64,000 bases of DNA from Roseibaca calidilacus. Its GTDB lineage: Bacteria > Pseudomonadota > Alphaproteobacteria > Rhodobacterales > Rhodobacteraceae. Position 1 is the stretch's first letter. Each line of letters starts with the position of its first letter. Made by a program: the position numbers and the translations under genes. The stretch lies in NCBI RefSeq assembly GCF_001517585.1, contig NZ_FBYC01000004.1:1426001-1490000 (forward strand). Direction: 5' to 3'. Of the stretch, positions 1 through 64,000 are shown piece by piece. The notes beneath the pieces are model-generated. The model was not told the origin of the DNA and did not search any database. It worked only from the letters and a program-made list of their open reading frames with translations.

Positions 1-888
1 CGCGTGCTGGACATGGTCGCAGAGCTTTTGTCAGACCAGTTGCGCGCCATGCGTGATCTGCCCAAAAGAATGGCCGGGACCATGCTGGAGCTAATTGAAA
101 AACTGGCAGATCTGGACGCCGCAGCAACCCCTCCTACTTTGGCCGGGTTCCTGCGCATGATCGCGGGCAAAGCGCCAAGCCGGTCGCAAATGATAGCATT
201 GCAAATTACCGGTCTGGTCGAAAGCCACAGCAGCATGCAAGCCCCCGATACTCTGTCTGTTACCGAAACCGCGCACGATATCCTGCGCGCCGCGGGGTTC
301 ATCGGCTGGTCGGATATGCGTTCGGGCTGCCTTGTGCCGGAAAGCGCGTTGCGGTCGGATGCCGACACGCCCTCCCCCAGAGAGATCAACATCACGCCCT
401 TTGCCGTGTTGCGCGTCATGGAACGCGCCTTTCAGATCGCAGAGGACCCGGACACCGAAAGCCTGCTGTTCCGCACGCCAGAGCAACAAGAATGGAGCTT
501 TCTGAACCACACCACAGATGACGGTTGGACCGCGGTCGCTGCCGAAATTATTCGTGCCGACCCAGAGGCCCAGCTGGAATTCATCCGGATGCATCTGCTG
601 CGCCGCCGTGATCTGCCCACCGAAGAGGTGGCGGAAACCTTCGAAATCCTTGGGCATATCTTCTGGCTGCGCCTGTCGGAAACCGGGGTCGAAATTCGTG
701 TGCAAGGACAGGATTGGCGCCCCATAAATGTGTCCGCCGAACTGGAATCGCGCACGCGGGCCGTTGCGGCTGTGCAGCTATTGCAGGCCGAACACGTGAT
801 CTCGCTGGATGCGGCGACGCATGACTGGTCCATTCGCATGGCGCATGGTGTCCAGATCATGCCTGCGCCATCATCAGCAGCAGCCTGA
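1..888 (+). CDS. Unknown protein, 5' end possibly cut by window edge
   Basis: The frame is open from the first base, so the gene may begin outside the window; the first in-window start codon is GTG at 4, with no room to see a ribosome binding site. About 295 residues are visible and end in TGA. The protein is soluble-looking, rich in Ala, Glu and Leu, with no signal peptide or membrane segment. I do not recognise a family. It ends eight bases before the convergent end of fliA, so it borders the flagellar island and may or may not belong to it. That it is a real gene is supported by the length of the open frame and by codon use like its neighbours. Confidence 0.6.
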   Translation, partial: RVLDMVAELLSDQLRAMRDLPKRMAGTMLELIEKLADLDAAATPPTLAGFLRMIAGKAPSRSQMIALQITGLVESHSSMQAPDTLSVTETAHDILRAAGFIGWSDMRSGCLVPESALRSDADTPSPREINITPFAVLRVMERAFQIAEDPDTESLLFRTPEQQEWSFLNHTTDDGWTAVAAEIIRADPEAQLEFIRMHLLRRRDLPTEEVAETFEILGHIFWLRLSETGVEIRVQGQDWRPINVSAELESRTRAVAAVQLLQAEHVISLDAATHDWSIRMAHGVQIMPAPSSAAA

Positions 889-895
889 CGCGGGC

Positions 896-1618
896 TTAGG
901 CGCTGGCCGAGACATCGGCCAGCTCCATCAATTTGCGCAACCGTTCCATAGCGGATTTCTTGATCTGCGACACACGCCCGGTCGATACGTTCAGCACCGC
1001 GCCCACTTCGTAGACGTTCAATTCCTCGACATAATACAATTGCAGCACCAAGGCTTCGCGTTCGGGCAATTCGCTGATGGCCTTGGTCAACATGCGCTTG
1101 CGGCTGGCAAGGGTTAGGCGGTCTTCCATATCCGGGCTGTGATCCCGAAACAGAATGGAATGGTCTGTATAGACATCATCAATCGAGGTGATTGACCCAT
1201 TGTCGATATCGGCGCGCGCACGGGCAAGGTCTTCAAGGCTCAGGTCAAGCTCTGCCGCGATTTCCGTTTCCGTAGGGCTGCGCAGCAGCGATTGCTCCAG
1301 CCGCTGTTCGGCCTGACGCAACTGCGCTTGCAAGCGCAAAATGCCGCGTGTCATGCCGGCCAAACCGCGCAAATGGTCCATGACCGCCCCGCGAATACGA
1401 ATACTGGCATAGGCCGCGAAGGGCGTGTTGGGCTTGGCGACATACCGTCGTGCGGCATCCAGCAGACCCAGATATGCCACTTGAAGCAGATCGTCGATCT
1501 CGACACGTTTGCCCACGCGGCCATGCACATGCCACGCGATCTTGCGCGCCAGATCGTAATGGTCCTCGACCAGTTTATCCGGGTTGGTGGCGGTTTCAGG
1601 ATACGCGCGCGGCAACAT
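896..1618 (-). CDS. fliA: Flagellar sigma factor FliA (sigma-28)
   Basis: RNA polymerase sigma factor of the sigma-70 superfamily that directs transcription of late flagellar genes. The 240-residue protein has region 2 (helix around EIDDLLQVAYLGLLDAARRY, positions 35-55, followed by the IRGAVMDHLR stretch) and region 4 near the C-terminus (YYVEELNVYEVGAVLNVS, then GRVSQIKKSAMERLR). This is the FliA layout and usual length. The ATG at 1618 was chosen because it gives the normal FliA N-terminus; upstream extensions are not FliA-like. It overlaps the end of the flhF-like gene by 23 bases and lies last in flhA-flhF-fliA, so it should be expressed from the sigma-54 promoter of flhA. Its anti-sigma factor FlgM is encoded at 7072. 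Confidence 0.93.
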   Translation of the reverse strand: MLPRAYPETATNPDKLVEDHYDLARKIAWHVHGRVGKRVEIDDLLQVAYLGLLDAARRYVAKPNTPFAAYASIRIRGAVMDHLRGLAGMTRGILRLQAQLRQAEQRLEQSLLRSPTETEIAAELDLSLEDLARARADIDNGSITSIDDVYTDHSILFRDHSPDMEDRLTLASRKRMLTKAISELPEREALVLQLYYVEELNVYEVGAVLNVSTGRVSQIKKSAMERLRKLMELADVSASA

Positions 1619-2399
1619 ATTGTGCTTCCTTCTGATCCGGGGTTGCGGCCACGGCAATCGCGGGTTCGGGCGCGCCAAGCGGTGCCAGCAAACCGGTGCC
1701 TTGGGTGACAAGTGCAAGTGGCAGGCCAAAACGCTGCGGCAGCGCACGATCTTCCAGCGTTAGCGGGCAAATATCGGCGCGGGTTAGCGCTATGGCATGG
1801 GCCAGGCTTGCAAATCGCGGCACAACCATGTCTTGCGCCTGCACATGCAGCCCGGTGGGCAGAACCAGCCAGCAGCGCGCGCCAGCCAAGCCTAGCAGCG
1901 GTTTGGCAAGAACAGGGGCAGACGCGCCCAAGCCCGACAGGTCCACGATCTGGGGCGCGGCGGGGGCAGGTTGCTCTAGACATGGCGCGGGGCCATCGGG
2001 CCAATGCGGTTGGTCAACGGGCAAACCGATCAACCGCGCATGGGCCACGAGCGGAGAGGGCGGCGCCAAAGGGTCAGCGCGCAGCGCAACCAACTGCGGC
2101 ACACCCGAATCCTGCCGTTGCAGCGCCTGCGCGGCCAAACGCCCCGCCAGCATGGAGACCCCCGCACCGGGCGGTCCAAGCAACACCAGACGCGGCGGCA
2201 ACGGGCCAAGGGCCGGGGGGGGCATGGCTTTGCGCGCGCCGCGCTTGATGCGCGCGGATGCGTCCTCTTGGGCAACAGCCACTTCGACACCGCCTGCCTT
2301 TTGCGTGGTCGACAAGATCAGCGCGTCCTTGCCAAAACGGCGCGCGACCTCGTCCAAGGCGGCGGTGGTATCTGCGGCGCGAATGTGGATTACGGTCAT
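1596..2399 (-). CDS. flhF: Degenerate FlhF-like protein
   Basis: 267 residues between flhA and fliA, the usual place of flhF. The N-terminus (MTVIHIRAADTTAALDEVARRFG, then DALILS and a GGVEV stretch) aligns with the start of FlhF, the SRP-like GTPase that sets flagellar position and number. The expected P-loop GPTGVGKTT reads GPPGAGVSM (about residues 76-84), so the catalytic lysine is replaced by Val, and the later G motifs are not recognisable. The protein is also much shorter than typical FlhF. It probably cannot hydrolyse GTP and may be a pseudo-GTPase scaffold. RBS AAAGGG lies upstream of the ATG at 2399, four bases after flhA. The family assignment rests on N-terminal similarity plus context. 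Confidence 0.7.
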   Translation of the reverse strand: MTVIHIRAADTTAALDEVARRFGKDALILSTTQKAGGVEVAVAQEDASARIKRGARKAMPPPALGPLPPRLVLLGPPGAGVSMLAGRLAAQALQRQDSGVPQLVALRADPLAPPSPLVAHARLIGLPVDQPHWPDGPAPCLEQPAPAAPQIVDLSGLGASAPVLAKPLLGLAGARCWLVLPTGLHVQAQDMVVPRFASLAHAIALTRADICPLTLEDRALPQRFGLPLALVTQGTGLLAPLGAPEPAIAVAATPDQKEAQYVAARVS

Positions 2400-2403
2400 C
2401 GCT

Positions 2404-4527
2404 CTACCCTTTCTGCAACGCAGGCGGCGTCAGGCCATCGGGCAGATCAATGCTGCGCGAAATGCCAATGCGGCGGGTTTCTGGCAGGTCGTTCAGGCCC
2501 AGCACGAAGGCATCGGGCAGATGCGGACGCAGGAACATGTCAAACGCCCGGCGCAGGCTGTTGGACACAACGATCACCAGCATTTGCCCCTTGGTCTGGG
2601 CAGCGTTCTGCGCTTCGCCCAATTCGTGCAAAAGGCGTTGCGCGAAACCGGGGTCCAGCATCAGCCCGTCATCGGCCTCGCGCTTGGTGCGCAGCAAAAG
2701 CTGTTCCAGCGCGGGCGACAACGTGACCACGGGCAAATCCTGCGACAATGGCGAGATTTGCTGCAACAACAGCGGCACCAGCGACGGGCGCAGCGCCTCT
2801 GCCTGCTGCACAATGCCAAGCGAGGCACCCGAAAACTGCGCCAGCCCTTCCAGAATGCGGCGCATATCGGCCACGGGCAGGCGGTCATTCAGCAATTGGC
2901 GGATGACGGCGGTCAAAACGTGCAAGGGCACCAGTTTGGGCACCACGGTTTGCACCAGCGTGGGCGCGACCTTGGCCAAGGCGTCCAGCAGCGCCTGCAC
3001 GTCATCCGGCCCGATCAGGTCGCCCGCATGGCGCTGCAACACTTGGCCCAGATGCGTCGCAATCACCGATTCCGGGTCAACGATGGTGTAATCATCGGCC
3101 TCTGCCTCTGGGCGCTGATGCGGTTGAATCCAGATCGCCTCCAGCCCGAAAGAAGGGTCTTTGACCTCTATCCCGGTCAATTTGCGTTGCGAATTATGGC
3201 CCGGCAGCGCCAATAGCCGGTCCGCATAGGCGGTGTCTTCGGCCACAATGGTCTGTCCAATGCGCAAACGGTATGCATTCGGCGCAAGGCCAAGATCATC
3301 GCGCACCCGCACCCCCGGCACCACGAACCCAAGCGAGCGCGACAATTCGCGCCGCATGGCGGTAATGCGCGACACAAGGTTGCCGCCGCTCTCTGTGCTG
3401 GCCAAGGGGATCAGCCCATAGCCGATCTGCAAGGAAAGCTGCGCGATATCGCTCACATCCTCTGGGGTGATGGGTTGCGCTTCGGGCGCGGCACTGGCGG
3501 CGGGTTTGGCGGTCTGTGCCTCTGCTTGCCCGCGGCTGTCCTGCGCGGCCTTGGTGCCGCGATAGGCCAAGACCCCGGCCCCGGCAGCCAAAGCGGCACC
3601 GGTCAGGAAGATCAGGTTCGGCATACCCGGCACCAGCCCGATAATGAACAACACCAAAGCCGCCGGGGCCCAGGCCTGGGCAATGTTCAACTGGCGGCCG
3701 ATTTCACCGCTCATCGTGGTAGAGGTCGAACTGCGGGTGACGATGATTGCCGCCGCCAAGGACAGCAGCAGCCCCGGTATCTGCGCAACCAGCGCATCGC
3801 CCACGGACAGGCGCACATAGGTATCGGCGGCCTCGCCAAAGCCTAGGCCGAATTGCACCATACCCACAATAATGCCACCAATCAGGTTTATGGCCAGAAT
3901 GATAAGCCCCGCAATGGCATCGCCTTTGACGAATTTCGATGCACCATCCATCGCGCCGTAAAAATCGGCCTCTGCGGCGACTTCGGCGCGGCGTTGCTTG
4001 GCCTCTTCCGAAGATAGCAGCCCTGCGTTGAGGTCGGCATCAATGGCCATTTGCTTACCGGGCATCGCATCCAGCGTGAAGCGGGCCGACACTTCCGACA
4101 CGCGCCCCGCCCCTTTGGCGATCACCGCAAGGTTGATGATGACAAGAATGGCAAAGACCAGAATACCCACGAAGAAATTGCCGCCAATGACGAAATCGGC
4201 AAATGCCTGAATCACCTGTCCGGCGGCCCCGGTGCCGGTATGCCCGTCGGCCAGCACCACCCGGGTGGAGGCCACGTTCAACGCCAGCCGCAAGGTGGTC
4301 GCGATCAGCAGAATGGAGGGGAAGCTGGAAAAATCGAGCGGCCGCTGCGCGTGAATAGCCACCATCAACACCAACAGCGACAGCAGGATGTTGCCGATGA
4401 AAAACACATCCAGCATGGCCGCGGGCAATGGCACGATCATCATCGCCAAGATAACCAGAATGCCCATCGGCAGCGCCACGCCGCCCAGGTCCAAGCCGGC
4501 AAGCCGCCCCTGCGTCAGCGCGTTCAT
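2404..4527 (-). CDS. flhA: Flagellar type III export protein FlhA
   Basis: Inner-membrane component of the flagellar export gate whose cytoplasmic domain docks substrates and chaperones. From the ATG at 4527 the protein is 707 residues, the normal length. It has about eight membrane segments in the first 330 residues, including the typical opening GILVILAMMIVPLPAAMLDV, then the FHIPEP-like loop region (ARFTLDAMPGKQMAIDADLN) and a large soluble C-terminal domain. The frame stays open for 140 codons further upstream, but that part is unlike FlhA and contains the sigma-54 promoter at 4617-4632, so it is excluded. First gene of flhA-flhF-fliA. Confidence 0.95.
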   Translation of the reverse strand: MNALTQGRLAGLDLGGVALPMGILVILAMMIVPLPAAMLDVFFIGNILLSLLVLMVAIHAQRPLDFSSFPSILLIATTLRLALNVASTRVVLADGHTGTGAAGQVIQAFADFVIGGNFFVGILVFAILVIINLAVIAKGAGRVSEVSARFTLDAMPGKQMAIDADLNAGLLSSEEAKQRRAEVAAEADFYGAMDGASKFVKGDAIAGLIILAINLIGGIIVGMVQFGLGFGEAADTYVRLSVGDALVAQIPGLLLSLAAAIIVTRSSTSTTMSGEIGRQLNIAQAWAPAALVLFIIGLVPGMPNLIFLTGAALAAGAGVLAYRGTKAAQDSRGQAEAQTAKPAASAAPEAQPITPEDVSDIAQLSLQIGYGLIPLASTESGGNLVSRITAMRRELSRSLGFVVPGVRVRDDLGLAPNAYRLRIGQTIVAEDTAYADRLLALPGHNSQRKLTGIEVKDPSFGLEAIWIQPHQRPEAEADDYTIVDPESVIATHLGQVLQRHAGDLIGPDDVQALLDALAKVAPTLVQTVVPKLVPLHVLTAVIRQLLNDRLPVADMRRILEGLAQFSGASLGIVQQAEALRPSLVPLLLQQISPLSQDLPVVTLSPALEQLLLRTKREADDGLMLDPGFAQRLLHELGEAQNAAQTKGQMLVIVVSNSLRRAFDMFLRPHLPDAFVLGLNDLPETRRIGISRSIDLPDGLTPPALQKG

Positions 4528-4616
4528 GCGCCATGCCCCGCGTGCGGGCCGAATGGCGGCATTGGGATAATGGCAGACATGCAGGCCCCTGCGTTGAAGC
4601 ATCTTCGGGGTGTGTC

Positions 4617-4632
4617 TGCAAAAACCATGCCA
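4617..4632 (-). promoter_or_regulatory. Sigma-54 promoter of flhA-flhF-fliA
   Basis: On the minus strand the sequence reads TGGCATGGTTTTTGCA: GG and GC separated by exactly 10 bases, matching the -24/-12 consensus TGGCAC-N5-TTGC. It sits about 90 bases before the flhA ATG and only about 40 bases from an oppositely directed sigma-54 promoter at 4670-4685. Confidence 0.85.
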
Positions 4633-4669
4633 TCCGCGGGCAAGAAGCGCTGCGCATAACAAAGATGGC

Positions 4670-4685
4670 TGGCACGGCATTTGCA
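4670..4685 (+). promoter_or_regulatory. Sigma-54 promoter of the flgP-flgT-flgA-flgM operon
   Basis: TGGCACGGCATTTGCA is a perfect -24/-12 element (GG-N10-GC). It lies 38 bases before the ATG of the lipoprotein gene, leaving a leader of about 25 bases. It is divergent from the flhA promoter, so one upstream activator site could serve both. Confidence 0.9.
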
Positions 4686-4722
4686 GGGCCATGGCACCAG
4701 ACAGTTTCTGCCAGAGGTTGCC

Positions 4723-5250
4723 ATGACCAAACCGATCCCGCACCGCACAGCCATTTTGGCTGGCCTTGTCGCCAGTCTTGCCCTGTCGGGCTGCATGGCC
4801 CTGCCGCAAAGTGCCGTTCAGGCCCTGCCGCAAGATGCCTCTGCCGACACCGTCCAACTGGCGGAAATGAAAGATGCCATGGCGGGCGCAGAACCCACAG
4901 TTACACCGCAGCTTCGACCGGCGCCGCTTGTGGGGCGCGGCTTTGCGCAAGTGTCAAAGCAACCCGGAGAGTCCCTAAACCAGCGGCGCATATTGGCCAT
5001 GCGCGCCGCGCGGCTGGATGCGCTGCGCGACCTGACAGAACAGGTGCATGGTATTCGCATCACCTCTGACAGCCTGTTGCGCGATGCGGTCTTGCGCAAC
5101 GACACGCTGGCCGCCCGCGTTGAAGGCACCTTGCGCGGGGCGCGCACCGTTGCGATCACACCGCGCAGCCATGATGGCTATGCCGTGACCATGCAGCTGG
5201 ATGCCGATACGGTCGCCTATATCCTGCGCGCCGTGGGAACGGGCGGATGA
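4723..5250 (+). CDS. flgP: FlgP-like (LPP20 family) flagellar lipoprotein
   Basis: 175-residue lipoprotein. The signal sequence ends in the lipobox LSGC (Cys about residue 24). The body carries the conserved LPP20/FlgP pattern: GRGFAQVSKQPGESLNQRR followed by AARLDALRDLTEQVHGIRI. In Vibrio and Campylobacter FlgP is an outer-membrane-associated lipoprotein that forms or supports disks around the motor. The ATG at 4723 has an AGAGG ribosome site and gives the signal peptide; a possible TTG start at 4681 lies inside the promoter and is rejected. Its stop overlaps the flgT start (ATGA). First gene of the operon driven by the sigma-54 promoter at 4670. Confidence 0.75.
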   Translation: MTKPIPHRTAILAGLVASLALSGCMALPQSAVQALPQDASADTVQLAEMKDAMAGAEPTVTPQLRPAPLVGRGFAQVSKQPGESLNQRRILAMRAARLDALRDLTEQVHGIRITSDSLLRDAVLRNDTLAARVEGTLRGARTVAITPRSHDGYAVTMQLDADTVAYILRAVGTGG

Positions 5251-6338
5251 GCCGCCTGAGCCGCCGCAGCCTGCTTATGGCCGCGTTTGCAGTGCCGTTG
5301 CTGCCCCATGCGGCCTTGGCGGGTGTCTGGGTCGAAGTGACCGGAAGTGCGATCATTCACAACGCCGCCGACCATGACGCCGCGCGCCGCCGCGCGCTGG
5401 CAGATGCCTTGCTGGCCGCCGCATTCGCGGGCGGGGCCAATGTGCAGGGACATTCGGCCATGTCCTTGGGTCGCATGACATCGGATATGCTGGTGGTGCG
5501 CCCTGTTGGCCAGATTTTGCGGGTGGAAACCCTGTCGCAAAGCCTGTCGGGCGATCATTGGCTGGTGCGTATTCGCGCCATGGTGGGGGCCGCCACACCA
5601 ACCGCTTGCCCGGGCCGTCGCGCGCTGGTGCTGACCGTCTACCCCCCGCGCCTGCATGTCGCCCCCCAAGCCCCCGCATGGGCCGAGGCCTTGGCGCATG
5701 ATCTGGCCGGGCAGTTGTTGGACCAGCTTGGCCAACAGCGCGACGTCGCAGAACTGCACCTTGCCCGCGCCACCCCTTCGGGCAACCCCGACCGCGACGC
5801 CACCGATTGGACCACCCTGACCCAAGGCAGCACCCACGTTGCCCCCGGCGGGCATGGCCTGCATCTGGACATGCGCATCGCGCCGGAAGCGCGCGAGCTT
5901 GTCTTGCACCTGAATATGCGGCTGGACGGCCCCGGAGGCGAGCAGACAGAGCGCAGGCATCGTGCCGAAATCCGCATGCCCGGCCCGTCTTTGCTTGGCC
6001 GCGCGGCGACGCTGGCGCAACCCGACCGCCACCAGATGGCGCATAGGCTTGGGGCCGGGGCGGTGCCTGCACTGCGCGACATGCTGCGCGATGCAGGCTG
6101 CCAGCCGCCCCGCGCGGTCATTACGCAGGATATGCGCGTTCCGCTGGGGCGCGTGCATGGGCTGACGCGCACCTCGCTTGGGTTTACCGCCGACCGCGAC
6201 GACAGCCTGCATATGCTGGAAATTACAAAGCTGTCAGACCGCAGCGCGCGCCTGTCGCCGCTCGACCCGACCTTGGCCAACCACCATTTCACGGGCCGCG
6301 CGGTGCGCTTTGTTCAATCGGGGCCGGGTTGGGACTGA
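5247..6338 (+). CDS. flgT: FlgT-like periplasmic flagellar protein
   Basis: 363-residue exported protein. The N-terminal signal (SRRSLLMAAFAVPLLPHAALA) has adjacent arginines and could be Sec or Tat dependent. The mature start (WVEVTGSAII, then a run of Ala/Arg-rich helix ARRRALADALLAAA) is the pattern of the FlgT N-domain. FlgT forms the H ring around the LP ring in Vibrio, and a distant FlgT homologue is known to be needed for flagellar rotation in Rhodobacter sphaeroides. Overlaps flgP and flgA by a few bases, so translation is coupled. The assignment is from N-domain resemblance, length and gene neighbourhood; the C-terminal half is poorly conserved. Confidence 0.68.
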   Translation: MSRLSRRSLLMAAFAVPLLPHAALAGVWVEVTGSAIIHNAADHDAARRRALADALLAAAFAGGANVQGHSAMSLGRMTSDMLVVRPVGQILRVETLSQSLSGDHWLVRIRAMVGAATPTACPGRRALVLTVYPPRLHVAPQAPAWAEALAHDLAGQLLDQLGQQRDVAELHLARATPSGNPDRDATDWTTLTQGSTHVAPGGHGLHLDMRIAPEARELVLHLNMRLDGPGGEQTERRHRAEIRMPGPSLLGRAATLAQPDRHQMAHRLGAGAVPALRDMLRDAGCQPPRAVITQDMRVPLGRVHGLTRTSLGFTADRDDSLHMLEITKLSDRSARLSPLDPTLANHHFTGRAVRFVQSGPGWD

Positions 6339-7057
6339 TGCGGCACGGCCTGTTTGCCATATGTCTGGCCCTTGCCCCCGGCGTGACCGTGGCCAAACCG
6401 ATAGATGGTGCGCAGGTCGTCGCGCTGGTCAGCAGCGCGATGCACCAAGCCGGGCTGGATGCGCCGCAGTTGACCGCACCAATCCGCGCCTATCCGCCCT
6501 GCGATCATGCCCCAAGCGTGACCCCGTTTCAGGGCAGTTGGACCAAGGCAGAACTGCGCTGCACCGCGCCAACCCAGTGGCGCCGGGTGATCGCGACCAA
6601 TGCCAGCGTCGCCCCGCGCAACGCCAGACGGGCGGGCCAGATTGCCGCCAACACTCAAATGACGCTGGTCGCCGCAAGGCCGCTTCTGCGCGGCCAATAT
6701 ATTGCGCCCGGCGATCTGAGGCGCGTGCAAGCCCATCCGCGACTGGGGGCGCTGAGCAGGCTAGAGCATGCCGAAGGACGGCGCCTGCAAACCTCGCTCA
6801 TGCCAGACCAGCCACTGCTGGAGCGCCATCTGGCCCCCGATTTCGATATTTTCGAAGGCGACAAGGTGGTTTTGGAACTGATGACCGGCGGCATTCAAAT
6901 AGGGATTGCGGCGACCGCGCTGGAAAACGGCTGGATTGGCCAGCGCATTCGGGTTTTGCCGTGGAACGCGGCACGCAATGTGCAAGCCGAAATTGTCGCC
7001 GTCGGACGTCTGCGCGTGGCCCCTAACATAAGCAGCCAACCTGCCGTTAGAGAATGA
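6338..7057 (+). CDS. flgA: Flagellar P-ring chaperone FlgA
   Basis: 239-residue exported protein, periplasmic chaperone for assembly of the FlgI P ring. The signal peptide ends near VTVAKP. The C-terminal half is the SAF-type FlgA domain: the RPLLRGQYIAPGDLRRV segment, then GDKVVLELMTGGIQI and the closing GQRIRVLPWNAARNVQAEIV, which corresponds to the conserved G-x-x-I-x-V-x-N-x-x-S/A-x-x-x-V motif. The ATG at 6338 overlaps the flgT stop (TGATG). The P-ring gene itself is outside the window. Confidence 0.88.
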   Translation: MRHGLFAICLALAPGVTVAKPIDGAQVVALVSSAMHQAGLDAPQLTAPIRAYPPCDHAPSVTPFQGSWTKAELRCTAPTQWRRVIATNASVAPRNARRAGQIAANTQMTLVAARPLLRGQYIAPGDLRRVQAHPRLGALSRLEHAEGRRLQTSLMPDQPLLERHLAPDFDIFEGDKVVLELMTGGIQIGIAATALENGWIGQRIRVLPWNAARNVQAEIVAVGRLRVAPNISSQPAVRE

Positions 7058-7071
7058 AACCGGAGGCTGTC

Positions 7072-7374
7072 ATGGTCAGTAACATTACATCTAACATCAC
7101 CCAGTTGCGCGGCTTGTCCGATGTCGATGCGTCGCGCAACACCGCTGCCGGGGTCTTGGGCCGGGCTGATCAGCCCAACCCCGTTGGGCAATCGGATAAC
7201 GTGGACCTGTCGCGGGCGGCGATCGGGTTGCCCGCCGAAATGACGAAAGGCCCACCTGTCAATCAAGAATTGGTGACGCATCTGAGCAGCGAAATAGCGG
7301 CAGGGCGATACCCTCTGGACGCGGCCAAGATCTCTGATGCGCTGGCCGCGCAGATCTCTTTACTTGCTGAATGA
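7072..7374 (+). CDS. flgM: Anti-sigma-28 factor FlgM
   Basis: 100-residue protein in the position and size range of FlgM, which binds FliA until the hook is complete and is then exported. The C-terminal half (NVDLSRAAIGL, then VNQELVTHLSSEIAAGRYPLDAAKISDAL) has the FlgM pattern of a helical region ending in G-x-Y-x-x-D/N-x-x-x-I-A. The ATG at 7072 is preferred over one at 7054 because GGAGG lies six bases before it. Follows flgA in the same operon; the target sigma factor is encoded at 896-1618. Confidence 0.82.
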   Translation: MVSNITSNITQLRGLSDVDASRNTAAGVLGRADQPNPVGQSDNVDLSRAAIGLPAEMTKGPPVNQELVTHLSSEIAAGRYPLDAAKISDALAAQISLLAE

Positions 7375-7384
7375 AAGACCGACC

Positions 7385-7789
7385 ATGACTGGTTCTGTTT
7401 CGCTTTTCTTTCCGTTGATGATCTCTGCACTGGTGCTTGCGGTCTTGGCCCTTGTCTTTGGCATGATGCTGAGCTGGCGCAAGCTGCAAGAGCGCGCGGA
7501 TACCCACACGCGCGCGCTGATGGACAGTATGGATAGCCGATTGACCCGCCATAACGCGCAATTGGAAACATTGCTTGAACAGCACGCGCGCAGCCGCCAA
7601 TCGGCCGAAGAGCAAATGAACCAGAATGTCGAAACCATTCGGGCCGATCTTGAATGGCTGGCTGGCGAAAAGATGATTGAAGAAGCGATGCAGCTTGTGC
7701 GTGACAACACGCCACTGACCCAGATTAGTCAGGAAACGGGGTTGTCGAAAGATACGATTCGCACTTTGGCGGCGTTCCGACCCCACTGA
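7385..7789 (+). CDS. Membrane-anchored coiled-coil protein, DUF2802-like
   Basis: 134 residues: an N-terminal membrane segment (about residues 5-27, FFPLMISALVLAVLALVFGM), a long charged coiled coil (30-95) and a C-terminal helix-turn-helix-like end (EAMQLVRDNTPLTQISQETG, then LSKDTIRTLAAF). This layout resembles DUF2802 proteins, which occur in polar flagellar clusters, but I am not certain of the family. FlgN is an alternative by position, but FlgN has no membrane segment. Last gene of the flgP-flgT-flgA-flgM operon, followed by a strong terminator. Function unknown. Confidence 0.6.
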   Translation: MTGSVSLFFPLMISALVLAVLALVFGMMLSWRKLQERADTHTRALMDSMDSRLTRHNAQLETLLEQHARSRQSAEEQMNQNVETIRADLEWLAGEKMIEEAMQLVRDNTPLTQISQETGLSKDTIRTLAAFRPH

Positions 7790-7816
7790 CACCGAGTGTG
7801 TCAGTAACGAGTAACG

Positions 7817-7843
7817 CGCAGGTCTTCGGACCTGCGTTTTTTT
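7817..7843 (+). terminator. Rho-independent terminator after the flgPTAM operon
   Basis: Perfect 8-bp stem CGCAGGTC / GACCTGCG closed by a TTCG tetraloop and followed by seven T. It ends the plus-strand operon and faces the convergent gene at 7943. Confidence 0.95.
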
Positions 7844-7942
7844 GTGTTTGGCGCTGGCTTGTTTGCAGTCACTCATTGGGAGCGGTTTGCGTGTTCTGGC
7901 CCGCCAGATGGCTTGAGAGCGATCCATGAGCTTTGCGACCGC

Positions 7943-8575
7943 TTATCCGTTGCCCATTGCAACCACCGCACAAGAGACCGGGCGCGCATCTGGTTGCCGG
8001 TTGCACCATTCAGCAAAGGCCGTCATGCCGTGGCCTTGGGCCATGTCCCTTTGGTCTGGCGACATGAGCGCCAAGGTTTCCGTGCGGGCGCGGGCCGCGC
8101 CGTTTACATCCAGCGCGGCGGCGATGGTTTGCCACGCATGGGCGGCCAGCAGGTCTGGCTCTGGTCGGATAAGCGCCAGCACCACGGCCAAGGCCAGCAT
8201 GGCCCCGCCCTCGCCCGCTTCGGCGCGTTGCAGCCAGCGGCGCTCCAACCGCGCGGCAACCTGCGCACGCTCGTCAACCGACAATTCGGCCAACAAGACA
8301 TCAGACAACCCTTCTGCGGCTGTCAGCCCTTCCAGAAATGCCGACATGGCCCAATAGGTCGCATCGGGCTTGCTTTGCGGCACGCCATGGCCCAGCGCGA
8401 ACAGTATTGCAAGATTGTGCGCCGCAGGCCCATGACCGTCTTGCGCCAAGGCATGAAACCCGGCAGCAGCCGCACTGTGCTGGCCTTTGGCCGCAAGGCC
8501 GACCGCATCGGCAAACGGGTCAGCCTGCACCGGACTGGCAGCAAGCAGGGCGACAAAAGCCAAGGCGCGGGTCAT
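7943..8575 (-). CDS. Exported Sel1/TPR-like protein
   Basis: 210 residues with a signal peptide (cleavage probably after PVQA). The next 80 residues contain helical repeat units of the Sel1 type: AAAAGFHALAQDGHGPAAHN followed by LAILFALGHGV and an Ala-rich partner helix. Such repeats mediate protein contacts in the periplasm. The gene overlaps the upstream NHLP-like gene by four bases (ATGA), so the two are co-translated. Its place inside the flagellar island suggests a motility role, but nothing in the sequence proves it. Confidence 0.6.
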   Translation of the reverse strand: MTRALAFVALLAASPVQADPFADAVGLAAKGQHSAAAAGFHALAQDGHGPAAHNLAILFALGHGVPQSKPDATYWAMSAFLEGLTAAEGLSDVLLAELSVDERAQVAARLERRWLQRAEAGEGGAMLALAVVLALIRPEPDLLAAHAWQTIAAALDVNGAARARTETLALMSPDQRDMAQGHGMTAFAEWCNRQPDARPVSCAVVAMGNG

Positions 8576-8973
8576 TTTCCCGCCACCATGACAAGCTGCA
8601 AATACATCAATCGGCGGGTTTGCGCGCTTCCCTTTAGGCGCTCTGACACCACGACCATGGGCCGCGTCTGCCCTTTGGTCACCACCTCCATGACAATGGC
8701 CGGGGGCAGTTCAATACGGTGAGCGGCCAAGGTTCCGCGCGGATCTTGCAGGAACTTGGCACGGAAATCGGCATCTATCCACGACCGGGCCAAGGCGCGG
8801 CCCAGAATATCCGGCAGGTAGCGTTCGACCTGCGCATTGTTTTCCAACCGTGTGGCCCCCGAGGACAGCGCATAGGCATCTGCGCCCGGTGCGTCGGTGC
8901 GCGGCGCGGTCTTGCGGCGCGCGGGCAGATATTCCGAGAATGGAACTAGGGCGGTCGAGGCGTGATTCGGCAT
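8572..8973 (-). CDS. Small protein with nitrile-hydratase-leader-like (NHLP) domain
   Basis: 133 residues. Residues 1-45 look disordered (Pro, Ala, Thr rich). Residues about 45-110 read like the leader domain shared by the nitrile hydratase alpha subunit and NHLP peptides: LGRALARSWIDADFRAKFLQ, DPRGTLAAHRIELPP, then a beta-rich VMEVVTKGQTRPMVVV. The tail of about 24 residues is basic and hydrophobic. No peptide-modifying enzyme is nearby. It is the first gene of a two-gene unit with the Sel1-like protein and is divergent from fleQ. Function unknown; the fold resemblance is by eye. Confidence 0.55.
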   Translation of the reverse strand: MPNHASTALVPFSEYLPARRKTAPRTDAPGADAYALSSGATRLENNAQVERYLPDILGRALARSWIDADFRAKFLQDPRGTLAAHRIELPPAIVMEVVTKGQTRPMVVVSERLKGSAQTRRLMYLQLVMVAGK

Positions 8974-9120
8974 GGCATGCTCCGTCAGGGCGTCAGCCCA
9001 TTTGGGTTATAAAACGGCCACAAAGCCGCCACTTTTAGCGCTATCCGAAAGTATGGGTTTGCCGCCATGCGCAGAGCGCCGCCGCCGTAAGTGCGTGTGA
9101 TTATCCGTCCGTTCCGTTGT

Positions 9121-9141
9121 TCTTGCATCGGAAATGCAAGA
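9121..9141. promoter_or_regulatory. Perfect inverted repeat upstream of fleQ
   Basis: TCTTGCAT - 5 bases - ATGCAAGA, an exact 8-bp dyad 32 bases before the fleQ start. Arm length and spacing suit a dimeric DNA-binding protein; FleQ autoregulation is one possibility. No convincing sigma-54 element was seen before fleQ, consistent with a housekeeping promoter for the master regulator. Confidence 0.5.
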
Positions 9142-9172
9142 TTTTCGACGGGTGTTAGTGAGGAGCGTTTAG

Positions 9173-10285
9173 ATGGTCAGACATTTCAGCACCATTATTT
9201 CGGCAGAACATCCGACCGGACCGCAGTTTGACGCGGACCCTGTAGCGCTAATGGCAAGGGCGGACAAGCTAATTCCAGGCAAGGCCCCCGCGATTGTCGC
9301 GATGAAACAGATGATGGTCTTGTTGCTGAATGCGCAGGCCCCGGTTCTGGTGCATGGACCAAGCGGCGCGGGCAAGGAACTGGTCGCACAAGCGCTGCAT
9401 GACATGTCGCGCCGCACCGGAGATATGGTCGCCGTGAACTGCGCCGCAATCCCCGCAGACCTGCTCGAAGGAGAGCTGTTCGGTGCCGAACGCGGGGCCT
9501 ATACCGGTGCTGACAGCGCCCGCGCGGGCCTGATAGAGCAAGCGCAGGGCGGCACCTTGTTTCTGGATGAAATCGGCGATTTGCCCTTGCAGATGCAAGC
9601 CAAGCTGTTGCGCGTTCTGGAAACCCGCAGCATGCGCCGTTTGGGCGGCCGCTCGATGATCGATCTGGATATCGCGGTTGTCGCGGCCACCCATCGCGAT
9701 CTGGCCGCAATGGTCAAGGACGGCACGTTCCGCGAAGACCTGTATTTCCGCCTGTCGGTTTTCCCGCTTAGCGTTCCGCCCTTGACAGAGCGTTTGTCGG
9801 ATCTGCCAATGCTGCTGGACCACTTGATGCACGCCGAGGCCAAAGGGCGCCACGACATTGCACAACCCGTATTCGAGGCATCGGCCCTGCGCGTGCTGTC
9901 GGCGCATGACTGGCCCGGCAATATCCGCGAGTTGAAAACGCTGGTGCAACGCGCCTGCCTGCTGTTTCCGGGCCGCAAGGTCGGTGCGCGCGAGGTTAAC
10001 GAAAGCTTGATGCGCTTTTCCTATCCGGAGCCCGGCCAGACCGACTGGCCCGCGGCCCCCCTGCCCGACATGGTGGCACAAGACGCGCCGAACGCGTTGG
10101 GCGAGGTGTTCCGTCACGGTTCGGGCAAGATCGATCTGCGGGGGTATCTGCGCGATATCGAAGTGGTCATGATCTCTGCCGCGCTGGATGCGCAGTCGAA
10201 TTGCGTCAGCCGCGCGGCCGATGTGCTTGGCCTGCGCCGCACCACGCTGATCGAGAAGATGCGCAAGCATGGTCTGGCACGTTAG
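9173..10285 (+). CDS. fleQ: Sigma-54 activator FleQ, flagellar master regulator
   Basis: 370-residue bacterial enhancer-binding protein without an N-terminal receiver. The AAA+ core has the P-loop GPSGAGKE (62-69), the sigma-54 contact loop as GAYTGA (108-113; Tyr for the usual Phe), Walker B TLFLDEIGDLP and the arginine-finger region FREDLYFRLSVFPL. The C-terminus has a Fis-type helix-turn-helix (CVSRAADVLGLRRTTLIEKM, about 345-365). In Rhodobacter sphaeroides Fla1, FleQ starts the sigma-54 flagellar cascade with RpoN2, and later works with FleT. RBS GAGGAG seven bases before the ATG. The FleQ name is by analogy: of the two activators here, this one keeps the DNA-binding domain. Confidence 0.85.
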   Translation: MVRHFSTIISAEHPTGPQFDADPVALMARADKLIPGKAPAIVAMKQMMVLLLNAQAPVLVHGPSGAGKELVAQALHDMSRRTGDMVAVNCAAIPADLLEGELFGAERGAYTGADSARAGLIEQAQGGTLFLDEIGDLPLQMQAKLLRVLETRSMRRLGGRSMIDLDIAVVAATHRDLAAMVKDGTFREDLYFRLSVFPLSVPPLTERLSDLPMLLDHLMHAEAKGRHDIAQPVFEASALRVLSAHDWPGNIRELKTLVQRACLLFPGRKVGAREVNESLMRFSYPEPGQTDWPAAPLPDMVAQDAPNALGEVFRHGSGKIDLRGYLRDIEVVMISAALDAQSNCVSRAADVLGLRRTTLIEKMRKHGLAR

Positions 10286-10316
10286 ACCCTGCCCAGCCAT
10301 GCCGGGCACCGGGTCT
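10284..10316. terminator. Possible bidirectional hairpin between fleQ and fliD
   Basis: Interrupted stem AGACCC-GCCC / GGGC-GGGTCT between the convergent ends of fleQ and fliD. There is no T tract, so a terminator role is only likely from position. Confidence 0.4.
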
Positions 10317-10346
10317 GCGCTAAGACGTATCAGACCACTCTAGACG

Positions 10347-11975
10347 CTATTTCTGGTTCGACCACATCTCGACCAGGTTTTGCAAATAGCTTCCGGTCGA
10401 GTTCATCTGTGATACGGCCTGCTCCATTGCTGCAAAGCGTGACATGTAGCGCTTTTCCAGAAGGGTTGCGCGGGCCTCGAACAGGTCAATGCGCTCTGCG
10501 CGGTCGTCCACATTGCTGTCCAGTTCGGCCTCTCGGCGGCCAATCAGGCCGCTTTCGGCCACCGCATTGTCCATGAGCGTTGCCAAGGATTCAGCAAAGC
10601 TGCGGCCAAAGCGGATCGTGTCAGATGTCAGATCGGGCGGGGCGGTCACGGACACGCCGCGCGCGGGGCCATCCAGAACGGTATAGACCATTTGTCCATC
10701 CACGCGTTCGAACCCGGACATGCGCGCGCCGTCCAGTGTTGCGCGCCCTTGGCCGTCGACCGCGAACCGGTAGTCGCCTGCGGGCAAGGCGGCCTGCGGG
10801 TTGCCCGATACCTCTGCCTGACCGGAAAGCGCACGCAGCTTATTCTGGAACAAGACATCGAAATCAGCGGCGCGGGCGGCGAAAGCCCGGTCAAAGGCGG
10901 GCGGGTCCAGCCGCAAACTGCCATCGCGATTGGTGGCCACACCCAGTTCGGCCAGCGTGACGGGTTCATCATCAAAGCCCGCAATGGGTTCAGAGACAAG
11001 CCGCCGCAAGGCGCTGTCCAAAGCTTGCAGGTTGCCGTCACCCGCCAGATCGCCGCGGGCTTCGTCACCGATCCCGTTGCGCGTGACCTCGCGCAGCAAG
11101 CCGAACGTGTCATTCAGCCCATCGACCAAGGATTGCAGATTCTGACGCGCGGCTGTTTCGCTGCGCCCAATGTCCAGCACCCCACTTGTGGCACCGTTCA
11201 ACGTCAGCTCTACCCCCGGCACGACATCTGCAATCGTGTTCGATGGCCGGGTCACAGAAATGCCATTCACCGTAAGCTGCGCATCGCGTGCCGCCTGAAC
11301 CTGCCGGGCCTGATTGTCGCTGGCATTGTCAAAGGCTGTCAGCGCCTGACCGGGGCCACCCAAATCCTGCGCGGTAATGCGCAGCGCGTTTTCCGCGCCG
11401 GTATCCGACGCCACACCAAGCGAGAATGTCCCATCACCCTTATCGAAAAGCTGGGCCGATACGCCGGGCAGCGCGTCTAGCTGACGGACCATGTCTTGCA
11501 ATGTCGCGCCTTCCGCTACGTCAATCGTGATCGCCTCTCGGTCAGGGTTTGCGTTGAAAGCATCCTCTGACCACGCGCCGAATTCCAAAGTCAGGCTGCC
11601 TGCCGCGAGAGGTTGGTCAGCACCCGTAAACCCTGAAAATTCCAGCACCTGCGGCTGCGCAAGGTTTGTGACATCAACAAACATGCTGCCATTGGTCAGC
11701 GCGGCACGGTCCGTGACCCGCGGGGCCAGCATGGCGGTGCTGCTTTCGACCGTCAGAACCGGGTTGCCCGCGGCTTCGGCCAGACGGGTGCCAAGCTGAT
11801 CCAATTGCGCGCGCACCTGCCCCAGCCCCGACAAACGCAAAGTGTCGGCATCTTGTGCGCGTTGCAGCCGTTCAATGCGCGGCACGGTTTCGGCGGTGGC
11901 CAAGGTTTGCGCAAGTTCGCGCAGTTGCAGGCCAGTGCCGTTCTTGTTCAAGCTGCTAAGTAGGTCAGGTGTCAT
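10347..11975 (-). CDS. fliD: Flagellar filament cap FliD
   Basis: 542 residues, typical for FliD, the cap that folds exported flagellin at the filament tip. N-terminal coiled-coil region (RIERLQRAQDADTLRLSGLG, then LDQLGTRLAEA), a long variable beta-rich middle with flagellin-hook-IN-like motifs (TIADVVPGVELTLNGAT), and a C-terminal helical end (DLFEARATLLEKRYMSRFAA, then MEQAVSQMNSTGSYLQNL) that is diagnostic. No Cys, as is usual for filament proteins. Located just after motB on the same strand, with a sigma-28-like promoter overlapping the motB stop, so it can be expressed late with flagellin. Confidence 0.93.
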   Translation of the reverse strand: MTPDLLSSLNKNGTGLQLRELAQTLATAETVPRIERLQRAQDADTLRLSGLGQVRAQLDQLGTRLAEAAGNPVLTVESSTAMLAPRVTDRAALTNGSMFVDVTNLAQPQVLEFSGFTGADQPLAAGSLTLEFGAWSEDAFNANPDREAITIDVAEGATLQDMVRQLDALPGVSAQLFDKGDGTFSLGVASDTGAENALRITAQDLGGPGQALTAFDNASDNQARQVQAARDAQLTVNGISVTRPSNTIADVVPGVELTLNGATSGVLDIGRSETAARQNLQSLVDGLNDTFGLLREVTRNGIGDEARGDLAGDGNLQALDSALRRLVSEPIAGFDDEPVTLAELGVATNRDGSLRLDPPAFDRAFAARAADFDVLFQNKLRALSGQAEVSGNPQAALPAGDYRFAVDGQGRATLDGARMSGFERVDGQMVYTVLDGPARGVSVTAPPDLTSDTIRFGRSFAESLATLMDNAVAESGLIGRREAELDSNVDDRAERIDLFEARATLLEKRYMSRFAAMEQAVSQMNSTGSYLQNLVEMWSNQK

Positions 11976-11995
11976 GGCAGCCTCCTTCAGTGGCA

Positions 11996-12022
11996 GTAAC
12001 GACCGCTTTGGAAAATGTTTTA
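11996..12022 (-). promoter_or_regulatory. Sigma-28-like promoter of fliD
   Basis: Minus strand reads AAAACATT, 10 bases, GTCGTTAC. It has the same spacing and similar boxes as the flagellin promoter (TAAACTTT, N10, GCCGTTCT). It starts inside the motB stop codon and leaves a leader of about 15 bases with an AAGGAGG-type RBS before the fliD ATG. Confidence 0.55.
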
Positions 12023-13108
12023 GCCGCCGTCCCCGGACCCGTATTCGAACAGGATTTCAATGCGTCGGTTGGCCTCGCGGCCTTGCGCGGTTGCGTTCGA
12101 CGCCACCGGATCTGCTTCGCCCCGGCTGGCGGCCAACATGCGCCCCGGCTCTATTGTGCCGTTGGCCCCCAATTCGCGCACCACCGAAGACGCGCGCGCC
12201 GCCGCCAAGCCCCAATTGTCGCGGAACGGACCACCGCTAAGCGGAACAGAGTCGGTATGCCCCGTTACAGTGACATTGGCGCCATCCCCGACAGAGGCTT
12301 GCGCGATCCGCGCCATGATGTCCCGCGCCTGCGCCGTCAGATCGGCAGAGCCAGAGGGAAAGGCACCGCCCGCGCCCACAGTCACCTTGACCTTGTTCTC
12401 ATCGCGCTCGACATCGACCAAGCCTTGCGCCTGCAATTGGCGCAGCGCCACGCGCAAGCGCGCATCGGCAATGGCGGCGCGCGCTTCGGAACTGCGCCCG
12501 GTATCGCCCGGCGCGGCATCTTCCTGCGGCTGCGTGCCCTGCCCGGCCTGATCGCCGGTTGCGCCGCTTTCGGGCTTTGGCCCCATGCCCGCGAATTCCT
12601 GCGCGGTATTGGCCAAGGCTTGCGCAAGGTCTTGCGCCCCTGTCCCTTCGGGCAAGCGCACAGACACCATGCCGTTCTCATTCGATACGGTCATTTCCCC
12701 CTGTTCCAGAGCCTCGCGCAAGGTATCGGCCAAGGCTTGCAGGGCCTCTGCCTCTGGCCCGGCGGCCTCTTGCGGATCTGGCGAGTCGCTGGGCGAGGCC
12801 GGGTTCGATGCAGGCTTGAAATCCATCTCCAACACCGTAGAGCTTTCGGGGTTTGGCAGAATCTCGACAATGTTTTCGCCGAAATGCTCTCGCAGGGCGC
12901 CGGTCATTTTCTTGAACGATACTTCATCAAAATTGGCAAAAGCCAAGATCAGCACGAAAAACGCCATCAGCAGCGTTGCAAGATCGGCAAAGGTCGCCAT
13001 CCAAGCCGGGGCCCCGACAGGCGGGCATTTGGGGCAATCCGGTTCGTCGTCGTCATCATCCTCGACGAATATGGGAACCACCTTTTGCGATTTGGTTTTC
13101 GCGGCCAT
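12020..13108 (-). CDS. motB: Stator protein MotB (PomB-like)
   Basis: 362 residues. After an acidic cytoplasmic N-terminus there is one membrane helix (APAWMATFADLATLLMAFFV) whose Asp in the FADL motif is the ion-binding residue. A periplasmic linker follows, then a C-terminal OmpA-like peptidoglycan-binding domain (VTVGAGGAFPSGSADLTAQA; VTVTGHTDSVPLSGG; NWGLAAARASSVV; EANRRIEILF). With MotA it forms the stator that converts ion flow to torque. The TFADLxTLLMxFFV core is close to PomB-type sequences. Nineteen bases downstream of motA, co-transcribed from the sigma-54 promoter at 13929. Confidence 0.92.
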   Translation of the reverse strand: MAAKTKSQKVVPIFVEDDDDDEPDCPKCPPVGAPAWMATFADLATLLMAFFVLILAFANFDEVSFKKMTGALREHFGENIVEILPNPESSTVLEMDFKPASNPASPSDSPDPQEAAGPEAEALQALADTLREALEQGEMTVSNENGMVSVRLPEGTGAQDLAQALANTAQEFAGMGPKPESGATGDQAGQGTQPQEDAAPGDTGRSSEARAAIADARLRVALRQLQAQGLVDVERDENKVKVTVGAGGAFPSGSADLTAQARDIMARIAQASVGDGANVTVTGHTDSVPLSGGPFRDNWGLAAARASSVVRELGANGTIEPGRMLAASRGEADPVASNATAQGREANRRIEILFEYGSGDGG

Positions 13109-13126
13109 GGGTCTGATGTCCTTCGC

Positions 13127-13891
13127 TTAGGCGGCGGCGCGCAGCTTTTCTTGACCAGCCGGGTCAAGGGCGGCGGCAAGTTGGTCCTCGACAAGGCGCG
13201 GGCTTTCCCCGCGCGCAATGCCGCGCAAGCCTTCGATGACCAGTTGGCGATATTCGACTTCCATCTCTGTGCGCGATTCCATCTTGGTCAAGACCGGGCC
13301 AAACAACACGTTGGCCAACAGCGCACCGTACAGGGTGGTCAGAAGTGCAATCGCCATCGCCGGCCCGATAGACGACACGTCGGACATGTTCTTGAGCATA
13401 AGAACCAGACCGATCAGCGTGCCGATCATGCCAAAAGCCGGGCCAATATCGACCCATGCCTTGACCGCGCGCTGGGTGGCACCATGCCGGGCTTTCATGG
13501 ATTTCAGGTCTTGTTTCAGCTGTTTGACAAGTTTGCCTTCGTCCGCTCCGTCAATCAGCATTTGCAGGCCGCGCTCGAAAAACTTGTCGGGCACCTGCTG
13601 CCCTTCCAGCGCCATCATGCCATCCTTGCGCGCCATCGTGGCCAGTTCCACCATGCGCGGCACAAGGTCTTCTATGTTCAGCGCGAAGGGCTTGAACATA
13701 AGAAGTATCGCTTTGAAACTGCGAATATAAATCGCAATCGATGTGGTCGCCAAAACGGCAAAGGCCGTGCCCCCGAACACGACCAGAATGGACGGCATAT
13801 CGACGAACGGACCAAGCCCACCGGCCAAGACCATTGCCCCGATTACCATGCCGAGCGCACCGACATACCCAATGATTGTGGCCAGATCCAT
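13127..13891 (-). CDS. motA: Stator protein MotA (PomA-like)
   Basis: 254 residues with four membrane segments (about 5-20, 30-48, 150-172, 180-205) and a large cytoplasmic loop. The start MDLATIIGYVGALGMVIGAM and the FVDMPSILVVFGGTAFAVL segment follow PomA rather than E. coli MotA, which is longer. The conserved AWVDIGPAFGMIGTLIGLVL segment forms the ion path with MotB. Only one motAB pair is in the window. Divergent from flagellin with 140 bases between, each side having its own promoter type. Confidence 0.93.
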   Translation of the reverse strand: MDLATIIGYVGALGMVIGAMVLAGGLGPFVDMPSILVVFGGTAFAVLATTSIAIYIRSFKAILLMFKPFALNIEDLVPRMVELATMARKDGMMALEGQQVPDKFFERGLQMLIDGADEGKLVKQLKQDLKSMKARHGATQRAVKAWVDIGPAFGMIGTLIGLVLMLKNMSDVSSIGPAMAIALLTTLYGALLANVLFGPVLTKMESRTEMEVEYRQLVIEGLRGIARGESPRLVEDQLAAALDPAGQEKLRAAA

Positions 13892-13928
13892 AACGCCCTC
13901 TCAGCCTGTGTGATCACGCCTTTGGCCC

Positions 13929-13944
13929 TGCAATTCCCGTGCCA
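13929..13944 (-). promoter_or_regulatory. Sigma-54 promoter of motAB
   Basis: Minus strand TGGCACGGGAATTGCA, an exact -24/-12 match (GG-N10-GC), about 38 bases before the motA ATG. It is back to back with the sigma-28 promoter of flagellin. Confidence 0.9.
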
Positions 13945-13958
13945 GCGAATTTGCTGGC

Positions 13959-13984
13959 TAAACTTTTCCGGGGGCTGCCGTTCT
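13959..13984 (+). promoter_or_regulatory. Sigma-28 promoter of flagellin
   Basis: TAAACTTT, 10 bases, GCCGTTCT, close to the FliA consensus (TAAAGTTT, N11, GCCGATAA). It lies 48 bases before the flagellin start. The string CTGCCGTTCT recurs in the promoter at 32239-32264. Confidence 0.8.
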
Positions 13985-14032
13985 CAATGTCAGGCGCTGC
14001 ACGGCGCAGGGCATTCCCGAAGGAGCATGAAA

Positions 14033-15511
14033 ATGACCAGCATCAACACCAATATCGGCGCGCTGTCCGCTCAGGCGAACATGACCCGCGTCAATGACGA
14101 ATTGAACACCGCGATGACCCGCCTGTCGACCGGTCTGCGCATTAACGCCGCGAAAGACGACGCCGCAGGCATGGCGATCGGCGAGAAGATGACCGCACAG
14201 GTGATGGGCCTGAACCAAGCTGTGCGCAACGCGACCGACGGCAAGAACCTGATCGACACGACGGAATCGGCGCATGTCGAGGTATCGAACATGATGCAGC
14301 GCCTGCGCGAGCTGGCCGTGCAATCTGCCAACGACACCAACACCTCGTCGGACCGCGGGAACATCGTGGCAGAAAGCCGCCAGTTGATTGCCGAAATCAA
14401 CCGCGTCTCGGAAACCACCACCTTCAACGGCATGAAGGTTATGGATGGCAGCTTTGAAGGCAAGCAATTCCAGATCGGTGCAGATGCGAACCAGACTGTA
14501 AGCGTGAATGTTGAAAGCACGCGCGCCACCGATATCGGCGCATTCACCATGCGCTCGGACGTGAACGTGGTGGCGGCCAACGCCTCTACCATCGCGGCAA
14601 GCACGTCGATCATCGTGTCCGGTCACGCCGGTTCGGCAGAGATTACGCAGACCGCTGGCATGTCGGCCAAAGATCTGGCGGCGGCAATCAATGGCCAAAC
14701 CTCTGAAACCGCCGTGTCGGCCAATGCCCAGACCGTTGCCAAACTGTCGGGGCTAAGCGCGGCAGGCCAGCTAGCGTTCGAAATCAATGAAGTGGAATTG
14801 GGCGAAGTCGCGATCTCTGACGCGTCGGACCTGCGCAGCCTGCGCGATGCCATCAACGCGAAAACCACCGAAACCGGTGTGACCGCGCGGATGGGCGACA
14901 CCAATGCGGAAATCATCCTGACTGACACGTCTGGCGAAAACATCGCATTGTCTGGCTTTACATCGGATGATGGCGCAGGCACCGCCCTGAGCCTTGATGT
15001 CGATGTGCTGAACGCGGATGGCACGGCGTCGACCTCTGCCTTTACATCGACCACCACCATCGATGACACCGCCGCAGATGCAACCGTCACCGGGCAGGTC
15101 ACGCTGTCCTCGACCAAGGTGTTTTCTGTGCACACCTCTGACAACACCGCCGATGAAGCATTTTTTGCAGATTCCAACGGTGCCGGTAACCTAGAGCAGT
15201 TGGCAGAGATCAACCTGTCCACCGCCGATGGTGCCGCCAAGGCAGTCAATGTGATCGACATGGCGCTGGCCAAGGTCAGCCAGTCACGCTCTGACTTGGG
15301 TGCTATTTCCAATCGTCTGGACTCGACCATCTCGAACCTGACGAACATCTCGACCTCTGTCGAATCTGCTCGCTCGCAGGTTATGGATGCCGACTTCGCC
15401 GCAGAATCGACCAATCTTGCACGCGGTCAGATCCTGAGCCAGGCCGCAACGGCCATGCTGGCGCAGGCCAATGCATCCAAGCAGAACGTTATGAGTCTGC
15501 TGCGCGGCTGA
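14033..15511 (+). CDS. fliC: Flagellin
   Basis: 492-residue filament subunit. The N-terminal D0/D1 region (INTNIGALSAQANMTRVNDE; LNTAMTRLSTGLRINAAKDD; AAGMAIGEKM) and the C-terminal D1/D0 region (SRSDLGAISNRLDSTISNL; ESARSQVMDADFAAES; ILSQAATAMLAQANASKQNV, ending LLRG) are classical. The centre (about 170-400) is a Thr/Ser/Asp-rich variable surface domain. No Cys. The ATG at 14033 has GAAGGAG seven bases before it; the ATG at 14027 is too close. Its own sigma-28 promoter and terminator make it a single-gene unit. No FliS-like chaperone gene is adjacent. Confidence 0.97.
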   Translation: MTSINTNIGALSAQANMTRVNDELNTAMTRLSTGLRINAAKDDAAGMAIGEKMTAQVMGLNQAVRNATDGKNLIDTTESAHVEVSNMMQRLRELAVQSANDTNTSSDRGNIVAESRQLIAEINRVSETTTFNGMKVMDGSFEGKQFQIGADANQTVSVNVESTRATDIGAFTMRSDVNVVAANASTIAASTSIIVSGHAGSAEITQTAGMSAKDLAAAINGQTSETAVSANAQTVAKLSGLSAAGQLAFEINEVELGEVAISDASDLRSLRDAINAKTTETGVTARMGDTNAEIILTDTSGENIALSGFTSDDGAGTALSLDVDVLNADGTASTSAFTSTTTIDDTAADATVTGQVTLSSTKVFSVHTSDNTADEAFFADSNGAGNLEQLAEINLSTADGAAKAVNVIDMALAKVSQSRSDLGAISNRLDSTISNLTNISTSVESARSQVMDADFAAESTNLARGQILSQAATAMLAQANASKQNVMSLLRG

Positions 15512-15537
15512 CGCTTTTTTGACAGGCGCAAAGATTA

Positions 15538-15567
15538 CCCCGGCCTTAATCTGGCCGGGGTTATTTG
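15538..15567 (+). terminator. Flagellin terminator
   Basis: Perfect 8-bp stem CCCCGGCC / GGCCGGGG with a 7-base loop, followed by TTATTTGTTTTC. Confidence 0.92.
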
Positions 15568-15683
15568 TTTTCAACGTGCTAATGCCAGAAGCACCGTCGG
15601 ACTTCCGTCATTTTAGCCCTGTCAAACGGTTTTTTTGCCTTTTAAGCCCTTTTTGCAAAAATGGCCCAATACAGGAGGCCATG

Positions 15684-17003
15684 ATGCATTTTAGTCCGGT
15701 GATTCTAACGGGGCAGCGCCAATCGCTTGTCGTCAACCAACAACTTCAGCAGGCGATTACATTCCTGCAAATGAGCAATGCCGAATTGCAGGCCTTCATC
15801 GAAAGCCATGCCGATGAGAACCCGTTTGTCAGCCTGAAACTGCGCCATACCGGCGACGCGCCGCGCCTGCCCAGCGGGTCTGGTGGCACAGCGCAAGACT
15901 GGGACCGCATCAGCGCGCTGCCCGATCCGGGCGCGGCTTCGCTTTATGCGCATATGGCCCAGCAGATCGCGGCGCTGGGCATGGGCACGCAAGACATGGC
16001 GCTGGCCGAAGTATTCCTTGAATCGCTTGCCCCAAGCGGCTGGCTGGAAGCACCTTTGGACGACATCGCCCTGCGTTCGGGCGCCAGCATGGACAAGGTT
16101 GAAACCATGCTGAACCGTCTGCAAAAATTGGACCCGGCAGGCGTGTTCGCCCGCGATCTGGCCGAATGCCTGCGCCTGCAAGCTGCCGAGCAGGGTTTGT
16201 TGACGCCGCTTTTCGCCAAGGTTCTGGACAATCTGCAAATGGTGGGCAACGCAGACCTGCAAGGCTTGTGCCGGATATGCGGGGTCGAGATGCCCCATCT
16301 ACGCGCGGCGCTGCGCGACTTGCGCGGGCTGGACCCGAAACCGGGCGCGCGCTTCGAACAGGCCCCCATGCCCATCCGCGCCCCAGACCTGCTGGTCAGC
16401 CAATTGCCGCAAGGCGGTTGGCGACTGGAACTGAACAATTCGACCATGCCCGCCGTCATGGTGCGCGATAACGAAAGCCGCAGCATGCGCAGCGGGGCCG
16501 ACTACCATGCCGAGCGCCTTTCGGTGGCGCGCTGGCTGTCGCGCGCGGTTCAGTATCGCAACCAAACCGTGCTAAAGATTGGCGAGGAAATCTTGCGCAG
16601 CCAGCGTGCGTTTTTCAAGGCCGGGCCAGAGCATCTGCGCCCCATGATCATGAAAGACATTGCCGATGCGGTGGGCATTCATGAAAGCACTGTCAGCCGC
16701 GTCAGCAACGCGGTGACAATTGCCACGCCCTACGGTGTCATGCCGCTGAAACGGTTCTTTTCCGCCGCCTTGCCCGCGCAGGAAGGCAATTCCGGGTCGG
16801 CCGAGGCTGTGCGCAATCGCATCCGCAAGCTGATCCAGTCAGAAACGCCGACGCGGCCCCATAGTGACGAAGGCTTGGTGCAATTGCTGGATAAAGAAGG
16901 CGTGTCTGTCGCGCGCCGCACGGTTGCCAAGTATCGCGAACAACTTGGGATCGCGACCTCAGCAGTGCGGCGCCGTCAGGCGATGCTGTCATCCCAACTC
17001 TGA
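15684..17003 (+). CDS. rpoN: RNA polymerase sigma-54 factor RpoN
   Basis: 439 residues. Region I is the Gln-rich activator-contact segment (QSLVVNQQLQQAITFLQMSN). The core-binding region follows, then the helix-turn-helix (MKDIADAVGIHESTVSRVSN) that reads the -12 element, and an exact RpoN box ARRTVAKYRE near the C-terminus for the -24 element. The start could be the ATG at 15681 or 15684; AGGAGG spacing favours 15684. Its position inside the flagellar island parallels rpoN2 of Rhodobacter sphaeroides, a copy dedicated to Fla1 genes, and nine fitting promoters occur in the window. Overlaps the convergent gene at 16989 by 15 bases. Confidence 0.95.
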   Translation: MHFSPVILTGQRQSLVVNQQLQQAITFLQMSNAELQAFIESHADENPFVSLKLRHTGDAPRLPSGSGGTAQDWDRISALPDPGAASLYAHMAQQIAALGMGTQDMALAEVFLESLAPSGWLEAPLDDIALRSGASMDKVETMLNRLQKLDPAGVFARDLAECLRLQAAEQGLLTPLFAKVLDNLQMVGNADLQGLCRICGVEMPHLRAALRDLRGLDPKPGARFEQAPMPIRAPDLLVSQLPQGGWRLELNNSTMPAVMVRDNESRSMRSGADYHAERLSVARWLSRAVQYRNQTVLKIGEEILRSQRAFFKAGPEHLRPMIMKDIADAVGIHESTVSRVSNAVTIATPYGVMPLKRFFSAALPAQEGNSGSAEAVRNRIRKLIQSETPTRPHSDEGLVQLLDKEGVSVARRTVAKYREQLGIATSAVRRRQAMLSSQL

Positions 17004-17687
17004 CGCGGGCTGCTTGGCAGGGGCCGGTGGCGCGGCAAAGCGAAACCGCGCATTGGGGTTCAGCGCGCGCCACCCGGCCATGGCACTTGCTTCGGACGCG
17101 GCGGCAATGATGGCGGCGCGGCTATACCCCTCTAGCTGCAAGGCAAGGCGCTGGTGTTGCACCCCGTTGCGCCACAAATGCAGCCCCGCCGCCAGCCAGA
17201 CACAGCCGATCAGCGGCCAGCCCACGGGCAGCCCAAGCGCACAGACCGCCACGAACAGCGCCAGCCCCGACCACAGGCGCGATTGCGCCAGCCATATCGG
17301 CGGTGCCACCAAAGCCAGAAGCGATGGCGCGGTCGAGAACAGGTCGTGGCCCCCGCGCGGGCTGGCGACGATTTCCCAGTTGCGCAGCGTTTCGGGCGTG
17401 TCGGGCAGCGCGGCCAAGGTCTGTGGCACAGGTTCTGCCTGCCATTGCCCCAAATCCGCGCGGTCGGTCAGGATGGTGAACACTGCATCCTTGCGCTGAA
17501 AGCTCAATGCCGACGGCGCGGGATGTTGGAGGATGCGCTTTTGCAAGGCGGCCACGGAGCCGCGCCAAGCAGTTCCATTCACCCCCAACAAAATATCGCC
17601 CCCGCGCAGCCCGAACACATGGCCTGCATCCTCTGTGCGGCACCGCTTCAGAACAAGGACCGATTCTGGTGTCTTGTCATCGGCCAT
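16989..17687 (-). CDS. Membrane protein with PDZ-like N-terminus
   Basis: 232 residues. Residues 1-70 look PDZ-like (AGHVFGLRGGDILLGVNGTA is the usual G-D-x-I-x-x-V-N-G loop). Two or three hydrophobic segments follow around 120-170 (LLALVAPPIWLA; GLALFVAVCALGLPVGWPLI; VWLAAGLHLW) and then a soluble tail. No protease residues are seen. Third gene of a unit with the small membrane protein at 18413 and the bitopic protein at 17700, behind a sigma-54 promoter, so probably a motility accessory factor. In Rhodobacter sphaeroides the motF transcription unit also contains two genes of unknown role. Confidence 0.6.
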   Translation of the reverse strand: MADDKTPESVLVLKRCRTEDAGHVFGLRGGDILLGVNGTAWRGSVAALQKRILQHPAPSALSFQRKDAVFTILTDRADLGQWQAEPVPQTLAALPDTPETLRNWEIVASPRGGHDLFSTAPSLLALVAPPIWLAQSRLWSGLALFVAVCALGLPVGWPLIGCVWLAAGLHLWRNGVQHQRLALQLEGYSRAAIIAAASEASAMAGWRALNPNARFRFAAPPAPAKQPASELG

Positions 17688-17699
17688 GGCCTGCCCCCA

Positions 17700-18416
17700 T
17701 CATGGAAAGCTGAACGGGTTCGGCGGCGGTGGCGCGCTGCGCAGTACTGGCGCGGGGCGCGAGGCGGCGGGCTGTGCCGGAGCAGGCGCGGGCGCTGGCG
17801 GCGCCGCGGCTTCGGGGCGCGCACCCGGTGTCATATCAGGCGCGGCCACGGCCATCGGCAATTCGGCAAGCTGGCGGGTCAGGTTCAATTCCACTTCGGC
17901 CAAGGCGATCAGCATATCGCCGCATTGGTCGGGCGCGGCGGCGGCGACGGGCGCATTAGCGCTGGCCGCATCCTGCTGGGCCGCCATCGCTTCGCGCGTC
18001 AGATCCGCCAAACGCTGGTCAAGCTGCGCGATCAAGGCCTCTACAGATCCTTGATGCTGGTTGGCTTGGTCTTGTGCGGCAGTGCTGGCGGCTTTCATCT
18101 CGTCCAGCGCGGCATTCATGTCCATCAGGTTCTCGACAAAGCTGGCAGAGGCGCTGGCCTGCACCTCTGCGGCTTGCGACAGATGCCCCGAGGCGCGAAA
18201 CCAGCCCAGCGCCCCCACGCCCAAGGTCAGGACCGCGACCGCCGCAATCACGATCGCGGTCATACGGGTTTGCTTGGCAGTCTTGTCCAGCGCAAGGGCC
18301 GCGTCATTGCGCGCGGCAATGGCGGCCTCGGCCTCTGTTGCGGCCTCTGTGGCCAGTTTGGCGGCCTCTGTCGCCTGTTGGGCCAGTGTTTTCAGGTCTG
18401 GGGATCTGGTGGTCAT
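17700..18416 (-). CDS. Bitopic membrane protein, possible MotF
   Basis: 238 residues: a cytoplasmic Ala/Glu-rich helix (1-55), one membrane segment (MTAIVIAAVAVLTLGVGALG, about 55-75), a coiled coil facing the periplasm (95-150), and a Pro/Ala-rich C-terminal tail. The ATG at 18416 overlaps the stop of the upstream small gene. Rhodobacter sphaeroides MotF is a single-span protein essential for flagellar rotation, encoded by the first gene of an accessory transcription unit; topology and context fit, but the sequence is too low in complexity to be sure. The symbol is therefore left empty. Confidence 0.55.
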   Translation of the reverse strand: MTTRSPDLKTLAQQATEAAKLATEAATEAEAAIAARNDAALALDKTAKQTRMTAIVIAAVAVLTLGVGALGWFRASGHLSQAAEVQASASASFVENLMDMNAALDEMKAASTAAQDQANQHQGSVEALIAQLDQRLADLTREAMAAQQDAASANAPVAAAAPDQCGDMLIALAEVELNLTRQLAELPMAVAAPDMTPGARPEAAAPPAPAPAPAQPAASRPAPVLRSAPPPPNPFSFP

Positions 18417-18643
18417 GACCGATGTCCTTTGCCCATAAGCCTTTGGACCACGCGCGCGATCGGATGGCGCAGAATGGCCAAACCGGCCATCATGGCGCAT
18501 AGCAGGACAATCCCCTGCCGCGCAGGGTCAAGCGTGTCATCCATGGCCGAGACGATGAAGGCCAAGGCAAAGGCGGCAAAGCAAAAGCTGGCCAATCGCC
18601 GGGCTTGCTTGCATCTGGGGCAATCGGTGGCGAAACGGGGCAT
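18413..18643 (-). CDS. Small two-span membrane protein
   Basis: 76 residues with an N-terminal CPRC pair (Cys 8 and 11) before two hydrophobic helices (FCFAAFALAFIVSA; GIVLLCAMMAGLAIL) and a basic tail. RBS AGGA about eight bases before the ATG. First gene of the sigma-54-driven accessory operon downstream of flhB. I do not recognise the family. Confidence 0.6.
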   Translation of the reverse strand: MPRFATDCPRCKQARRLASFCFAAFALAFIVSAMDDTLDPARQGIVLLCAMMAGLAILRHPIARVVQRLMGKGHRS

Positions 18644-18687
18644 CTGGGCGGTCCTTTCCGGTCTGCGCGTCGGATATGCGACAAGGC

Positions 18688-18703
18688 TGCAAGGATCATG
18701 CCA
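18688..18703 (-). promoter_or_regulatory. Sigma-54 promoter of the accessory operon
   Basis: Minus strand TGGCATGATCCTTGCA, GG-N10-GC exact. It lies between the flhB stop and the first accessory gene, so these three genes do not depend only on read-through from flhB. Confidence 0.87.
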
Positions 18704-18742
18704 ACGGCTTGGCGCGTGTTTGTTTCGCTAAAGCGCCATGCC

Positions 18743-19885
18743 TTAGCCCGCGCGATTGCCCAGCCCGTCGAATTGCAGATCGGGCGGCAGGTCTATGTCG
18801 GGCAGATCGTCTTGCAGGCCGCGTTCCACCCGCCACACATGCGCCAAGACAGCCGCCACAGCGCCGAACAGCCCGTCATGGATGGGCTGGCCAATATCGC
18901 CAGTAAAATACAGCGCCCGCGCCAAGGGCGGCAAGCGCAGCACCGGGATATGCGCCGATTTTGCGCGCTCGATAACCTGAAAGGCCAGCCCATCGCGGCC
19001 AGATGCCAGCATGACCGGCACGTCATCTTGCCCCGGCACATAGCGCAGCGCGACCGCGAAATGGGCCGGGTTGACGATGACCGCGGTGGCTTGTCCCACA
19101 TCATCCAGCGCACCGCGTTCGCGCGCCGCGCGCTGGCTGGCTTGCATCTGCAATTGACGCAGCTTGCTCTTCACCTCTGGAGAGCCGTTATCTTCGCGGT
19201 TCTCACGCTTCACTTCGCTTGGGGTCATGCGCAGTTGCGTGCGGTGTTTGTGGCTTTGCCACAGCAGATCGGCCAGCGCGATCCCCCCCAGCACAAGGCA
19301 CATTCCGGTAAAAATGCCCAAGGTCAGACGAAACACAACGCGCAGGGCATCGCCCAAGGGCACAAGGCCCAGCACGGTCAGCCCGTCCAACCCCAGATAC
19401 ACGCCGCCCAGAACCACCGTTCCCAGCAGCGTGACCTTGCCAATCGCCTTGGACAATTCCACCAAAGAGTTCAGCGAAAACATGCGCCCGAAGCCCTTTA
19501 GCGGGTCGATCTTTTCGGGCTTGAAGGCAAAGCCCTTCACCGACCAGTTCAGCCCGCCGATAGCGATTTGCGTGCCGATCATCAGCAGCATCACAGGCAG
19601 CCCGATCAGCCCGGCCGCCAGCAATATATCGCGCCCCGCATACCCCAGCGCCGCCAGCAGCGCATCGGGTTCCAGATTGCTGGGCGCGTTCAAATAGGCG
19701 CGCCAGCGTTGCAGGATCGCGCCGCCCAGCACGGGCAAGGTCAGCAAGATCACCGTTGCCGCCGAAATCGCCGCAAAGACCAGCATTTCCTGAGAGGTCA
19801 GAACCTGCCCATCCTTGCGCGCCTGATCCAGCTTGCGTGGCGTCGGCTCTTCCGTGCGTTCGGCGCTTTCGTCTTGCTCTGCCAT
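18743..19885 (-). CDS. flhB: Flagellar export switch protein FlhB
   Basis: 380 residues: a conserved start (SAERTEEPTPRKLDQARKDG), four membrane segments up to about residue 210, and the cytoplasmic domain that switches export from rod/hook to filament substrates. The autocleavage motif, normally NPTH, reads NPAH here (VIVNPAHFAVALRY). The Asn-Pro bond cut by the reaction is intact, so cleavage is probably still possible. Ten bases downstream of fliR, last gene of fliOPQR-flhB. Confidence 0.95.
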   Translation of the reverse strand: MAEQDESAERTEEPTPRKLDQARKDGQVLTSQEMLVFAAISAATVILLTLPVLGGAILQRWRAYLNAPSNLEPDALLAALGYAGRDILLAAGLIGLPVMLLMIGTQIAIGGLNWSVKGFAFKPEKIDPLKGFGRMFSLNSLVELSKAIGKVTLLGTVVLGGVYLGLDGLTVLGLVPLGDALRVVFRLTLGIFTGMCLVLGGIALADLLWQSHKHRTQLRMTPSEVKRENREDNGSPEVKSKLRQLQMQASQRAARERGALDDVGQATAVIVNPAHFAVALRYVPGQDDVPVMLASGRDGLAFQVIERAKSAHIPVLRLPPLARALYFTGDIGQPIHDGLFGAVAAVLAHVWRVERGLQDDLPDIDLPPDLQFDGLGNRAG

Positions 19886-19894
19886 TGCGGTCCC

Positions 19895-20704
19895 TTATCG
19901 CGGCAAGGGCCAAAGCCCATCAAGCGTTGTCAAACTGTCATTGGCAAGGTTTGCAAAGCCCAAGAACATTTCTGGTGCGGCCAGCCACAGCAAGAAGAAC
20001 ATGATGAGGATGGTCAGCGGAAAGCCCACCGAGAACAGGTTCATCTGCGGGGCGGACCGGGTCAGCACCCCGACCGACAGGTTCAGCACCACCAACCCGG
20101 CCACAACCGGCAACATCAACGACGCGGCCAGCGCGAACATTGACGCGCCCGCCATGATGCCCGCGCGGCTTAGCGCGGCAATGTCCAGTTCTGCCCCAGG
20201 CGGAAAGCTGGCATAGCTGTCCAGCATGATGCGCAAGGCCATCAGGTGCCCATTCATGCCCAGAAAGACCAACAGCAAGGCAAGGCTGAAAAACTGCGCC
20301 AGAACAGGGCTTTGCCCGGCGGCGGTCGGGTCCAGTTGCACTGCAAAGCCCAAGCCTGCCGCATTGGCGATCTGATCGCCCGCAATGCTGGCGGCGGCGA
20401 ACAGGATGGTCAGCACCAGCCCTGCCACCACGCCCACCGCGATTTCGGCAAGGACCAATGGTATAGCCGACAAGGCGGCAAGGCTGTCGGCATCGGGCAT
20501 ATCATATAGCTGAGGCACGACCAGCGACAGGCAGACGGCCGCGACAATCCGCACCGGCAGCGGCACAAAGCGCCCCCCAAACGCAGGCGATGCGATCAGG
20601 AAGGCACCAATGCGCAACATGGCAAAAAGCTGCGCCGCCAGCAGGTCCGCCATGCTGGCCAAATCCAGCCCCGGCAGGGTGACAACGGCACCTTCCACCA
20701 GCAC
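19895..20704 (-). CDS. fliR: Flagellar export gate protein FliR
   Basis: 269 residues with about six hydrophobic segments. The N-terminal pattern (QLFAMLRIGAFLIASPAFGG, then RFVPLPVRIVAAVCLSL) is typical of FliR, which caps the FliP5-FliQ4-FliR1 export pore. Starts three bases after fliQ. Confidence 0.94.
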   Translation of the reverse strand: MLVEGAVVTLPGLDLASMADLLAAQLFAMLRIGAFLIASPAFGGRFVPLPVRIVAAVCLSLVVPQLYDMPDADSLAALSAIPLVLAEIAVGVVAGLVLTILFAAASIAGDQIANAAGLGFAVQLDPTAAGQSPVLAQFFSLALLLVFLGMNGHLMALRIMLDSYASFPPGAELDIAALSRAGIMAGASMFALAASLMLPVVAGLVVLNLSVGVLTRSAPQMNLFSVGFPLTILIMFFLLWLAAPEMFLGFANLANDSLTTLDGLWPLPR

Positions 20705-20707
20705 CCC

Positions 20708-20974
20708 CTAGCGAATGTCTTGGACCTGTTCGAACACGAACAGGAAGTAATCGGACAAGGTGCCCAGCATCAGCGCCGACCCAAGCGCCATGGCGATGAA
20801 CACCACCGCCAGCTTGGGCACAAAGCTGAGCGTTTGCTCGTTGATGGATGTCGCTGCTTGCAGCACCCCGATCAGCAACCCCACGCCCAAGGCCACGGCC
20901 AAAACCGGGCCTGCCACTTTCAAAATGGTGAAATAGGCAAGCTGCAATTGTTCCGATGCTTCGGTATAGTCCAT
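20708..20974 (-). CDS. fliQ: Flagellar export gate protein FliQ
   Basis: 88 residues, two membrane hairpin helices, with the conserved segment LIGVLQAATSINEQTLSFVP followed by KLAVVF. Forms the export pore with FliP and FliR. Between fliP and fliR with three-base gaps. Confidence 0.95.
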   Translation of the reverse strand: MDYTEASEQLQLAYFTILKVAGPVLAVALGVGLLIGVLQAATSINEQTLSFVPKLAVVFIAMALGSALMLGTLSDYFLFVFEQVQDIR

Positions 20975-20977
20975 AGG

Positions 20978-21715
20978 TTACCCCCCCATGCCATAGCCTG
21001 CGGCCAGCGACCCCACGGTCAGCGCCCAGCCATCAACCAGCACGAACAGCAGCAGCTTGAACGGCAGCGCCACCATGATGGGCGACACCATCATCATGCC
21101 AAGCGCCATCAGAATAGAGGCGATCACGATATCGATGACCAGAAAGGGCAGGAACAGCAGGAACCCGATCTGGAAGGCGGTTTTCAGCTCGGACGTCAGG
21201 AACGCGGGCAGCAGAACATGAAAGGGCACCGTGTCAGAGGATTCGAACGGGCCTGCACCCGCCATATCGGCAAACATCAGCAAATCCGATTGCCGCGTAT
21301 GTTCGACCATGAAGGCCTTGATGATCACGCTGGCACGTTCCAGCGCCTCGGTTTGTGGCAGCGCGCCATCCAGCGCCGGGCCAATCGCGGTTTCGTAGAT
21401 TTCAGAGAAAACCGGCTGCATGACGAAGAAGGTCAAGAACAACGCCAGCGCGATCAGCACTTGGTTGGGCGGCGTTTGCTGCGTGCCAAGTGCTTGGCGC
21501 AGAATGGACAGCACGATCACAATGCGGGTGAAGGCGGTCATGCCCAACAGCAAGGATGGCAACACCGTCAGTGCCGTCATCAGCGCCAGAATCTGCAAGG
21601 ACAAGGACCAGCTTGTGCCACCCTCGCCTTCGGTCATGGTCAGCGCAGGCAGACCTTGGGCCTGTGCCGCCACAGGCAGAAGCACCAAGAAAACGGCAAG
21701 GATGGGGCGGATCAT
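20978..21715 (-). CDS. fliP: Flagellar export gate protein FliP
   Basis: 245 residues with a cleavable signal peptide (ending about AQAQG) and four membrane segments. Family landmarks are visible: SLQILALMTALTVLPSLLLG, TRIVIVLSILRQALGTQQTP, and the C-terminal PFLVIDIVIASILMALGMMM. The ATG at 21715 overlaps the fliO stop (ATGA), which fixes the start. Confidence 0.95.
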   Translation of the reverse strand: MIRPILAVFLVLLPVAAQAQGLPALTMTEGEGGTSWSLSLQILALMTALTVLPSLLLGMTAFTRIVIVLSILRQALGTQQTPPNQVLIALALFLTFFVMQPVFSEIYETAIGPALDGALPQTEALERASVIIKAFMVEHTRQSDLLMFADMAGAGPFESSDTVPFHVLLPAFLTSELKTAFQIGFLLFLPFLVIDIVIASILMALGMMMVSPIMVALPFKLLLFVLVDGWALTVGSLAAGYGMGG

Positions 21716-21987
21716 GCCTGCGCCCCTGCCGCCGGGCCACCCAAGGGCTGAACGGAACAATTGCCGCCCTTCCCCTGAACGACCAGAAATTCACGGCCAT
21801 CCACCGCCAGCAGCACGGCGCGTTGGTTGGCCCCCAGCGCAAGCGTGTCCTGCACCTGCAAACGGCGGCCCTGCGCCAGCTTGCGCGACAGCCCGTGTTT
21901 GTTGCGATGAACGAAAACCCATGCCGCGCCCAGCGCCGCCATGAACAGGCCAAGCGTAACCAGCCGGTCGAATGTCAGAATATCCAT
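21712..21987 (-). CDS. fliO: Flagellar protein FliO
   Basis: 91 residues: one N-terminal membrane segment (LVTLGLFMAALGAAWVFV) and a small cytoplasmic beta domain with the FliO pattern VQDTLALGANQRAVLLAVDG, then REFLVVQG. Assists assembly of the FliP ring. First gene of fliOPQR-flhB, with a sigma-54 promoter 50 bases upstream. Confidence 0.88.
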   Translation of the reverse strand: MDILTFDRLVTLGLFMAALGAAWVFVHRNKHGLSRKLAQGRRLQVQDTLALGANQRAVLLAVDGREFLVVQGKGGNCSVQPLGGPAAGAQA

Positions 21988-22036
21988 GCAGCACCAAATC
22001 TACCTGCGGGAATGCCCCGCGATCTGGGCATGATGC

Positions 22037-22052
22037 TGCAAGGATCGTGCCA
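22037..22052 (-). promoter_or_regulatory. Sigma-54 promoter of fliOPQR-flhB
   Basis: Minus strand TGGCACGATCCTTGCA, perfect GG-N10-GC, in the short gap between fliN and fliO. Confidence 0.9.
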
Positions 22053-22064
22053 TGCGCGGCGGTG

Positions 22065-22349
22065 TCAGACCACGTCGGCGCGTTCTTCGGGGGTTATGAT
22101 CTGGCCAAAGCGAATGCCAAAGCGTTCGCCGACCATCACGACCTCGCCCTTGGCGATGGGGGTGCCATTGACCAGCACATCCAGCGGATCGCCCGCCATG
22201 CGGTTCAGTTCGACCACCGACCCTTCGGACAGGCGCAGCAAGTCGCGAATGGTCAGCTGCGTGCGTCCCACTTCGACAGTCAGCGCCACGTCAATATTTT
22301 CCAGCAGGCGCAAATGGTCGGGCGCCGTGGGTTTTGCATCATTCGGCAT
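22065..22349 (-). CDS. fliN: Flagellar switch protein FliN
   Basis: 94 residues, almost entirely the SpoA-type C-ring domain: NIDVALTVEVGRTQLTIRDL, LRLSEGSVVELNRMAGDPLD, VLVNGTPIAKGEVVMVGERF, GIRFGQI. Forms the base of the C ring with FliM and docks FliH. Overlaps the end of fliM by 11 bases. Confidence 0.95.
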   Translation of the reverse strand: MPNDAKPTAPDHLRLLENIDVALTVEVGRTQLTIRDLLRLSEGSVVELNRMAGDPLDVLVNGTPIAKGEVVMVGERFGIRFGQIITPEERADVV

Positions 22350-23343
22350 GGCTTAGTCCTTTTTGGCTTTGGGGCGCAATCGCCCGCAAGATCGACACGG
22401 CCGCATGGCCGTTCTGCGCGCCCGGCTGGGCTTGGAACATCGGCACGCCATCGACCAACACATCCACCGCGCTGCCCAATGACACCGGGACCACGTCGCC
22501 ATCTTCCAGCCGCATCAGCCGGGCCACCGAAAGCTGCGGCTGGCACAACCGCGCCGAGACGGTCAACGGAATGCCAAGGATCGCGGCTTCCAGCCGTTCA
22601 CGCCAGTTGCGATCCTCTGTCAACTGGTCAGACTGCATCCGAGAGCGCAACTGGCTGGAGATCGGCTTCAATATCTGAAGCGGGTAGACAATGTCGAATG
22701 TCGCCGCCTCATGACCCGGAATTTCCACTATAAATGAACAGCATACGACCTTTTCTTCATTTTCGGCAAAGGCCATAAACTGCATATTCTCTTCGCGGCT
22801 TATGGCGTTGAACCCCACGGTCACCAGATCGCGCCACGCAAGTTCCAGCGCCGAATTCAGCCGGTCGGTGATCAGTTCGATCACCCTGTGTTCTGCGGCG
22901 GTAAATTCGGTGCGGTGCAGCTTGGGCCCGTCCACCCCACCGCCGTAATAGGCATTGGTCAGACGCGCGATAAACTCGGGCGGGAACACCATAAGCTGGT
23001 TACCGCGCAGCGCATCGGACGCGCTGATGGTCAGCGAGACGAAATTCTCTTGCCCGTTGCGGTAGTCCTCGAATGTCATCAACTCCGGCAGAAAGCTGGA
23101 CAGGCGCGGCTGGAAGCGCAACAGCGGCATGAAGGCAGATCGCGCCACGCGGCAGAACCGCTCATGCACAATGCGCAGACCATGGTATTCGCCAATGCCG
23201 GCATCTTGCGTTTTGGCAAAAGAGAACGGCCTGACCGGTTGCCCGTTATGAAATTCTGTTTCGTCATCGCCGCCGAAATCGGCTGTCAACCCGCCGACAA
23301 GGGCCGCGACCTCTGTCGAGGAAAGCTTGCGTTGCTTTGCCAT
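22339..23343 (-). CDS. fliM: Flagellar switch protein FliM
   Basis: 334 residues. The CheY-binding N-terminal motif, normally LSQxEIDAL, is present in a weak form (KLSSTEVAALVGGL). The central CheC-like domain (RHRV-type segment TAAEHRVIELITDRLNSALE) and the C-terminal SpoA domain (LQVARLMRLEDGDVV type) follow. The altered N-terminal box may reflect adaptation to this organism's CheY set. Eight bases after fliL. Confidence 0.93.
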   Translation of the reverse strand: MAKQRKLSSTEVAALVGGLTADFGGDDETEFHNGQPVRPFSFAKTQDAGIGEYHGLRIVHERFCRVARSAFMPLLRFQPRLSSFLPELMTFEDYRNGQENFVSLTISASDALRGNQLMVFPPEFIARLTNAYYGGGVDGPKLHRTEFTAAEHRVIELITDRLNSALELAWRDLVTVGFNAISREENMQFMAFAENEEKVVCCSFIVEIPGHEAATFDIVYPLQILKPISSQLRSRMQSDQLTEDRNWRERLEAAILGIPLTVSARLCQPQLSVARLMRLEDGDVVPVSLGSAVDVLVDGVPMFQAQPGAQNGHAAVSILRAIAPQSQKGLSHAE

Positions 23344-23350
23344 GGCGCGC

Positions 23351-23941
23351 CTATTGCAGCACGAAAGACGGGAAAAACACGCCTTCGACGCCCCCGAAAC
23401 CTTCGATGGCTTCCAGACGCTCGTTGATCGCGTCGCGCAGGGCGGCGGCCATGCGTTCGCGCCCGTCGCGGCTGCTCATTTCGTCCTCTGTGAAGCTGCC
23501 GATCACCGCCAGCATATCGGAACGCAGCGCCGCTTGATGGGTTTCGACATGCTCCATCACCTTGGCGTCATACTGGGTGGACAGCGTCACCCCCAGTTGG
23601 ATGAACCGGCGCGAGCCTTGCGGATTGGTGGTCAGCGCCTCTTCGAAACTGAAATAGGTCGTCTCAAACACCCCGTCCTCAGGGGTTGTGCGCGTCTGCT
23701 CTGGCATACCGCGCGCGCCACCTTCGCCCTCGGCAGGCGTAGAGTCTGCGGGTTCGATCATCCGCAGCGCTTGCGACATGGGCGAATTCGCATCCGAATA
23801 CAGAAACCACCCTGCACCAAAGCCGATGCCAGCGAATAAGGCAGCCGTCAGCGGCAGCCCCAGCAGCAGCAACAGTTTGCCGCCCTTCTTTTTCGGGGCG
23901 TCGTCGGTCACGTCGTCGGTGTTTTTCTCTTTGTCAGCCAT
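23351..23941 (-). CDS. fliL: Flagellar stator-associated protein FliL
   Basis: 196 residues: charged cytoplasmic N-terminus with a KKKGG stretch, one membrane helix (LLLLLGLPLTAALFAGIGFG) and a periplasmic domain that in FliL surrounds the stator units. C-terminal pattern DAINERLEAIEGFGGVEGVF, then FPSFVLQ, is usual for the family. Ten bases after fliK. Confidence 0.9.
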   Translation of the reverse strand: MADKEKNTDDVTDDAPKKKGGKLLLLLGLPLTAALFAGIGFGAGWFLYSDANSPMSQALRMIEPADSTPAEGEGGARGMPEQTRTTPEDGVFETTYFSFEEALTTNPQGSRRFIQLGVTLSTQYDAKVMEHVETHQAALRSDMLAVIGSFTEDEMSSRDGRERMAAALRDAINERLEAIEGFGGVEGVFFPSFVLQ

Positions 23942-23950
23942 GATGGGCCT

Positions 23951-25267
23951 TTATGCGATAAGGTTCACAAGTCGGGTCGCGGGTGCAGGGGCTAAAACCG
24001 GGTCAGTCGGGCCAAGGCCAGAAGGGCTATGCCCATCGGGCTGCCCCCCCTGCTCTTGCGGTGCGCGCCGCTCTGGCGCTGTGTCATGCCCTGCAAGCGT
24101 CATACCAAGTCGTTCCAGATCGGTGGCCAATTGGCGCTGCGCCTCTGACAAAAGCCTTGCAGCCTCTGGGTTTTCGGCGGCGAACAACACCGATGCGCTA
24201 TCGCCCTGCACGCTGACAGAAACGGTCATGCGCCCCAGTTCCTCGGGGGCCAGTTCCAGCACCATCGTGCCACCCCCGGCCTCTGCCAAGTTTGCAACCG
24301 GCCCCTCGATCAATTGCGCGGTCCAGTCCGGGGCGAACATCGGCAAGGGCATACCCAGCGCACCCAGCGCACCCGGCGCGGGCGGCACAGCCGCAGGCGT
24401 GGCGGATACAGGGGCGGCCATAGGCGCGCCGCCTGTATCAACCGGTAGGGATGCAGCCTCAATCGGGCCGGGCAGCGGCGGCGCAATCGGGGCAATTGCG
24501 GGCAGCGCGGGGGCGGACATGGCAGGCCCGATTGCCCGGATTGGCAGGTTGGCCGCAGGTTTTGGCACTTGGCCAGACCCAAGGCCGCGCGCAATGCTGG
24601 ACACAAAATTTGCGGTGGCGTTTTCAGCGTCTGCCCTTTGTCCAGGCAAGGCAGGCGCGGCCATCAGCTTTTCCGGAACTGCCAGCTTCGTAGGCATAGA
24701 TTGGCTGACCATAACCGTGGACAAAGCAGAGCCAAGCTGCAACGCGGTCTTCGGTGACGGCATTGGAGTGATGGTCCGATCCAGCGGTATGGCTGGCAGC
24801 GCGGGGGTGACCGTTTCCGGGGCAACGGCCTCTGCCAGTGCGACCCGCATCGCGGCCAAGGGTTTTGCGGTATCAGGCAAAAACTCTGGTCCGGCCCCTA
24901 GCGGTATTTTGGCCATGGGGTCAGCCCTCTCTCCCTCGCTTGGGGGAACCAGCACTTGGCCGGGCATGAAAGGCGTTGAAACGCTGGGCGCACCCATCGC
25001 GCCACCCTCTGCGCCATGGCCTGTTTGGGCCGTCTGGCCGGGTTGCAGCACGGCCACCAACGCGGCCAAAGGGTCTTGTGGCGCATCTGGCGCAGGGTCC
25101 GCGTCGGGAACCGGCCCCGCATCACTCGGGGCCAGTTCTGCTAAAACGCTGTCCATCAGCGCACTGAAAGCACCCCGCTTTTCGCCATCCACCTGTCCGA
25201 CAGACAGGATGGACGCAAACCCGTCGGGCTTGTTTGGAACATTCAGAAGGGCAGAGATCAGCGTCAT
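23951..25267 (-). CDS. fliK: Hook-length control protein FliK
   Basis: 438 residues. The long N-terminal part is Pro/Ala-rich and low in complexity, as in FliK rulers. The conserved C-terminal domain is clear: GGGTMVLELAPEELGRMTVS, VSVQGDSASVLFAAENPEAA, RLLSEAQRQLATDLERLGMT. FliK measures the hook and triggers the FlhB specificity switch. Starts a separate unit (fliKLMN) from its own sigma-54 promoter rather than continuing from fliJ. Confidence 0.88.
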   Translation of the reverse strand: MTLISALLNVPNKPDGFASILSVGQVDGEKRGAFSALMDSVLAELAPSDAGPVPDADPAPDAPQDPLAALVAVLQPGQTAQTGHGAEGGAMGAPSVSTPFMPGQVLVPPSEGERADPMAKIPLGAGPEFLPDTAKPLAAMRVALAEAVAPETVTPALPAIPLDRTITPMPSPKTALQLGSALSTVMVSQSMPTKLAVPEKLMAAPALPGQRADAENATANFVSSIARGLGSGQVPKPAANLPIRAIGPAMSAPALPAIAPIAPPLPGPIEAASLPVDTGGAPMAAPVSATPAAVPPAPGALGALGMPLPMFAPDWTAQLIEGPVANLAEAGGGTMVLELAPEELGRMTVSVSVQGDSASVLFAAENPEAARLLSEAQRQLATDLERLGMTLAGHDTAPERRAPQEQGGQPDGHSPSGLGPTDPVLAPAPATRLVNLIA

Positions 25268-25300
25268 GACCGGGCCTGTGCTATCGCGTTACAACCGCGT

Positions 25301-25316
25301 TGCAAGTTGCGTGCCG
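25301..25316 (-). promoter_or_regulatory. Sigma-54 promoter of fliKLMN
   Basis: Minus strand CGGCACGCAACTTGCA: GG-N10-GC with a TTGCA -12 box; only the first base departs from consensus. In the gap between fliJ and fliK. Confidence 0.82.
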
Positions 25317-25325
25317 AAACGCCGC

Positions 25326-25733
25326 CTAGCGCGCGCGATATGGGACTGCCGCATCATGGCGGTCCTGCGCGGCCTCTGCTTCCTCGCGGTGCGCGCGGCG
25401 CGCGGCCTGTTGCGCGTGTTGGTGCCGGCGCAATTGGTGCTGCAATTCACCGCGCGCGGCATGGGCTTGGTCAGACGCGGTTTGCGCAAGCTCTGCCTGC
25501 CGGGCCTGTTCGACCCCAAGGCTGTGCGACAGGCGCGCCGTATCGCGCAATTGCGCCACGCTGACAGGGCCGGATGCCGGGCGCAGACTGTCCAAAAGCA
25601 CCGCCAAACGGTCTTGCGCGGCTTGCGCCTGCTGCGCTTGGTGTTGCGCCGCCTGTATCCAATGCGCGCTTTGCGCCATGCGCACAAAGACCCGTTGCGC
25701 CTGCAAATGAAACAGCCTGCTGCGCATCGTCAC
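25326..25733 (-). CDS. fliJ: Flagellar export chaperone FliJ
   Basis: 135 residues, almost entirely a Gln/Ala/Arg-rich coiled coil, as expected for FliJ, the stalk that links the FliI hexamer to FlhA. Sequence conservation of FliJ is low; the call rests on coiled coil, length and position directly after fliI (overlap of four bases). Confidence 0.8.
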   Translation of the reverse strand: MTMRSRLFHLQAQRVFVRMAQSAHWIQAAQHQAQQAQAAQDRLAVLLDSLRPASGPVSVAQLRDTARLSHSLGVEQARQAELAQTASDQAHAARGELQHQLRRHQHAQQAARRAHREEAEAAQDRHDAAVPYRAR

Positions 25734-27073
25734 TCCTCTGCCGTGCCGCAGACCGCCATCAGCGCGGCGCGGCTGTCGTCCAGCGTGACCGGGTCACGCG
25801 GGGATTGCGAAATCAAGGCGCAGATTTGGGGCCAAAGCTGCATCGCTTCGTCCAGATCGCGGTCCTGCCCTTTGACATAACCGCCCATCATCACCAGATC
25901 GCGGTTGGCGTTATAGGCGGAAACCAGCTTTTTCAGCCGCATGGCCGCGCTTTGCTGGGCGTCGTCCGTCACATCGGGCATAACGCGGCTGACCGATTGG
26001 GTTATGTCAATCGCGGGGTAAATCCCGGCCTGCGCCTGCGCCCGCGACAGCACCAAATGCCCATCCAGAATGGCGCGGGCGCTATCGACCACCGGGTCCG
26101 ACACCGTGTCATCGCCATCGGCCAGCACGGTGCAAATGGCGGTTATCGTGCCTTCGCCCGGCAAGCCCGGCCCGGCGCGTTCCAAAAGCTGCGGAATCAA
26201 GGCGATCACAGAGGGCGGATAGCCCTTGGCGGTGGGTTGCTCGCCCATGGCCAACCCGATTTCGCGCTGCGCATGGCCCACGCGGGTCAGGCTGTCCACG
26301 ATCAAAAGCACGCGCCGCCCGGTCTGGCGAAACCATTCGGCAATCGCGATGGCCCGGCGCACACCGCGCAACCGCAACAAGGGCGAGCGGTCAGCGGGCA
26401 CCGCGACCATGCAACAGCGCGCGGCGGCGTCGCCCTGCATCAGGCGGCTGGCCATATGGCCCACCTCACGCGCGCGCTCGCCAATCAGGGCCAGCACGAC
26501 AACATCGGCCTGCGCGTTGCGCGCCATCATTTCAATCAGCACCGATTTGCCCACACCAGAGCCCGCGATAATGCCAATGCGCTGCCCTTCGCCCATGGTC
26601 AGCGCGGCATTCACAATCCGCACACCGCAGTCAAAGGGCTGATCGACCGGTTTGCGCAACAGCGGGTTCAGCGGCTTGCCCGCCAAGGGCCAGCTTTCTG
26701 ACAGCACGGGAGCGGGGCGGTTGTCCAAAGGTGTGCCCTGCGCATCTGTCACACGGCCCAACAAGCCTTCGCCCACGGCCACATCCTGACCACCGGGCAG
26801 CAAATGCACCCCTGCCCCGGCCAGAATTGGCGTGCCGGGATCCGTGACCACCAGCTTGTTGCGGCCATCTTCAAAGCCCACCACCTCTGCCAAGACGGGG
26901 CGGCCTTGCGCGCCCTGCACACAGGCCAAGGCGCCGGGCTGGGCGGGAAACCCGGTCGTGTCCAGATGCAACCCGTCATACCGCACCACCTGCCCCGAAA
27001 GGACCGGGGCAGGCCGCGGCAGGGCTTGCAAGCGGTCGCGCAGCGCGACCAGAGGGCGCGGCGCGGCGCTCAT
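25730..27073 (-). CDS. fliI: Flagellar export ATPase FliI
   Basis: 447 residues, F1-beta-like. P-loop GSGVGKS (about 165-171), then VVVLALIGERAREVGHM, Walker B RRVLLIVDSLTRVGHAQREI and the QSVSRVMP segment. Energises substrate unfolding at the export gate, with FliH as regulator and FliJ as stalk. Overlaps both neighbours by four bases. Confidence 0.96.
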   Translation of the reverse strand: MSAAPRPLVALRDRLQALPRPAPVLSGQVVRYDGLHLDTTGFPAQPGALACVQGAQGRPVLAEVVGFEDGRNKLVVTDPGTPILAGAGVHLLPGGQDVAVGEGLLGRVTDAQGTPLDNRPAPVLSESWPLAGKPLNPLLRKPVDQPFDCGVRIVNAALTMGEGQRIGIIAGSGVGKSVLIEMMARNAQADVVVLALIGERAREVGHMASRLMQGDAAARCCMVAVPADRSPLLRLRGVRRAIAIAEWFRQTGRRVLLIVDSLTRVGHAQREIGLAMGEQPTAKGYPPSVIALIPQLLERAGPGLPGEGTITAICTVLADGDDTVSDPVVDSARAILDGHLVLSRAQAQAGIYPAIDITQSVSRVMPDVTDDAQQSAAMRLKKLVSAYNANRDLVMMGGYVKGQDRDLDEAMQLWPQICALISQSPRDPVTLDDSRAALMAVCGTAEE

Positions 27074-27768
27074 TCGGTGATCCTGCCGATCAGGTCATCG
27101 ACCGCCAGCCCTTGGCCTTTTATGCGCAGATCACCCCGTGCAAGCGCAGGGTCGGCGCGCAGTCGGGCTTTGAACACCTGTTCCAGCACGGGCGCGGCGG
27201 CGGCATCGCGCGCGGCAGAGAGTGCTGCCAGATCGTCGGGGTGCAGCGCAATCCGAAGTGTGCCGAATTCATCCGCGATCTGCTCCGCCAAATGCAAAAT
27301 GCGTTCGGCAAAACCGGCCGGGTCGGCGCTGATCTGGGTGCCCGCGCGCTCTGCCGCCAACTGGCGCACCATATCGGACACAGTCTGTGCCAGCGCGCTG
27401 ACCTCGGCCTCCAAAGCGTGCGACATCTGGTCGGTGATTGCGTCCAAGCGCTGCGCCGCCTGTTCCAAGCCGATGCGCGCGGTCGATATCTGGTCTTGCA
27501 ACGCTTGCTGGGCGGCAGTGTAGCCTTCGGCATAGATCTTGGCGCGTAGATCTTCGGTCAGGATAACGGGCTTTGGGCTGGGCGCGGCAGGCGGCGGCGG
27601 TGGCGGCGGCGCCTCTGCCACCTCTGGCACAGGGTCCGGCTGGGGGTGGCGCACCATGTCTTGCGGCAGGCGCAGCACGAAGCCACCCGCGCCCTGCCCA
27701 AGCCCCGCCATGGGGACAAAAGCTTGCTCTTCGCGCGGCTGCGCGGGCGTGAAGGTCGCGGCGCTCAT
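27070..27768 (-). CDS. fliH: Flagellar export regulator FliH
   Basis: 232 residues: disordered Pro-rich N-terminus (run of prolines near residue 55), a helical centre (YAEGYTAAQQALQDQ type, residues 75-140) and a C-terminal domain related to ATPase stators (LHPDDLAALSAARDAAAAPV). Binds FliI and FliN. Between fliG and fliI with four-base overlaps; sequence is divergent, as is normal for FliH. Confidence 0.85.
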   Translation of the reverse strand: MSAATFTPAQPREEQAFVPMAGLGQGAGGFVLRLPQDMVRHPQPDPVPEVAEAPPPPPPPAAPSPKPVILTEDLRAKIYAEGYTAAQQALQDQISTARIGLEQAAQRLDAITDQMSHALEAEVSALAQTVSDMVRQLAAERAGTQISADPAGFAERILHLAEQIADEFGTLRIALHPDDLAALSAARDAAAAPVLEQVFKARLRADPALARGDLRIKGQGLAVDDLIGRITE

Positions 27769-28775
27769 ACCATTTCCTCGCCGCCGCGCCCGGCCAGCAC
27801 GATGGTGCCCGCATCGGCCATTTCGCGCGCGCTTGCGACAATGCGTTTCTGGGCCTCTTGCACCTCTGACAGGCGGACGGGGCCAAGGGCCTCCATCTCG
27901 TCACGGATACCGGCGGCAGCGCGCAGCGACATGCAGGACAACAGGCGTTCGCGCAGCACATCATCCGCGCCCTTCAACGCCAGCACAAGCTGTTCAGGAT
28001 CAATCGCGCGCAACAAGGTTTGCAGGCTGCGATCATCCGATTTGCCCAGATTGTCGAACACAAACATGTTGTCCTGAATGGCGGTCATCAGGTCTTTGTT
28101 ATCCTTGCGAATGTCTTTCAGGATGCGTGCCTCGGCATCCGAGCGCATGAAATTCATGATCCGCGCGGCCGCTTTCACGCCACCAATCTGCGACGCGCTG
28201 GAACTGCTGGACGCTTTGAACTTGCGCTGCAACACCTTTTCCAGATCGGCCAGCGCCTCGGGGGTGACAGTGCCCAAGGTGGCAATCCGGCGCAGGATGT
28301 CGGACTGCAACTCTTCATCAAGCGAAGTCAGCACGATGGACCCGCGCGTGGCATCCAGACACGCAATGACCAGCGCGATGATCTGCGGATGCTCATCACT
28401 GACCACGTCCAACACGGTCGCGGCATCCATCCAGTCGAGCAACTCTATCGGGCGTTCAAGGCTAAGCGGGTTGATCCGCGCCAACACCGATTGCGCGCGA
28501 TCCGGGCCAAAGGCATCGGACAACACGCTGCGCACATAGCCGCCTGCGCGGTAGGCAAGCCCCGTTTCGCCCGCCAGCTTGGTCAGGAAATCCTCCAACA
28601 CGCGGTCGGCCTCATCTTCGTTCACATCTTCGATGGCATAGACGGCTGCCCCCAGATGCTGCACTTCAGCAGGCGACAGCTTGCGAAACACCTCTGCGGC
28701 GACCTCTTCACCGAACATCAGGATAAGTTTTGCGGCATCTTGGGTGGCAGGGCCGAAACTGGCGACAGCGCTCAT
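27765..28775 (-). CDS. fliG: Flagellar rotor protein FliG
   Basis: 336 residues. N-terminal FliF-binding domain (AKLILMFGEEVAAEVFRKLS), middle domain (EHPQIIALVIACLDATRGSI) and C-terminal torque domain (MFVFDNLGKSDDRSLQTLLR; LVLALKGADDVLRERLLSCM; SLRAAAGIRDEMEALGPVRL) with the charged residues that face the stator. Six bases after fliF. Confidence 0.96.
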   Translation of the reverse strand: MSAVASFGPATQDAAKLILMFGEEVAAEVFRKLSPAEVQHLGAAVYAIEDVNEDEADRVLEDFLTKLAGETGLAYRAGGYVRSVLSDAFGPDRAQSVLARINPLSLERPIELLDWMDAATVLDVVSDEHPQIIALVIACLDATRGSIVLTSLDEELQSDILRRIATLGTVTPEALADLEKVLQRKFKASSSSSASQIGGVKAAARIMNFMRSDAEARILKDIRKDNKDLMTAIQDNMFVFDNLGKSDDRSLQTLLRAIDPEQLVLALKGADDVLRERLLSCMSLRAAAGIRDEMEALGPVRLSEVQEAQKRIVASAREMADAGTIVLAGRGGEEMV

Positions 28776-28780
28776 GGGGG

Positions 28781-30481
28781 TTATCCGGTTGTTTCAAGTT
28801 CAGGCTGAATCATGCGGTGAATCACGGACGCCACGCGCGCCGGGTCATCCTTGGCCAGCTTTTGCAAAACGGCCTGTTTGTCCGCGCGGCTGGCATTGCG
28901 GCCCAGAACGCTCTGGGCAAGGTCGCGGTGGCGCTGGTTCAGCTTTTCTTCCACGTCTTCCAGCGTATCGCCCTCGGCCACCTCTATCATGCCGGGGCCG
29001 TATTCGGCGCCGGGCACGCCGTTTTCGATAGCGTTCAGGCGGCGCTGTAGCAGCGGGCGCAATATACCCAAGCCCACTACAGCGACCACGACAATCACGA
29101 CCAAGGCGCGCAAGATGTCGGGCAAGTGCTGCGCATAGGGCAACGCAGCGCCGGTGGGTGCTGCCTCTGTGGTGGCGGGCATGGCGAAGGGGCGCACCAG
29201 AATGGTAACGCTGTCGCCGCGCGCCGCGTTATAGGCGATGGCACTTTCAACAAGCGGTTGCAGCGATTGCACCAACTCGGCCTGCGCCTGCGCGGCATCG
29301 GCGGCCGGGTCGGCCAAGTCCGGCGCGCGGATAACGATCGCCGCCGATAACCGTTCAACCTGCCCGGTTTCCGGCTGCGTGCTGGAAACTGTGCGGCTAA
29401 CCTCGAAATTGCGCGTGGTGCTGCTGGATTGGTTGCGCGGGTCGGCTTGCGCGGTCTGCGTGGTCGGCGCTTCGGCCAGATCGGCCTCTTGCGGGGGGGT
29501 GTTGGTGACAGCGCCGGGTATACCGCCCGCGGCCGGGTCACGGGTCAGGCTTTCGCTAAGCTGCTCGCTGCGCAGCGCGTTGCCTTCGGGGTCGACACGT
29601 TCTTCGCGGATGTCGCGGCGGGTGAAATCCATCTCTGCGGTCACTTCGACCGATAGGTTGCCAAACCCCACAACCGGGATCAGCAGCGCCTCGATCCGGC
29701 GGCGTAGCAAGGTTTCCAGTTCGACACGGTGGCGCAGGTGGCGTTCGGCCATTTGCGCACCGTCACCATCATCGACGCGCGACAACAAACGACCGGTCTG
29801 GTCCACCACGCTGACATCGGCCCGCGCCAAACCCGGCACAGAGGATGAGACCAGATGCACGATCGCTTCGACCTGCCCGGCATCCAGCACGCGGCCTTGC
29901 AACATGGTCACGAAGACCGACGCGCGCGGCGGGTGATTGTCGCGCAAGAATGCAGAGCGTTCGGGCCAGGCCAGATGCACCCGCGCCGCCTGAACCGACC
30001 CGATTTCGGCAATAGAGCGCGCAAGGTCCATTTCCTGACTTTGCCGCAAACGCGCGTTTTCCAGCGAACGGCTGGCACCCAGCGGAATGTCAGACAGCGC
30101 CTGTTGCCCGTCCGGCACCGCCTGCGGCAAGCCTTGGCTGGCCAGGGACAGCCTTGCGCGGTGGTACTCCGCGGTGGGCACGGTCACTTCGCCGGTTGTC
30201 TGGTCCACGCGGGCATCGACACCGGCGGCGGACAGGGCTTCGACCACGCGGGCCTTTTCAGCTTCTGGCAAGCCGGGATAGAGCGCGCTGCGCGGCGCGT
30301 CGCGCCAGACCAGCCAAGCCAGAAGCGCCAAGCCGGCGGCCGCCAGAATAACCAGTGACGGCAGCGCGCGGCGCAGCGCGGGCTGCGCGGCAAAGCGGGA
30401 CATGGCAGCAGGCACGCCTTGGGCGCGGGCCATCAACCCCGATTGGGCACCGCCGGAAACTGGGCTGGGCGAAATTGCCAT
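28781..30481 (-). CDS. fliF: Flagellar MS-ring protein FliF
   Basis: 566 residues with two membrane helices (LPSLVILAAAGLALLAWLVW near 38-58 and ILRALVVIVVVAVVGLGILR near 455-475) and a periplasmic region with ring-building motifs (GLPQAVPDGQQALSDIPLGA, then RQSQEMDLARSIAEIGSVQA and HLAWPERSAFLRD). The C-terminus carries the FliG-binding tail. Located between fliE and fliG. Confidence 0.96.
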   Translation of the reverse strand: MAISPSPVSGGAQSGLMARAQGVPAAMSRFAAQPALRRALPSLVILAAAGLALLAWLVWRDAPRSALYPGLPEAEKARVVEALSAAGVDARVDQTTGEVTVPTAEYHRARLSLASQGLPQAVPDGQQALSDIPLGASRSLENARLRQSQEMDLARSIAEIGSVQAARVHLAWPERSAFLRDNHPPRASVFVTMLQGRVLDAGQVEAIVHLVSSSVPGLARADVSVVDQTGRLLSRVDDGDGAQMAERHLRHRVELETLLRRRIEALLIPVVGFGNLSVEVTAEMDFTRRDIREERVDPEGNALRSEQLSESLTRDPAAGGIPGAVTNTPPQEADLAEAPTTQTAQADPRNQSSSTTRNFEVSRTVSSTQPETGQVERLSAAIVIRAPDLADPAADAAQAQAELVQSLQPLVESAIAYNAARGDSVTILVRPFAMPATTEAAPTGAALPYAQHLPDILRALVVIVVVAVVGLGILRPLLQRRLNAIENGVPGAEYGPGMIEVAEGDTLEDVEEKLNQRHRDLAQSVLGRNASRADKQAVLQKLAKDDPARVASVIHRMIQPELETTG

Positions 30482-30501
30482 GGGCTAGATTCCTTCGCGC
30501 G

Positions 30502-30801
30502 TTAAAGCGGCATGTTCATGATGTCGCGATATGCCCCAAGGGCCTTGTTGCGCACGTTGAGTGTGAGTTGAAAGCCAAGCGATGACACTTGCTGTTCGAC
30601 CATCACGGCGGCCAGATCGTTTTGCGTGCCCATCTGATAGGCGCGGGCGGATTCTGCCGCGCGGGCAGAGGCGGCGTTGACCTCTGACAGGGCAGATTCC
30701 AACCGCGCGCCAAAGCTCTGCGTGCTTTCTGACGCGCGCGCAGGCTGCACCGTTTGCACAGGTGGCAGCGCGGGGCTGGAGCCAACCGGACCGACCGTCA
30801 T
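30502..30801 (-). CDS. fliE: Flagellar hook-basal body junction protein FliE
   Basis: 99 residues. Helical and small, with the conserved C-terminal segment YQMGTQNDLAAVMVEQQVSS and LTLNVRNKALGAYRDIMNMP, diagnostic of FliE, which joins the MS ring to the rod. Ten bases after fleT and 20 before fliF. Confidence 0.94.
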   Translation of the reverse strand: MTVGPVGSSPALPPVQTVQPARASESTQSFGARLESALSEVNAASARAAESARAYQMGTQNDLAAVMVEQQVSSLGFQLTLNVRNKALGAYRDIMNMPL

Positions 30802-30810
30802 GGCTCACCC

Positions 30811-31977
30811 TCAGACAGCCGCCGCAAGCCGACGGGCCAGACGGGTGGGTGCCGGATCTGCCTTGGGCGCAGGCATCTCAGCGCTATCGAGCATGATGTC
30901 ATCGGTCGTGATCCGGCGGCCATCGCACAGCACCAACGCACGCTGCATGACATTTTCCAACTCGCGCACATTGCCGGGCCATGTGTGAAAGCGCAGCATG
31001 TCCATCGCGGTGGGTGTTGGCAGCGGCACCGCGCCAAGCTGCCAATGACGGCGCAGGAACGCGATGGCCAGCGGTGCGATGTCTTCGGGACGGTCCTGCA
31101 AGGCAAGTGTTTGAAGCGGGAACACGTTCAGCCGGTAATACAGATCCTCGCGGAAGCGCCCGGCGGCGACCTCTGTGCGCATGCCACGGTTGGTGGTGGA
31201 CAGAATGCGCAGATCGACCGCGATTTCGCCCGAAGACCCAAGCGGCGTGACCTTGCGTTCTTGCAACACACGCAACAGCTTGGCCTGAAGCGCCAGCGGC
31301 ATTTCCGTAATCTCATCCAGCAGCAACGTGCCCCCATCGGCGGCACGGATCAGACCTTGGCCAGCGGCAACCGCCCCGGTGAAAGACCCTTTCACATGGC
31401 CAAACAGCATGGCTTCCAGCATGTTGTCCGGAATCGCCGCGCAGTTCAGCGCCACGAATGGCTTTCCCGCGCGAGGGCTGGCATCGTGAATGGCGCGGGC
31501 CAGAACCTCTTTGCCGCTGCCGGTTGGCCCGTTGATAAGCACGGTGACATCCGTTTGGGCCACGCGGTTGGCAAGGTCTATCAGGCCACCTGTTGCCGGG
31601 TCGCAGGCGACCATGGGGCGTATGGGGTGGGCGATCATTTCGGCAACATAGGTCAGCAAGGGTTCGGCATGACGCGCGGCAATGTCTTGTTCGCTCGCAG
31701 GCAGATGCAGGCGCAGCAGGCTGCCGCCATGTTCGGTTTCAACCCGCAGGCTTTCGGCGCCCAGCGATATGGCGACAAGATTGCGCATCTTTGCCGCGCG
31801 CGCCGCCTGAACAAGGCTTCGAACGTCGCTTTCAGCAGTCACCAGCCCGATCAGCGCCGCAGCACCATTTGCCAGTTCAATATCGCCGCGGGTCACGCAC
31901 ACGCGGCGGCGTATCATCAGGTCTGCCAAGCGGTCCAGCAAACCGGTTTGCGGGTCTAGGAAATGCAGCGTTGTCAT
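30811..31977 (-). CDS. fleT: Sigma-54 activator FleT lacking a DNA-binding domain
   Basis: 388 residues. A divergent N-terminal domain (1-115) precedes an AAA+ core with P-loop GPTGSGKE (150-157), a GAFTGA loop reading GSFTGA (197-202) and the WPGNVRELENVMQRALVLCD segment. After this only about 35 residues remain and no helix-turn-helix is present. In Rhodobacter sphaeroides FleT likewise lacks a DNA-binding domain, heads the fliE operon and acts together with FleQ. The ATG at 31977 is chosen because the upstream ATG at 32007 would fall at or before the transcription start set by the sigma-54 element at 32014-32029. Leads fleT-fliEFGHIJ. Confidence 0.87.
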   Translation of the reverse strand: MTTLHFLDPQTGLLDRLADLMIRRRVCVTRGDIELANGAAALIGLVTAESDVRSLVQAARAAKMRNLVAISLGAESLRVETEHGGSLLRLHLPASEQDIAARHAEPLLTYVAEMIAHPIRPMVACDPATGGLIDLANRVAQTDVTVLINGPTGSGKEVLARAIHDASPRAGKPFVALNCAAIPDNMLEAMLFGHVKGSFTGAVAAGQGLIRAADGGTLLLDEITEMPLALQAKLLRVLQERKVTPLGSSGEIAVDLRILSTTNRGMRTEVAAGRFREDLYYRLNVFPLQTLALQDRPEDIAPLAIAFLRRHWQLGAVPLPTPTAMDMLRFHTWPGNVRELENVMQRALVLCDGRRITTDDIMLDSAEMPAPKADPAPTRLARRLAAAV

Positions 31978-32013
31978 GGGCAAGGTCACTTCTCTGGCTT
32001 CTGCCAAGACAGA

Positions 32014-32029
32014 GGCAGAAACCGTGCCA
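32014..32029 (-). promoter_or_regulatory. Sigma-54 promoter of fleT-fliEFGHIJ
   Basis: Minus strand TGGCACGGTTTCTGCC: exact -24 box TGGCAC and GG-N10-GC spacing; the -12 box is CTGCC rather than TTGCA. The gene-free stretch 31978-32296 holds this element and the sigma-28 promoter at 32239; nothing else was recognised in it. Confidence 0.78.
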
Positions 32030-32238
32030 AGCGCGCTTTTTCGCAGCGGTTTTTAAAATGGGCCAAGAAAATAACGTTCTAAAAGACGGATAGCGCAGCG
32101 ACCAAGTGTCAAACACGGCGCTTTGCGCGCTTGGCGACAGGTTTCGCGACATCCGTTCTAGGGGTCTGCCCTGACGGGTGGCTAGCCGTTTTACCGCATT
32201 TCACCCATTTGCGATGCGATACCGCCTTTTGGATGGCT

Positions 32239-32264
32239 CAAACATTGCGACGGGCTGCCGTTCT
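32239..32264 (+). promoter_or_regulatory. Sigma-28 promoter of the small gene before the che operon
   Basis: CAAACATT, 10 bases, GCCGTTCT. The -10 box and the bases before it (GGGCTGCCGTTCT) are identical to those of the flagellin promoter at 13959-13984, with the same spacer length. It lies 33 bases before the ATG at 32297. Confidence 0.75.
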
Positions 32265-32296
32265 TAAAGATGTTCATGAACAGCGGGACACCGGAA

Positions 32297-32602
32297 ATGC
32301 TATCCAAAACCTATCACTTGAAGTTTCCCAGCCTCGATGCCGCCCAGATCGCGGCACCCTTCGTCGTCGAGACCATGGGAAACGCCATTCCCGACTGCAA
32401 TTTGGTCGGGCTGAATGTGTTGATCTCCAAGGAAGGGGATGTTTCGATCAATGTGTTTTTTAACAATGTCAATGACTTGAAATCGTTCGAGAAACGCCAT
32501 GGCGGTTTTCTGGACACAATGAAAAAGACCTTCCTGTTCAAGTCGAACGGGTTCGAGGGCGTGTGTATCTTCAATTACGATTCCGCCGAGGACGCTGCCT
32601 AA
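32297..32602 (+). CDS. Small unknown protein, FliA-controlled
   Basis: 101 residues, soluble, with alternating helix and strand pattern (for example LISKEGDVSINVFFNNVNDL, then a phenylalanine-rich end GFEGVCIFNYDSAEDAA). No signal peptide. I do not recognise the family. The start at 32297 is used because an upstream ATG at 32270 is very close to the predicted transcription start. Its promoter copies the flagellin promoter, so it should be made late, together with filament protein, and it sits immediately before the cheOp3-like operon, which has its own sigma-54 promoter. A role in motility or chemotaxis is inferred. Confidence 0.6.
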   Translation: MLSKTYHLKFPSLDAAQIAAPFVVETMGNAIPDCNLVGLNVLISKEGDVSINVFFNNVNDLKSFEKRHGGFLDTMKKTFLFKSNGFEGVCIFNYDSAEDAA

Positions 32603-32620
32603 CCGCCCAGCGCGGCGGGT

Positions 32621-32636
32621 TGGCACGCTCTGTGCA
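32621..32636 (+). promoter_or_regulatory. Sigma-54 promoter of the chemotaxis operon
   Basis: TGGCACGCTCTGTGCA, GG-N10-GC exact with a perfect -24 box, 39 bases before the cheA ATG. Puts the cheOp3-like operon under the flagellar RpoN. Confidence 0.85.
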
Positions 32637-32674
32637 GATATTCATCAACGATTGCGATCTTTCCGGGACAAGAC

Positions 32675-33874
32675 ATGAGTCAGACGAAAACAGATACGGC
32701 TTCTGATACCGGGCTTATGCGCGTTCCGTCGGAACGTATCAGCCGGTTGATGGACCTTGTCGCCGAATTGTCGCTCTCGGTGGCGGAAACCGTGCGCTCG
32801 CCCGATCTGGACGGGCTGGAGCTGTCGCATTTCGAAACCGCTGTCCACCGGCTGATGATGATCGTGCATGAAGTGCAAGACACCGCGACCGAAATGCGGC
32901 TGGTCCCGGTGGACGACGTGTTCAAACGTCTGCGCCGCATGGTGCGCGAAATCGAACGCCAGACCGGCAAGAAGATTGATCTTGTCATCCATGGCGCGGA
33001 CACGCAGATCGACAAGCTGGTCGCGGACCGCCTATATGACCCGCTGTTGCACGTGCTGCGCAATTCCGCAGATCACGGGCTGGAACTGCCAGCAGAGCGT
33101 ATTGCCGCCGGCAAGCCAGAGCTTGGGCGCATCACCCTGAGCGCTGCGCAGGTCGGCAGCGAAGTGCGCATTGTTGTCGAGGATGACGGGCGCGGCCTGA
33201 ACCGGACCAAGATTCTGGCCAAGGCGCGCGAACGCGGCTTTTTCGGCCCCGACGAAGAACCCGAACCCGCCATTTTGTGGAAGGTGATTTTCAAGGACGG
33301 GTTTTCCACCGCTGAGAATGTCTCGAACCTGTCGGGGCGCGGCGTCGGCATGGATGTTCTGAATACCACAATGAACCAACTTCGCGGGCGTATCGTGGTG
33401 GACAGCACCGCAGGCCAAGGCACCCGCGTGGCGCTGCATATCCCGGTATCGCTTGCCTTTCTGGATTGCATTATCCTGCGCCTGTCGGGCTTGCTATTTG
33501 CCGTGCCGATCGACGTGGTCGCGGAAATCATGCAGCCCGAAGACGGGCAATTGGCGCGCATCTCGGCCCAAGGCGGTGCAGAGGTCTGCAACTGGCGCGG
33601 CGGAACCATCCCCGTGTGCCGCCTGACAGAGATCTTCGACGGCATCGCGCCCGGCGCGCAAGCAGAGCGCCAAGTGATGATGGTGTTCCAGACAGAGCAA
33701 GGCCCCTTGGCCGTGCCGGTGGACGAGATTCTTGACCGCCAGCAAGTGGTGATGAAGCCGCTCTCTGGCCGATTGACAAGCGTCCGGGCCAGCTTTGGCT
33801 GCGCGCTTCTTGGCAATGGCGATGTGGCGCTGGTGCTGGATTGCGACCGCCTTCGGCAAGGACTGGACGCATGA
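32675..33874 (+). CDS. cheA: CheA4-type chemotaxis kinase without Hpt domain
   Basis: 399 residues, far shorter than normal CheA. It begins directly at the P3 dimerisation domain (MRVPSERISRLMDLVAELSL), followed by the P4 ATPase domain (N box HVLRNSADHG, G1 VEDDGRGLNRT, G2 NLSGRGVGMDVL) and the P5 CheW-like domain (GLLFAVPIDVVAEIMQPEDG onward). There is no P1 phosphorylatable His domain and no P2. This is the layout of Rhodobacter sphaeroides CheA4, which phosphorylates the P1 domain of CheA3 in trans; the matching CheA3 is encoded at 39448. First gene of the operon; stop overlaps cheR. Confidence 0.92.
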   Translation: MSQTKTDTASDTGLMRVPSERISRLMDLVAELSLSVAETVRSPDLDGLELSHFETAVHRLMMIVHEVQDTATEMRLVPVDDVFKRLRRMVREIERQTGKKIDLVIHGADTQIDKLVADRLYDPLLHVLRNSADHGLELPAERIAAGKPELGRITLSAAQVGSEVRIVVEDDGRGLNRTKILAKARERGFFGPDEEPEPAILWKVIFKDGFSTAENVSNLSGRGVGMDVLNTTMNQLRGRIVVDSTAGQGTRVALHIPVSLAFLDCIILRLSGLLFAVPIDVVAEIMQPEDGQLARISAQGGAEVCNWRGGTIPVCRLTEIFDGIAPGAQAERQVMMVFQTEQGPLAVPVDEILDRQQVVMKPLSGRLTSVRASFGCALLGNGDVALVLDCDRLRQGLDA

Positions 33875-34698
33875 CAAGAAGCAACTGCCCACCGGACGAA
33901 GTAAGCTTGGAAGCCATTTCCAGTTGGCTGGAACGCAGCTGCGCCATTCATTACCCCGAATCCAAGCGCGATCTGTTGCTGCAACGGCTGGGCCGGGTGC
34001 AGCATAGTCTTGGCTTTGACAGCCTGTGCGAACTGGCCCAAGCGCTTTTGCGCGCCAATACAGAGGCCGTGCAACTGGCCATCGTGCACGCGGCATCGAC
34101 CAACCATACCTATTTCTTTCGCGAAATGGACACGCTGTCAGGGTTCCAGCAGAATGTCTTGCCCGACTTGGCAAAGCGCCCGGAGATCCGCTTGTGGAGT
34201 GCGGCCTGCTCTACCGGCGATGAGGTCTACACATTGGCCATCTTGATTGCCGAAACGCTGGGGCTGGAAGCGTTGAAGCGCACGCATATCCTTGGCACCG
34301 ATATCAGCGGCCCGGTGATCGAAACCGCCGAAGCCGGGCGCTTTAGCAAGCGCCACCTTGAACAAGTGCCCGAAGATATATTGCGCCGGTATTTGCGGCC
34401 CGTTGGACAGGACCAGTTCGAGGTCATCCCCGAACTGCGCGCCGCCTGCACCTTTCGGCGCATGAACCTGAAAAAGGCCCCCTACCCGTTCAAATACCCG
34501 TTTCAGGCCGTGTTCTGCCGCAACGTGCTGTATTACTTCGCGCCGGCTGACCAACTTGAGATCGTGAACGCGATTGCTGATGTCACCGAGCGCAATGGCT
34601 GGCTGTATACCAGCGTGACCGAAAGCATGCGGGGCATGTCGCCACGCTGGCGCGCATTGACCAATGGCACCGCGCAATGCGTGGACGGAGTGGCATGA
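33871..34698 (+). CDS. cheR: Chemoreceptor methyltransferase CheR
   Basis: 275 residues. N-terminal helical domain (IHYPESKRDLLLQRLGRVQH) and SAM-dependent methyltransferase domain (TNHTYFFRE; RLWSAACSTGDEVYTLAILI; GTDISGPVIETAEAGRFSKR; FCRNVLYYFAPADQLEI). Adds methyl groups to receptor glutamates, using S-adenosylmethionine. Start overlaps the cheA stop (ATGA) and its end overlaps cheB. Confidence 0.95.
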   Translation: MTRSNCPPDEVSLEAISSWLERSCAIHYPESKRDLLLQRLGRVQHSLGFDSLCELAQALLRANTEAVQLAIVHAASTNHTYFFREMDTLSGFQQNVLPDLAKRPEIRLWSAACSTGDEVYTLAILIAETLGLEALKRTHILGTDISGPVIETAEAGRFSKRHLEQVPEDILRRYLRPVGQDQFEVIPELRAACTFRRMNLKKAPYPFKYPFQAVFCRNVLYYFAPADQLEIVNAIADVTERNGWLYTSVTESMRGMSPRWRALTNGTAQCVDGVA

Positions 34699-35792
34699 TG
34701 GCGCAGTCACATGACCCCGGCAGACCTGTCCGCGTCTTGATCGTCGATGATTCAGCGATGATCCGCAAAGCGCTGGAAATAGGCATGTCCAGCGATCCGG
34801 GCATCGTGGTGATCGGGGCCGCGCATGATGGCGAGAGGGGGCTGGAAATGGCCCGCGCCCTGGCCCCGGACGTGATTACGCTGGACATAGAAATGCCCCG
34901 GCTGGACGGGGTCAGCTTCATGCGCCGCCTGATGCCAGAGCGCGCGATCCCCACGGTTGTCATCTCTGCTGTCACCAGCGAAGGGGCCGAAGTGACCCTG
35001 CGCGCCTTGGAAGCGGGCGCGGTCGATATTATTGCCAAACCCTCGCTTGGCACCGGCACCGCGCTGCCCCGGATCATGGCCGATATCTGCCGCCGCGTGC
35101 GCAATGCTGCAAATGCCCGACCGTTTCTTAGCCGCCCCTTGGTGCAGACGCGGCTGACGGCGCGGCGCAGTTCCCATGCCCGTGATCATGTCATTGTCAT
35201 CGGCGCATCGACCGGCGGTGTGCAGGCGCTGGCGCAGTTGCTGCCGCTCATGCCGTCTGACGCACCCGGCATTGCCATCGTGCAGCATATGCCAGAGGGC
35301 TTTACCCACTCTTTTGCAAAGCGGCTGAATACCACCTGCGCCATCGAGGTCCGCGAGGCAAAGGACGGCGACGAAATGCGCCCCGGCCTTGCGCTGATCG
35401 CCCCGGGCGGCAGCCGTCATATGGTGCTGATAGGTCACAAGCCCAAGCTGCGGGTCTCGCTGCAAGAAGGCCCGCCTGTCAGCTTCTCTACGCCATCGGT
35501 CGATATGCTGTTCGACAGCGCGGCAAGTTGTCTTGGCCCTAGCTGCTCTGCGGCGCTGCTGACGGGCATGGGCAAGGACGGGGCCAATGGCTTGTTGAAC
35601 ATTCGCAACGCGGGCGGGCGCACCATTGCCCAAGATGAGATCAGTTCGGTCGTCTGGGGGATGCCCCGGCAGGCGGTCATGATCGGTGCAGCCCAATTTA
35701 TCCTGCCACTGAATTCTATCGCGGCGGCCCTACTGGAACCACCCGCCACCGCGCTGGCCCAAACCGCCCACAAGGAAGGACAGAGCATATGA
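34695..35792 (+). CDS. cheB: Chemoreceptor methylesterase/deamidase CheB
   Basis: 365 residues: receiver domain (VRVLIVDDSAMIRKALEIGM, phospho-Asp in VITLDIEMPRLDG, Lys in IIAKPS) and C-terminal methylesterase domain with the catalytic Ser in IGASTGGVQAL, His in IVQHMPEGFT and Asp in LLTGMGKDGANG. Removes receptor methyl groups when phosphorylated by the CheA pair. Coupled by short overlaps to cheR and cheW. Confidence 0.95.
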   Translation: MMAQSHDPGRPVRVLIVDDSAMIRKALEIGMSSDPGIVVIGAAHDGERGLEMARALAPDVITLDIEMPRLDGVSFMRRLMPERAIPTVVISAVTSEGAEVTLRALEAGAVDIIAKPSLGTGTALPRIMADICRRVRNAANARPFLSRPLVQTRLTARRSSHARDHVIVIGASTGGVQALAQLLPLMPSDAPGIAIVQHMPEGFTHSFAKRLNTTCAIEVREAKDGDEMRPGLALIAPGGSRHMVLIGHKPKLRVSLQEGPPVSFSTPSVDMLFDSAASCLGPSCSAALLTGMGKDGANGLLNIRNAGGRTIAQDEISSVVWGMPRQAVMIGAAQFILPLNSIAAALLEPPATALAQTAHKEGQSI

Positions 35793-36313
35793 CTACCCCC
35801 TACCCAGACACCCATCGCGATGCCGCGCTGCTCGGTGGCGCCTTGGAAGCCGATACCATCGCCAACATGTACCTGACCTTTGACATCGGGTCGGAAGAAT
35901 ACGGCGTGGCCATTGCCGATGTGATCGAGATTGTCGGCATTCAGCGGATCATGCCCATCCCCGACCTGCCGGTTTACTTGAAAGGCGTGATCAACCTGCG
36001 CGGGAAGGTCATTCCGCTTATGGATATCCGCCTGCGCTTCCGGATGGACGAACGCGCCTATGACGACCGCACGGTCATCATCGTCATGGAGGTGGATGAT
36101 GCCCCCATCGGCCTGATCGTGGATGGCGTGCGGGAAGTGCGCGAGATCCCTGACAGCCAAATTGACAGCAACGCGCAATTTGCAAAATCCAGCACCAAAC
36201 AGGTGATCGCTGGGCTGGGGCGCATTGATGACAGCGTTGTCGTGCTGCTGAACCCGACCGTTCTGGTGTCCGATGACGACATCCGCTTGATGCAGGAAAA
36301 GGCAGACGCGTGA
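35789..36313 (+). CDS. cheW: Chemotaxis adaptor CheW
   Basis: 174 residues, a single CheW domain: MYLTFDIGSEEYGVAIADVI, PIPDLPVYLKGVINLRGKVI, PLMDIRLRF, then IGLIVDGVREVREIP. Links the soluble receptor TlpT to the CheA4/CheA3 complex. An N-terminal extension of about 27 residues is present. Start overlaps the cheB stop by four bases. Confidence 0.94.
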   Translation: MTTPYPDTHRDAALLGGALEADTIANMYLTFDIGSEEYGVAIADVIEIVGIQRIMPIPDLPVYLKGVINLRGKVIPLMDIRLRFRMDERAYDDRTVIIVMEVDDAPIGLIVDGVREVREIPDSQIDSNAQFAKSSTKQVIAGLGRIDDSVVVLLNPTVLVSDDDIRLMQEKADA

Positions 36314-37032
36314 TGCGGGTCGTTGTCCAGAACCAGAAAGGCGGCGTGGGCAAGACCACCACGGTCAGGAACTTGGCCAGCGCTTTGCTTGCGCAGGGTT
36401 TGGCCAAATCTGTCGTGCTGGCCGATCTGGACCCGCAGGCGCATTTGTCGACCATGGTTCCGATACAGGGCACAGGCAACACCGCCGCCGACTGGTTGGT
36501 CGGTCAGCCGGTGCAGCCCGCCGCCGTTGAAGACGAAATCGGGCTTTCGCTGCTGCCATCGGCCGAAGAAATGCCCCTGCCAGTGTCTGACCTTGCCGTG
36601 CCCCATGGCGACTGGATGATCGTGGACACGGCGCCGGGCTGGTCGGACCTGACCGTTGCCATGTGCCGCTGGGCCGATCTGGTTCTTTGCCCGCTGGAAC
36701 CCGATTTCCTGGGCCTGTCAGGTGTTGCCCGCCTGCATGAACGCTTTACCCAGCATAAGATCGCCCATGACAAACTGCGCTTCCTGTTGTGCCGTTTCTC
36801 GGGTCGGTTGAACCTGCACCGGGATGTTCACAGCCGGTTGTCAGCCCGCTTCGGCGCGCCGCAATTACTGGATGTAACGATCAGCAATTCTATCCGGATT
36901 TCGGAATCGGCAGGCTTTGGGCGCTCTGTCCTCGATCACGCCCCCGACAGCCCCTGCGCGGCCGAATACAGCGCCCTTGCCCGCGCATTGGCGCAATCCC
37001 CGCCCGATAACCGCGAAAGGAGCGTCGCATGA
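36313..37032 (+). CDS. ppfA: ParA-like ATPase partitioning the chemotaxis cluster (PpfA/Slp)
   Basis: 239 residues. Deviant Walker [10 protein letters not shown] near the N-terminus, DLDPQAHLS (Walker A prime), and [12 protein letters not shown] (Walker B). In Rhodobacter sphaeroides the homologue in the same place of cheOp3 is PpfA (Slp), which uses the nucleoid to split and position cytoplasmic chemoreceptor clusters by acting on the N-terminus of TlpT. The ATG at 36313 shares one base with the cheW stop; a GTG at 36310 is also possible. Directly upstream of the receptor gene, with a four-base overlap. Confidence 0.9.
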
Positions 37033-38954
37033 CAGCCAAAAAACCCACTGCGCCCCGCAAACCGCGCGCAAAACCGTCCGGCAGCGCCTTGGGCGCAGAC
37101 CCTCTGGACCGCATCGCAGTTTCTGACCCAAGCCCCCGTCCAAAAACCGAACTAGCCGAAGGAATCAACACCGTGACCAATACAGCTTCGACAGCTAAAA
37201 ATTGGGATGAAATGGGAACGCATGACGCCCTGAACGTCCTGTCCAACCCCATCATGATAGCAGACCCTGACATGATAATCCGCTTTGTGAATGAGGCGGG
37301 CTACAAGATGTTTGAAGCGATCGAAAACGATATCCGGCAAGACCTGCCGTCCTTCGTTCCCCGCAAGGTGGTCGGCCGCAACATTGATGATTTCCATAAA
37401 AACCCGGCCCATCAACGCCGGATCATGGAAAATATCGTTGAGCCACATGATGGTGAATTCACCGTCGGCGGCAAACGTCTGGCTTTCAAGGCCACACCGA
37501 TTTTGGATCAATCCGGCAAGACGTATTCTATTTTCGTTGAATGGCAGGACCGCACTTCAGCACATCAGGAAAACAAAGAAATCACGTTACTGATTGATGA
37601 AATCGGCAAAATGGCCACTGCCCATGCCGGTGGTACCATCAGTCACTTCGTACCCGCAGAGAGCTTCAATGACCGTCTGCGGGTTGTTGCCGAAGGGACC
37701 AACACCATGGTCCGCCAGCATATTGAAACCAAGAAGAAAATCCTTGCCTGCGTTTCGGAATTCGCACGCGGCAATTTCGACGCCCCGATCGAAAATTTCT
37801 CGGGCGAGCGTTTCTTCATCAACGACACGATCGAAGATATTCGCAGCGCATTCCGGAAAGTGACCGCGGAAATCGAGCGTTTTTGCGTGGCATTGGATGC
37901 TGGCGATTTGTCGATTGACCTGGATCGCGATGGGTTCGACGGCGATTATCGCCGGATCGTCGACGCCATGGAAACCGCGCTTTCTGGTCTGAACCGCACG
38001 GTCTCAAGCGCAAGCCAGCAGGTCGCGCAGGTTGCGATCACCGTCGAACAAATTTCTCAATCCAGCCAGTCGCTGGCCGCCAATTCGCAGATCGCATCCT
38101 CTTCCGTGGATGAGGTGTCGTCCTCGACCGAGCAAACCAGCGCGCAAGTTCGCTCGAACGCAAGTTCGGCCGATAACGCGACCCGTCTGGTGGGCAATAC
38201 GGTGAATGTGGCCAATGACGGCAACCAGAAGATCTCTGAGATGGTCACCGCGATGGAAGGCATCCGCGCATCGTCGCAGGATATTGCCAAGATCATCAAG
38301 GTGATTGACGAAATCGCGTTCCAGACCAACCTTCTGGCGCTGAATGCGGCGGTAGAGGCCGCGCGCGCGGGCCAGCATGGGCGTGGTTTTGCGGTTGTCG
38401 CCCAAGAGGTGCGCAACCTTGCAGGACGGTCCGCCAAAGCGGCGCGCGAAACCTCGGAACTGATCGAAGATGCCTCTGGCCGGGTGCAATCGGGTGTTCG
38501 CATTGCAGGCGAAGCACGCGAGTCCTTCAACCGGATTGCCGCCGATATCGAAGAAGTGCAAACCCTTGTTAGCGGTATCTCCGTGGCCAGCGAAGATCAG
38601 GCACGCGGCGTCACGCAGATCAATGCTGCAATCGGTGAGGTTGCCAAAGCCGCCTTGTCGACCAGTCAACAGGCCGATGAGCTGGCCTCGAGCACTGCTG
38701 AAATGCAGTCGGTGACAGAGATCATGCGCCGCGATTTCGAACGCTTCAAGCTGCGCCCAATGGCGAGCCAACAGGCCGGCACCACGCTGGACATGAAAAA
38801 CATGTCGCCTGAAATGATGGCACAGCTTCGCGCCATGTTCGCGGCCGAGATGTCGTCCGGCGCGCCCAAGGCCAAGGCCCTGAGCAATGGACATGCAAAC
38901 GGCAAAGCGCGCGGGTCTGTTGACCAAGACGAGCGCGGTTTTGCGAATTTCTGA
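37029..38954 (+). CDS. tlpT: Soluble chemoreceptor of the TlpT type
   Basis: 641 residues with no membrane segment. The N-terminal 45 residues are Lys/Pro/Arg-rich ([15 protein letters not shown]) and are the likely contact for the ParA-like partner. A PAS domain follows (about 65-185: [20 protein letters not shown]), then a poly-HAMP-like helical part (225-345), then the MCP signalling hairpin with the conserved tip [20 protein letters not shown] and [20 protein letters not shown]. The end carries a Gly/Lys-rich tail. Core of the cytoplasmic chemosensory cluster with CheW and CheA3/CheA4. Confidence 0.93.
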
Positions 38955-39012
38955 ACAAACACGCGCGCCCGCTGTCCCATGCGGACGCGCTTACCTTCCG
39001 GAGAAGTGAGAC

Positions 39013-39417
39013 ATGCAACACAAAGTCATGATCGTCGATGATGCCGCGATGATGCGGCTGTATATTGCCAGCTTTGTCAAAAGCTTACCTGATTTCAAGG
39101 TGGTCGCACAGGCCGCCAACGGTCAAGAGGCGCTCGACAAGTTGGCCGATGGGACCGAGGTAGACCTGATCCTGCTGGATATCGAAATGCCGGTTATGGA
39201 TGGGCTGGAGTTCCTGCGCCATGCCAAGCTGAAAACGCAAGCAAAGGTCTGCATGTTGTCGTCGGTGGTTGTGTCCGGCTCGCCCCATGCGGCCAAGGCC
39301 CGAGAGTTGGGGGCCGATGGGGTCGTGGCCAAACCCTCTGGCACGGTTTCGCATGATTTGCAGGAAAAGACCGGCGACGAGCTTGCCTCCACCATGCGCG
39401 CCGTAATGGCAGCCTGA
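39013..39417 (+). CDS. cheY: Chemotaxis response regulator CheY (CheY6 type)
   Basis: 134 residues, single receiver: VMIVDDAAMMRLYIASFVKS, phospho-Asp in LILLDIEMPVMDG, switch region CMLSSVVVSGSPHAAKAREL and Lys in VVAKPSGT. Between tlpT and the CheA3-type gene, as for cheY6 of Rhodobacter sphaeroides, which binds FliM to stop the motor. An insertion after the conserved lysine (SGTVSHDLQEKTGDEL) is typical of CheB-like receivers. Confidence 0.93.
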   Translation: MQHKVMIVDDAAMMRLYIASFVKSLPDFKVVAQAANGQEALDKLADGTEVDLILLDIEMPVMDGLEFLRHAKLKTQAKVCMLSSVVVSGSPHAAKARELGADGVVAKPSGTVSHDLQEKTGDELASTMRAVMAA

Positions 39418-39447
39418 GCCCCGCCCCTCTGAACGGAGACACCCGCG

Positions 39448-42400
39448 ATGAACGATGAAATGGACGAAATCTGGGCGCTGTATGCCGATGACGGTGCGCA
39501 AGCCATGGATGCCATGGAAGATGCACTGCTATCTTTGCAGAGCTGCACGGTCGATGAGCAAGCCCCGCTTGTCGCGGCCTTGTTCCGCGCGGTTCACACC
39601 TTCAAAGGGAATTCGCGGGTGCTGGGGCTGGAAATGGTCGAAAAGCGCGCGCATCTGGCCGAGGACCTGATCGGGCTGGTCCGCGATCAGGGCGTGCCGC
39701 TGGACGCAGAGATCCTTGCCCTGCTTCTGGAAACCGGCGACCGGCTGCGCGAGATGCTGGACGAGACCGCGCAAAACCGGGCCGATATTGACCCGACCGC
39801 GACAGAGGATCTGGTCCGCCGCCTGTCGGACAAGATCGAACGCTGCTCTGCGCACCAAGGCGCAGAACCTGCCGCGCAAGATGTCGTTCAGGACAGTGCA
39901 GAGAATGATGGCGGTGCCGGCGCACAGCCTGACACTATGGCAGAACCTGACCCCGAGCCAGAGCCAGAGCCAGAGCCAGAGCCCGAACCTGAGCCAGAAC
40001 CGGAACAGGAACAGGAACCAGCACCAGAACCCGTCGTCGCGCAACCCGCCGCCGTTGAACAGCCCCAGCCCGCCAAGGGGCAAAGCGACAGCACGTCCAA
40101 ACCCCTGTCCCAAGACGCGACCTATATCGCCATTTTCCACGAGATGGTTCATGAAGCCATCGAGAAGCTGAAAACCGCACGATCCAGCGGGGAAATGCGC
40201 GGCGTTGACAAGCTGTTGCCGGGCCTGACACATGCCGCGAAACAGCTAGGGTTGGAGTCTTGGCTAGAGGTCATCGACGCCCTGCCCCACCCCCCCGAAC
40301 GCGATAATTTGGAAGAGATCATCGAAACGCTGGGGACGATGGTTGGTGCCTGCGCCGATGAATTCGCCGAAAGCCGCCCAGAGCTTGCCACCGGCGATTT
40401 TCTAGAGCAGGCCGCAGAGGCGTTGATCGCGTTGGAGCGGCTGCACCCTGCCACGTCCGAAGGCGTGTTGCCCGACAGCGCCATTTTGCAACCCGCTGTT
40501 TCCAAATTGTGCGATGTGTCAGAGGCCTTCGGCTATGTCCGGGTGACATCTGCCGCACGCACCTTGCTGGCGGCAACCGATATGCCGGATTACAGGCGCA
40601 GCACCTTGCGCTTGTTCGAGGAATTGCTGTTCGTTGAGAATACGCAGACAGACGCGACCTCAAGTTCTGTCCCAAGTCCACGGGCGCTGCTTCGGAAACT
40701 GGCCGCAGAACAGGTTTTCGAAACACTGGAAAACCTGCGCGCCACCTTGGACCGCTTGGGCGCTGAAACCGCATCGCCCACAGATTACCGTAATCTGGAA
40801 CGGTTCGTCAGGCTGGTCCATCATGCCTGCGGACATTACCGCTTGGAACTCGCCTCGGAACTGGCGATGTCGATCCTCGACCTGTTCAGCCGATGCGGTG
40901 CGCGGGGCATCCAGCCGGACGTGATCCTGTTGCGTATTGCCAAAGGCTTTGTCGAAACGCTTGAGATGGTGTTCGAAGCCCTGCGCGACGGCGTTCCGCC
41001 CGATCTGGACCGCCTGCAAGCGCATCTGCGCGATGTCACCGATGCGGATTTCCTGAAAGCAGGCGGTGTTACCTCTGGCACGATCGAACGCCGCCTTGGC
41101 CTGCCTGCGGAATTTCACAAGGTATTGTCACCGGAAAGCACGATGGCGGCCAAAACCGCGCTGGATGCCGGTTTGCAATTCTTCATTCTGCGCGCCGATG
41201 TGAACAGCGACAACGCGATGGCCGAAGCCCTGTTCGATCTGATCGGCAGCGAGCAGATTCAAGCCATCACCAATGTCACGGTTTTCGAAGGCGACAAAAC
41301 GATCTTCGACTTTCTGATCGCGGCGGATACCTCGGAAGAGGGTCTGGTCAGCACCTTGGCAGAACTGGACCCGAACGGGCAAAAATTGCGTGTCTTGCGC
41401 AGCCTGTCGCCTGTGCCGGAAGATGCTGGCGAGCAGACCGACGAGCCTGTTGAACAGCCAGAGCCTCAGACCACGCCGGCGCTGTCGAGCGAGATTTTCA
41501 AACAATTGGGCGAAGTCGCCGCCGGGCAGGCCATGTTGCAAAACATGCTGGGCGAATTGTCCGAGATGGATTTGCCCGAGATGTTTGAAAGCATCTGGCG
41601 TCAGAGCGGCGGAGATACCCGCGCAATGCGGCAAGCCCTGCGCAAGTTGGGCGACCGCATGTCAGAGCAAGTGCGCGAGATTTCGCAGCTTGGGTCACAG
41701 ACCATGGGGCATATGACAGAGCTGCAACAGCTAACCTCTGCCGTGCGCATTCGCGCGGCGGCCAGCGTTCTGCGCCCCTTGGCCGTTTTGGTCAGCACCG
41801 AAGCACGCGGCAACGGGTTCGAAGCCAGCCTTACCCTGTCCGGCGAAAACGAAATGCTGGATGTCAGCTTGCTTAGCAGTCTTCGTATGGCGTTCCGCAG
41901 CTATTTCCTGTCGCGGCTGGCGCACCCCACGCGCGCCCCACGACGTTTGCATCTGGCGCTGCGCAAGCTGGAAGACCAGATCATCCTTGTTCTTGAAGAT
42001 GACGCGAAACTTCCGCCCAACGAAGAACAGATTGCCGCGCTGGAACAAGGCTTGGTGGCCCATTCCGGCCGGGTCCGACTGATCCGCACGCCCGAAGGCG
42101 GGTTCCGCGTACATGTCTTCGTGCCGGTCCTGACCGAGGTTCTGGACGGCATGGTCGTGGCCGCGAACGGTGCCCGCTATGTGATTCCCGTAAATGCCAT
42201 TCGCAGCATCCTGCAACCTGGCCCCGATGCCATTGTGACTGTGCGCGACCTTGACGGGCCACAAGACTGGCTGCGCCTGAGTGCCGATGAACTTGTTCCC
42301 ATTCGCAACGTGTTCACCATGCCTGCAAGCTGTGACAAAGGCAGTATGGTCTATATGGTGCTTAGCCTGCCCGAAAGCCGTATCGCCGTGCCGGTGGATG

Positions 42401-42582
42401 AATTGCTGGGCCAGCAATTGGTGATGTCGCGGCCCCTGCGCGGCGTGATCCGCGATTTGCCCAACCTGTCCGGGGTCGCATTGCTGTCGCGCGGCGATGT
42501 GGCGATGATCGTTTCGCCCTCCAGCCTTTGCCCCAGCAACGAAACCCACGGGCCAACACACCGGGTCGAAGCGGCCGAATAG
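39448..42582 (+). CDS. cheA: CheA3-type protein: Hpt and CheW-like ends with a long central region
   Basis: 1044 residues. P1 Hpt domain at the N-terminus with the phosphorylatable His50 (FRAVHTFKGNSRVLGLEMVE). A Pro-Glu repeat linker follows (about 165-195), then roughly 700 residues without recognisable kinase boxes, and a C-terminal P5 CheW-like domain (VLTEVLDGMVVAANGARYVI to SGVALLSRGDVAMIV). There are no P3/P4 domains, so it cannot bind ATP. This is the CheA3 architecture of Rhodobacter sphaeroides, where CheA4 phosphorylates P1 and the long central region has phosphatase activity toward CheY6. Last gene of the operon. Confidence 0.92.
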   Translation: MNDEMDEIWALYADDGAQAMDAMEDALLSLQSCTVDEQAPLVAALFRAVHTFKGNSRVLGLEMVEKRAHLAEDLIGLVRDQGVPLDAEILALLLETGDRLREMLDETAQNRADIDPTATEDLVRRLSDKIERCSAHQGAEPAAQDVVQDSAENDGGAGAQPDTMAEPDPEPEPEPEPEPEPEPEPEQEQEPAPEPVVAQPAAVEQPQPAKGQSDSTSKPLSQDATYIAIFHEMVHEAIEKLKTARSSGEMRGVDKLLPGLTHAAKQLGLESWLEVIDALPHPPERDNLEEIIETLGTMVGACADEFAESRPELATGDFLEQAAEALIALERLHPATSEGVLPDSAILQPAVSKLCDVSEAFGYVRVTSAARTLLAATDMPDYRRSTLRLFEELLFVENTQTDATSSSVPSPRALLRKLAAEQVFETLENLRATLDRLGAETASPTDYRNLERFVRLVHHACGHYRLELASELAMSILDLFSRCGARGIQPDVILLRIAKGFVETLEMVFEALRDGVPPDLDRLQAHLRDVTDADFLKAGGVTSGTIERRLGLPAEFHKVLSPESTMAAKTALDAGLQFFILRADVNSDNAMAEALFDLIGSEQIQAITNVTVFEGDKTIFDFLIAADTSEEGLVSTLAELDPNGQKLRVLRSLSPVPEDAGEQTDEPVEQPEPQTTPALSSEIFKQLGEVAAGQAMLQNMLGELSEMDLPEMFESIWRQSGGDTRAMRQALRKLGDRMSEQVREISQLGSQTMGHMTELQQLTSAVRIRAAASVLRPLAVLVSTEARGNGFEASLTLSGENEMLDVSLLSSLRMAFRSYFLSRLAHPTRAPRRLHLALRKLEDQIILVLEDDAKLPPNEEQIAALEQGLVAHSGRVRLIRTPEGGFRVHVFVPVLTEVLDGMVVAANGARYVIPVNAIRSILQPGPDAIVTVRDLDGPQDWLRLSADELVPIRNVFTMPASCDKGSMVYMVLSLPESRIAVPVDELLGQQLVMSRPLRGVIRDLPNLSGVALLSRGDVAMIVSPSSLCPSNETHGPTHRVEAAE
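39943..40035 (+). repeat. Pro-Glu coding repeat in cheA3
   Basis: Near-tandem GAGCCA / GAACCx hexamers encode about 30 residues of alternating Pro and Glu (with some Gln). It separates the Hpt domain from the rest of CheA3 and would form a stiff, negatively charged spacer. The repeat is prone to length change by slippage. Confidence 0.85.
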
Positions 42583-42589
42583 GCGGATG

Positions 42590-42605
42590 TGGCACCGTTC
42601 TTGCA
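42590..42605 (+). promoter_or_regulatory. Sigma-54 promoter of the sensor-kinase locus
   Basis: TGGCACCGTTCTTGCA, an exact match to the -24/-12 consensus, starting eight bases after the cheA3 stop and about 108 bases before the kinase ATG. Places at least the first kinase of the signalling locus in the RpoN regulon. Confidence 0.88.
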
Positions 42606-42628
42606 AACCGGTTTACACTGGTGACAGA

Positions 42629-42679
42629 GGCCAGCGGCACCTGCGCTGGCCTTAAATTCGTGTAAATCTTTACATGTAA
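42629..42679 (+). promoter_or_regulatory. Leader hairpin and overlapping palindromes before the first kinase
   Basis: Perfect 8-bp stem GGCCAGCG / CGCTGGCC (42629-42651, 7-base loop) without a good T tract. It is followed by the dyad TGTAAATCTTTACA (42661-42674), which overlaps the palindrome TTACATGTAA (42670-42679). All lie downstream of the sigma-54 element, in the predicted untranslated leader. The hairpin could end che transcripts or attenuate kinase transcripts; the palindromes could bind a regulator. Confidence 0.5.
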
Positions 42680-42712
42680 GTGTCGCCTTAACCGGGAAGG
42701 CGGGCAGTTTTC

Positions 42713-44998
42713 ATGCGCATTGTAATTGTAGAAGATAATCAACTGGTTTTGCAGGTTCTTGCCGCAGCTTTCGATAGCGTTCCAGATTACGAACTGCAAA
42801 CCTTCAGCACCGCACAGGAAGGCATTGACGCCTGTCGCAACGGGGCCGATCTGGCGATTTTCGACCACCGCCTGCCCGACAAAACCGGGGCCGATGCCAT
42901 TCGACTGCTGCGCGCTGAAGACGCCACGCAGCATCTGCCCGTTATCGTGATTACGGGCGATGACGATCAGGCCACGAAAATGGCGGCGATCAAGGCAGGC
43001 GCAACCGATTTTTTGAAGAAGCCGGTCAATATAGAAGAACTGCGCCTGCGTGTGCACAATCTTTTGGCCCTGCACGAAGCGCAAAAGCGCGCCGAAGAAG
43101 GCGAGCGCTTGCTGCGGACGGTCATCTCGGCCTCTGGCAGCAATATTGCGGTTCTGGACGCGCGCAGCCCCGGCTGCCCGGTGGTGTTCATCAGCGACGG
43201 GCTGCTGGCCGCAACCGGCAAAAGCAAAGACGAGCTTATGGCGCAGCCGCCAGAGGGTATCTGGGCCGGCGCGCAGCCTTCGAAGGCGCGCGTGCAATTG
43301 GAAAAGGCCTTGGCAGAGCGCGTGGCAGGCCGCTTTATGCTGTCATTTGCCACACGGCAGGCCGCGACATGGCGCGAAATCAGCCTGCGCCCAGTGCCCG
43401 AACCGGGGATTGCGGCGCGCTATATTGTGCTGACACAGGTCGATGTGTCCGACCTTGTTTCAGCCCGCAACACCAGTCGGACATTGTCGGATCGCATGTC
43501 CGACATCGCCCGTATCAGCGGAGCGTTCTTCTTCGAGATCGACAGCGAATGCCGCATTTCCTATGTTTCCGAGACAATGGCGCTCGGCTTGGGCGCAGTG
43601 CCAGAGAGCGTGCTTGGGCGGCATGTCGACACGTTGCATGGACGGTTTAGCGACCCGGCCAAAGCCAACCAGCGGTTTTCCAGCCTGTTCATGGCGCCCC
43701 ATAACCCGGTTGAGCATGAGATCGTCGTGCTGAATTCAGCAGACCGCAGGGAACACACCGTCCAGATCAGCGCAATCCCGTTCACCGATGCGCAAGGCCG
43801 GTTCGCGGGCTATCGTGGTTCGGGTGGCGACGTGACCGCCCTTGCCGCCGCGCGCGACGCGGCCGCAAAACTTAGCCGAGCGAAATCGGCCTTCCTGGCC
43901 ACCATAAGCCATGAGATGCGCACCCCGCTGACTGCCATCATCGGCACTGCGGAATTGCTGCGCGACGATATAGGCACCCGCGCCTGCACCGACGGTCTGC
44001 AAGAGATTACCCAAGCTGCCCAAAAGCTGAACGATGTGCTGGGCAATGTGCTGGACCTGTCCGACCTTGAAAACAATGCCATCACCCCGGTCGCGCAGGA
44101 ATTCGATATGAATGCCCTGCTGCAAGAGCTTTGCACAACCTTCGCGCGCACGGCCACGGCAAAAGGGCTGGGCTTTCGCTTCGATGGCAACAGCTTGCCG
44201 CCGGACAACCGGCTTGGCGACCGCACACGGGTGCGACAAGTGCTGCACAACTTGCTGTCCAATGCCGTGAAGTTCACGCAAAACGGTATGATAGAGGTAA
44301 AGCTTGTGCATGCCATGCCCGACTCTGTCGCCATCAAGGTGATCGACAGCGGCATTGGCATGACACAAGATGAGATCGCGCGCGCGATGGAACCTTTCGC
44401 GCAGGTTGATGACCGTATGGCGCGCGAATTTGAAGGCTGCGGCATTGGCTTGTCTATCGCACATGGGCTGACCAACGCCATGCATGGGCGGCTGGACATT
44501 CAATCTGAACCGAATGTCGGAACGGCAGCAACACTGACGCTGCCCATGCCGCAAACCAAATGTCCCAACGTTCAGAACCCCATCACCGATCTGACCGGAA
44601 TGCGTATGCTTGTCGCCGATGACAACGCCGCCAACCGCAAGATTTTGCAGGTCATGCTGCACAAGATGGGGGCCGAGCTGACCATGTGCGAAGATGGCGA
44701 TGCAGCATTGCAAGCATGGGTGCCAGAAGCGTTTGACCTGCTGTTGCTGGATATCAACATGCCAGCCATTTCCGGCACAGACGTCATCAGCCAAATTCGC
44801 CGCACCGAACAGGAATGGGCTTTGCCGCGTGTTCCGGCGGTCGCTGTCACAGCAAACACGAATTCGGAACAGCGGGCCAGCTATTTTCAAGCCGGATTCG
44901 ATGCCTGTGTCGGCAAGCCGTTTACAACGCGATCCTTGTCTTCAGCCTTTCAGACCGTGCTGCCCTTGGCGGCCAAAACAGACGCGGCCGACGGCTGA
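42713..44998 (+). CDS. Hybrid sensor kinase REC-PAS-PAS-HisKA-HATPase-REC
   Basis: 761 residues, no membrane segment. N-terminal receiver (VIVEDNQLVLQVL, Asp51 in FDHRLPD, Lys in FLKKPV), two PAS-like domains (about 130-250 and 260-380), HisKA with His400 (FLATISHEMRTPLTAIIG), HATPase (LLSNAVKFT; IDSGIGMTQDE; GCGIGLSIAHGLTNAM) and a C-terminal receiver with Asp680 (LLLLDINMPAISG). It can receive phosphate from another kinase at its first receiver and pass signals on by the last. Driven by the sigma-54 promoter at 42590. The cognate partners are not known; the kinases and regulator at 45642-52175 are candidates. Confidence 0.9.
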   Translation: MRIVIVEDNQLVLQVLAAAFDSVPDYELQTFSTAQEGIDACRNGADLAIFDHRLPDKTGADAIRLLRAEDATQHLPVIVITGDDDQATKMAAIKAGATDFLKKPVNIEELRLRVHNLLALHEAQKRAEEGERLLRTVISASGSNIAVLDARSPGCPVVFISDGLLAATGKSKDELMAQPPEGIWAGAQPSKARVQLEKALAERVAGRFMLSFATRQAATWREISLRPVPEPGIAARYIVLTQVDVSDLVSARNTSRTLSDRMSDIARISGAFFFEIDSECRISYVSETMALGLGAVPESVLGRHVDTLHGRFSDPAKANQRFSSLFMAPHNPVEHEIVVLNSADRREHTVQISAIPFTDAQGRFAGYRGSGGDVTALAAARDAAAKLSRAKSAFLATISHEMRTPLTAIIGTAELLRDDIGTRACTDGLQEITQAAQKLNDVLGNVLDLSDLENNAITPVAQEFDMNALLQELCTTFARTATAKGLGFRFDGNSLPPDNRLGDRTRVRQVLHNLLSNAVKFTQNGMIEVKLVHAMPDSVAIKVIDSGIGMTQDEIARAMEPFAQVDDRMAREFEGCGIGLSIAHGLTNAMHGRLDIQSEPNVGTAATLTLPMPQTKCPNVQNPITDLTGMRMLVADDNAANRKILQVMLHKMGAELTMCEDGDAALQAWVPEAFDLLLLDINMPAISGTDVISQIRRTEQEWALPRVPAVAVTANTNSEQRASYFQAGFDACVGKPFTTRSLSSAFQTVLPLAAKTDAADG

Positions 44999-45150
44999 GA
45001 ACACTGCGCAGTGTCCGCCCGGCGACACCTTGTAGATTTGGGCTTTTGGGGATTTCGCAAAGCTTAAACATTTGGTTAATAAATTACTGACAAGCTTTCG
45101 ATACCTTAGGAAAGCTAGGGTGCTTTCGACTTATGATAGGGATCAAGTTG

Positions 45151-45642
45151 ATGCATATACTCACTCATTTTCGTGCGCTGGCGGCAGTTGCCGTGCTGGG
45201 CGTTGTGGCCCCGGCATGGGCAGATACCCCGACAGGCCCGGTCATCCTGACGGTGACCGATGGCGCCGAAGCCCAAGCCCAGTTCGATCTGGACATGCTG
45301 GATGCGCTTGACCAGCGCGTCACAACCACCGAAACCCCTTGGTATGAAGGCCCGCAAGAGTTTTCCGGCCCGCTGATTGCCGATGTCATGGCGCAAACCG
45401 GGATGGACGGGTCAGAGCTGAATCTTGTCGCGCTGAACGACTATGCTGCGGCTATGCCGTGGTCCGACATCGTGGATTTTCCGGTCATTCTGGCGACCCG
45501 GTTGAATGGCGAAACCATGGCGGTCCGCGACAAAGGCCCGCTTTTCGTGATCTACCCGTTCGACGAACACCCAGAGCTTAAGAACGAAGTCTATTTCTCG
45601 CGCTCTGTGTGGCAGGTCAAAGCCATAGAAGTGCGCCCCTGA
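45151..45642 (+). CDS. Periplasmic molybdopterin-oxidoreductase-like protein without Cys
   Basis: 163 residues with a signal peptide (LAAVAVLGVVAPAWA). The mature part resembles the small single-domain sulfite-oxidase/YedY fold: FSGPLIADVMAQTGM, LNDYAAAMPWSDIVDFPVIL and DKGPLFVIYPFDEHPEL. It contains no cysteine, so the molybdenum ligand of that family is missing and catalysis is unlikely. It is more likely a ligand- or redox-sensing partner of the membrane kinase encoded next, to whose start codon it is fused by a one-base overlap. ATG at 45151 preferred (AGGGA eight bases before) over 45133. Confidence 0.65.
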   Translation: MHILTHFRALAAVAVLGVVAPAWADTPTGPVILTVTDGAEAQAQFDLDMLDALDQRVTTTETPWYEGPQEFSGPLIADVMAQTGMDGSELNLVALNDYAAAMPWSDIVDFPVILATRLNGETMAVRDKGPLFVIYPFDEHPELKNEVYFSRSVWQVKAIEVRP

Positions 45643-47819
45643 TGCCAACGCGGCGCCGGTCATCCCAGCCTTGGAAAGGGCGATTTGGCGTCGCATTTCT
45701 TAGCCTGCTTGCATTTTTGTTTGTGGCGGCGGCGGGCATCTTGTTCATGCGGCTGCTTGACGCAGAGCGCGACATGGATTCGATCGTGCGCGAAGACGCC
45801 GTCTGGGCGGTGTTCCAGACCGACCGCCATATGCGCGAATTGCACCGCCATGCGCAGTTGATCGCGGAAACCGGCAACACCAGTTTGCTAGATGGTTTGT
45901 TGTTTCACTACGACATCCTTTACAGCCGCGTTCAATTGCTTGAGCGCGGCACATTCTTGCTGGACCTGTCGGACCAACAGAAACTAGCCGATCTGGCCGA
46001 CAACATCAGCGATTTCGTCTTTGGCTTGACGGACCAGATTGACGCGCTCGACCCGGACATGCCCAACCTGATCCAACGTGTCAGCGACATTGCCCAACAA
46101 CTGGAAGTAAAGCGCGAATTGACAAATAACCTGCTGCTCAACGCGAATTCGGCGGCCAATGCGATTCGCGTTAACGACAGGGAAATCCGCGGGCAGATAC
46201 AGGACCAGCTTGCATTTCTGGCCTTGGGCTTGATTCTGGCCTTCGTGGGCATATTCGTGCTGCTCATGTTGCAACTGCGCAATGTCGCGCAATCCAACCG
46301 GCGCATGAGCGTTCTGCGTCTGCGAAGCGAAAAACAGGCAGAACGCGCCAAAGCGGCAAGCAAGGCGAAATCGGCCTTCCTTGCCACGATGAGCCACGAA
46401 ATTCGCACCCCGTTGAATGGAATCATCGGCTCTGCCGACCTGTTGCGCCTTGATACGGGCCCCGAAGCGCAGGCCAAGCGCATCGGCACCATCCGGGCCT
46501 CTGCCATCCTGCTGCGTGACCTGATTGACGGGATTCTTGATTTCTCGCGCATGGAAGCGGGCGTTTTCGAGGAACGCATCGTAAAGGTGGACCTTGGGGA
46601 ACTTGGCGCAATCCTGAAAGAAGCCTTTGCCGCACAGGCCGATGCGTCGGGCCTGACACTGACCGTCAACCTGCCGCCAGAGCGTATTCTGACCAATGAC
46701 GCGCGGCTTAGCCAGCTTATGATCAACCTGATCGGAAACGCGCTGAAATTTACGCCAAAGGGTGAAGTCGTGGTGCGCGGGGCGCTGCAAGACAATCTGC
46801 TTCGGGTAGAGGTACAGGATGACGGAATCGGCATTTCGGCGGAAGACCAGCGCAACCTGTTCAAGGAATTCAGCCAGATAGATGACAGCCTGTCGCGCCG
46901 TTTTGGTGGCAGCGGGCTGGGACTGGCGATCTGCAAACGCATTGTCGCAGCCTTGGGCGGCCGCATGGGAGTTTCAAGCGAGGTTGGCGTGGGCAGTCTG
47001 TTCTGGTTCGAAATTCCGGTGCAACGACTGAAAGACAACACGCCCGCCGCAGCCAGTATCGCAGCCCCGCTCCGCAGTTTGCGGGTTCTGGTCGCAGAGG
47101 ATAACGCCGTAAACGCCGAAGTCGTCATCGGGATGCTGACGCATCTGGAACATGACCACTTCTATGCCGCCAATGGCCAACAAGCGATAGAGGCCGTTGC
47201 AACTCACCTCCCCGACATTGTGCTGATGGATATGCAGATGCCTGTCATCGACGGTCTGGAGGCCACTCGGCGCATCCGCTGTCGCGGTTATGACGGGCCG
47301 ATCGTGGGCCTGACCGCCAACGCCTTTCCCGAAGACCGACGGGCCTGTCTGGAAGCCGGCATGTCCGATTTCATTCCAAAACCGATCACGCTGGCCGCGC
47401 TTGAACGCATTCTGAGCATGCATGCCGGCGCGCTGGACGCGCCGCCAAAGCGCACCTTGCCAGAGGGGGCGCAAACACCCGAACGCGGCGCGGCAAACCC
47501 ACAGCTAGAAGACCTGTTCCAAACGCTTGGCGCCGAACTGGTGAACAGCCTCATCAACCGCTTTGCCGCAGAATTGCCCGATGTACGCGCCGCATTGTGT
47601 GACGCCATCACCGCCGGGGACACCAACCAGCAAGACAACCTGTTGCACACGTTCAAGGGCGGCGCGTTGACCTTGGGGATGGTCAAGAGCGGCAATGAAG
47701 CCCATAGACTACGCGGCGTTCTTCCGCTTAAACGGGAAAACCTGGCCCAGCTTTACACCTTGGCGCAGCAGGATATCGCAATGGCGAAAGACATTATGAG
47801 CGCAGTCGAGGTACAATGA
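45642..47819 (+). CDS. Membrane hybrid kinase HisKA-HATPase-REC-Hpt
   Basis: 725 residues. Two membrane helices (about 15-37 and 190-210) enclose a periplasmic helical sensor of 150 residues. Then HisKA with His252 (FLATMSHEIRTPLNGIIG), HATPase (LIGNALKFT; DDGIGISAED; GGSGLGLAICKRIV), receiver with Asp530 (IVLMDMQMPVIDGLEA) and a C-terminal Hpt with His669 (NLLHTFKGGALTLGM). This BarA/ArcB-like layout holds a whole phosphorelay up to the last step. The periplasmic protein encoded immediately upstream is its probable input partner. Overlaps the next gene by four bases. Confidence 0.9.
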   Translation: MPTRRRSSQPWKGRFGVAFLSLLAFLFVAAAGILFMRLLDAERDMDSIVREDAVWAVFQTDRHMRELHRHAQLIAETGNTSLLDGLLFHYDILYSRVQLLERGTFLLDLSDQQKLADLADNISDFVFGLTDQIDALDPDMPNLIQRVSDIAQQLEVKRELTNNLLLNANSAANAIRVNDREIRGQIQDQLAFLALGLILAFVGIFVLLMLQLRNVAQSNRRMSVLRLRSEKQAERAKAASKAKSAFLATMSHEIRTPLNGIIGSADLLRLDTGPEAQAKRIGTIRASAILLRDLIDGILDFSRMEAGVFEERIVKVDLGELGAILKEAFAAQADASGLTLTVNLPPERILTNDARLSQLMINLIGNALKFTPKGEVVVRGALQDNLLRVEVQDDGIGISAEDQRNLFKEFSQIDDSLSRRFGGSGLGLAICKRIVAALGGRMGVSSEVGVGSLFWFEIPVQRLKDNTPAAASIAAPLRSLRVLVAEDNAVNAEVVIGMLTHLEHDHFYAANGQQAIEAVATHLPDIVLMDMQMPVIDGLEATRRIRCRGYDGPIVGLTANAFPEDRRACLEAGMSDFIPKPITLAALERILSMHAGALDAPPKRTLPEGAQTPERGAANPQLEDLFQTLGAELVNSLINRFAAELPDVRAALCDAITAGDTNQQDNLLHTFKGGALTLGMVKSGNEAHRLRGVLPLKRENLAQLYTLAQQDIAMAKDIMSAVEVQ

Positions 47820-50800
47820 ATATCGAGCACGGCACCGGCTGGGCAGAAGCCCTGATTGCGCAAGCGCAAGAAGCCAGTTTTTTGCCGGACCCAAGCGCAC
47901 AAATTCCCAAGCTGCTGGACACGATTTGCACCGCTTTGGGCGCGAATTTCTGCACGCTGGTCACGCTAGAGCAAGACCCCCCCTCTCTTCAGCCGCTGTC
48001 GGGCCTTGTCATGCCATCGGCGCTTCAGACGTTGGATGAGCCGACATTTCGTAAGCTAGAAAGCGCTGCCGCCGATATGCGGCCCGTCCGAATTGGTGAT
48101 GGGCTGTATTGCGCGCTGGTCAGCCGCCACGACGAACAATGCGGCTCTGTTCTGCTGCTGGTCGGGGTGGAACAAGGCACCGAACTGTCCAAGAGCGATA
48201 TTTCGCGCGTGGCCGAAGCGCGCGGAATCCTGCGCTTGTTCAGCTGGTGCCTTATGGAAAACAAGCAGGACCGCAAATACAAGGCCCAGCAAACGCTAGA
48301 GCGGCTGATTGATGCGCAATCCGTCGTCGTGGACCTGATCAACGATCTGTTGCAGGCCCCGATAGACCGCATCGACACGGTCATTGACGAAGCCTTGGCG
48401 CGGCTGGGCCAGTTTTGCGGGTCTGACCGGACCTATCTTTTCGTTGAAACCAGCCCCGTCACCCTGTCGAACACGCATGAATGGTGCGCCGAGGGCATCG
48501 CACCGATGAAGCAAGATTTGCAGGACGTGCCGCGGGACATGGCTGGGCCGTGGTGGCCGTTGTTCAACACGGTCGGGCATGTGTATATCGCCGATATCGG
48601 CGCGCTGGCACCGGACAGCGAACTGCGCGAGATCTTGGAAATGCAGGGCATTCTGTCGCTTTTGGCGGTGCCGCTGCAAATGAATGGGCACTTGTTCGGG
48701 TTCATGGGCTATGATGCTGTGCGCGCCCATCGCGATTTCCTGCCCGGCGAAATCTACCTTATAAAATCCGTCGCCAATGTGGTTGCAACGCTTCTGTCGC
48801 GCCGCAACATAGAGGCGCAGGCAAATCAGGCGCGGCTGCTGAAAGAGCAGGAGCAGCGCAAGCTTGAAGCAACGCTGAAAGCGATCCCGGATATTCTGCT
48901 GGAACTTGACTCTGGCCTGCGCATTACCCGCATTCATGCCAACCCTAACATTGTCCTGCCGCTGCCCGAAGAGCACCTGCTGAACAAGCCCGTCGAGCAC
49001 AGCCTGCCCCCCCATGTCGCCAAGCTGGCCCGCAGCATTCAACGCGAATTGGAAGGGCGTGATATCGCAATGGGCTATCGCTGCACGCTAGAGGTGAACG
49101 GCCAACAGAGGTGGTATTCGATATCGGCCTCTCGCAGGCCCGATGATGGCGCATCCGACACGGCTGGATATGTCGCCATCGTGCGCGATGTGACAGAGTC
49201 GCAGCTACAGCAGCAAGAGATCGAACGCTTGGGCGAAATTGCCCGAAACAGCACCAACCTTGTTATCCTGACCGACCCGATGGGCCGCATAGAATGGGTG
49301 AACCCTGCCTTCGAACGCCGCACCGGGTATCAATTGGCAGAGGTGAAGGGAAAATCGCCGGGCCGCCTGTTGCAATGCGACCTGACAGACCCCGAAACGG
49401 TTTCCGACCTACACATCGCCATAAAAAATGAAACGGCGATCAGGCGCGAAATCCTGAACCGCACCAAAACCGGAGAGCTGTATTGGATCGAGGTCTCTAT
49501 CCAGCCGCTTTTCGACGACACGGGCGAATTGAGCGGGTTCATGTCGGTCCAGACCGACATGACCCAGCATCGCATCCATGCCCGCAGCCTTGAACGCGCG
49601 CTGAAGGCCGAACAAGACGCCCGAGAGCAATTGCGCAGCGCCGTCAACGTGTTGCAAGACGCGTTCATTCAATTTGACGCCGCCCAAGAGCTTGTGCTGT
49701 GCAACAGCCGGTATCGCGATATTTTCAAAGGGATGGAGGATGTGCTGGTCCCCGGCACATCGCTGTATGATTTTTTGCGCGCGTCGATCCGCGAAGGGTA
49801 TTGCATACCCAACAGCGACGATCACGAGGCGTGGATCGCCAATCAACAAGCTGCTTTCAAGTTCAAATATGTCAACACGTCGATCTTGAGGATCGGCAGC
49901 CATTGGTATCGGCAGACCTATCAGCCCACGCCCGATGGCGGACGCATTGGCATATTGTCGGATATCACCGAATTGAAAGACGCCGAGTCCCGCGCACTGG
50001 CCGACCGGGCCCGCGCGATGGATGCGTCGCATGACGGGTTTGTATTGCTGGCGCGTGACGGTCGCGTCACCTACGCCAATGCCGCCGCCGCGCGGGTTTT
50101 CGGGCGTGCCAAAGGCCAAGCCCTTGTTGGCGAAAACTGGCGCGACCTGTTCGACGTGGACAGCGTAATGAGCACTGGCGCCCTGATGCTGCCAGAGCTG
50201 AACAAGAACGGCTCTTGGACCGGCAAGACGATCGCGCGGCGGGACGGCGGCGGGTTTACGGATGTCGAAGTCTCGGTCGCGCGCAACGGTGAACAAGGGT
50301 ATCTGTGCATTTTGCGCGACATGACAGACGCGCTAAAGGCCGAAGCCGAACGCGACGAGTTGCGCGACCATCTGGCGCTGGCACGCCGCCGCGAGGAAAT
50401 GGCGCAGATCGCGGCTGGCCTGACCCATGACTTCAACAATTTTCTGGCCGCGATTTCCAGCGCCGCAAGCCTGATGGACGGGGCCACACCGGACGATGCC
50501 AAGCAATTGGCCGAACGCATTCATGGCGCGGTGGACCAAGCCTCTGACCTTGTGCGCCGCCTGATGGATCTTGGCCGCCAGCGCGACGCGAAGCCAGAGC
50601 ATATCGACCTGCGCGCCCCTGTCACCGACGCGATAGAACTGGTGCGCTCTGGCCTGCGTGCGCCTTTGCAACTGATCGCGCACCTGCCCAACGAGCCGTT
50701 GATTGGCTGGGCCGATGCAACTGGGCTGGTGCAGGTCGTGATGAACCTGTGCATCAATGCGCGCGATGCGCTTGTGGAAACGGGCCAGAACCCCGCGCGC

Positions 50801-51511
50801 ATAACCGTCGCCCTGCGTGCGCCCTGCCCCGAAGATGCCGCGCTGGACTTCCAAGTGGGCCATTATGATCCAAACATGGACTATACCTGTCTGATTATAC
50901 AGGATAACGGCCCCGGCATGCCGCCAGACGTGCGCGACAATATCTTCACGCCCTATTTTTCCACCAAGGGCGAAGGCGGCTCCGGTTTGGGTGTGCCGAT
51001 TGTGGCGAATGCCGTTCAGACGCATTCGGGGGCTTTGTCGCTGCGTTCTGCGCCCGGTGAAGGGACAATTTTCACGATCATGTGGCCCCTGCACGCCCCG
51101 ACCGAGGGCCGCCCGTCAGATGATATCTTGCGCCCCACCTATCCGGGCTTGGTGGACAAGACCATCCTGCTCTTGGGGTCCGACACGCCAGAGGAACGGC
51201 GCCTTGCCACCGCATTGGAAGCGACGGGCGCACATGTCGTGCCCTGCGTTGCTTTGGAAGATGCCGAAGCAGTTTTGACAGAAGACCCGGACAGTTGGGA
51301 CATGCTGTTGGTCGATGCAGCTTTGCTGGACGTTGCCAGCGCAAAGCTGCGCCAATTGCTGTCGCCTGCGCAAAACGGCCCGGTTTTGGTGGCACTTGGC
51401 CATACCCCTGCTAGCGATGCTGACAGTCTGGATCTGTCCGGACCGGTCAGGTCTGCACTTTTGCATTTGGAAAATTCATTAACGTGCTATTTATATAATA
51501 CCGATCGTTAA
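47816..51511 (+). CDS. Giant soluble GAF/PAS sensor kinase with degenerate receiver
   Basis: 1231 residues, no membrane segment. Two GAF-like domains (about 25-150 and 165-330), four PAS-like domains (340-460, 475-590, 605-720, 725-840), a HisKA of the HDFNN type with His871 (AAGLTHDFNNFLAAISSAAS), HATPase (MNLCINARDAL; DNGPGMPPDVRDN; GGSGLGVPIV) and a C-terminal receiver-like domain (KTILLLGSDTPEERRL; WDMLLVDAALLDV) lacking a clear acidic pair and lysine. HDFNN kinases include CckA, the phosphorelay kinase feeding CtrA. Coupled to the membrane kinase by overlap and followed after 19 bases by the NarL-type regulator. Confidence 0.87.
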   Translation: MNIEHGTGWAEALIAQAQEASFLPDPSAQIPKLLDTICTALGANFCTLVTLEQDPPSLQPLSGLVMPSALQTLDEPTFRKLESAAADMRPVRIGDGLYCALVSRHDEQCGSVLLLVGVEQGTELSKSDISRVAEARGILRLFSWCLMENKQDRKYKAQQTLERLIDAQSVVVDLINDLLQAPIDRIDTVIDEALARLGQFCGSDRTYLFVETSPVTLSNTHEWCAEGIAPMKQDLQDVPRDMAGPWWPLFNTVGHVYIADIGALAPDSELREILEMQGILSLLAVPLQMNGHLFGFMGYDAVRAHRDFLPGEIYLIKSVANVVATLLSRRNIEAQANQARLLKEQEQRKLEATLKAIPDILLELDSGLRITRIHANPNIVLPLPEEHLLNKPVEHSLPPHVAKLARSIQRELEGRDIAMGYRCTLEVNGQQRWYSISASRRPDDGASDTAGYVAIVRDVTESQLQQQEIERLGEIARNSTNLVILTDPMGRIEWVNPAFERRTGYQLAEVKGKSPGRLLQCDLTDPETVSDLHIAIKNETAIRREILNRTKTGELYWIEVSIQPLFDDTGELSGFMSVQTDMTQHRIHARSLERALKAEQDAREQLRSAVNVLQDAFIQFDAAQELVLCNSRYRDIFKGMEDVLVPGTSLYDFLRASIREGYCIPNSDDHEAWIANQQAAFKFKYVNTSILRIGSHWYRQTYQPTPDGGRIGILSDITELKDAESRALADRARAMDASHDGFVLLARDGRVTYANAAAARVFGRAKGQALVGENWRDLFDVDSVMSTGALMLPELNKNGSWTGKTIARRDGGGFTDVEVSVARNGEQGYLCILRDMTDALKAEAERDELRDHLALARRREEMAQIAAGLTHDFNNFLAAISSAASLMDGATPDDAKQLAERIHGAVDQASDLVRRLMDLGRQRDAKPEHIDLRAPVTDAIELVRSGLRAPLQLIAHLPNEPLIGWADATGLVQVVMNLCINARDALVETGQNPARITVALRAPCPEDAALDFQVGHYDPNMDYTCLIIQDNGPGMPPDVRDNIFTPYFSTKGEGGSGLGVPIVANAVQTHSGALSLRSAPGEGTIFTIMWPLHAPTEGRPSDDILRPTYPGLVDKTILLLGSDTPEERRLATALEATGAHVVPCVALEDAEAVLTEDPDSWDMLLVDAALLDVASAKLRQLLSPAQNGPVLVALGHTPASDADSLDLSGPVRSALLHLENSLTCYLYNTDR

Positions 51512-51530
51512 CAAAACAAGGGACGTATGC

Positions 51531-52175
51531 GTGGGTGATTTCAAGGACAATATCGCCAACCAAGCGCGCATCTTATTGGCAGATGATCACAGTCTGCTTT
51601 GCGACACACTTAGCCTGTTTCTATCCAGCGATGGCAAGGCAACTGTAACAACAGCCAGCAGCTATGATGAAGCGGCTGCGATTGCCGAACGCGACGGCCC
51701 TTTCGACCTGATCTTGCTGGACTACCGAATGCCCGGCATGAACGGTCTGGGTGGGCTGAAAGACGCGATTTCGCGCAAATTGGCGCCACATGTCGCCATC
51801 ATTTCGGGCGATTTCAATCGCGCGTTTGTCGAAGATGTGGTTGCCGCCGGTGCCAGCGGGTTCTTGCCCAAATCGCTCTCCGCCAAATCCATGCGCAATG
51901 CGATTTATTTCATGCTGATGGGCGAGGTGTATCTACCGGCAGAGCTTATGCAAGAGGCCGGTCAACCTAGCGACCCGCTATTGCGAAACCTGACCAAGCG
52001 CGAATTGCAGGTGCTGCGTGGCCTGTGCGAGGGCAAGTCGAACAAGGAAATCGCGCTGGAATTGACGGTATCCGAAGCCACGATCAAGCTGCATGTCACA
52101 ACGCTGTGCCGCCGGTTGAACGTGTCGAACAGAACGCAGGCCGCGCTGGTTGCGCGCGACCGCGGGTTTTCATAA
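51531..52175 (+). CDS. NarL/LuxR-type response regulator
   Basis: 214 residues. Receiver (ARILLADDHSLLCDTLSLFL, Asp64 in LILLDYRMPGMNG, Lys in GFLPKSLS) and LuxR-type helix-turn-helix (LTKRELQVLRGLCEGKSNKE, then IALELTVSEATIKLHVTTLC). GTG start with AAGGGA upstream; the nearby ATG at 51526 hits a stop after three codons. Probable transcriptional output of the upstream kinases. Convergent with the CtrA-like gene. Confidence 0.88.
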   Translation: MGDFKDNIANQARILLADDHSLLCDTLSLFLSSDGKATVTTASSYDEAAAIAERDGPFDLILLDYRMPGMNGLGGLKDAISRKLAPHVAIISGDFNRAFVEDVVAAGASGFLPKSLSAKSMRNAIYFMLMGEVYLPAELMQEAGQPSDPLLRNLTKRELQVLRGLCEGKSNKEIALELTVSEATIKLHVTTLCRRLNVSNRTQAALVARDRGFS

Positions 52176-52206
52176 CAAGGGCGGCGTGCCGGCAGCGGCA
52201 GCTTGG

Positions 52207-52911
52207 CTAGCCGACCAATTGCATGTCATCGACACCGGACTGGTCACGCAGGATATAGCCGTGCCCCCAAACCGTGTGGATCGGGCAGTCGCCGTCCAAT
52301 GCATCTGACAGCTTCTTGCGCAGCTTGCAGATGAACACGTCGATGATCTTCACGTTCGGCTCGTCTATGCCGCCATATAGAAGGCTAAGCAGGGTTTCCT
52401 TTTCCAGCGTGCGCCCTTTGCGCAGCGCCAGCGCTTCCAGCAAGGCATATTCACGGAATGTCAGCGGAACCTCTTTGCCATTTGCCAAGACGGTGCGCGA
52501 ATCCATGTCCATCACCAGCGGGCCCACTTCGATCGTATTGCGGACATGGCCATTCGTGCGGCGAACCACGGCTTGGATCCGCGCGCTCAGTTCCGCAATC
52601 TTGAACGGTTTGGTAATGTAGTCATCGGCCCCGGCTGCGAAAGCGGCCAGCTTGCTGTCCATTTCCAAGTCGCCCGACAAAACCAACATGGGGAACTTCA
52701 CGCCCCGCTCGCGCGCCTTGCGCAGAACGTCCAGACCGGATTCACGCTTCAGCCGCAAATCCAGAAGCACCGCGTCAAAGCTGAATTCGGTAATCATATC
52801 CAGCGCTGACGGGGCGTCGTTCACAATCGTCACATTGAAATGCGCTTTGAACAGCATGGCGGCAATGGCTTGGGCCATAAGCCCGTCATCTTCTACAACT
52901 AGTACTTTCAT
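52207..52911 (-). CDS. CtrA-like OmpR-family response regulator
   Basis: 234 residues: receiver with Asp51 (FDAVLLDLRLKRESGL) and Lys101 (DDYITKPFKIAELSARIQAV), and a winged-helix domain very close to CtrA (VPLTFREYALLEALALRKGR; LYGGIDEPNVKIIDVFICKL; HTVWGHGYILRD). The receiver and the region between the domains differ from the well-known Rhodobacteraceae CtrA, so this looks like a paralogue rather than CtrA itself. ATG at 52911 has GGAG seven bases before it. CtrA controls motility and gene-transfer-agent genes in this order. Stands opposite the NarL-type regulator and may take phosphate from the same relay. Confidence 0.8.
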   Translation of the reverse strand: MKVLVVEDDGLMAQAIAAMLFKAHFNVTIVNDAPSALDMITEFSFDAVLLDLRLKRESGLDVLRKARERGVKFPMLVLSGDLEMDSKLAAFAAGADDYITKPFKIAELSARIQAVVRRTNGHVRNTIEVGPLVMDMDSRTVLANGKEVPLTFREYALLEALALRKGRTLEKETLLSLLYGGIDEPNVKIIDVFICKLRKKLSDALDGDCPIHTVWGHGYILRDQSGVDDMQLVG

Positions 52912-53555
52912 GGCTATCTCCAATAACCTTCATCTGAATTTAAGCATGATAGACGTGTTAAATTTTCTCAAAGCCGCAAAAGCATAGTAAATTCGCATAA
53001 GGTGCATGTTTTTAGCCTTTTGGCCAGAAACCTAACCTTTTGTATGGGCTGTTCTGAGCGGCGCTTTCCCATCGGCCTTTTTTGGCCTTGCCAGCGCCCC
53101 GTTGCGGCCAGCATTCAGACACATCTGCGCCACAATTCAAACCCGCGTCGGACAGTGTGCGCCTTGCCCAGAAAGCCGGCCGCAGCCGATTCGTAAAACG
53201 TTAAGCATGCGCGCCAGTCAGCTTCGAGGACATGCGGAAATGATCCCCGAGAAGTGGTCCAAGCCCGGAACAGTGACAAAGGTTCACGGTAGAGACCATC
53301 GTCTAGGTTGATGCGTATAATCAGTCGGGCGCGCGATCTGCCAAGCGTTCAAATGCGAAAACCTCCCCGAATGGCAACGCAAACAAGCCGATGTTTGGCA
53401 AACGAAGCCCCATCTATTTTGTTTATCATGGCGGATCACGGCGCGCGCACGGGGCCACCGGGCACCATTGGCCGCGCAGGATGGACTGTCATAGACCCGT
53501 CATGCAGCACTGTTAGGGTCCCGCGGAATAGGGCTTAAAACAGGAGATGTTCACT
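52912..53555. other. Gene-free intergenic stretch between ctrA-like gene and phnD
   Basis: About 640 bases without a convincing gene: short open frames exist but lack ribosome sites and family features. The left part is A/T-richer than the surroundings and should hold the promoter of the CtrA-like gene; two TTAA motifs occur there. The right part holds the PHO box at 53486-53503 and the phnD leader. No RNA gene was recognised. Confidence 0.6.
53486..53503 (+). promoter_or_regulatory. PHO box upstream of phnDCE
   Basis: Direct repeats CTGTCAT, four bases, CCGTCAT: 7-mers on an 11-base period, as bound by phosphorylated PhoB. It lies 53 bases before the phnD start, suiting activation under phosphate starvation. 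Confidence 0.85.
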
Positions 53556-54440
53556 ATGACCCGACTGAAGCACTTCACCGCACCGGCCGCCATTGCCGCT
53601 GTTCTTCTTGCAGGCGCTGCAAATGCGCAATCCGTGGCCGATGCTTGCCCCGCGCCGCTGCGCATGGCCGATACCGGCATTGAAGGGATGGGCGATCTGA
53701 GCGAAGCTTTCGGTCCGTTTGCCGAAACCTTCGAAGAACTGACCGGGGTTGAACTGGCCCTGTATTCGCTGTCGAACCGCACCGCTGCGGGCACCGCGCT
53801 GCAATTCGACGAAGTTGAATTCGTCTTTGCCGGGCCGTCTGAATTCGTGCTGTTCCAGCAACTGGCCGAGATGGACATTCTGTTCTCGATCGTGCGTCCG
53901 CATTATGGTTCCAGCTTTGTGGTCAAGGCTGACAGCGACATCCAGTCGCTGGCCGACCTGAAGGGCAAGCGCGTGGCGCTGAAGGATGTTGGCTCCACCT
54001 CTGGGCACATCTTCCCGATGATGCTGATGGCCGAAGCCGGGCTGGACCCCGAGGCCGACGCAGAGATCATCATGGCCGGTGATGCACGCATCCAAGTGCT
54101 GATCAATGACGATGTCGACGCAATGGGCGGCGGCAACAAGGACTGGGACGCGATCCGCGAGCAAGACCCCGACACCGAATACCGCCTGTTGGCACAGACC
54201 GACACGCTGCCCGGTGACCCGGTCGTGATGCGCGCCACCCTGCCGCAGGATTGCCGCGACGCTCTGCGCGCAACCCTGGCCGAGCATTCCGACGTGCTGT
54301 GGGAAAGCCTGACCTCGACCGAGCGCAATGCCGACAAGTTCATCGAGCGCGACGCCTATATGTCGTTCGAGACGGACCCCGCCATCTACGATGTCGTGCG
54401 CATGGCGTACGAGGTTGCCGGGATCGCTCTGGACGACTGA
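53556..54440 (+). CDS. phnD: Phosphonate/phosphate ABC transporter binding protein PhnD
   Basis: 294 residues with a signal peptide (AAIAAVLLAGAANAQ). Typical PhnD-family segments: EVEFVFAGPSEFVLFQQLAE, SSFVVKADSDIQSLADLKGK, RVALKDVGSTSGHIFPMMLM and VMRATLPQDCRDALRATLAE. Captures phosphonate or phosphite-like ligands in the periplasm; the exact ligand cannot be told from sequence. The ATG at 53556 has GGAG nine bases before it; the ATG at 53547 is too close. No C-P lyase genes are in the window, so uptake may serve enzymes encoded elsewhere. Confidence 0.9.
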   Translation: MTRLKHFTAPAAIAAVLLAGAANAQSVADACPAPLRMADTGIEGMGDLSEAFGPFAETFEELTGVELALYSLSNRTAAGTALQFDEVEFVFAGPSEFVLFQQLAEMDILFSIVRPHYGSSFVVKADSDIQSLADLKGKRVALKDVGSTSGHIFPMMLMAEAGLDPEADAEIIMAGDARIQVLINDDVDAMGGGNKDWDAIREQDPDTEYRLLAQTDTLPGDPVVMRATLPQDCRDALRATLAEHSDVLWESLTSTERNADKFIERDAYMSFETDPAIYDVVRMAYEVAGIALDD

Positions 54441-54461
54441 ACAGCGTGACCTAAACGTGTT

Positions 54462-54490
54462 GGGCGGCCTTTCTGCGGGGAGGGCCGCCC
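54462..54490 (+). terminator. Stem-loop between phnD and phnC
   Basis: Perfect 8-bp stem GGGCGGCC / GGCCGCCC with a 13-base loop, no T tract. Such hairpins after binding-protein genes usually stabilise the upstream message or reduce read-through, giving more PhnD than PhnC/PhnE. Confidence 0.6.
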
Positions 54491-54528
54491 ATCATTGTTG
54501 ACAGAATGAAAGACAAGGGGGCCGTCAG

Positions 54529-55314
54529 ATGAATGCAGCCATAACCTGTGAAGATGTGCGTGTCAGCTATGGCGACCTGCAAGTTCTGCGCGGGGTGTCG
54601 TTTGACATTCCTGCGGGGCAAGGGGTTGTTTTGCTGGGCGCAAACGGCTGCGGAAAATCTACCTTGTTGCGCAGCCTGAACGGGCTGGAAAAGCTGCAAT
54701 CAGGCCGCGTGATGATCCATGGGGCCAGCCTGACCGACGCATCGCGCCGCGATTTGCGGAAGATCCGGCGCAGCATGGGTTATGTGTTTCAGCAATTCAA
54801 CCTTGTGCCCCAACTAAGCGCCTTTCAAAACGTGCTGCTTGGGGCGATGGGGCGGCACCGGCTGGGGCTATTGTCTTGCCTTGGGCTGACAGCATCGGCA
54901 GAGGAACGCGCCCGCGCCATGGCCTGTCTGGACCGCGTGGGCATGGCAGATCGCGCGCAACACCGCCCATCGCAGCTATCGGGCGGGCAACAGCAGCGCG
55001 TGGCGATTGCACGCATGCTGATGCAGGCCCCGAAAGTGGTGATCGCGGATGAACCCATCGCAAGCCTAGACCCCAAGGCCGGGCGCGAGGTTCTGGACCT
55101 GTTATGGCGGATCGTGCGCGAGGAAGGGTTGAGCATGCTGTGTACGCTGCACCAGCTTGAACTGGCGCAGGAATATGCGGACCGGATCATCGGCATGAAA
55201 GCGGGACAGGTCGAGATTGATTCCGCCATTGCCGAGACCGACAGCGCGCAGATGAATGCGCTTTACAGCGGCATGACCCGGGTCGATGCCATTGCCGGGG
55301 GAACCGCAGCATGA
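54529..55314 (+). CDS. phnC: Phosphonate ABC transporter ATPase PhnC
   Basis: 261 residues, complete ABC ATPase: Walker A GANGCGKST, Q loop YVFQQFNLVPQLSAFQNVLL, signature LSGGQQQRVAIARML, Walker B VVIADEPIASLD and H-loop region LCTLHQLELAQEYADRIIGM. The insert with HRLGLLSCLGL between Q loop and signature is typical of PhnC. Overlaps phnE by four bases. Confidence 0.94.
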   Translation: MNAAITCEDVRVSYGDLQVLRGVSFDIPAGQGVVLLGANGCGKSTLLRSLNGLEKLQSGRVMIHGASLTDASRRDLRKIRRSMGYVFQQFNLVPQLSAFQNVLLGAMGRHRLGLLSCLGLTASAEERARAMACLDRVGMADRAQHRPSQLSGGQQQRVAIARMLMQAPKVVIADEPIASLDPKAGREVLDLLWRIVREEGLSMLCTLHQLELAQEYADRIIGMKAGQVEIDSAIAETDSAQMNALYSGMTRVDAIAGGTAA

Positions 55315-56102
55315 ACACGAATTCTTCCATCCCGCCGCGTTTTCGCGCGCCATCGGCGCTGACTTGGGTGCTGGTCGTTGGTTTTGCCGCGTTTTTCATA
55401 CAGGGGCTGATTGCTTCGGATCTGTCGCTGGACCGGCTGGTGCGCGGGGCCAGCAACCTTGTGCGCTTCATCGCGCAGGCCGTGCCGCCGGATTTTTCGC
55501 GCGCGCCCAATATTGCCGATGCCATGCTGGAAACGCTGAATATTGCCGTGGTGGGTGTGACCTTTGGCTGTCTGTTTTCCATTCCGCTGGCCTTGCTGGC
55601 GGCACGCAACACCGCCCCGAACGCGGTTGTGCGCACATTGGCACGGTTTGTGATTTCGGTTTCGCGCACCATTCCTGACCTGATCTGGGCGCTGATTTTC
55701 GTGGTGACCGTGGGTCTGGGGCCATTGGCAGGCATTCTGGCCATTATCATGGACACGATCGGCTTTGCCGCGCGGTTTTATTCCGAACGGTTCGAGGAAG
55801 TTCAGAAAGGCCCGTCAGAGGCGCTGACATCGACCGGCGCAGGCCGGTTGTCGGTCATCTTCGGCGCGATCCTGCCAGAGAGCTTTGCCTCCATGACCGC
55901 GACATCGCTGTTCAGCGTAGAAAAGGCGATCCGCTCTGCCGTAACGCTGGGACTTGTCGGCGCGGGCGGGATTGGTGTGGAATTGTCTACAGCCATGCGC
56001 CTGTTCCGCTACGATCAGGCAGCCGCGATCATTCTGGTCATTCTGGTGGTGGTGATCGTGTTCGAGCAGCTGTCTTCCAGCATTCGCAAGCGGATTATCT
56101 AA
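55311..56102 (+). CDS. phnE: Phosphonate ABC transporter permease PhnE
   Basis: 263 residues with about six membrane segments. The permease coupling loop is visible (EEVQKGPSEALTSTGAGRLS, then VIFGAILPESFASM) along with the PhnE pattern SRTIPDLIWALIFVVTVGLG. Only one permease gene is present, so it would act as a homodimer. Last gene of the PHO-box operon. Confidence 0.93.
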   Translation: MNTNSSIPPRFRAPSALTWVLVVGFAAFFIQGLIASDLSLDRLVRGASNLVRFIAQAVPPDFSRAPNIADAMLETLNIAVVGVTFGCLFSIPLALLAARNTAPNAVVRTLARFVISVSRTIPDLIWALIFVVTVGLGPLAGILAIIMDTIGFAARFYSERFEEVQKGPSEALTSTGAGRLSVIFGAILPESFASMTATSLFSVEKAIRSAVTLGLVGAGGIGVELSTAMRLFRYDQAAAIILVILVVVIVFEQLSSSIRKRII

Positions 56103-56129
56103 GCGCAGCCGCTGCGCCCCGAACAAAAC

Positions 56130-56153
56130 CGCGCGGCCTTGGTAGGCCGCGCG
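56130..56153 (-). terminator. Terminator of the LysR gene
   Basis: Perfect 9-bp stem CGCGCGGCC / GGCCGCGCG with a 6-base loop. On the minus strand it is followed by GTTTTGTTC, so it best serves the lysR transcript; it may also stop phnE transcripts. A second small hairpin, GCGCAG-CCG-CTGCGC, lies at 56103-56117. Confidence 0.7.
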
Positions 56154-56205
56154 CCGCACGGTGGCGCTGGTGAGCGACCTGTCGTAGCCTGCCCGGCGTC
56201 GCCTG

Positions 56206-57138
56206 TTATTGACCGGTCATGGGCGATTGGCGGCGCAGTGCAAACCGTTTCAGACTGTTCGAAAACTCTTCTATGAACTCCAGCGCGATCAGCGAGGGGG
56301 CTTTGTGGATGGGTCTGACCAATGACAGACGGTGCGGCACCACAGGCGCGAATGGGCGAAATGCGACCCCACGCGCAGCATATTGCACGGCATCCAATTC
56401 GCTGATGACCGAGACCCCTGCCCCATGCCGCACGAATTCGCAGGCCGTGGTGAATTGTCGGGCCTCGATAAAGGTTTCTATTGGCGCTCCCTCTTGCTCG
56501 AATACAGCCTGCAACCGGCGGAAATAGTCGCTTTCCCGGCGCGCATGGATCAGTTTTTGGCCAACCAGATCACGCGGCCGGATAACGGATAACCGCGCAA
56601 GCGGGCTTGTTTCGGGAAAGATGCACACCGTTCGTATGTCAATGGATGTGCTTTCCAGCGCGGGGTGGCCTTCGAATCCGTCCGTGTCCGTAATCCCGAC
56701 ATCGAATTGCGCGCCGACCATCCATTCAAGAATGCGCTCTGGCCGGTCGGGTTCCAATGTCAGGGTGACATCGGGCCGGCCGCGCAGAAACCCGGCCAGA
56801 AATTCGGGCAGGTAGCTCACCGCAAAGCCCGGCAGACAGGCGATCCGCAACTCTCCGGCCTTGCGCTGGATGATGCTGCGTCCCGCATCAGAGATCCGCT
56901 CCACCAATTCGATTGAGCGCTTGATATCGGGCAGCAAGAAGCGGGCTTCTTGCGTGGGTGCAAGACGGCCTTCGTGGCGTTCGAGCACGGGGAAACCAAG
57001 CGATTCGGTCAGATCGGCCAGCAGACGGCTGACCGCGGGTTGCGAGATGCCGAGCGCCTGAGAGGCACGCGTCATCGTGCCGTGCTCGACAACGGCCAAG
57101 AGGGCCTCAAGCTGGCGCAAGCTAAGTTGTCGGTCCAT
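56206..57138 (-). CDS. LysR-family regulator, likely of ugp genes
   Basis: 310 residues. N-terminal winged helix (LRQLEALLAVVEHGTMTRAS, then QALGISQPAVSRLLADL) and a LysR effector-binding domain (residues 90-300: LRIACLPGFAVSYLPEFLAG; FDVGITDTDGFEGHPALES). The ATG at 57138 has GGGGA upstream and gives the normal LysR start; the frame stays open far upstream but that part overlaps ugpB and is not LysR-like. Divergent from ugpB with a LysR-type site between, so probably its regulator; the inducer is unknown. Confidence 0.9.
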   Translation of the reverse strand: MDRQLSLRQLEALLAVVEHGTMTRASQALGISQPAVSRLLADLTESLGFPVLERHEGRLAPTQEARFLLPDIKRSIELVERISDAGRSIIQRKAGELRIACLPGFAVSYLPEFLAGFLRGRPDVTLTLEPDRPERILEWMVGAQFDVGITDTDGFEGHPALESTSIDIRTVCIFPETSPLARLSVIRPRDLVGQKLIHARRESDYFRRLQAVFEQEGAPIETFIEARQFTTACEFVRHGAGVSVISELDAVQYAARGVAFRPFAPVVPHRLSLVRPIHKAPSLIALEFIEEFSNSLKRFALRRQSPMTGQ

Positions 57139-57171
57139 GATTTCCCCAATAATTCCACGAGGCCACAATTT

Positions 57172-57190
57172 CCATAACACAATATTATGG
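57172..57190. promoter_or_regulatory. LysR-type operator between lysR and ugpB
   Basis: CCATAA, 7 bases, TTATGG: a perfect dyad containing the T-N11-A core of LysR sites, 34 bases before the lysR start and 126 before ugpB. No PHO box was seen in this interval. Confidence 0.65.
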
Positions 57191-57315
57191 CTATGTGTTG
57201 GAAAATTGCCTTGTCTTATATGTGTTACATTGCTCTTGTATCGACCTGACAAGCGGCCGCCAACGGGTCGCGATCGACAGAGCTTATCAACCCTATCTCC
57301 TAGAAGGAGTATGAG

Positions 57316-58635
57316 ATGAAGAAACATGTTTTCGGGGCCTGCTTGGCAACCGCCACAGCGCTTACGCCGGTTTGGGCCAACGCTCAGACAACGATCAACT
57401 GGTGGCACGCCATGGGCGGGGAACTGGGCGAAATTCTTGAAGCGATTGCTGCTGACTTCAATGCCAGCCAATCCGAGTTCGAGGTCGTTCCCAGCTTCCG
57501 CGGAACCTATACCGAAACGATGACCGGCGCGATTGCTGCATTCCGCGCAGGCGAGCAGCCGCACATCGTGCAGGTGTTTGAAGTCGGCACCGGCACCATG
57601 ATGGCGGCCGAGGGTGCGATCTACCCGATTCATCAGCTGATGGCAGACAACGACGTCGCGTTTGACCCGGAAGCCTTTCTGCCGGCTGTCGTAGGCTATT
57701 ACACCGACCCGAATGGCAACATGCTGTCGTTCCCGTTCAACAGCTCTACGCCGATCATGTATTACAACAAGGATGTCTTCGAGGCCGCTGGCCTTGACCC
57801 CGAAGTGGCCCCTGCCACATGGGCGGATATCGAGGCTGCGTCGGTTGCGATTCTTGAATCGGGTGCCGCACCTTGCGGGTTCACGACCTCTTGGCCAAGC
57901 TGGATCATGCTGGAAAACTTCAGCGCATGGCATGACATCCCGCTGGGCACGCTGGAAAACGGCTTTGGCGGTTTCGGCACAGAATTTGTGTTCAACAACG
58001 AGCATGTCGTGCGCCATTGGGATAACCTGAAAGCTTGGCAGGATGCAGGTGCATTCCGCTGGGGCGGCCCGGATTCCGGCCCTGACGCGTTCCCTGCCTT
58101 CTATTCTGGCGAATGTGCAATCGTGTTCGGGTCTTCGGCCAGCCGCGCAGGCGTGCTTCAGAATGCCGAATTCAACGTCGGCTACGGCATGCAGCCCTAT
58201 TATGATGATATCGAGGGCGCACCTCAGAACTCGATCATCGGTGGCGCAACCCTGTGGGTGCTGACCGGCAAGGACGACGCCGAATACCAAGGCGTGGCAC
58301 GTTTCTTCGAATACCTGTCGCAGCCCGAAGTTCAGGCAGAGTGGCATCAGCAGACCGGCTACCTGCCGATCACGCAGGCTGCCTATGATCTGGGCGCAGA
58401 GCAGAATTTCTACGCCGAAAACCCCGGCGCAGAGATTTCCATCCAGCAGATGACGCTCAACACGCCGACCGCGAATTCCAAGGGTCTGCGTTTCGGTAGC
58501 TTCGTGCAGATCCGCGACATCATCTCGGAAGAGATGGAAGCGGTGATGAGCGGCGCAAAAACCGGCCAGCAAGCTGCGGATGATGCCGTGCGTCGCGGCA
58601 ACGAATTGCTGCGCCAGTTCGAAGCGCAAAACTGA
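57316..58635 (+). CDS. ugpB: Glycerol-3-phosphate ABC transporter binding protein UgpB
   Basis: 439 residues with signal peptide (ending VWANAQ). UgpB landmarks: INWWHAMGGELGEILEAIAA, YTETMTGAIAAFRAGEQPHI, VQVFEVGTGTMMAAEGAIYP, FPFNSSTPIMYYNKDVFEAA, PAFYSGECAIVFGSSASRAG. Binds sn-glycerol-3-phosphate and glycerophosphodiesters in the periplasm. AAGGAG ribosome site before the ATG. First gene of ugpBAEC-ugpQ, with a strong hairpin after it. Confidence 0.95.
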   Translation: MKKHVFGACLATATALTPVWANAQTTINWWHAMGGELGEILEAIAADFNASQSEFEVVPSFRGTYTETMTGAIAAFRAGEQPHIVQVFEVGTGTMMAAEGAIYPIHQLMADNDVAFDPEAFLPAVVGYYTDPNGNMLSFPFNSSTPIMYYNKDVFEAAGLDPEVAPATWADIEAASVAILESGAAPCGFTTSWPSWIMLENFSAWHDIPLGTLENGFGGFGTEFVFNNEHVVRHWDNLKAWQDAGAFRWGGPDSGPDAFPAFYSGECAIVFGSSASRAGVLQNAEFNVGYGMQPYYDDIEGAPQNSIIGGATLWVLTGKDDAEYQGVARFFEYLSQPEVQAEWHQQTGYLPITQAAYDLGAEQNFYAENPGAEISIQQMTLNTPTANSKGLRFGSFVQIRDIISEEMEAVMSGAKTGQQAADDAVRRGNELLRQFEAQN

Positions 58636-58651
58636 TCCAACCCCAACCACG

Positions 58652-58685
58652 ACACCGCCCTGCGCAAATCGCAGGGCGGTGTTTT
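58652..58685 (+). terminator. Strong hairpin between ugpB and ugpA
   Basis: Perfect 13-bp stem ACACCGCCCTGCG / CGCAGGGCGGTGT with a 5-base loop and TTTT directly after it. A partial terminator here would keep the binding protein in excess over the membrane parts; ugpA follows after 21 bases. Confidence 0.85.
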
Positions 58686-58706
58686 CCCACATAGCAAGGC
58701 CGTTTC

Positions 58707-59591
58707 ATGCAAACCAAGCGGATGACCTTTTCCAGCAAATGGTTGCCTTATGCGCTGCTTGCGCCTCAGGTGATCGTGACGTTGATCTTCTTCATCTGGC
58801 CCGCGGCACAGGCGCTGTATCAATCGCTCTTGCGGCAAGACATATTCGGGCTGAGCACCGATTTTGTGGGCTTGGACAATTTCTACAGGCTTTTCGCCGA
58901 CCCGCTTTATCTGAACTCGCTGAACGTGACCTTCTGGTTTGCCGTCGGCACCACGTTGCTGTCCATGTCGGTGTCGCTTCTATTTGCGGTGATGGTCAAC
59001 CGCATGATCCGCTCGCGCGACAGCTACACCACCTTTCTGGTCTGGCCCTATGCGGTCGCCCCTGCGATTGCGGGCGTGCTGTGGTGGTTCATCTTCAATC
59101 CATCCATCGGGATCATGCCGTATATGCTGGAAGGTTTGGGGTATGACTGGAACCACCGCGCGTCGAGCACCGACGCCATGATCCTTGTTATTATCGCGGC
59201 GGCATGGAAGCAGATCAGTTATAATTTCCTGTTCTTCCTTGCCGGGCTGCAATCCATTCCGCAATCGCTGATAGAGGCGGCCGCCATTGATGGCGCGAGC
59301 CGCTTCAAACGCTTCTGGACGATTGTCTTTCCGCTGCTCTCACCAATCACCTTTTTCCTGATGGTGGTGAATGTCGTCTATGCCATGTTCGACACCTTCG
59401 GCGTGATCCATGCCACCACCGCGGGTGGACCTTCACAGGCCACGAATATCCTTGTCTACAAGGTCTACCGCGACGGGTTCGTGAACCTGAACCTTGGTTC
59501 ATCCGCCGCGCAATCGGTCATCCTTATGGGGATCGTCATCGTGCTGACCGTCATCCAGTTCCGCTATATCGAGCGGCGCGTGAATTACTGA
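58707..59591 (+). CDS. ugpA: Glycerol-3-phosphate ABC transporter permease UgpA
   Basis: 294 residues, six membrane segments. Starts with [20 protein letters not shown]; coupling loop [20 protein letters not shown]. The segment [20 protein letters not shown], then VYKVYRDGF, is typical of UgpA. Forms the channel with UgpE. Confidence 0.94.
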
Positions 59592-59595
59592 GGAC

Positions 59596-60450
59596 ATGGC
59601 AATGGTCGAAAATAACCGCTGGGGCAATCTGTTTGCCCATCTGGTGCTGATCCTTGGTGTCGCGATTGTGGTCTTTCCGGTCTATGTGGCGGTGATCGCC
59701 TCCACCCATCCGCCCGGAACCTTTGTTCGCGGGGTGATGCCGCTTTTGCCGGGGCCGAATGCGCTGGAAAACTACATGACCGCAATCACGCAAGGCCGGT
59801 CGCAAGCAGGCACGCCGCCGATCAGCGGGATGCTCTGGAACAGCTTTGTGATGGCCATGGCCATCACCGTTGGCAAGTTGTCAATTTCGCTGCTCTCGGC
59901 CTTTGCCATCGTCTATTTCCGCTTTCCGTTCCGCATCTTCTTCTTCTGGATCATTTTCCTGACGCTGATGCTGCCGGTTGAGGTGCGAATCCTGCCGACC
60001 TTTCAGGTCGTGGCCGATCTGGGAATGCTGAACAGCTTTGCGGGCCTGTCGATCCCACTGATCGCGTCGGCCACGGCGACCTTCCTGTTCCGGCAGTTCT
60101 TCATGACGGTTCCCGAAGAAATGATGGAAGCCGCCCGCGTCGATGGTGCCGGACCGATGAAGTTCTTCAAGGATATCCTGCTGCCGCTCTCGATCACCAA
60201 TATCGCCGCGCTTTTCGTGATCATGTTCATCTATGGCTGGAACCAGTATCTGTGGCCGCTGCTGATTACGACCGACCCTGAATATTACACCATCGTCATG
60301 GGTATTCAGCGCATGGTTACCGGCGGAGATTCCGAGCCGCTTTGGCATCTGGTCATGGCGACGGTCGTGCTGGCCGCCCTGCCCCCCATTCTTGTCATCT
60401 TGTTCATGCAGCGCCTGTTCGTGAAGGGCCTGACCGAGACGGAGAAATAA
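59596..60450 (+). CDS. ugpE: Glycerol-3-phosphate ABC transporter permease UgpE
   Basis: 284 residues, six membrane segments, coupling loop VPEEMMEAARVDGAGPMKFF. UgpE-type end: YGWNQYLWPLLITTDPEYYT, then IVMGIQRMV. GAGGA precedes; the ATG at 59602 is a reasonable alternative start because its spacing is better. Follows ugpA after four bases. Confidence 0.94.
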   Translation: MAMVENNRWGNLFAHLVLILGVAIVVFPVYVAVIASTHPPGTFVRGVMPLLPGPNALENYMTAITQGRSQAGTPPISGMLWNSFVMAMAITVGKLSISLLSAFAIVYFRFPFRIFFFWIIFLTLMLPVEVRILPTFQVVADLGMLNSFAGLSIPLIASATATFLFRQFFMTVPEEMMEAARVDGAGPMKFFKDILLPLSITNIAALFVIMFIYGWNQYLWPLLITTDPEYYTIVMGIQRMVTGGDSEPLWHLVMATVVLAALPPILVILFMQRLFVKGLTETEK

Positions 60451-60453
60451 AAC

Positions 60454-61506
60454 ATGGCTTCCATAAAAATGGACAACCTCGGCAAGGTCTATACGGGCAA
60501 TGTCCGCGCCGTCAGTGATGTGAATATCGACATTGCCGATGGTGAAATGATCGTGCTTGTCGGCCCCTCTGGCTGCGGAAAATCCACGCTTCTGCGCATG
60601 GTCGCAGGTCTGGAAACCATCACCGAAGGCACGCTCAAGATCGGCGACCAGGTGGTGAACCAGCTTGAACCTGCGGAACGTGATATCGCGATGGTGTTTC
60701 AGAACTACGCGCTCTACCCCCATATGACGGTGTTCAACAATCTTGCCTATGGCCTGAAGAACCGTGGCTTCCGCAAAGACGAGATCGACCGACGCGTGCG
60801 TGACGCCGCCGCGATGCTGGAAATAAAGCAATTCCTTGACCGCAAGCCGCGCCAATTGTCTGGCGGTCAGCGGCAGCGCGTGGCGATGGGCCGCGCGCTG
60901 GTGCGCGAGCCGAAGGCCTTTCTCTTTGACGAACCGCTTTCGAACCTTGACGCCAAGCTACGCGTGCAGATGCGGGTCGAAATCCGCCAATTGCAAAAGC
61001 GGCTTGGCACCACCTCTCTCTATGTCACGCATGACCAGTTGGAAGCGCTTACTATGGCCGACCGGCTTGTGGTGCTGAACGCCGGGCAGATCGAACAGAT
61101 CGGCACACCGATGGAGGTCTATCTGCGCCCGGCCACGACCTTTGTGGCAGGTTTTATCGGATCGCCCGCCATGAACATGCTGCCGGCAGACTATCTGGGC
61201 AAACTGGTTTCAAGCGATGCGCTGACGCATCTGCCCGCAGGGGCCGATCTGATTGGCTTGCGCCCAGAGGATCTGTCGCTTGACCCGGCGGGCGATGATG
61301 ACATCTCGCTAGGCGGGCAGTTGGTGCTGCTAGAACCTGCCGGGGCCGAAAGCCACCTGCATCTTAGCTTTGACGGAGTCAAGGACACGATCATCGCGCG
61401 CCTGCCGCATGTGCCCGACGTTCAGGAAGGACGTCAGCTGACCTTCAGCATCAAGCGCGACAAGCTGCACCCGTTCAACAAAGCGACCGGCAAGCGCGTG
61501 GCATGA
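60454..61506 (+). CDS. ugpC: Glycerol-3-phosphate ABC transporter ATPase UgpC
   Basis: 350 residues: Walker [10 protein letters not shown], signature [15 protein letters not shown], Walker [14 protein letters not shown] loop [20 protein letters not shown], and the C-terminal regulatory OB-fold domain of MalK/UgpC type ([15 protein letters not shown] onward; [10 protein letters not shown]). Energises UgpAE. Overlaps ugpQ by four bases. Confidence 0.95.
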
Positions 61507-62396
61507 CCCTGAATCCGTTTCGGCGTCCGCATGGTGCCCCCATTGTCTACGGTCATCGTGGCGCGCGCGGCGTGCTGCCGGAAAACACGCTTGCAAGCTT
61601 TCGCTACCTGCGCAGGACCGGCGCGCAAGGGCTAGAGATTGATGTGCAGAATGCGGCAGGCCAAGTGCCGGTCGTGGTGCATGACCCGTTTGTGCCAATG
61701 CAGATTGCGCGCGACCCGGATGGCACGTGGTTGCGCGCAGCAGGGCCGAAGATTCGGGACCTGACCCTTGCGCAGCTACAGGCTTATGATGTCGGGCGTT
61801 TGAACCCAGACCATGCCTATGGCAAAGCCTATCCGGATCAAAAACCGTGCGACGGCGAACGCATACCCAGCTTTGAGCAAGTCTTGGACTGGGCGGCAGG
61901 CGAAAGCGGCTTGATCCTGAATATCGAGATCAAATCCTACGCCACGCGCGACGACTTGGCCGATGCGCCCGCGGTGCTGGTCGAGGCCCTTTTGCAGACG
62001 CTGGCGCAGCATCGCCTGCCCGGAGAGGTCTTGGTGTCGTCTTTCGATTGGCGCGTGCTGGATGAAGTGCGCCAGCAGGCACCGGATCTGGCGCGCGGGT
62101 ATCTGACCTATGAACAACCCGGCGACCATCTGACAGTGTTCGAAGGCTCACCTTGGATGGCGGGGCTTTCACTGTCAAAACATGCGTGCAACCTGCCCGA
62201 ACTGATCGCCGCGCAGGGCGGGCAATGCTGGTGCGCCTATCACCGCGATCTGACCGAAGCGCGGATCAGACACGCGCAGGATCTGGGCCTTGCGGTAAAC
62301 GCATGGACAGTCAACACCCCCGAGGATATCGCGCGGATGATCGCGCTGGGGGTGGATGGCATTATCACGGATTATCCCACGCGCGCCATAGGCTAG
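61503..62396 (+). CDS. ugpQ: Glycerophosphodiester phosphodiesterase UgpQ
   Basis: 297 residues, GDPD fold: catalytic His/Glu region [20 protein letters not shown], metal-binding GLEIDVQ, HDPFVPM, and the end [27 protein letters not shown]. No signal peptide, so it acts in the cytoplasm on diesters imported by UgpBAEC, yielding glycerol-3-phosphate and an alcohol. Last gene of the operon. The 243 bases between it and queC hold the riboswitch near the right end and nothing else recognised. Confidence 0.93.
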
Positions 62397-62596
62397 AAAT
62401 CTGGCGCGGGTTCCGACGGGCTGGGCAGAAATCTTTGCAACCTTGGCCGGTCGCATTCAACGGCGCGCCACTGCGATAAAGCCCGCGCCATGACCTACAG
62501 CTTATGCCGCAGCCGCTTGGGGCATTGATCGGCTGACTTGGGCTTGATCGAACCGCTTGCCCTTGGCCTGCGGTGAAAATTGTTTTATGCACACAT

Positions 62597-62632
62597 CTCC
62601 GGTCGCAGCCTACCCGGATACCAAAACAAGGG
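62597..62632 (+). ncRNA. preQ1-I riboswitch upstream of queC
   Basis: P1 stem TCCGG (62598-62602) / CCGGA (62614-62618), loop TCGCAGCCTAC, then the A-rich tail ACCAAAACAAGGG. Loop CCT (62609-62611) can pair with AGG of the tail (62629-62631) to close the pseudoknot that forms when preQ1 binds. The tail AAGGG is also the queC ribosome binding site, so ligand binding should block translation. Size, layout and downstream gene all fit the class. Confidence 0.85.
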
Positions 62633-62639
62633 TTACATA

Positions 62640-62861
62640 ATGAAGACAGTCGTCATCTGCTCTGGCGGGCTTGATTCCGTGTCTCTTGCGCATATTCTGG
62701 CGCAAGACGGAAAGCTGACCCGCCTTCTTTCTTTCGACTATGGACAGCGCCACCGCAAAGAGTTGGGCTATGCCGCACTTTGTGCGCAAAGGTTGAATGT
62801 TCCCCATGACATCATCGATCTTCGCAGCATCGGTGCGGCGCTGACGGGCTCGTCTCTGTGA
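62640..62861 (+). pseudogene. queC: queC, truncated by IS3-family insertion
   Basis: First 73 codons of 7-cyano-7-deazaguanine synthase, which makes preQ0 for queuosine. The ATP-binding PP-loop SGGLDS and the FDYGQRHRKELGYAALCAQR segment are intact, and the family continues for about 150 more residues. The reading frame stops exactly at the IS border: the first three bases of the element (TGA at 62859) form the stop after GSSL. The zinc-binding Cys residues and the rest of the active site are lost. The 3' part may lie beyond the window. Confidence 0.9.
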
Positions 62862-62899
62862 ACCGCCCCGGGTTTACCGGAGGTTTTTTTGTTCAAAAT

Positions 62900-63802
62900 T
62901 TACGCGACTTTTTCAAGGTTGTTCATGCTTGCATAGAATTGCTCCTCTACTTCTTGGGGCGGTTTGTGGCCAATTGCGCTGTGCAACCTTTCGGTATTGT
63001 ACCAGCTCACCCATTGCAGGGTTTCCCACTCGACCTGGCTCATTGATTTCCACGGGCCAAGAAAGTTGATCACCTCAGTCTTGAACAGGCCAATTGTGCT
63101 TTCGGCGAGAGCATTGTCATAGCTGTCACCGACGCTTCCAACCGAGGTATCGATGCCCGCGTCCGCCAACCTTTCGGTATACCGGATGGATAAATATTGG
63201 CTGCCCCGATCCGAGTGGTGGATAAGGCCATCGCTTTCCGCAGGACATCTTTGGCAGACCGCCTGGTTCAATGCATCGAGGACGAAGCTTGTTGTCATAG
63301 AGGTGGACACTCGCCAACCTACGATTTTGCGGGCGAAGACATCGATGATAAAAGCAACATAGACCATGCCCCGCCAAGTCGATACGTAGGTAAAGTCGGA
63401 CACCCAGAGCTGATTGGGGAATGCCGCTTTGAACTGCCGGTTGACCTTGTCATCTGGGCACGGCTGGGCGGGGTCAGGGATCGTCGTCTTCTTCTTGCCG
63501 CGGGTAACCCCATGTAATCCTGAGATTTGCATCAAGCGCTCGACTGTGCAGCGGGCGATGTCTTGCTTGTCGCGGCGAAGCTGATGCCAAACCTTGCGTG
63601 CCCCGTAACGCCCTCTGCTTTTCTTGTGGACCTGCTTTATCTTAACCAAATCGTGGGCATACTGCTTGGCCCGGTTGCAGGCCAAGTCAGGATTGCGGGC
63701 AATCGCGGCACGCGCATAGAAGGTAGATGGGGCAATCTGCAGTACACGGCAGATCGGCTCGACCCCGAACACCTCTCGGTGATCTGCGATGAAAGCGGTC
63801 AT
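62900..63802 (-). CDS. IS3-family transposase OrfB
   Basis: 300 residues, rve integrase core. HTH-like N-terminal part ([20 protein letters not shown]), then the DDE triad: Asp in [15 protein letters not shown], Asp in [16 protein letters not shown], Glu in [17 protein letters not shown]. Complete and apparently intact. The ATG overlaps the orfA stop (ATGA), so it may be made by coupling or by fusion through frameshifting. Confidence 0.95.
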
Positions 63803-64000
63803 TTGCGAAATGGGCGGTCGAGCTCCGCCTGGGCAAAATATGCCGACGCCTTCTTCAAAATCTCATTTGCTTGGCGCAGTTCGCGGTTCTCTCGTTCGAG
63901 TTCCTTGATGCGTGCCTTCTCTTCGCTGCTGGGACCAGAGCGCTCACCAGCATCCCGGGCCGCCTGCACGTGCCACGCTCGTAAAGTGTCTGGCGAACAG
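63799..64000 (-). CDS. IS3-family transposase OrfA (3' part)
   Basis: About 66 codons visible, running off the window. The end of the helix-turn-helix ([20 protein letters not shown]) is followed by the leucine-zipper-like segment [20 protein letters not shown] and the usual terminus [15 protein letters not shown]. Too short to stand alone here but clearly the OrfA partner of the transposase. Confidence 0.9.

Follow-up and report, generated by a model that had tools for sequence, protein, structure and literature searches.

A block of genes that follows a chemotaxis operon in Roseibaca calidilacus is, taken as a whole, best explained as a pterin-sensing phosphorelay island, a reading given a probability of roughly 0.55. 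The block lies within the 64,000-nucleotide stretch of DNA analysed (the window), and its features, with other genomes and loci cited below by handle, are as follows.

42590..42604, + strand: exact match to a sigma-54-type promoter, TGGCAC-N5-TTGC, 8 nt past the cheA3 stop
42628..42652, no strand: perfect 9-bp inverted repeat, G+C-rich, 7-nt loop, between the sigma-54 site and K1
42652..42667, + strand: CtrA-like box TTAA-N7-TAAA, 46-61 nt before K1 (2 mismatches to TTAA-N7-TTAAC)
42713..44998, + strand: K1, REC-PAS-PAS-HisKA-HATPase-REC hybrid kinase (domains, receiver grouping)
45065..45080, + strand: CtrA-like box before the PruR gene (2 mismatches)
45133..45642, + strand: PruR-type periplasmic protein, predicted to bind pterin (profile search, fold, residues; apparent signal peptide by eye)
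45642..47819, + strand: K2, membrane HK-REC-Hpt kinase, DTB-like, with WX7H and not WX7E (ORF from 45609)
47816..51511, + strand: K3, GAF/PAS-HisKA-HATPase kinase with a VirA/CckA-like transmitter
51137..51493, + strand: decayed receiver at the K3 C-terminus
51531..52175, + strand: NarL/LuxR-type response regulator, conserved partner of K3
52207..52923, - strand: CtrA2, a CtrA paralogue, convergent, the cluster's sixth member, with the ATG at 52911 as its likely start

An earlier note on this DNA had described a five-gene block, and all five open reading frames are indeed present (42713-44998, 45133-45642, 45609-47819, 47816-51511 and 51531-52175 in the ORF listing of the window). Their Pfam domains are, in order, REC-PAS-HisKA-HATPase-REC, a weak Oxidored_molyb match, HisKA-HATPase-REC-Hpt, GAF/PAS-HisKA-HATPase and REC-LuxR. 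The cheOp3-like operon upstream ends at 42582. Overlap of the last genes, also claimed, holds at the only two overlapping junctions, PruR/K2 (TGATG from 45640, where the likely K2 start, the ATG at 45642, overlaps the PruR stop) and K2/K3 (ATGA at 47816), but not for K3 and the regulator, which lie 19 nt apart; 134 nt separate K1 from the PruR gene. In place of the single output regulator proposed, two are present, the NarL-type regulator and the CtrA paralogue. The gene list of the earlier note had stopped short of this paralogue, located just past its end, and its description of K3 was without the decayed C-terminal receiver.

The small protein, previously called periplasmic sensor-like, is present as claimed, and by profile and fold it is now identified as a PruR type, predicted to bind pterin. 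Its Pfam match to Oxidored_molyb was sub-threshold. A profile of 13 orthologs, on the other hand, found the PruR structures 7kos (E 4e-57) and 7rkb (E 3e-54), followed by two more pterin-binding entries. An AF2 model of the protein (mean pLDDT 79) has a SUOX-type fold and best matched Agrobacterium PruR 7kos (47% identity; TM 0.74 by query, 0.84 by target), with PruR ahead of sulfite oxidases. The relevant section of a review gives Trp160 and Tyr104 as the PruR pterin contacts, and the lack of a molybdenum-ligand Cys as a PruR feature (PMC13259868). Both residues are invariant in 13/13 orthologs; the window protein holds no Cys, and 7 of the 13 orthologs hold one to three. The size (about 170 aa), the apparent secretion signal (by eye) and the position directly upstream of a membrane partner are likewise those of the PruR type. 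An oxidoreductase function, also considered, was replaced by the PruR assignment on the profile, the pterin residues and the fold. As in the PruR-DcpA pathway of Agrobacterium tumefaciens, the gene lies just upstream of, and coupled to, that of the membrane partner, and the SUOX-type fold, Trp160 and Tyr104 are shared with PruR as that review section describes it (PMC13259868). The partner there is a GGDEF-EAL enzyme, whereas here it is a hybrid kinase, and Pfam found no c-di-GMP domain in the block proteins.

In the same review section, the partner of PruR is the c-di-GMP enzyme DcpA in one type of pairing and a TorS/BaeS-like kinase in the other, the PruR-DTB systems (PMC13259868). K2, by analogy with the published PruR-DTB kinases, would be the membrane partner of the PruR-type protein. 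TorS is its best NCBIfam model, with a score below the cut-off, and the PruR gene is directly upstream, as is typical of the TorS/BaeS-like kinases; the H-box His, the receiver Asp and Lys and the Hpt His are invariant in 13/13 sequences. Matches to K2 (E up to 1e-90) occur in 7/394 genomes of the family and in 14/37 of the genus, this genome included. A short periplasmic motif divides these kinases: it reads WX7E in all seven whose partner is an HD-GYP protein, and WX7H in 15/15 K2 proteins from loci or genomes with K1 (the window and 14 others). The two types are also separated in the K2 tree (support 100/99), in which the window kinase groups with those of G208 and G222 (100/99). In the K2 of G227 the Trp of the motif is lost, and that genome showed no K1 match, nor any PruR match beyond chance fragments in 18 kb around K2, even at E 10; such a loss, with no PruR nearby, is expected if the motif serves PruR docking. 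K2 does not have a DcpA-type periplasmic domain with WX7E, and because its motif is WX7H it is named DTB-like and kept outside strict PruR-DTB membership. PruR docking could be altered by this motif. The review section on PruR-DTB systems describes the same combination, PruR together with a TorS-like sensor kinase whose periplasmic part is similar, but with a conserved WX7E, and it makes no mention of a receiver-gated kinase, a K3-NarL pair or a CtrA paralogue, which are extras here.

The position of K1 was illuminated by related operons. PruR, a kinase of this kind and a REC-HD-GYP protein occur together in seven operons, those of G130, G401, G383, Agrobacterium, two Rhizobium and Aureimonas, with the HD domain identified by Pfam in G130 and Agrobacterium and by reading or annotation in the other five. 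HD-GYP proteins are of the c-di-GMP phosphodiesterase type. In the last four the PruR, kinase and receiver-HD genes are on plasmids, with an MCP gene nearby in 3/4, and the Agrobacterium and G130 kinases carry an Hpt (Pfam). The gene before PruR is K1 in G257, G037 and G135 and a receiver-HD-GYP gene in G130, G401 and G383. We take the RpfC/RpfG architecture as the comparison for this set: K2 shares the membrane-HK-REC-Hpt order and the sister operons encode REC-HD-GYP, whereas in this block a PruR gene precedes the kinase and none of the proteins, K1 included, has an HD domain by Pfam, hence no REC-HD-GYP partner of the RpfC/RpfG type.

Searches with the receivers of K1 pointed to the same relationship. 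With the N-terminal receiver, the ten top-ranked of 257 plasmid records (best 30 viewed) were HD phosphohydrolases, nine near-alike from Agrobacterium and one from Rhizobium, each with a PruR match 2.6 kb away; the C-terminal receiver, as control, gave no annotated HD protein among the best 15 of 650, 6 of those 15 being unannotated. In reverse, four HD-GYP proteins compared with 45 window proteins each found the K1 N-terminal receiver best (91 versus 54 bits for Agrobacterium). A receiver tree of 61 rows, which exclude RpfG-type receivers of operons without PruR and drew a long-branch warning with the HD-GYP receiver L168 flagged, joined the K1 N-terminal and HD-GYP receivers in one clade (99/99). 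The HD-GYP receivers fall among those of K1, which require two changes, so that the direction of exchange is read from the HD-GYP form being the more widespread. We infer that K1 occupies the REC-HD-GYP position, a phosphodiesterase output having been exchanged for a receiver-gated kinase; phosphotransfer from K2 to K1 would be the best inference from this exchange of partners.

K3 forms a separate and widespread pair with the NarL-type regulator; records in which the two occur alone include those of Rubellimicrobium, Roseicyclus, Marivita, Paracoccus and Shimia. The K3 receiver is intact in four distant proteins (L053, L054, L061, L063), decayed in the window, G222, G208, G224, G229, G225 and G227, and absent in G226 and G202. 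CtrA2 adjoins the regulator in ten loci (the window, L029, L030, L031, L032, L034, L035, L037, L044 and L165). For 14 bare K3-regulator pairs, some on short contigs (L053, L054, L061, L063, L064, L070-L077 and L079; L009, which ends behind the regulator, and L078, with no regulator seen, were excluded), no fetched stretch contained it, and it was likewise not seen in those of G225, G230 and L069. CtrA2 is 51% identical to the genome's own CtrA, with 63% over the DNA-binding half and 47% over the receiver half, and stands beside CtrA in the receiver tree (98/96); its score against NCBIfam RespRegCtrARhodob, 255 against a 350-bit cut-off, led to its being classed as a CtrA paralogue. The CckA-ChpT-CtrA phosphorelay is echoed by a paralogue with nearly the same recognition helix and by the presence of CckA among the NCBIfam models matched by the K3 transmitter, but the genome holds a separate CtrA and the paralogue misses the CtrA cut-off. 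Since CtrA2 keeps the CtrA recognition helix, it probably acts on CtrA-type sites.

The complete six-gene order recurs in seven loci of two genera (the window, G222, G224, G229, G208, G226 and G257; in G208 K1 is cut by a contig end, the remainder being on a second contig). Conservation of the five-gene order in relatives, which had been proposed as a check, was thus seen in these loci but not in G225 and G230, where the module genes are scattered. K1-PruR-K2 only was found in G206, G219 and G204, on short contigs or at contig ends, and in G135, whose fetched 20 kb contain neither K3 nor the regulator nor CtrA2; a Rhodobacteraceae MAG (L069) holds PruR, K2, K3 and the regulator. The genes are therefore a real conserved unit that could form a phosphorelay, as suggested earlier, and the earlier statement that no described system has this exact set agrees with the searches of open-licence papers, whose listings showed none. 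It could still be argued that the systems are merely co-located and functionally separate, with PruR-K2-K1 on one side, K3 and its NarL-type regulator on the other, CtrA2 as an orphan and no cross-talk. The bare K3-regulator pairs of many Rhodobacterales, the G135 locus and the decay of the K3 receiver, such that K3 may phosphorylate the regulator directly, are consistent with such a separation, but it leaves unaccounted for the six genes held together in seven loci of two genera and the restriction of CtrA2, within the loci fetched, to the combined cluster; we consider it unlikely, though far from negligible. The putative joining of the K3 pair and CtrA2 with the rest into one pathway, as the phosphorelay island requires, finds its support solely in synteny.

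Possible CtrA control was evaluated in the promoters. The published CtrA box is TTAA-N7-TTAA in the pertinent part of PMC6180460, and this box with a final C was scored in the 120 nt upstream of module genes against dinucleotide shuffles. With all rows, mismatches numbered 40 in 17 K1 upstreams (shuffled 56.5), 33 in 16 PruR upstreams (53.7) and 24 in 11 CtrA2 upstreams (32.8), each at 0/400, the orthologs being related and not independent. A smaller first set, leaving out K1 of G229, G221 and G232, PruR of G229, G206 and G219 and CtrA2 of G229, had given 0/300 for K1, 0/300 for PruR, 4/300 for CtrA2, 19/300 for the regulator and 267/300 for 17 control upstreams, whose G+C content was 0.58 against 0.45-0.50 for the test promoters. 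G206 and G219 have no good PruR box; the result holds with all omitted and held-out rows restored, and the held-out loci alone gave 0/400 (K1), 42/400 (PruR) and 47/400 (CtrA2). Bare K3 upstreams gave 46/400, and the box was also enriched in HD-GYP operons without CtrA2 (0/400). The box before PruR is exact in G230 and L069 and has one mismatch in G225 and G215, and similar boxes lie near the same place before K1 in several orthologs. CtrA control of the module genes thus appears plausible. As a genome-wide marker the exact box was uninformative, with 9 matches against 13 control matches and no enrichment.

In the mechanism proposed for the pterin-sensing island, a reduced pterin of the tetrahydromonapterin type would, by homology, bind the periplasmic PruR protein, which when loaded would dock on the periplasmic part of K2 and shift its kinase/phosphatase balance. 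K2 would then relay phosphate His-Asp-His within itself, and from its Hpt to the N-terminal receiver of K1, making K1, as the exchange of partners suggests, a receiver-gated kinase. The terminal receiver of K1 (via the K2 Hpt or another Hpt) and the K3/NarL-type pair could, judging from synteny, have the NarL-type regulator and the CtrA paralogue as their two DNA-binding outputs. CtrA2 would target CtrA-type sites, perhaps including some upstream of the module genes themselves; the likeliest targets may be genes of motility or chemotaxis, as the recurrent neighbourhood weakly suggests.

A broader proposal is more tentative, possible yet on balance doubtful: that a pterin pathway switched its output when a phosphodiesterase-driving receiver was fused to a kinase (or swapped for an existing fusion), Glu gave way to His in the docking motif along the same branch, and a second CtrA sharing the CtrA DNA sites was recruited. 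Extracellular pterin redox state could then influence the CtrA regulon (flagella, chemotaxis), competing there with CckA-ChpT-CtrA. The PruR-kinase (DTB) systems are a class from a genome survey, for which the review section names no downstream partner (PMC13259868). The sister operons suggest a concrete one, the receiver of REC-HD-GYP proteins, and the block suggests a natural case in which a kinase replaced the HD-GYP output and a CtrA paralogue was added. Together they connect pterin signalling, c-di-GMP control and the alphaproteobacterial CtrA network in a way that can be tested.

A different account would make the block a branched relay of the RpoN flagellar regulon, transcribed from 42590. 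In its favor, the sigma-54 site claimed to open the block is exact, and such matches are commoner in the window than chance predicts (4 versus 0.44 expected; 0/100 shuffles reach 4); the only rpoN match of this genome lies within the Fla1 cluster (16503-16976); the block directly follows the chemotaxis operon; and G225, G230 and L069 hold module genes, although scattered, in the Fla1 region. The perfect hairpin at 42628-42652, with no T run after it, nevertheless sits between the expected sigma-54 start and K1 and leaves reading of the block from this promoter in doubt. The exact site is present in only 1 of 14 K1 upstreams, that of the window; the best of the other 13 have two mismatches (G206, G219) and the remaining 11 at least three. 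The sigma-54 promoter before K1 is not conserved and does not mark the block as part of an RpoN/Fla1 regulon, and no rpoN match was found in G222, G224 and G229, all three module carriers. The RpoN link drawn earlier is not supported by these results, on which sigma-54 control as a conserved feature is rejected.

Co-occurrence with Fla1/cheA3 loci, another proposed check, did not prove general. The cheA3 gene is present in only 4/37 genomes of the genus, and in the other three (G225, G228, G230) the module genes are scattered or incomplete in the fetched stretches. In six other genera with a CheA3-type gene the block was absent from the 18-19 kb around it (0/6), where the sole matches were regulator-like ones in G039 (46%) and G097 (34%) and, in G161, one of a generic kinase type (31% to K2). 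On this survey a contiguous five-gene Fla1-linked unit across the family is rejected, and origin as a flagellar RpoN relay is judged quite improbable.

In the window itself, Pfam identified a Fla1-type flagellar cluster with fliA, flhA, flgT, flgA, a sigma-54 activator, fliD and flagellin and, on the opposite strand, flhB to fliF (fliE and fliH named by position only), and the chemotaxis operon encodes a split CheA pair, CheR, CheB, CheW, a ParA-like protein, a cytoplasmic-type receptor and CheY. The names Fla1, cheOp3, PpfA, TlpT and CheY6 are presumed for window genes after Rhodobacter sphaeroides. Elsewhere, the G257 block lies beside cheR-cheB (Pfam-confirmed) and that of G037 beside two MCPs, cheD and cheB (Pfam), cheY and cheA (tblastn); in G228 K1 is in the Fla1 region and CtrA2 directly after cheA3. 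Searches with window proteins, supplemented by Pfam for part of the genes, found no chemotaxis or flagellar gene in the fetched flanks, which differ per locus, of G222, G224, G229, G208 and G226 (full module) or G135 (K1-PruR-K2), although G208 and G222 are closest to the window kinase on the K2 tree. On that tree the label "beside che or fla" changes five times, four forced by starred branches, and clusters no more than shuffled labels do (219/500 as low), so the motility neighbourhood arose or was lost several times. The wiring to motility proposed earlier thus retains the recurrence of che/fla neighbours in several lineages and loses its tie to Fla1 or RpoN. That the N-terminal receiver of K1 serves as a sink or allosteric receiver of another kinase, such as the adjacent CheA pair, and so couples chemotaxis to K1, is very improbable, for although cheA genes adjoin in the window and G037, this receiver groups with PruR-operon receivers away from CheY6, and cheA is missing from the fetched flanks of most module loci. 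Among the flagellar genes themselves, flhA is present in 37/37 genomes of the genus, a second flhA lies elsewhere in this genome, and what looks like a flagellin of 1180 aa at window 11969-15511 most probably reflects an open frame running upstream of a normal flagellin start.

The periplasmic Trp motif (WX7E or WX7H), putatively the docking site for the pterin-binding protein PruR, is lost in a relative of the membrane HK-REC-Hpt kinase K2 that has no adjoining PruR gene (locus L044 from genome G227, 7441-9729), and this relative is a natural control for PruR docking. On a Paracoccus liaowanqingii plasmid (locus L175, 3705-7390), folE2, the GTP cyclohydrolase gene of pterin synthesis, lies directly 5' of a PruR-EAL pair, a position that fits pterin as the signal. 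A gene for a methyl-accepting chemotaxis protein was also seen near the PruR-kinase-HD-GYP operons of Rhizobiaceae plasmids (loci L172, L173 and L174).

Three further features are as follows.

Window 53547-56102: phosphonate-type ABC transporter set, adjoining the CtrA paralogue
Window 2404-4950: flhA, one of two in the genome
G000:C4:1156423-1158396 (source genome): flhA, the other of the two

The transporter's binding protein was assigned by Pfam and NCBIfam matches, and its ATPase and permease by reading. Given two flhA genes, the genome probably encodes a pair of flagellar systems, of which one is Fla1 and has an rpoN gene of its own. A 1180-codon open frame (window 11969-15511) has flagellin at its end; the flagellin most likely starts internally, at MTSINTNIGAL, and the frame was rejected as one coding whole, the part 5' of this start being most likely non-coding.
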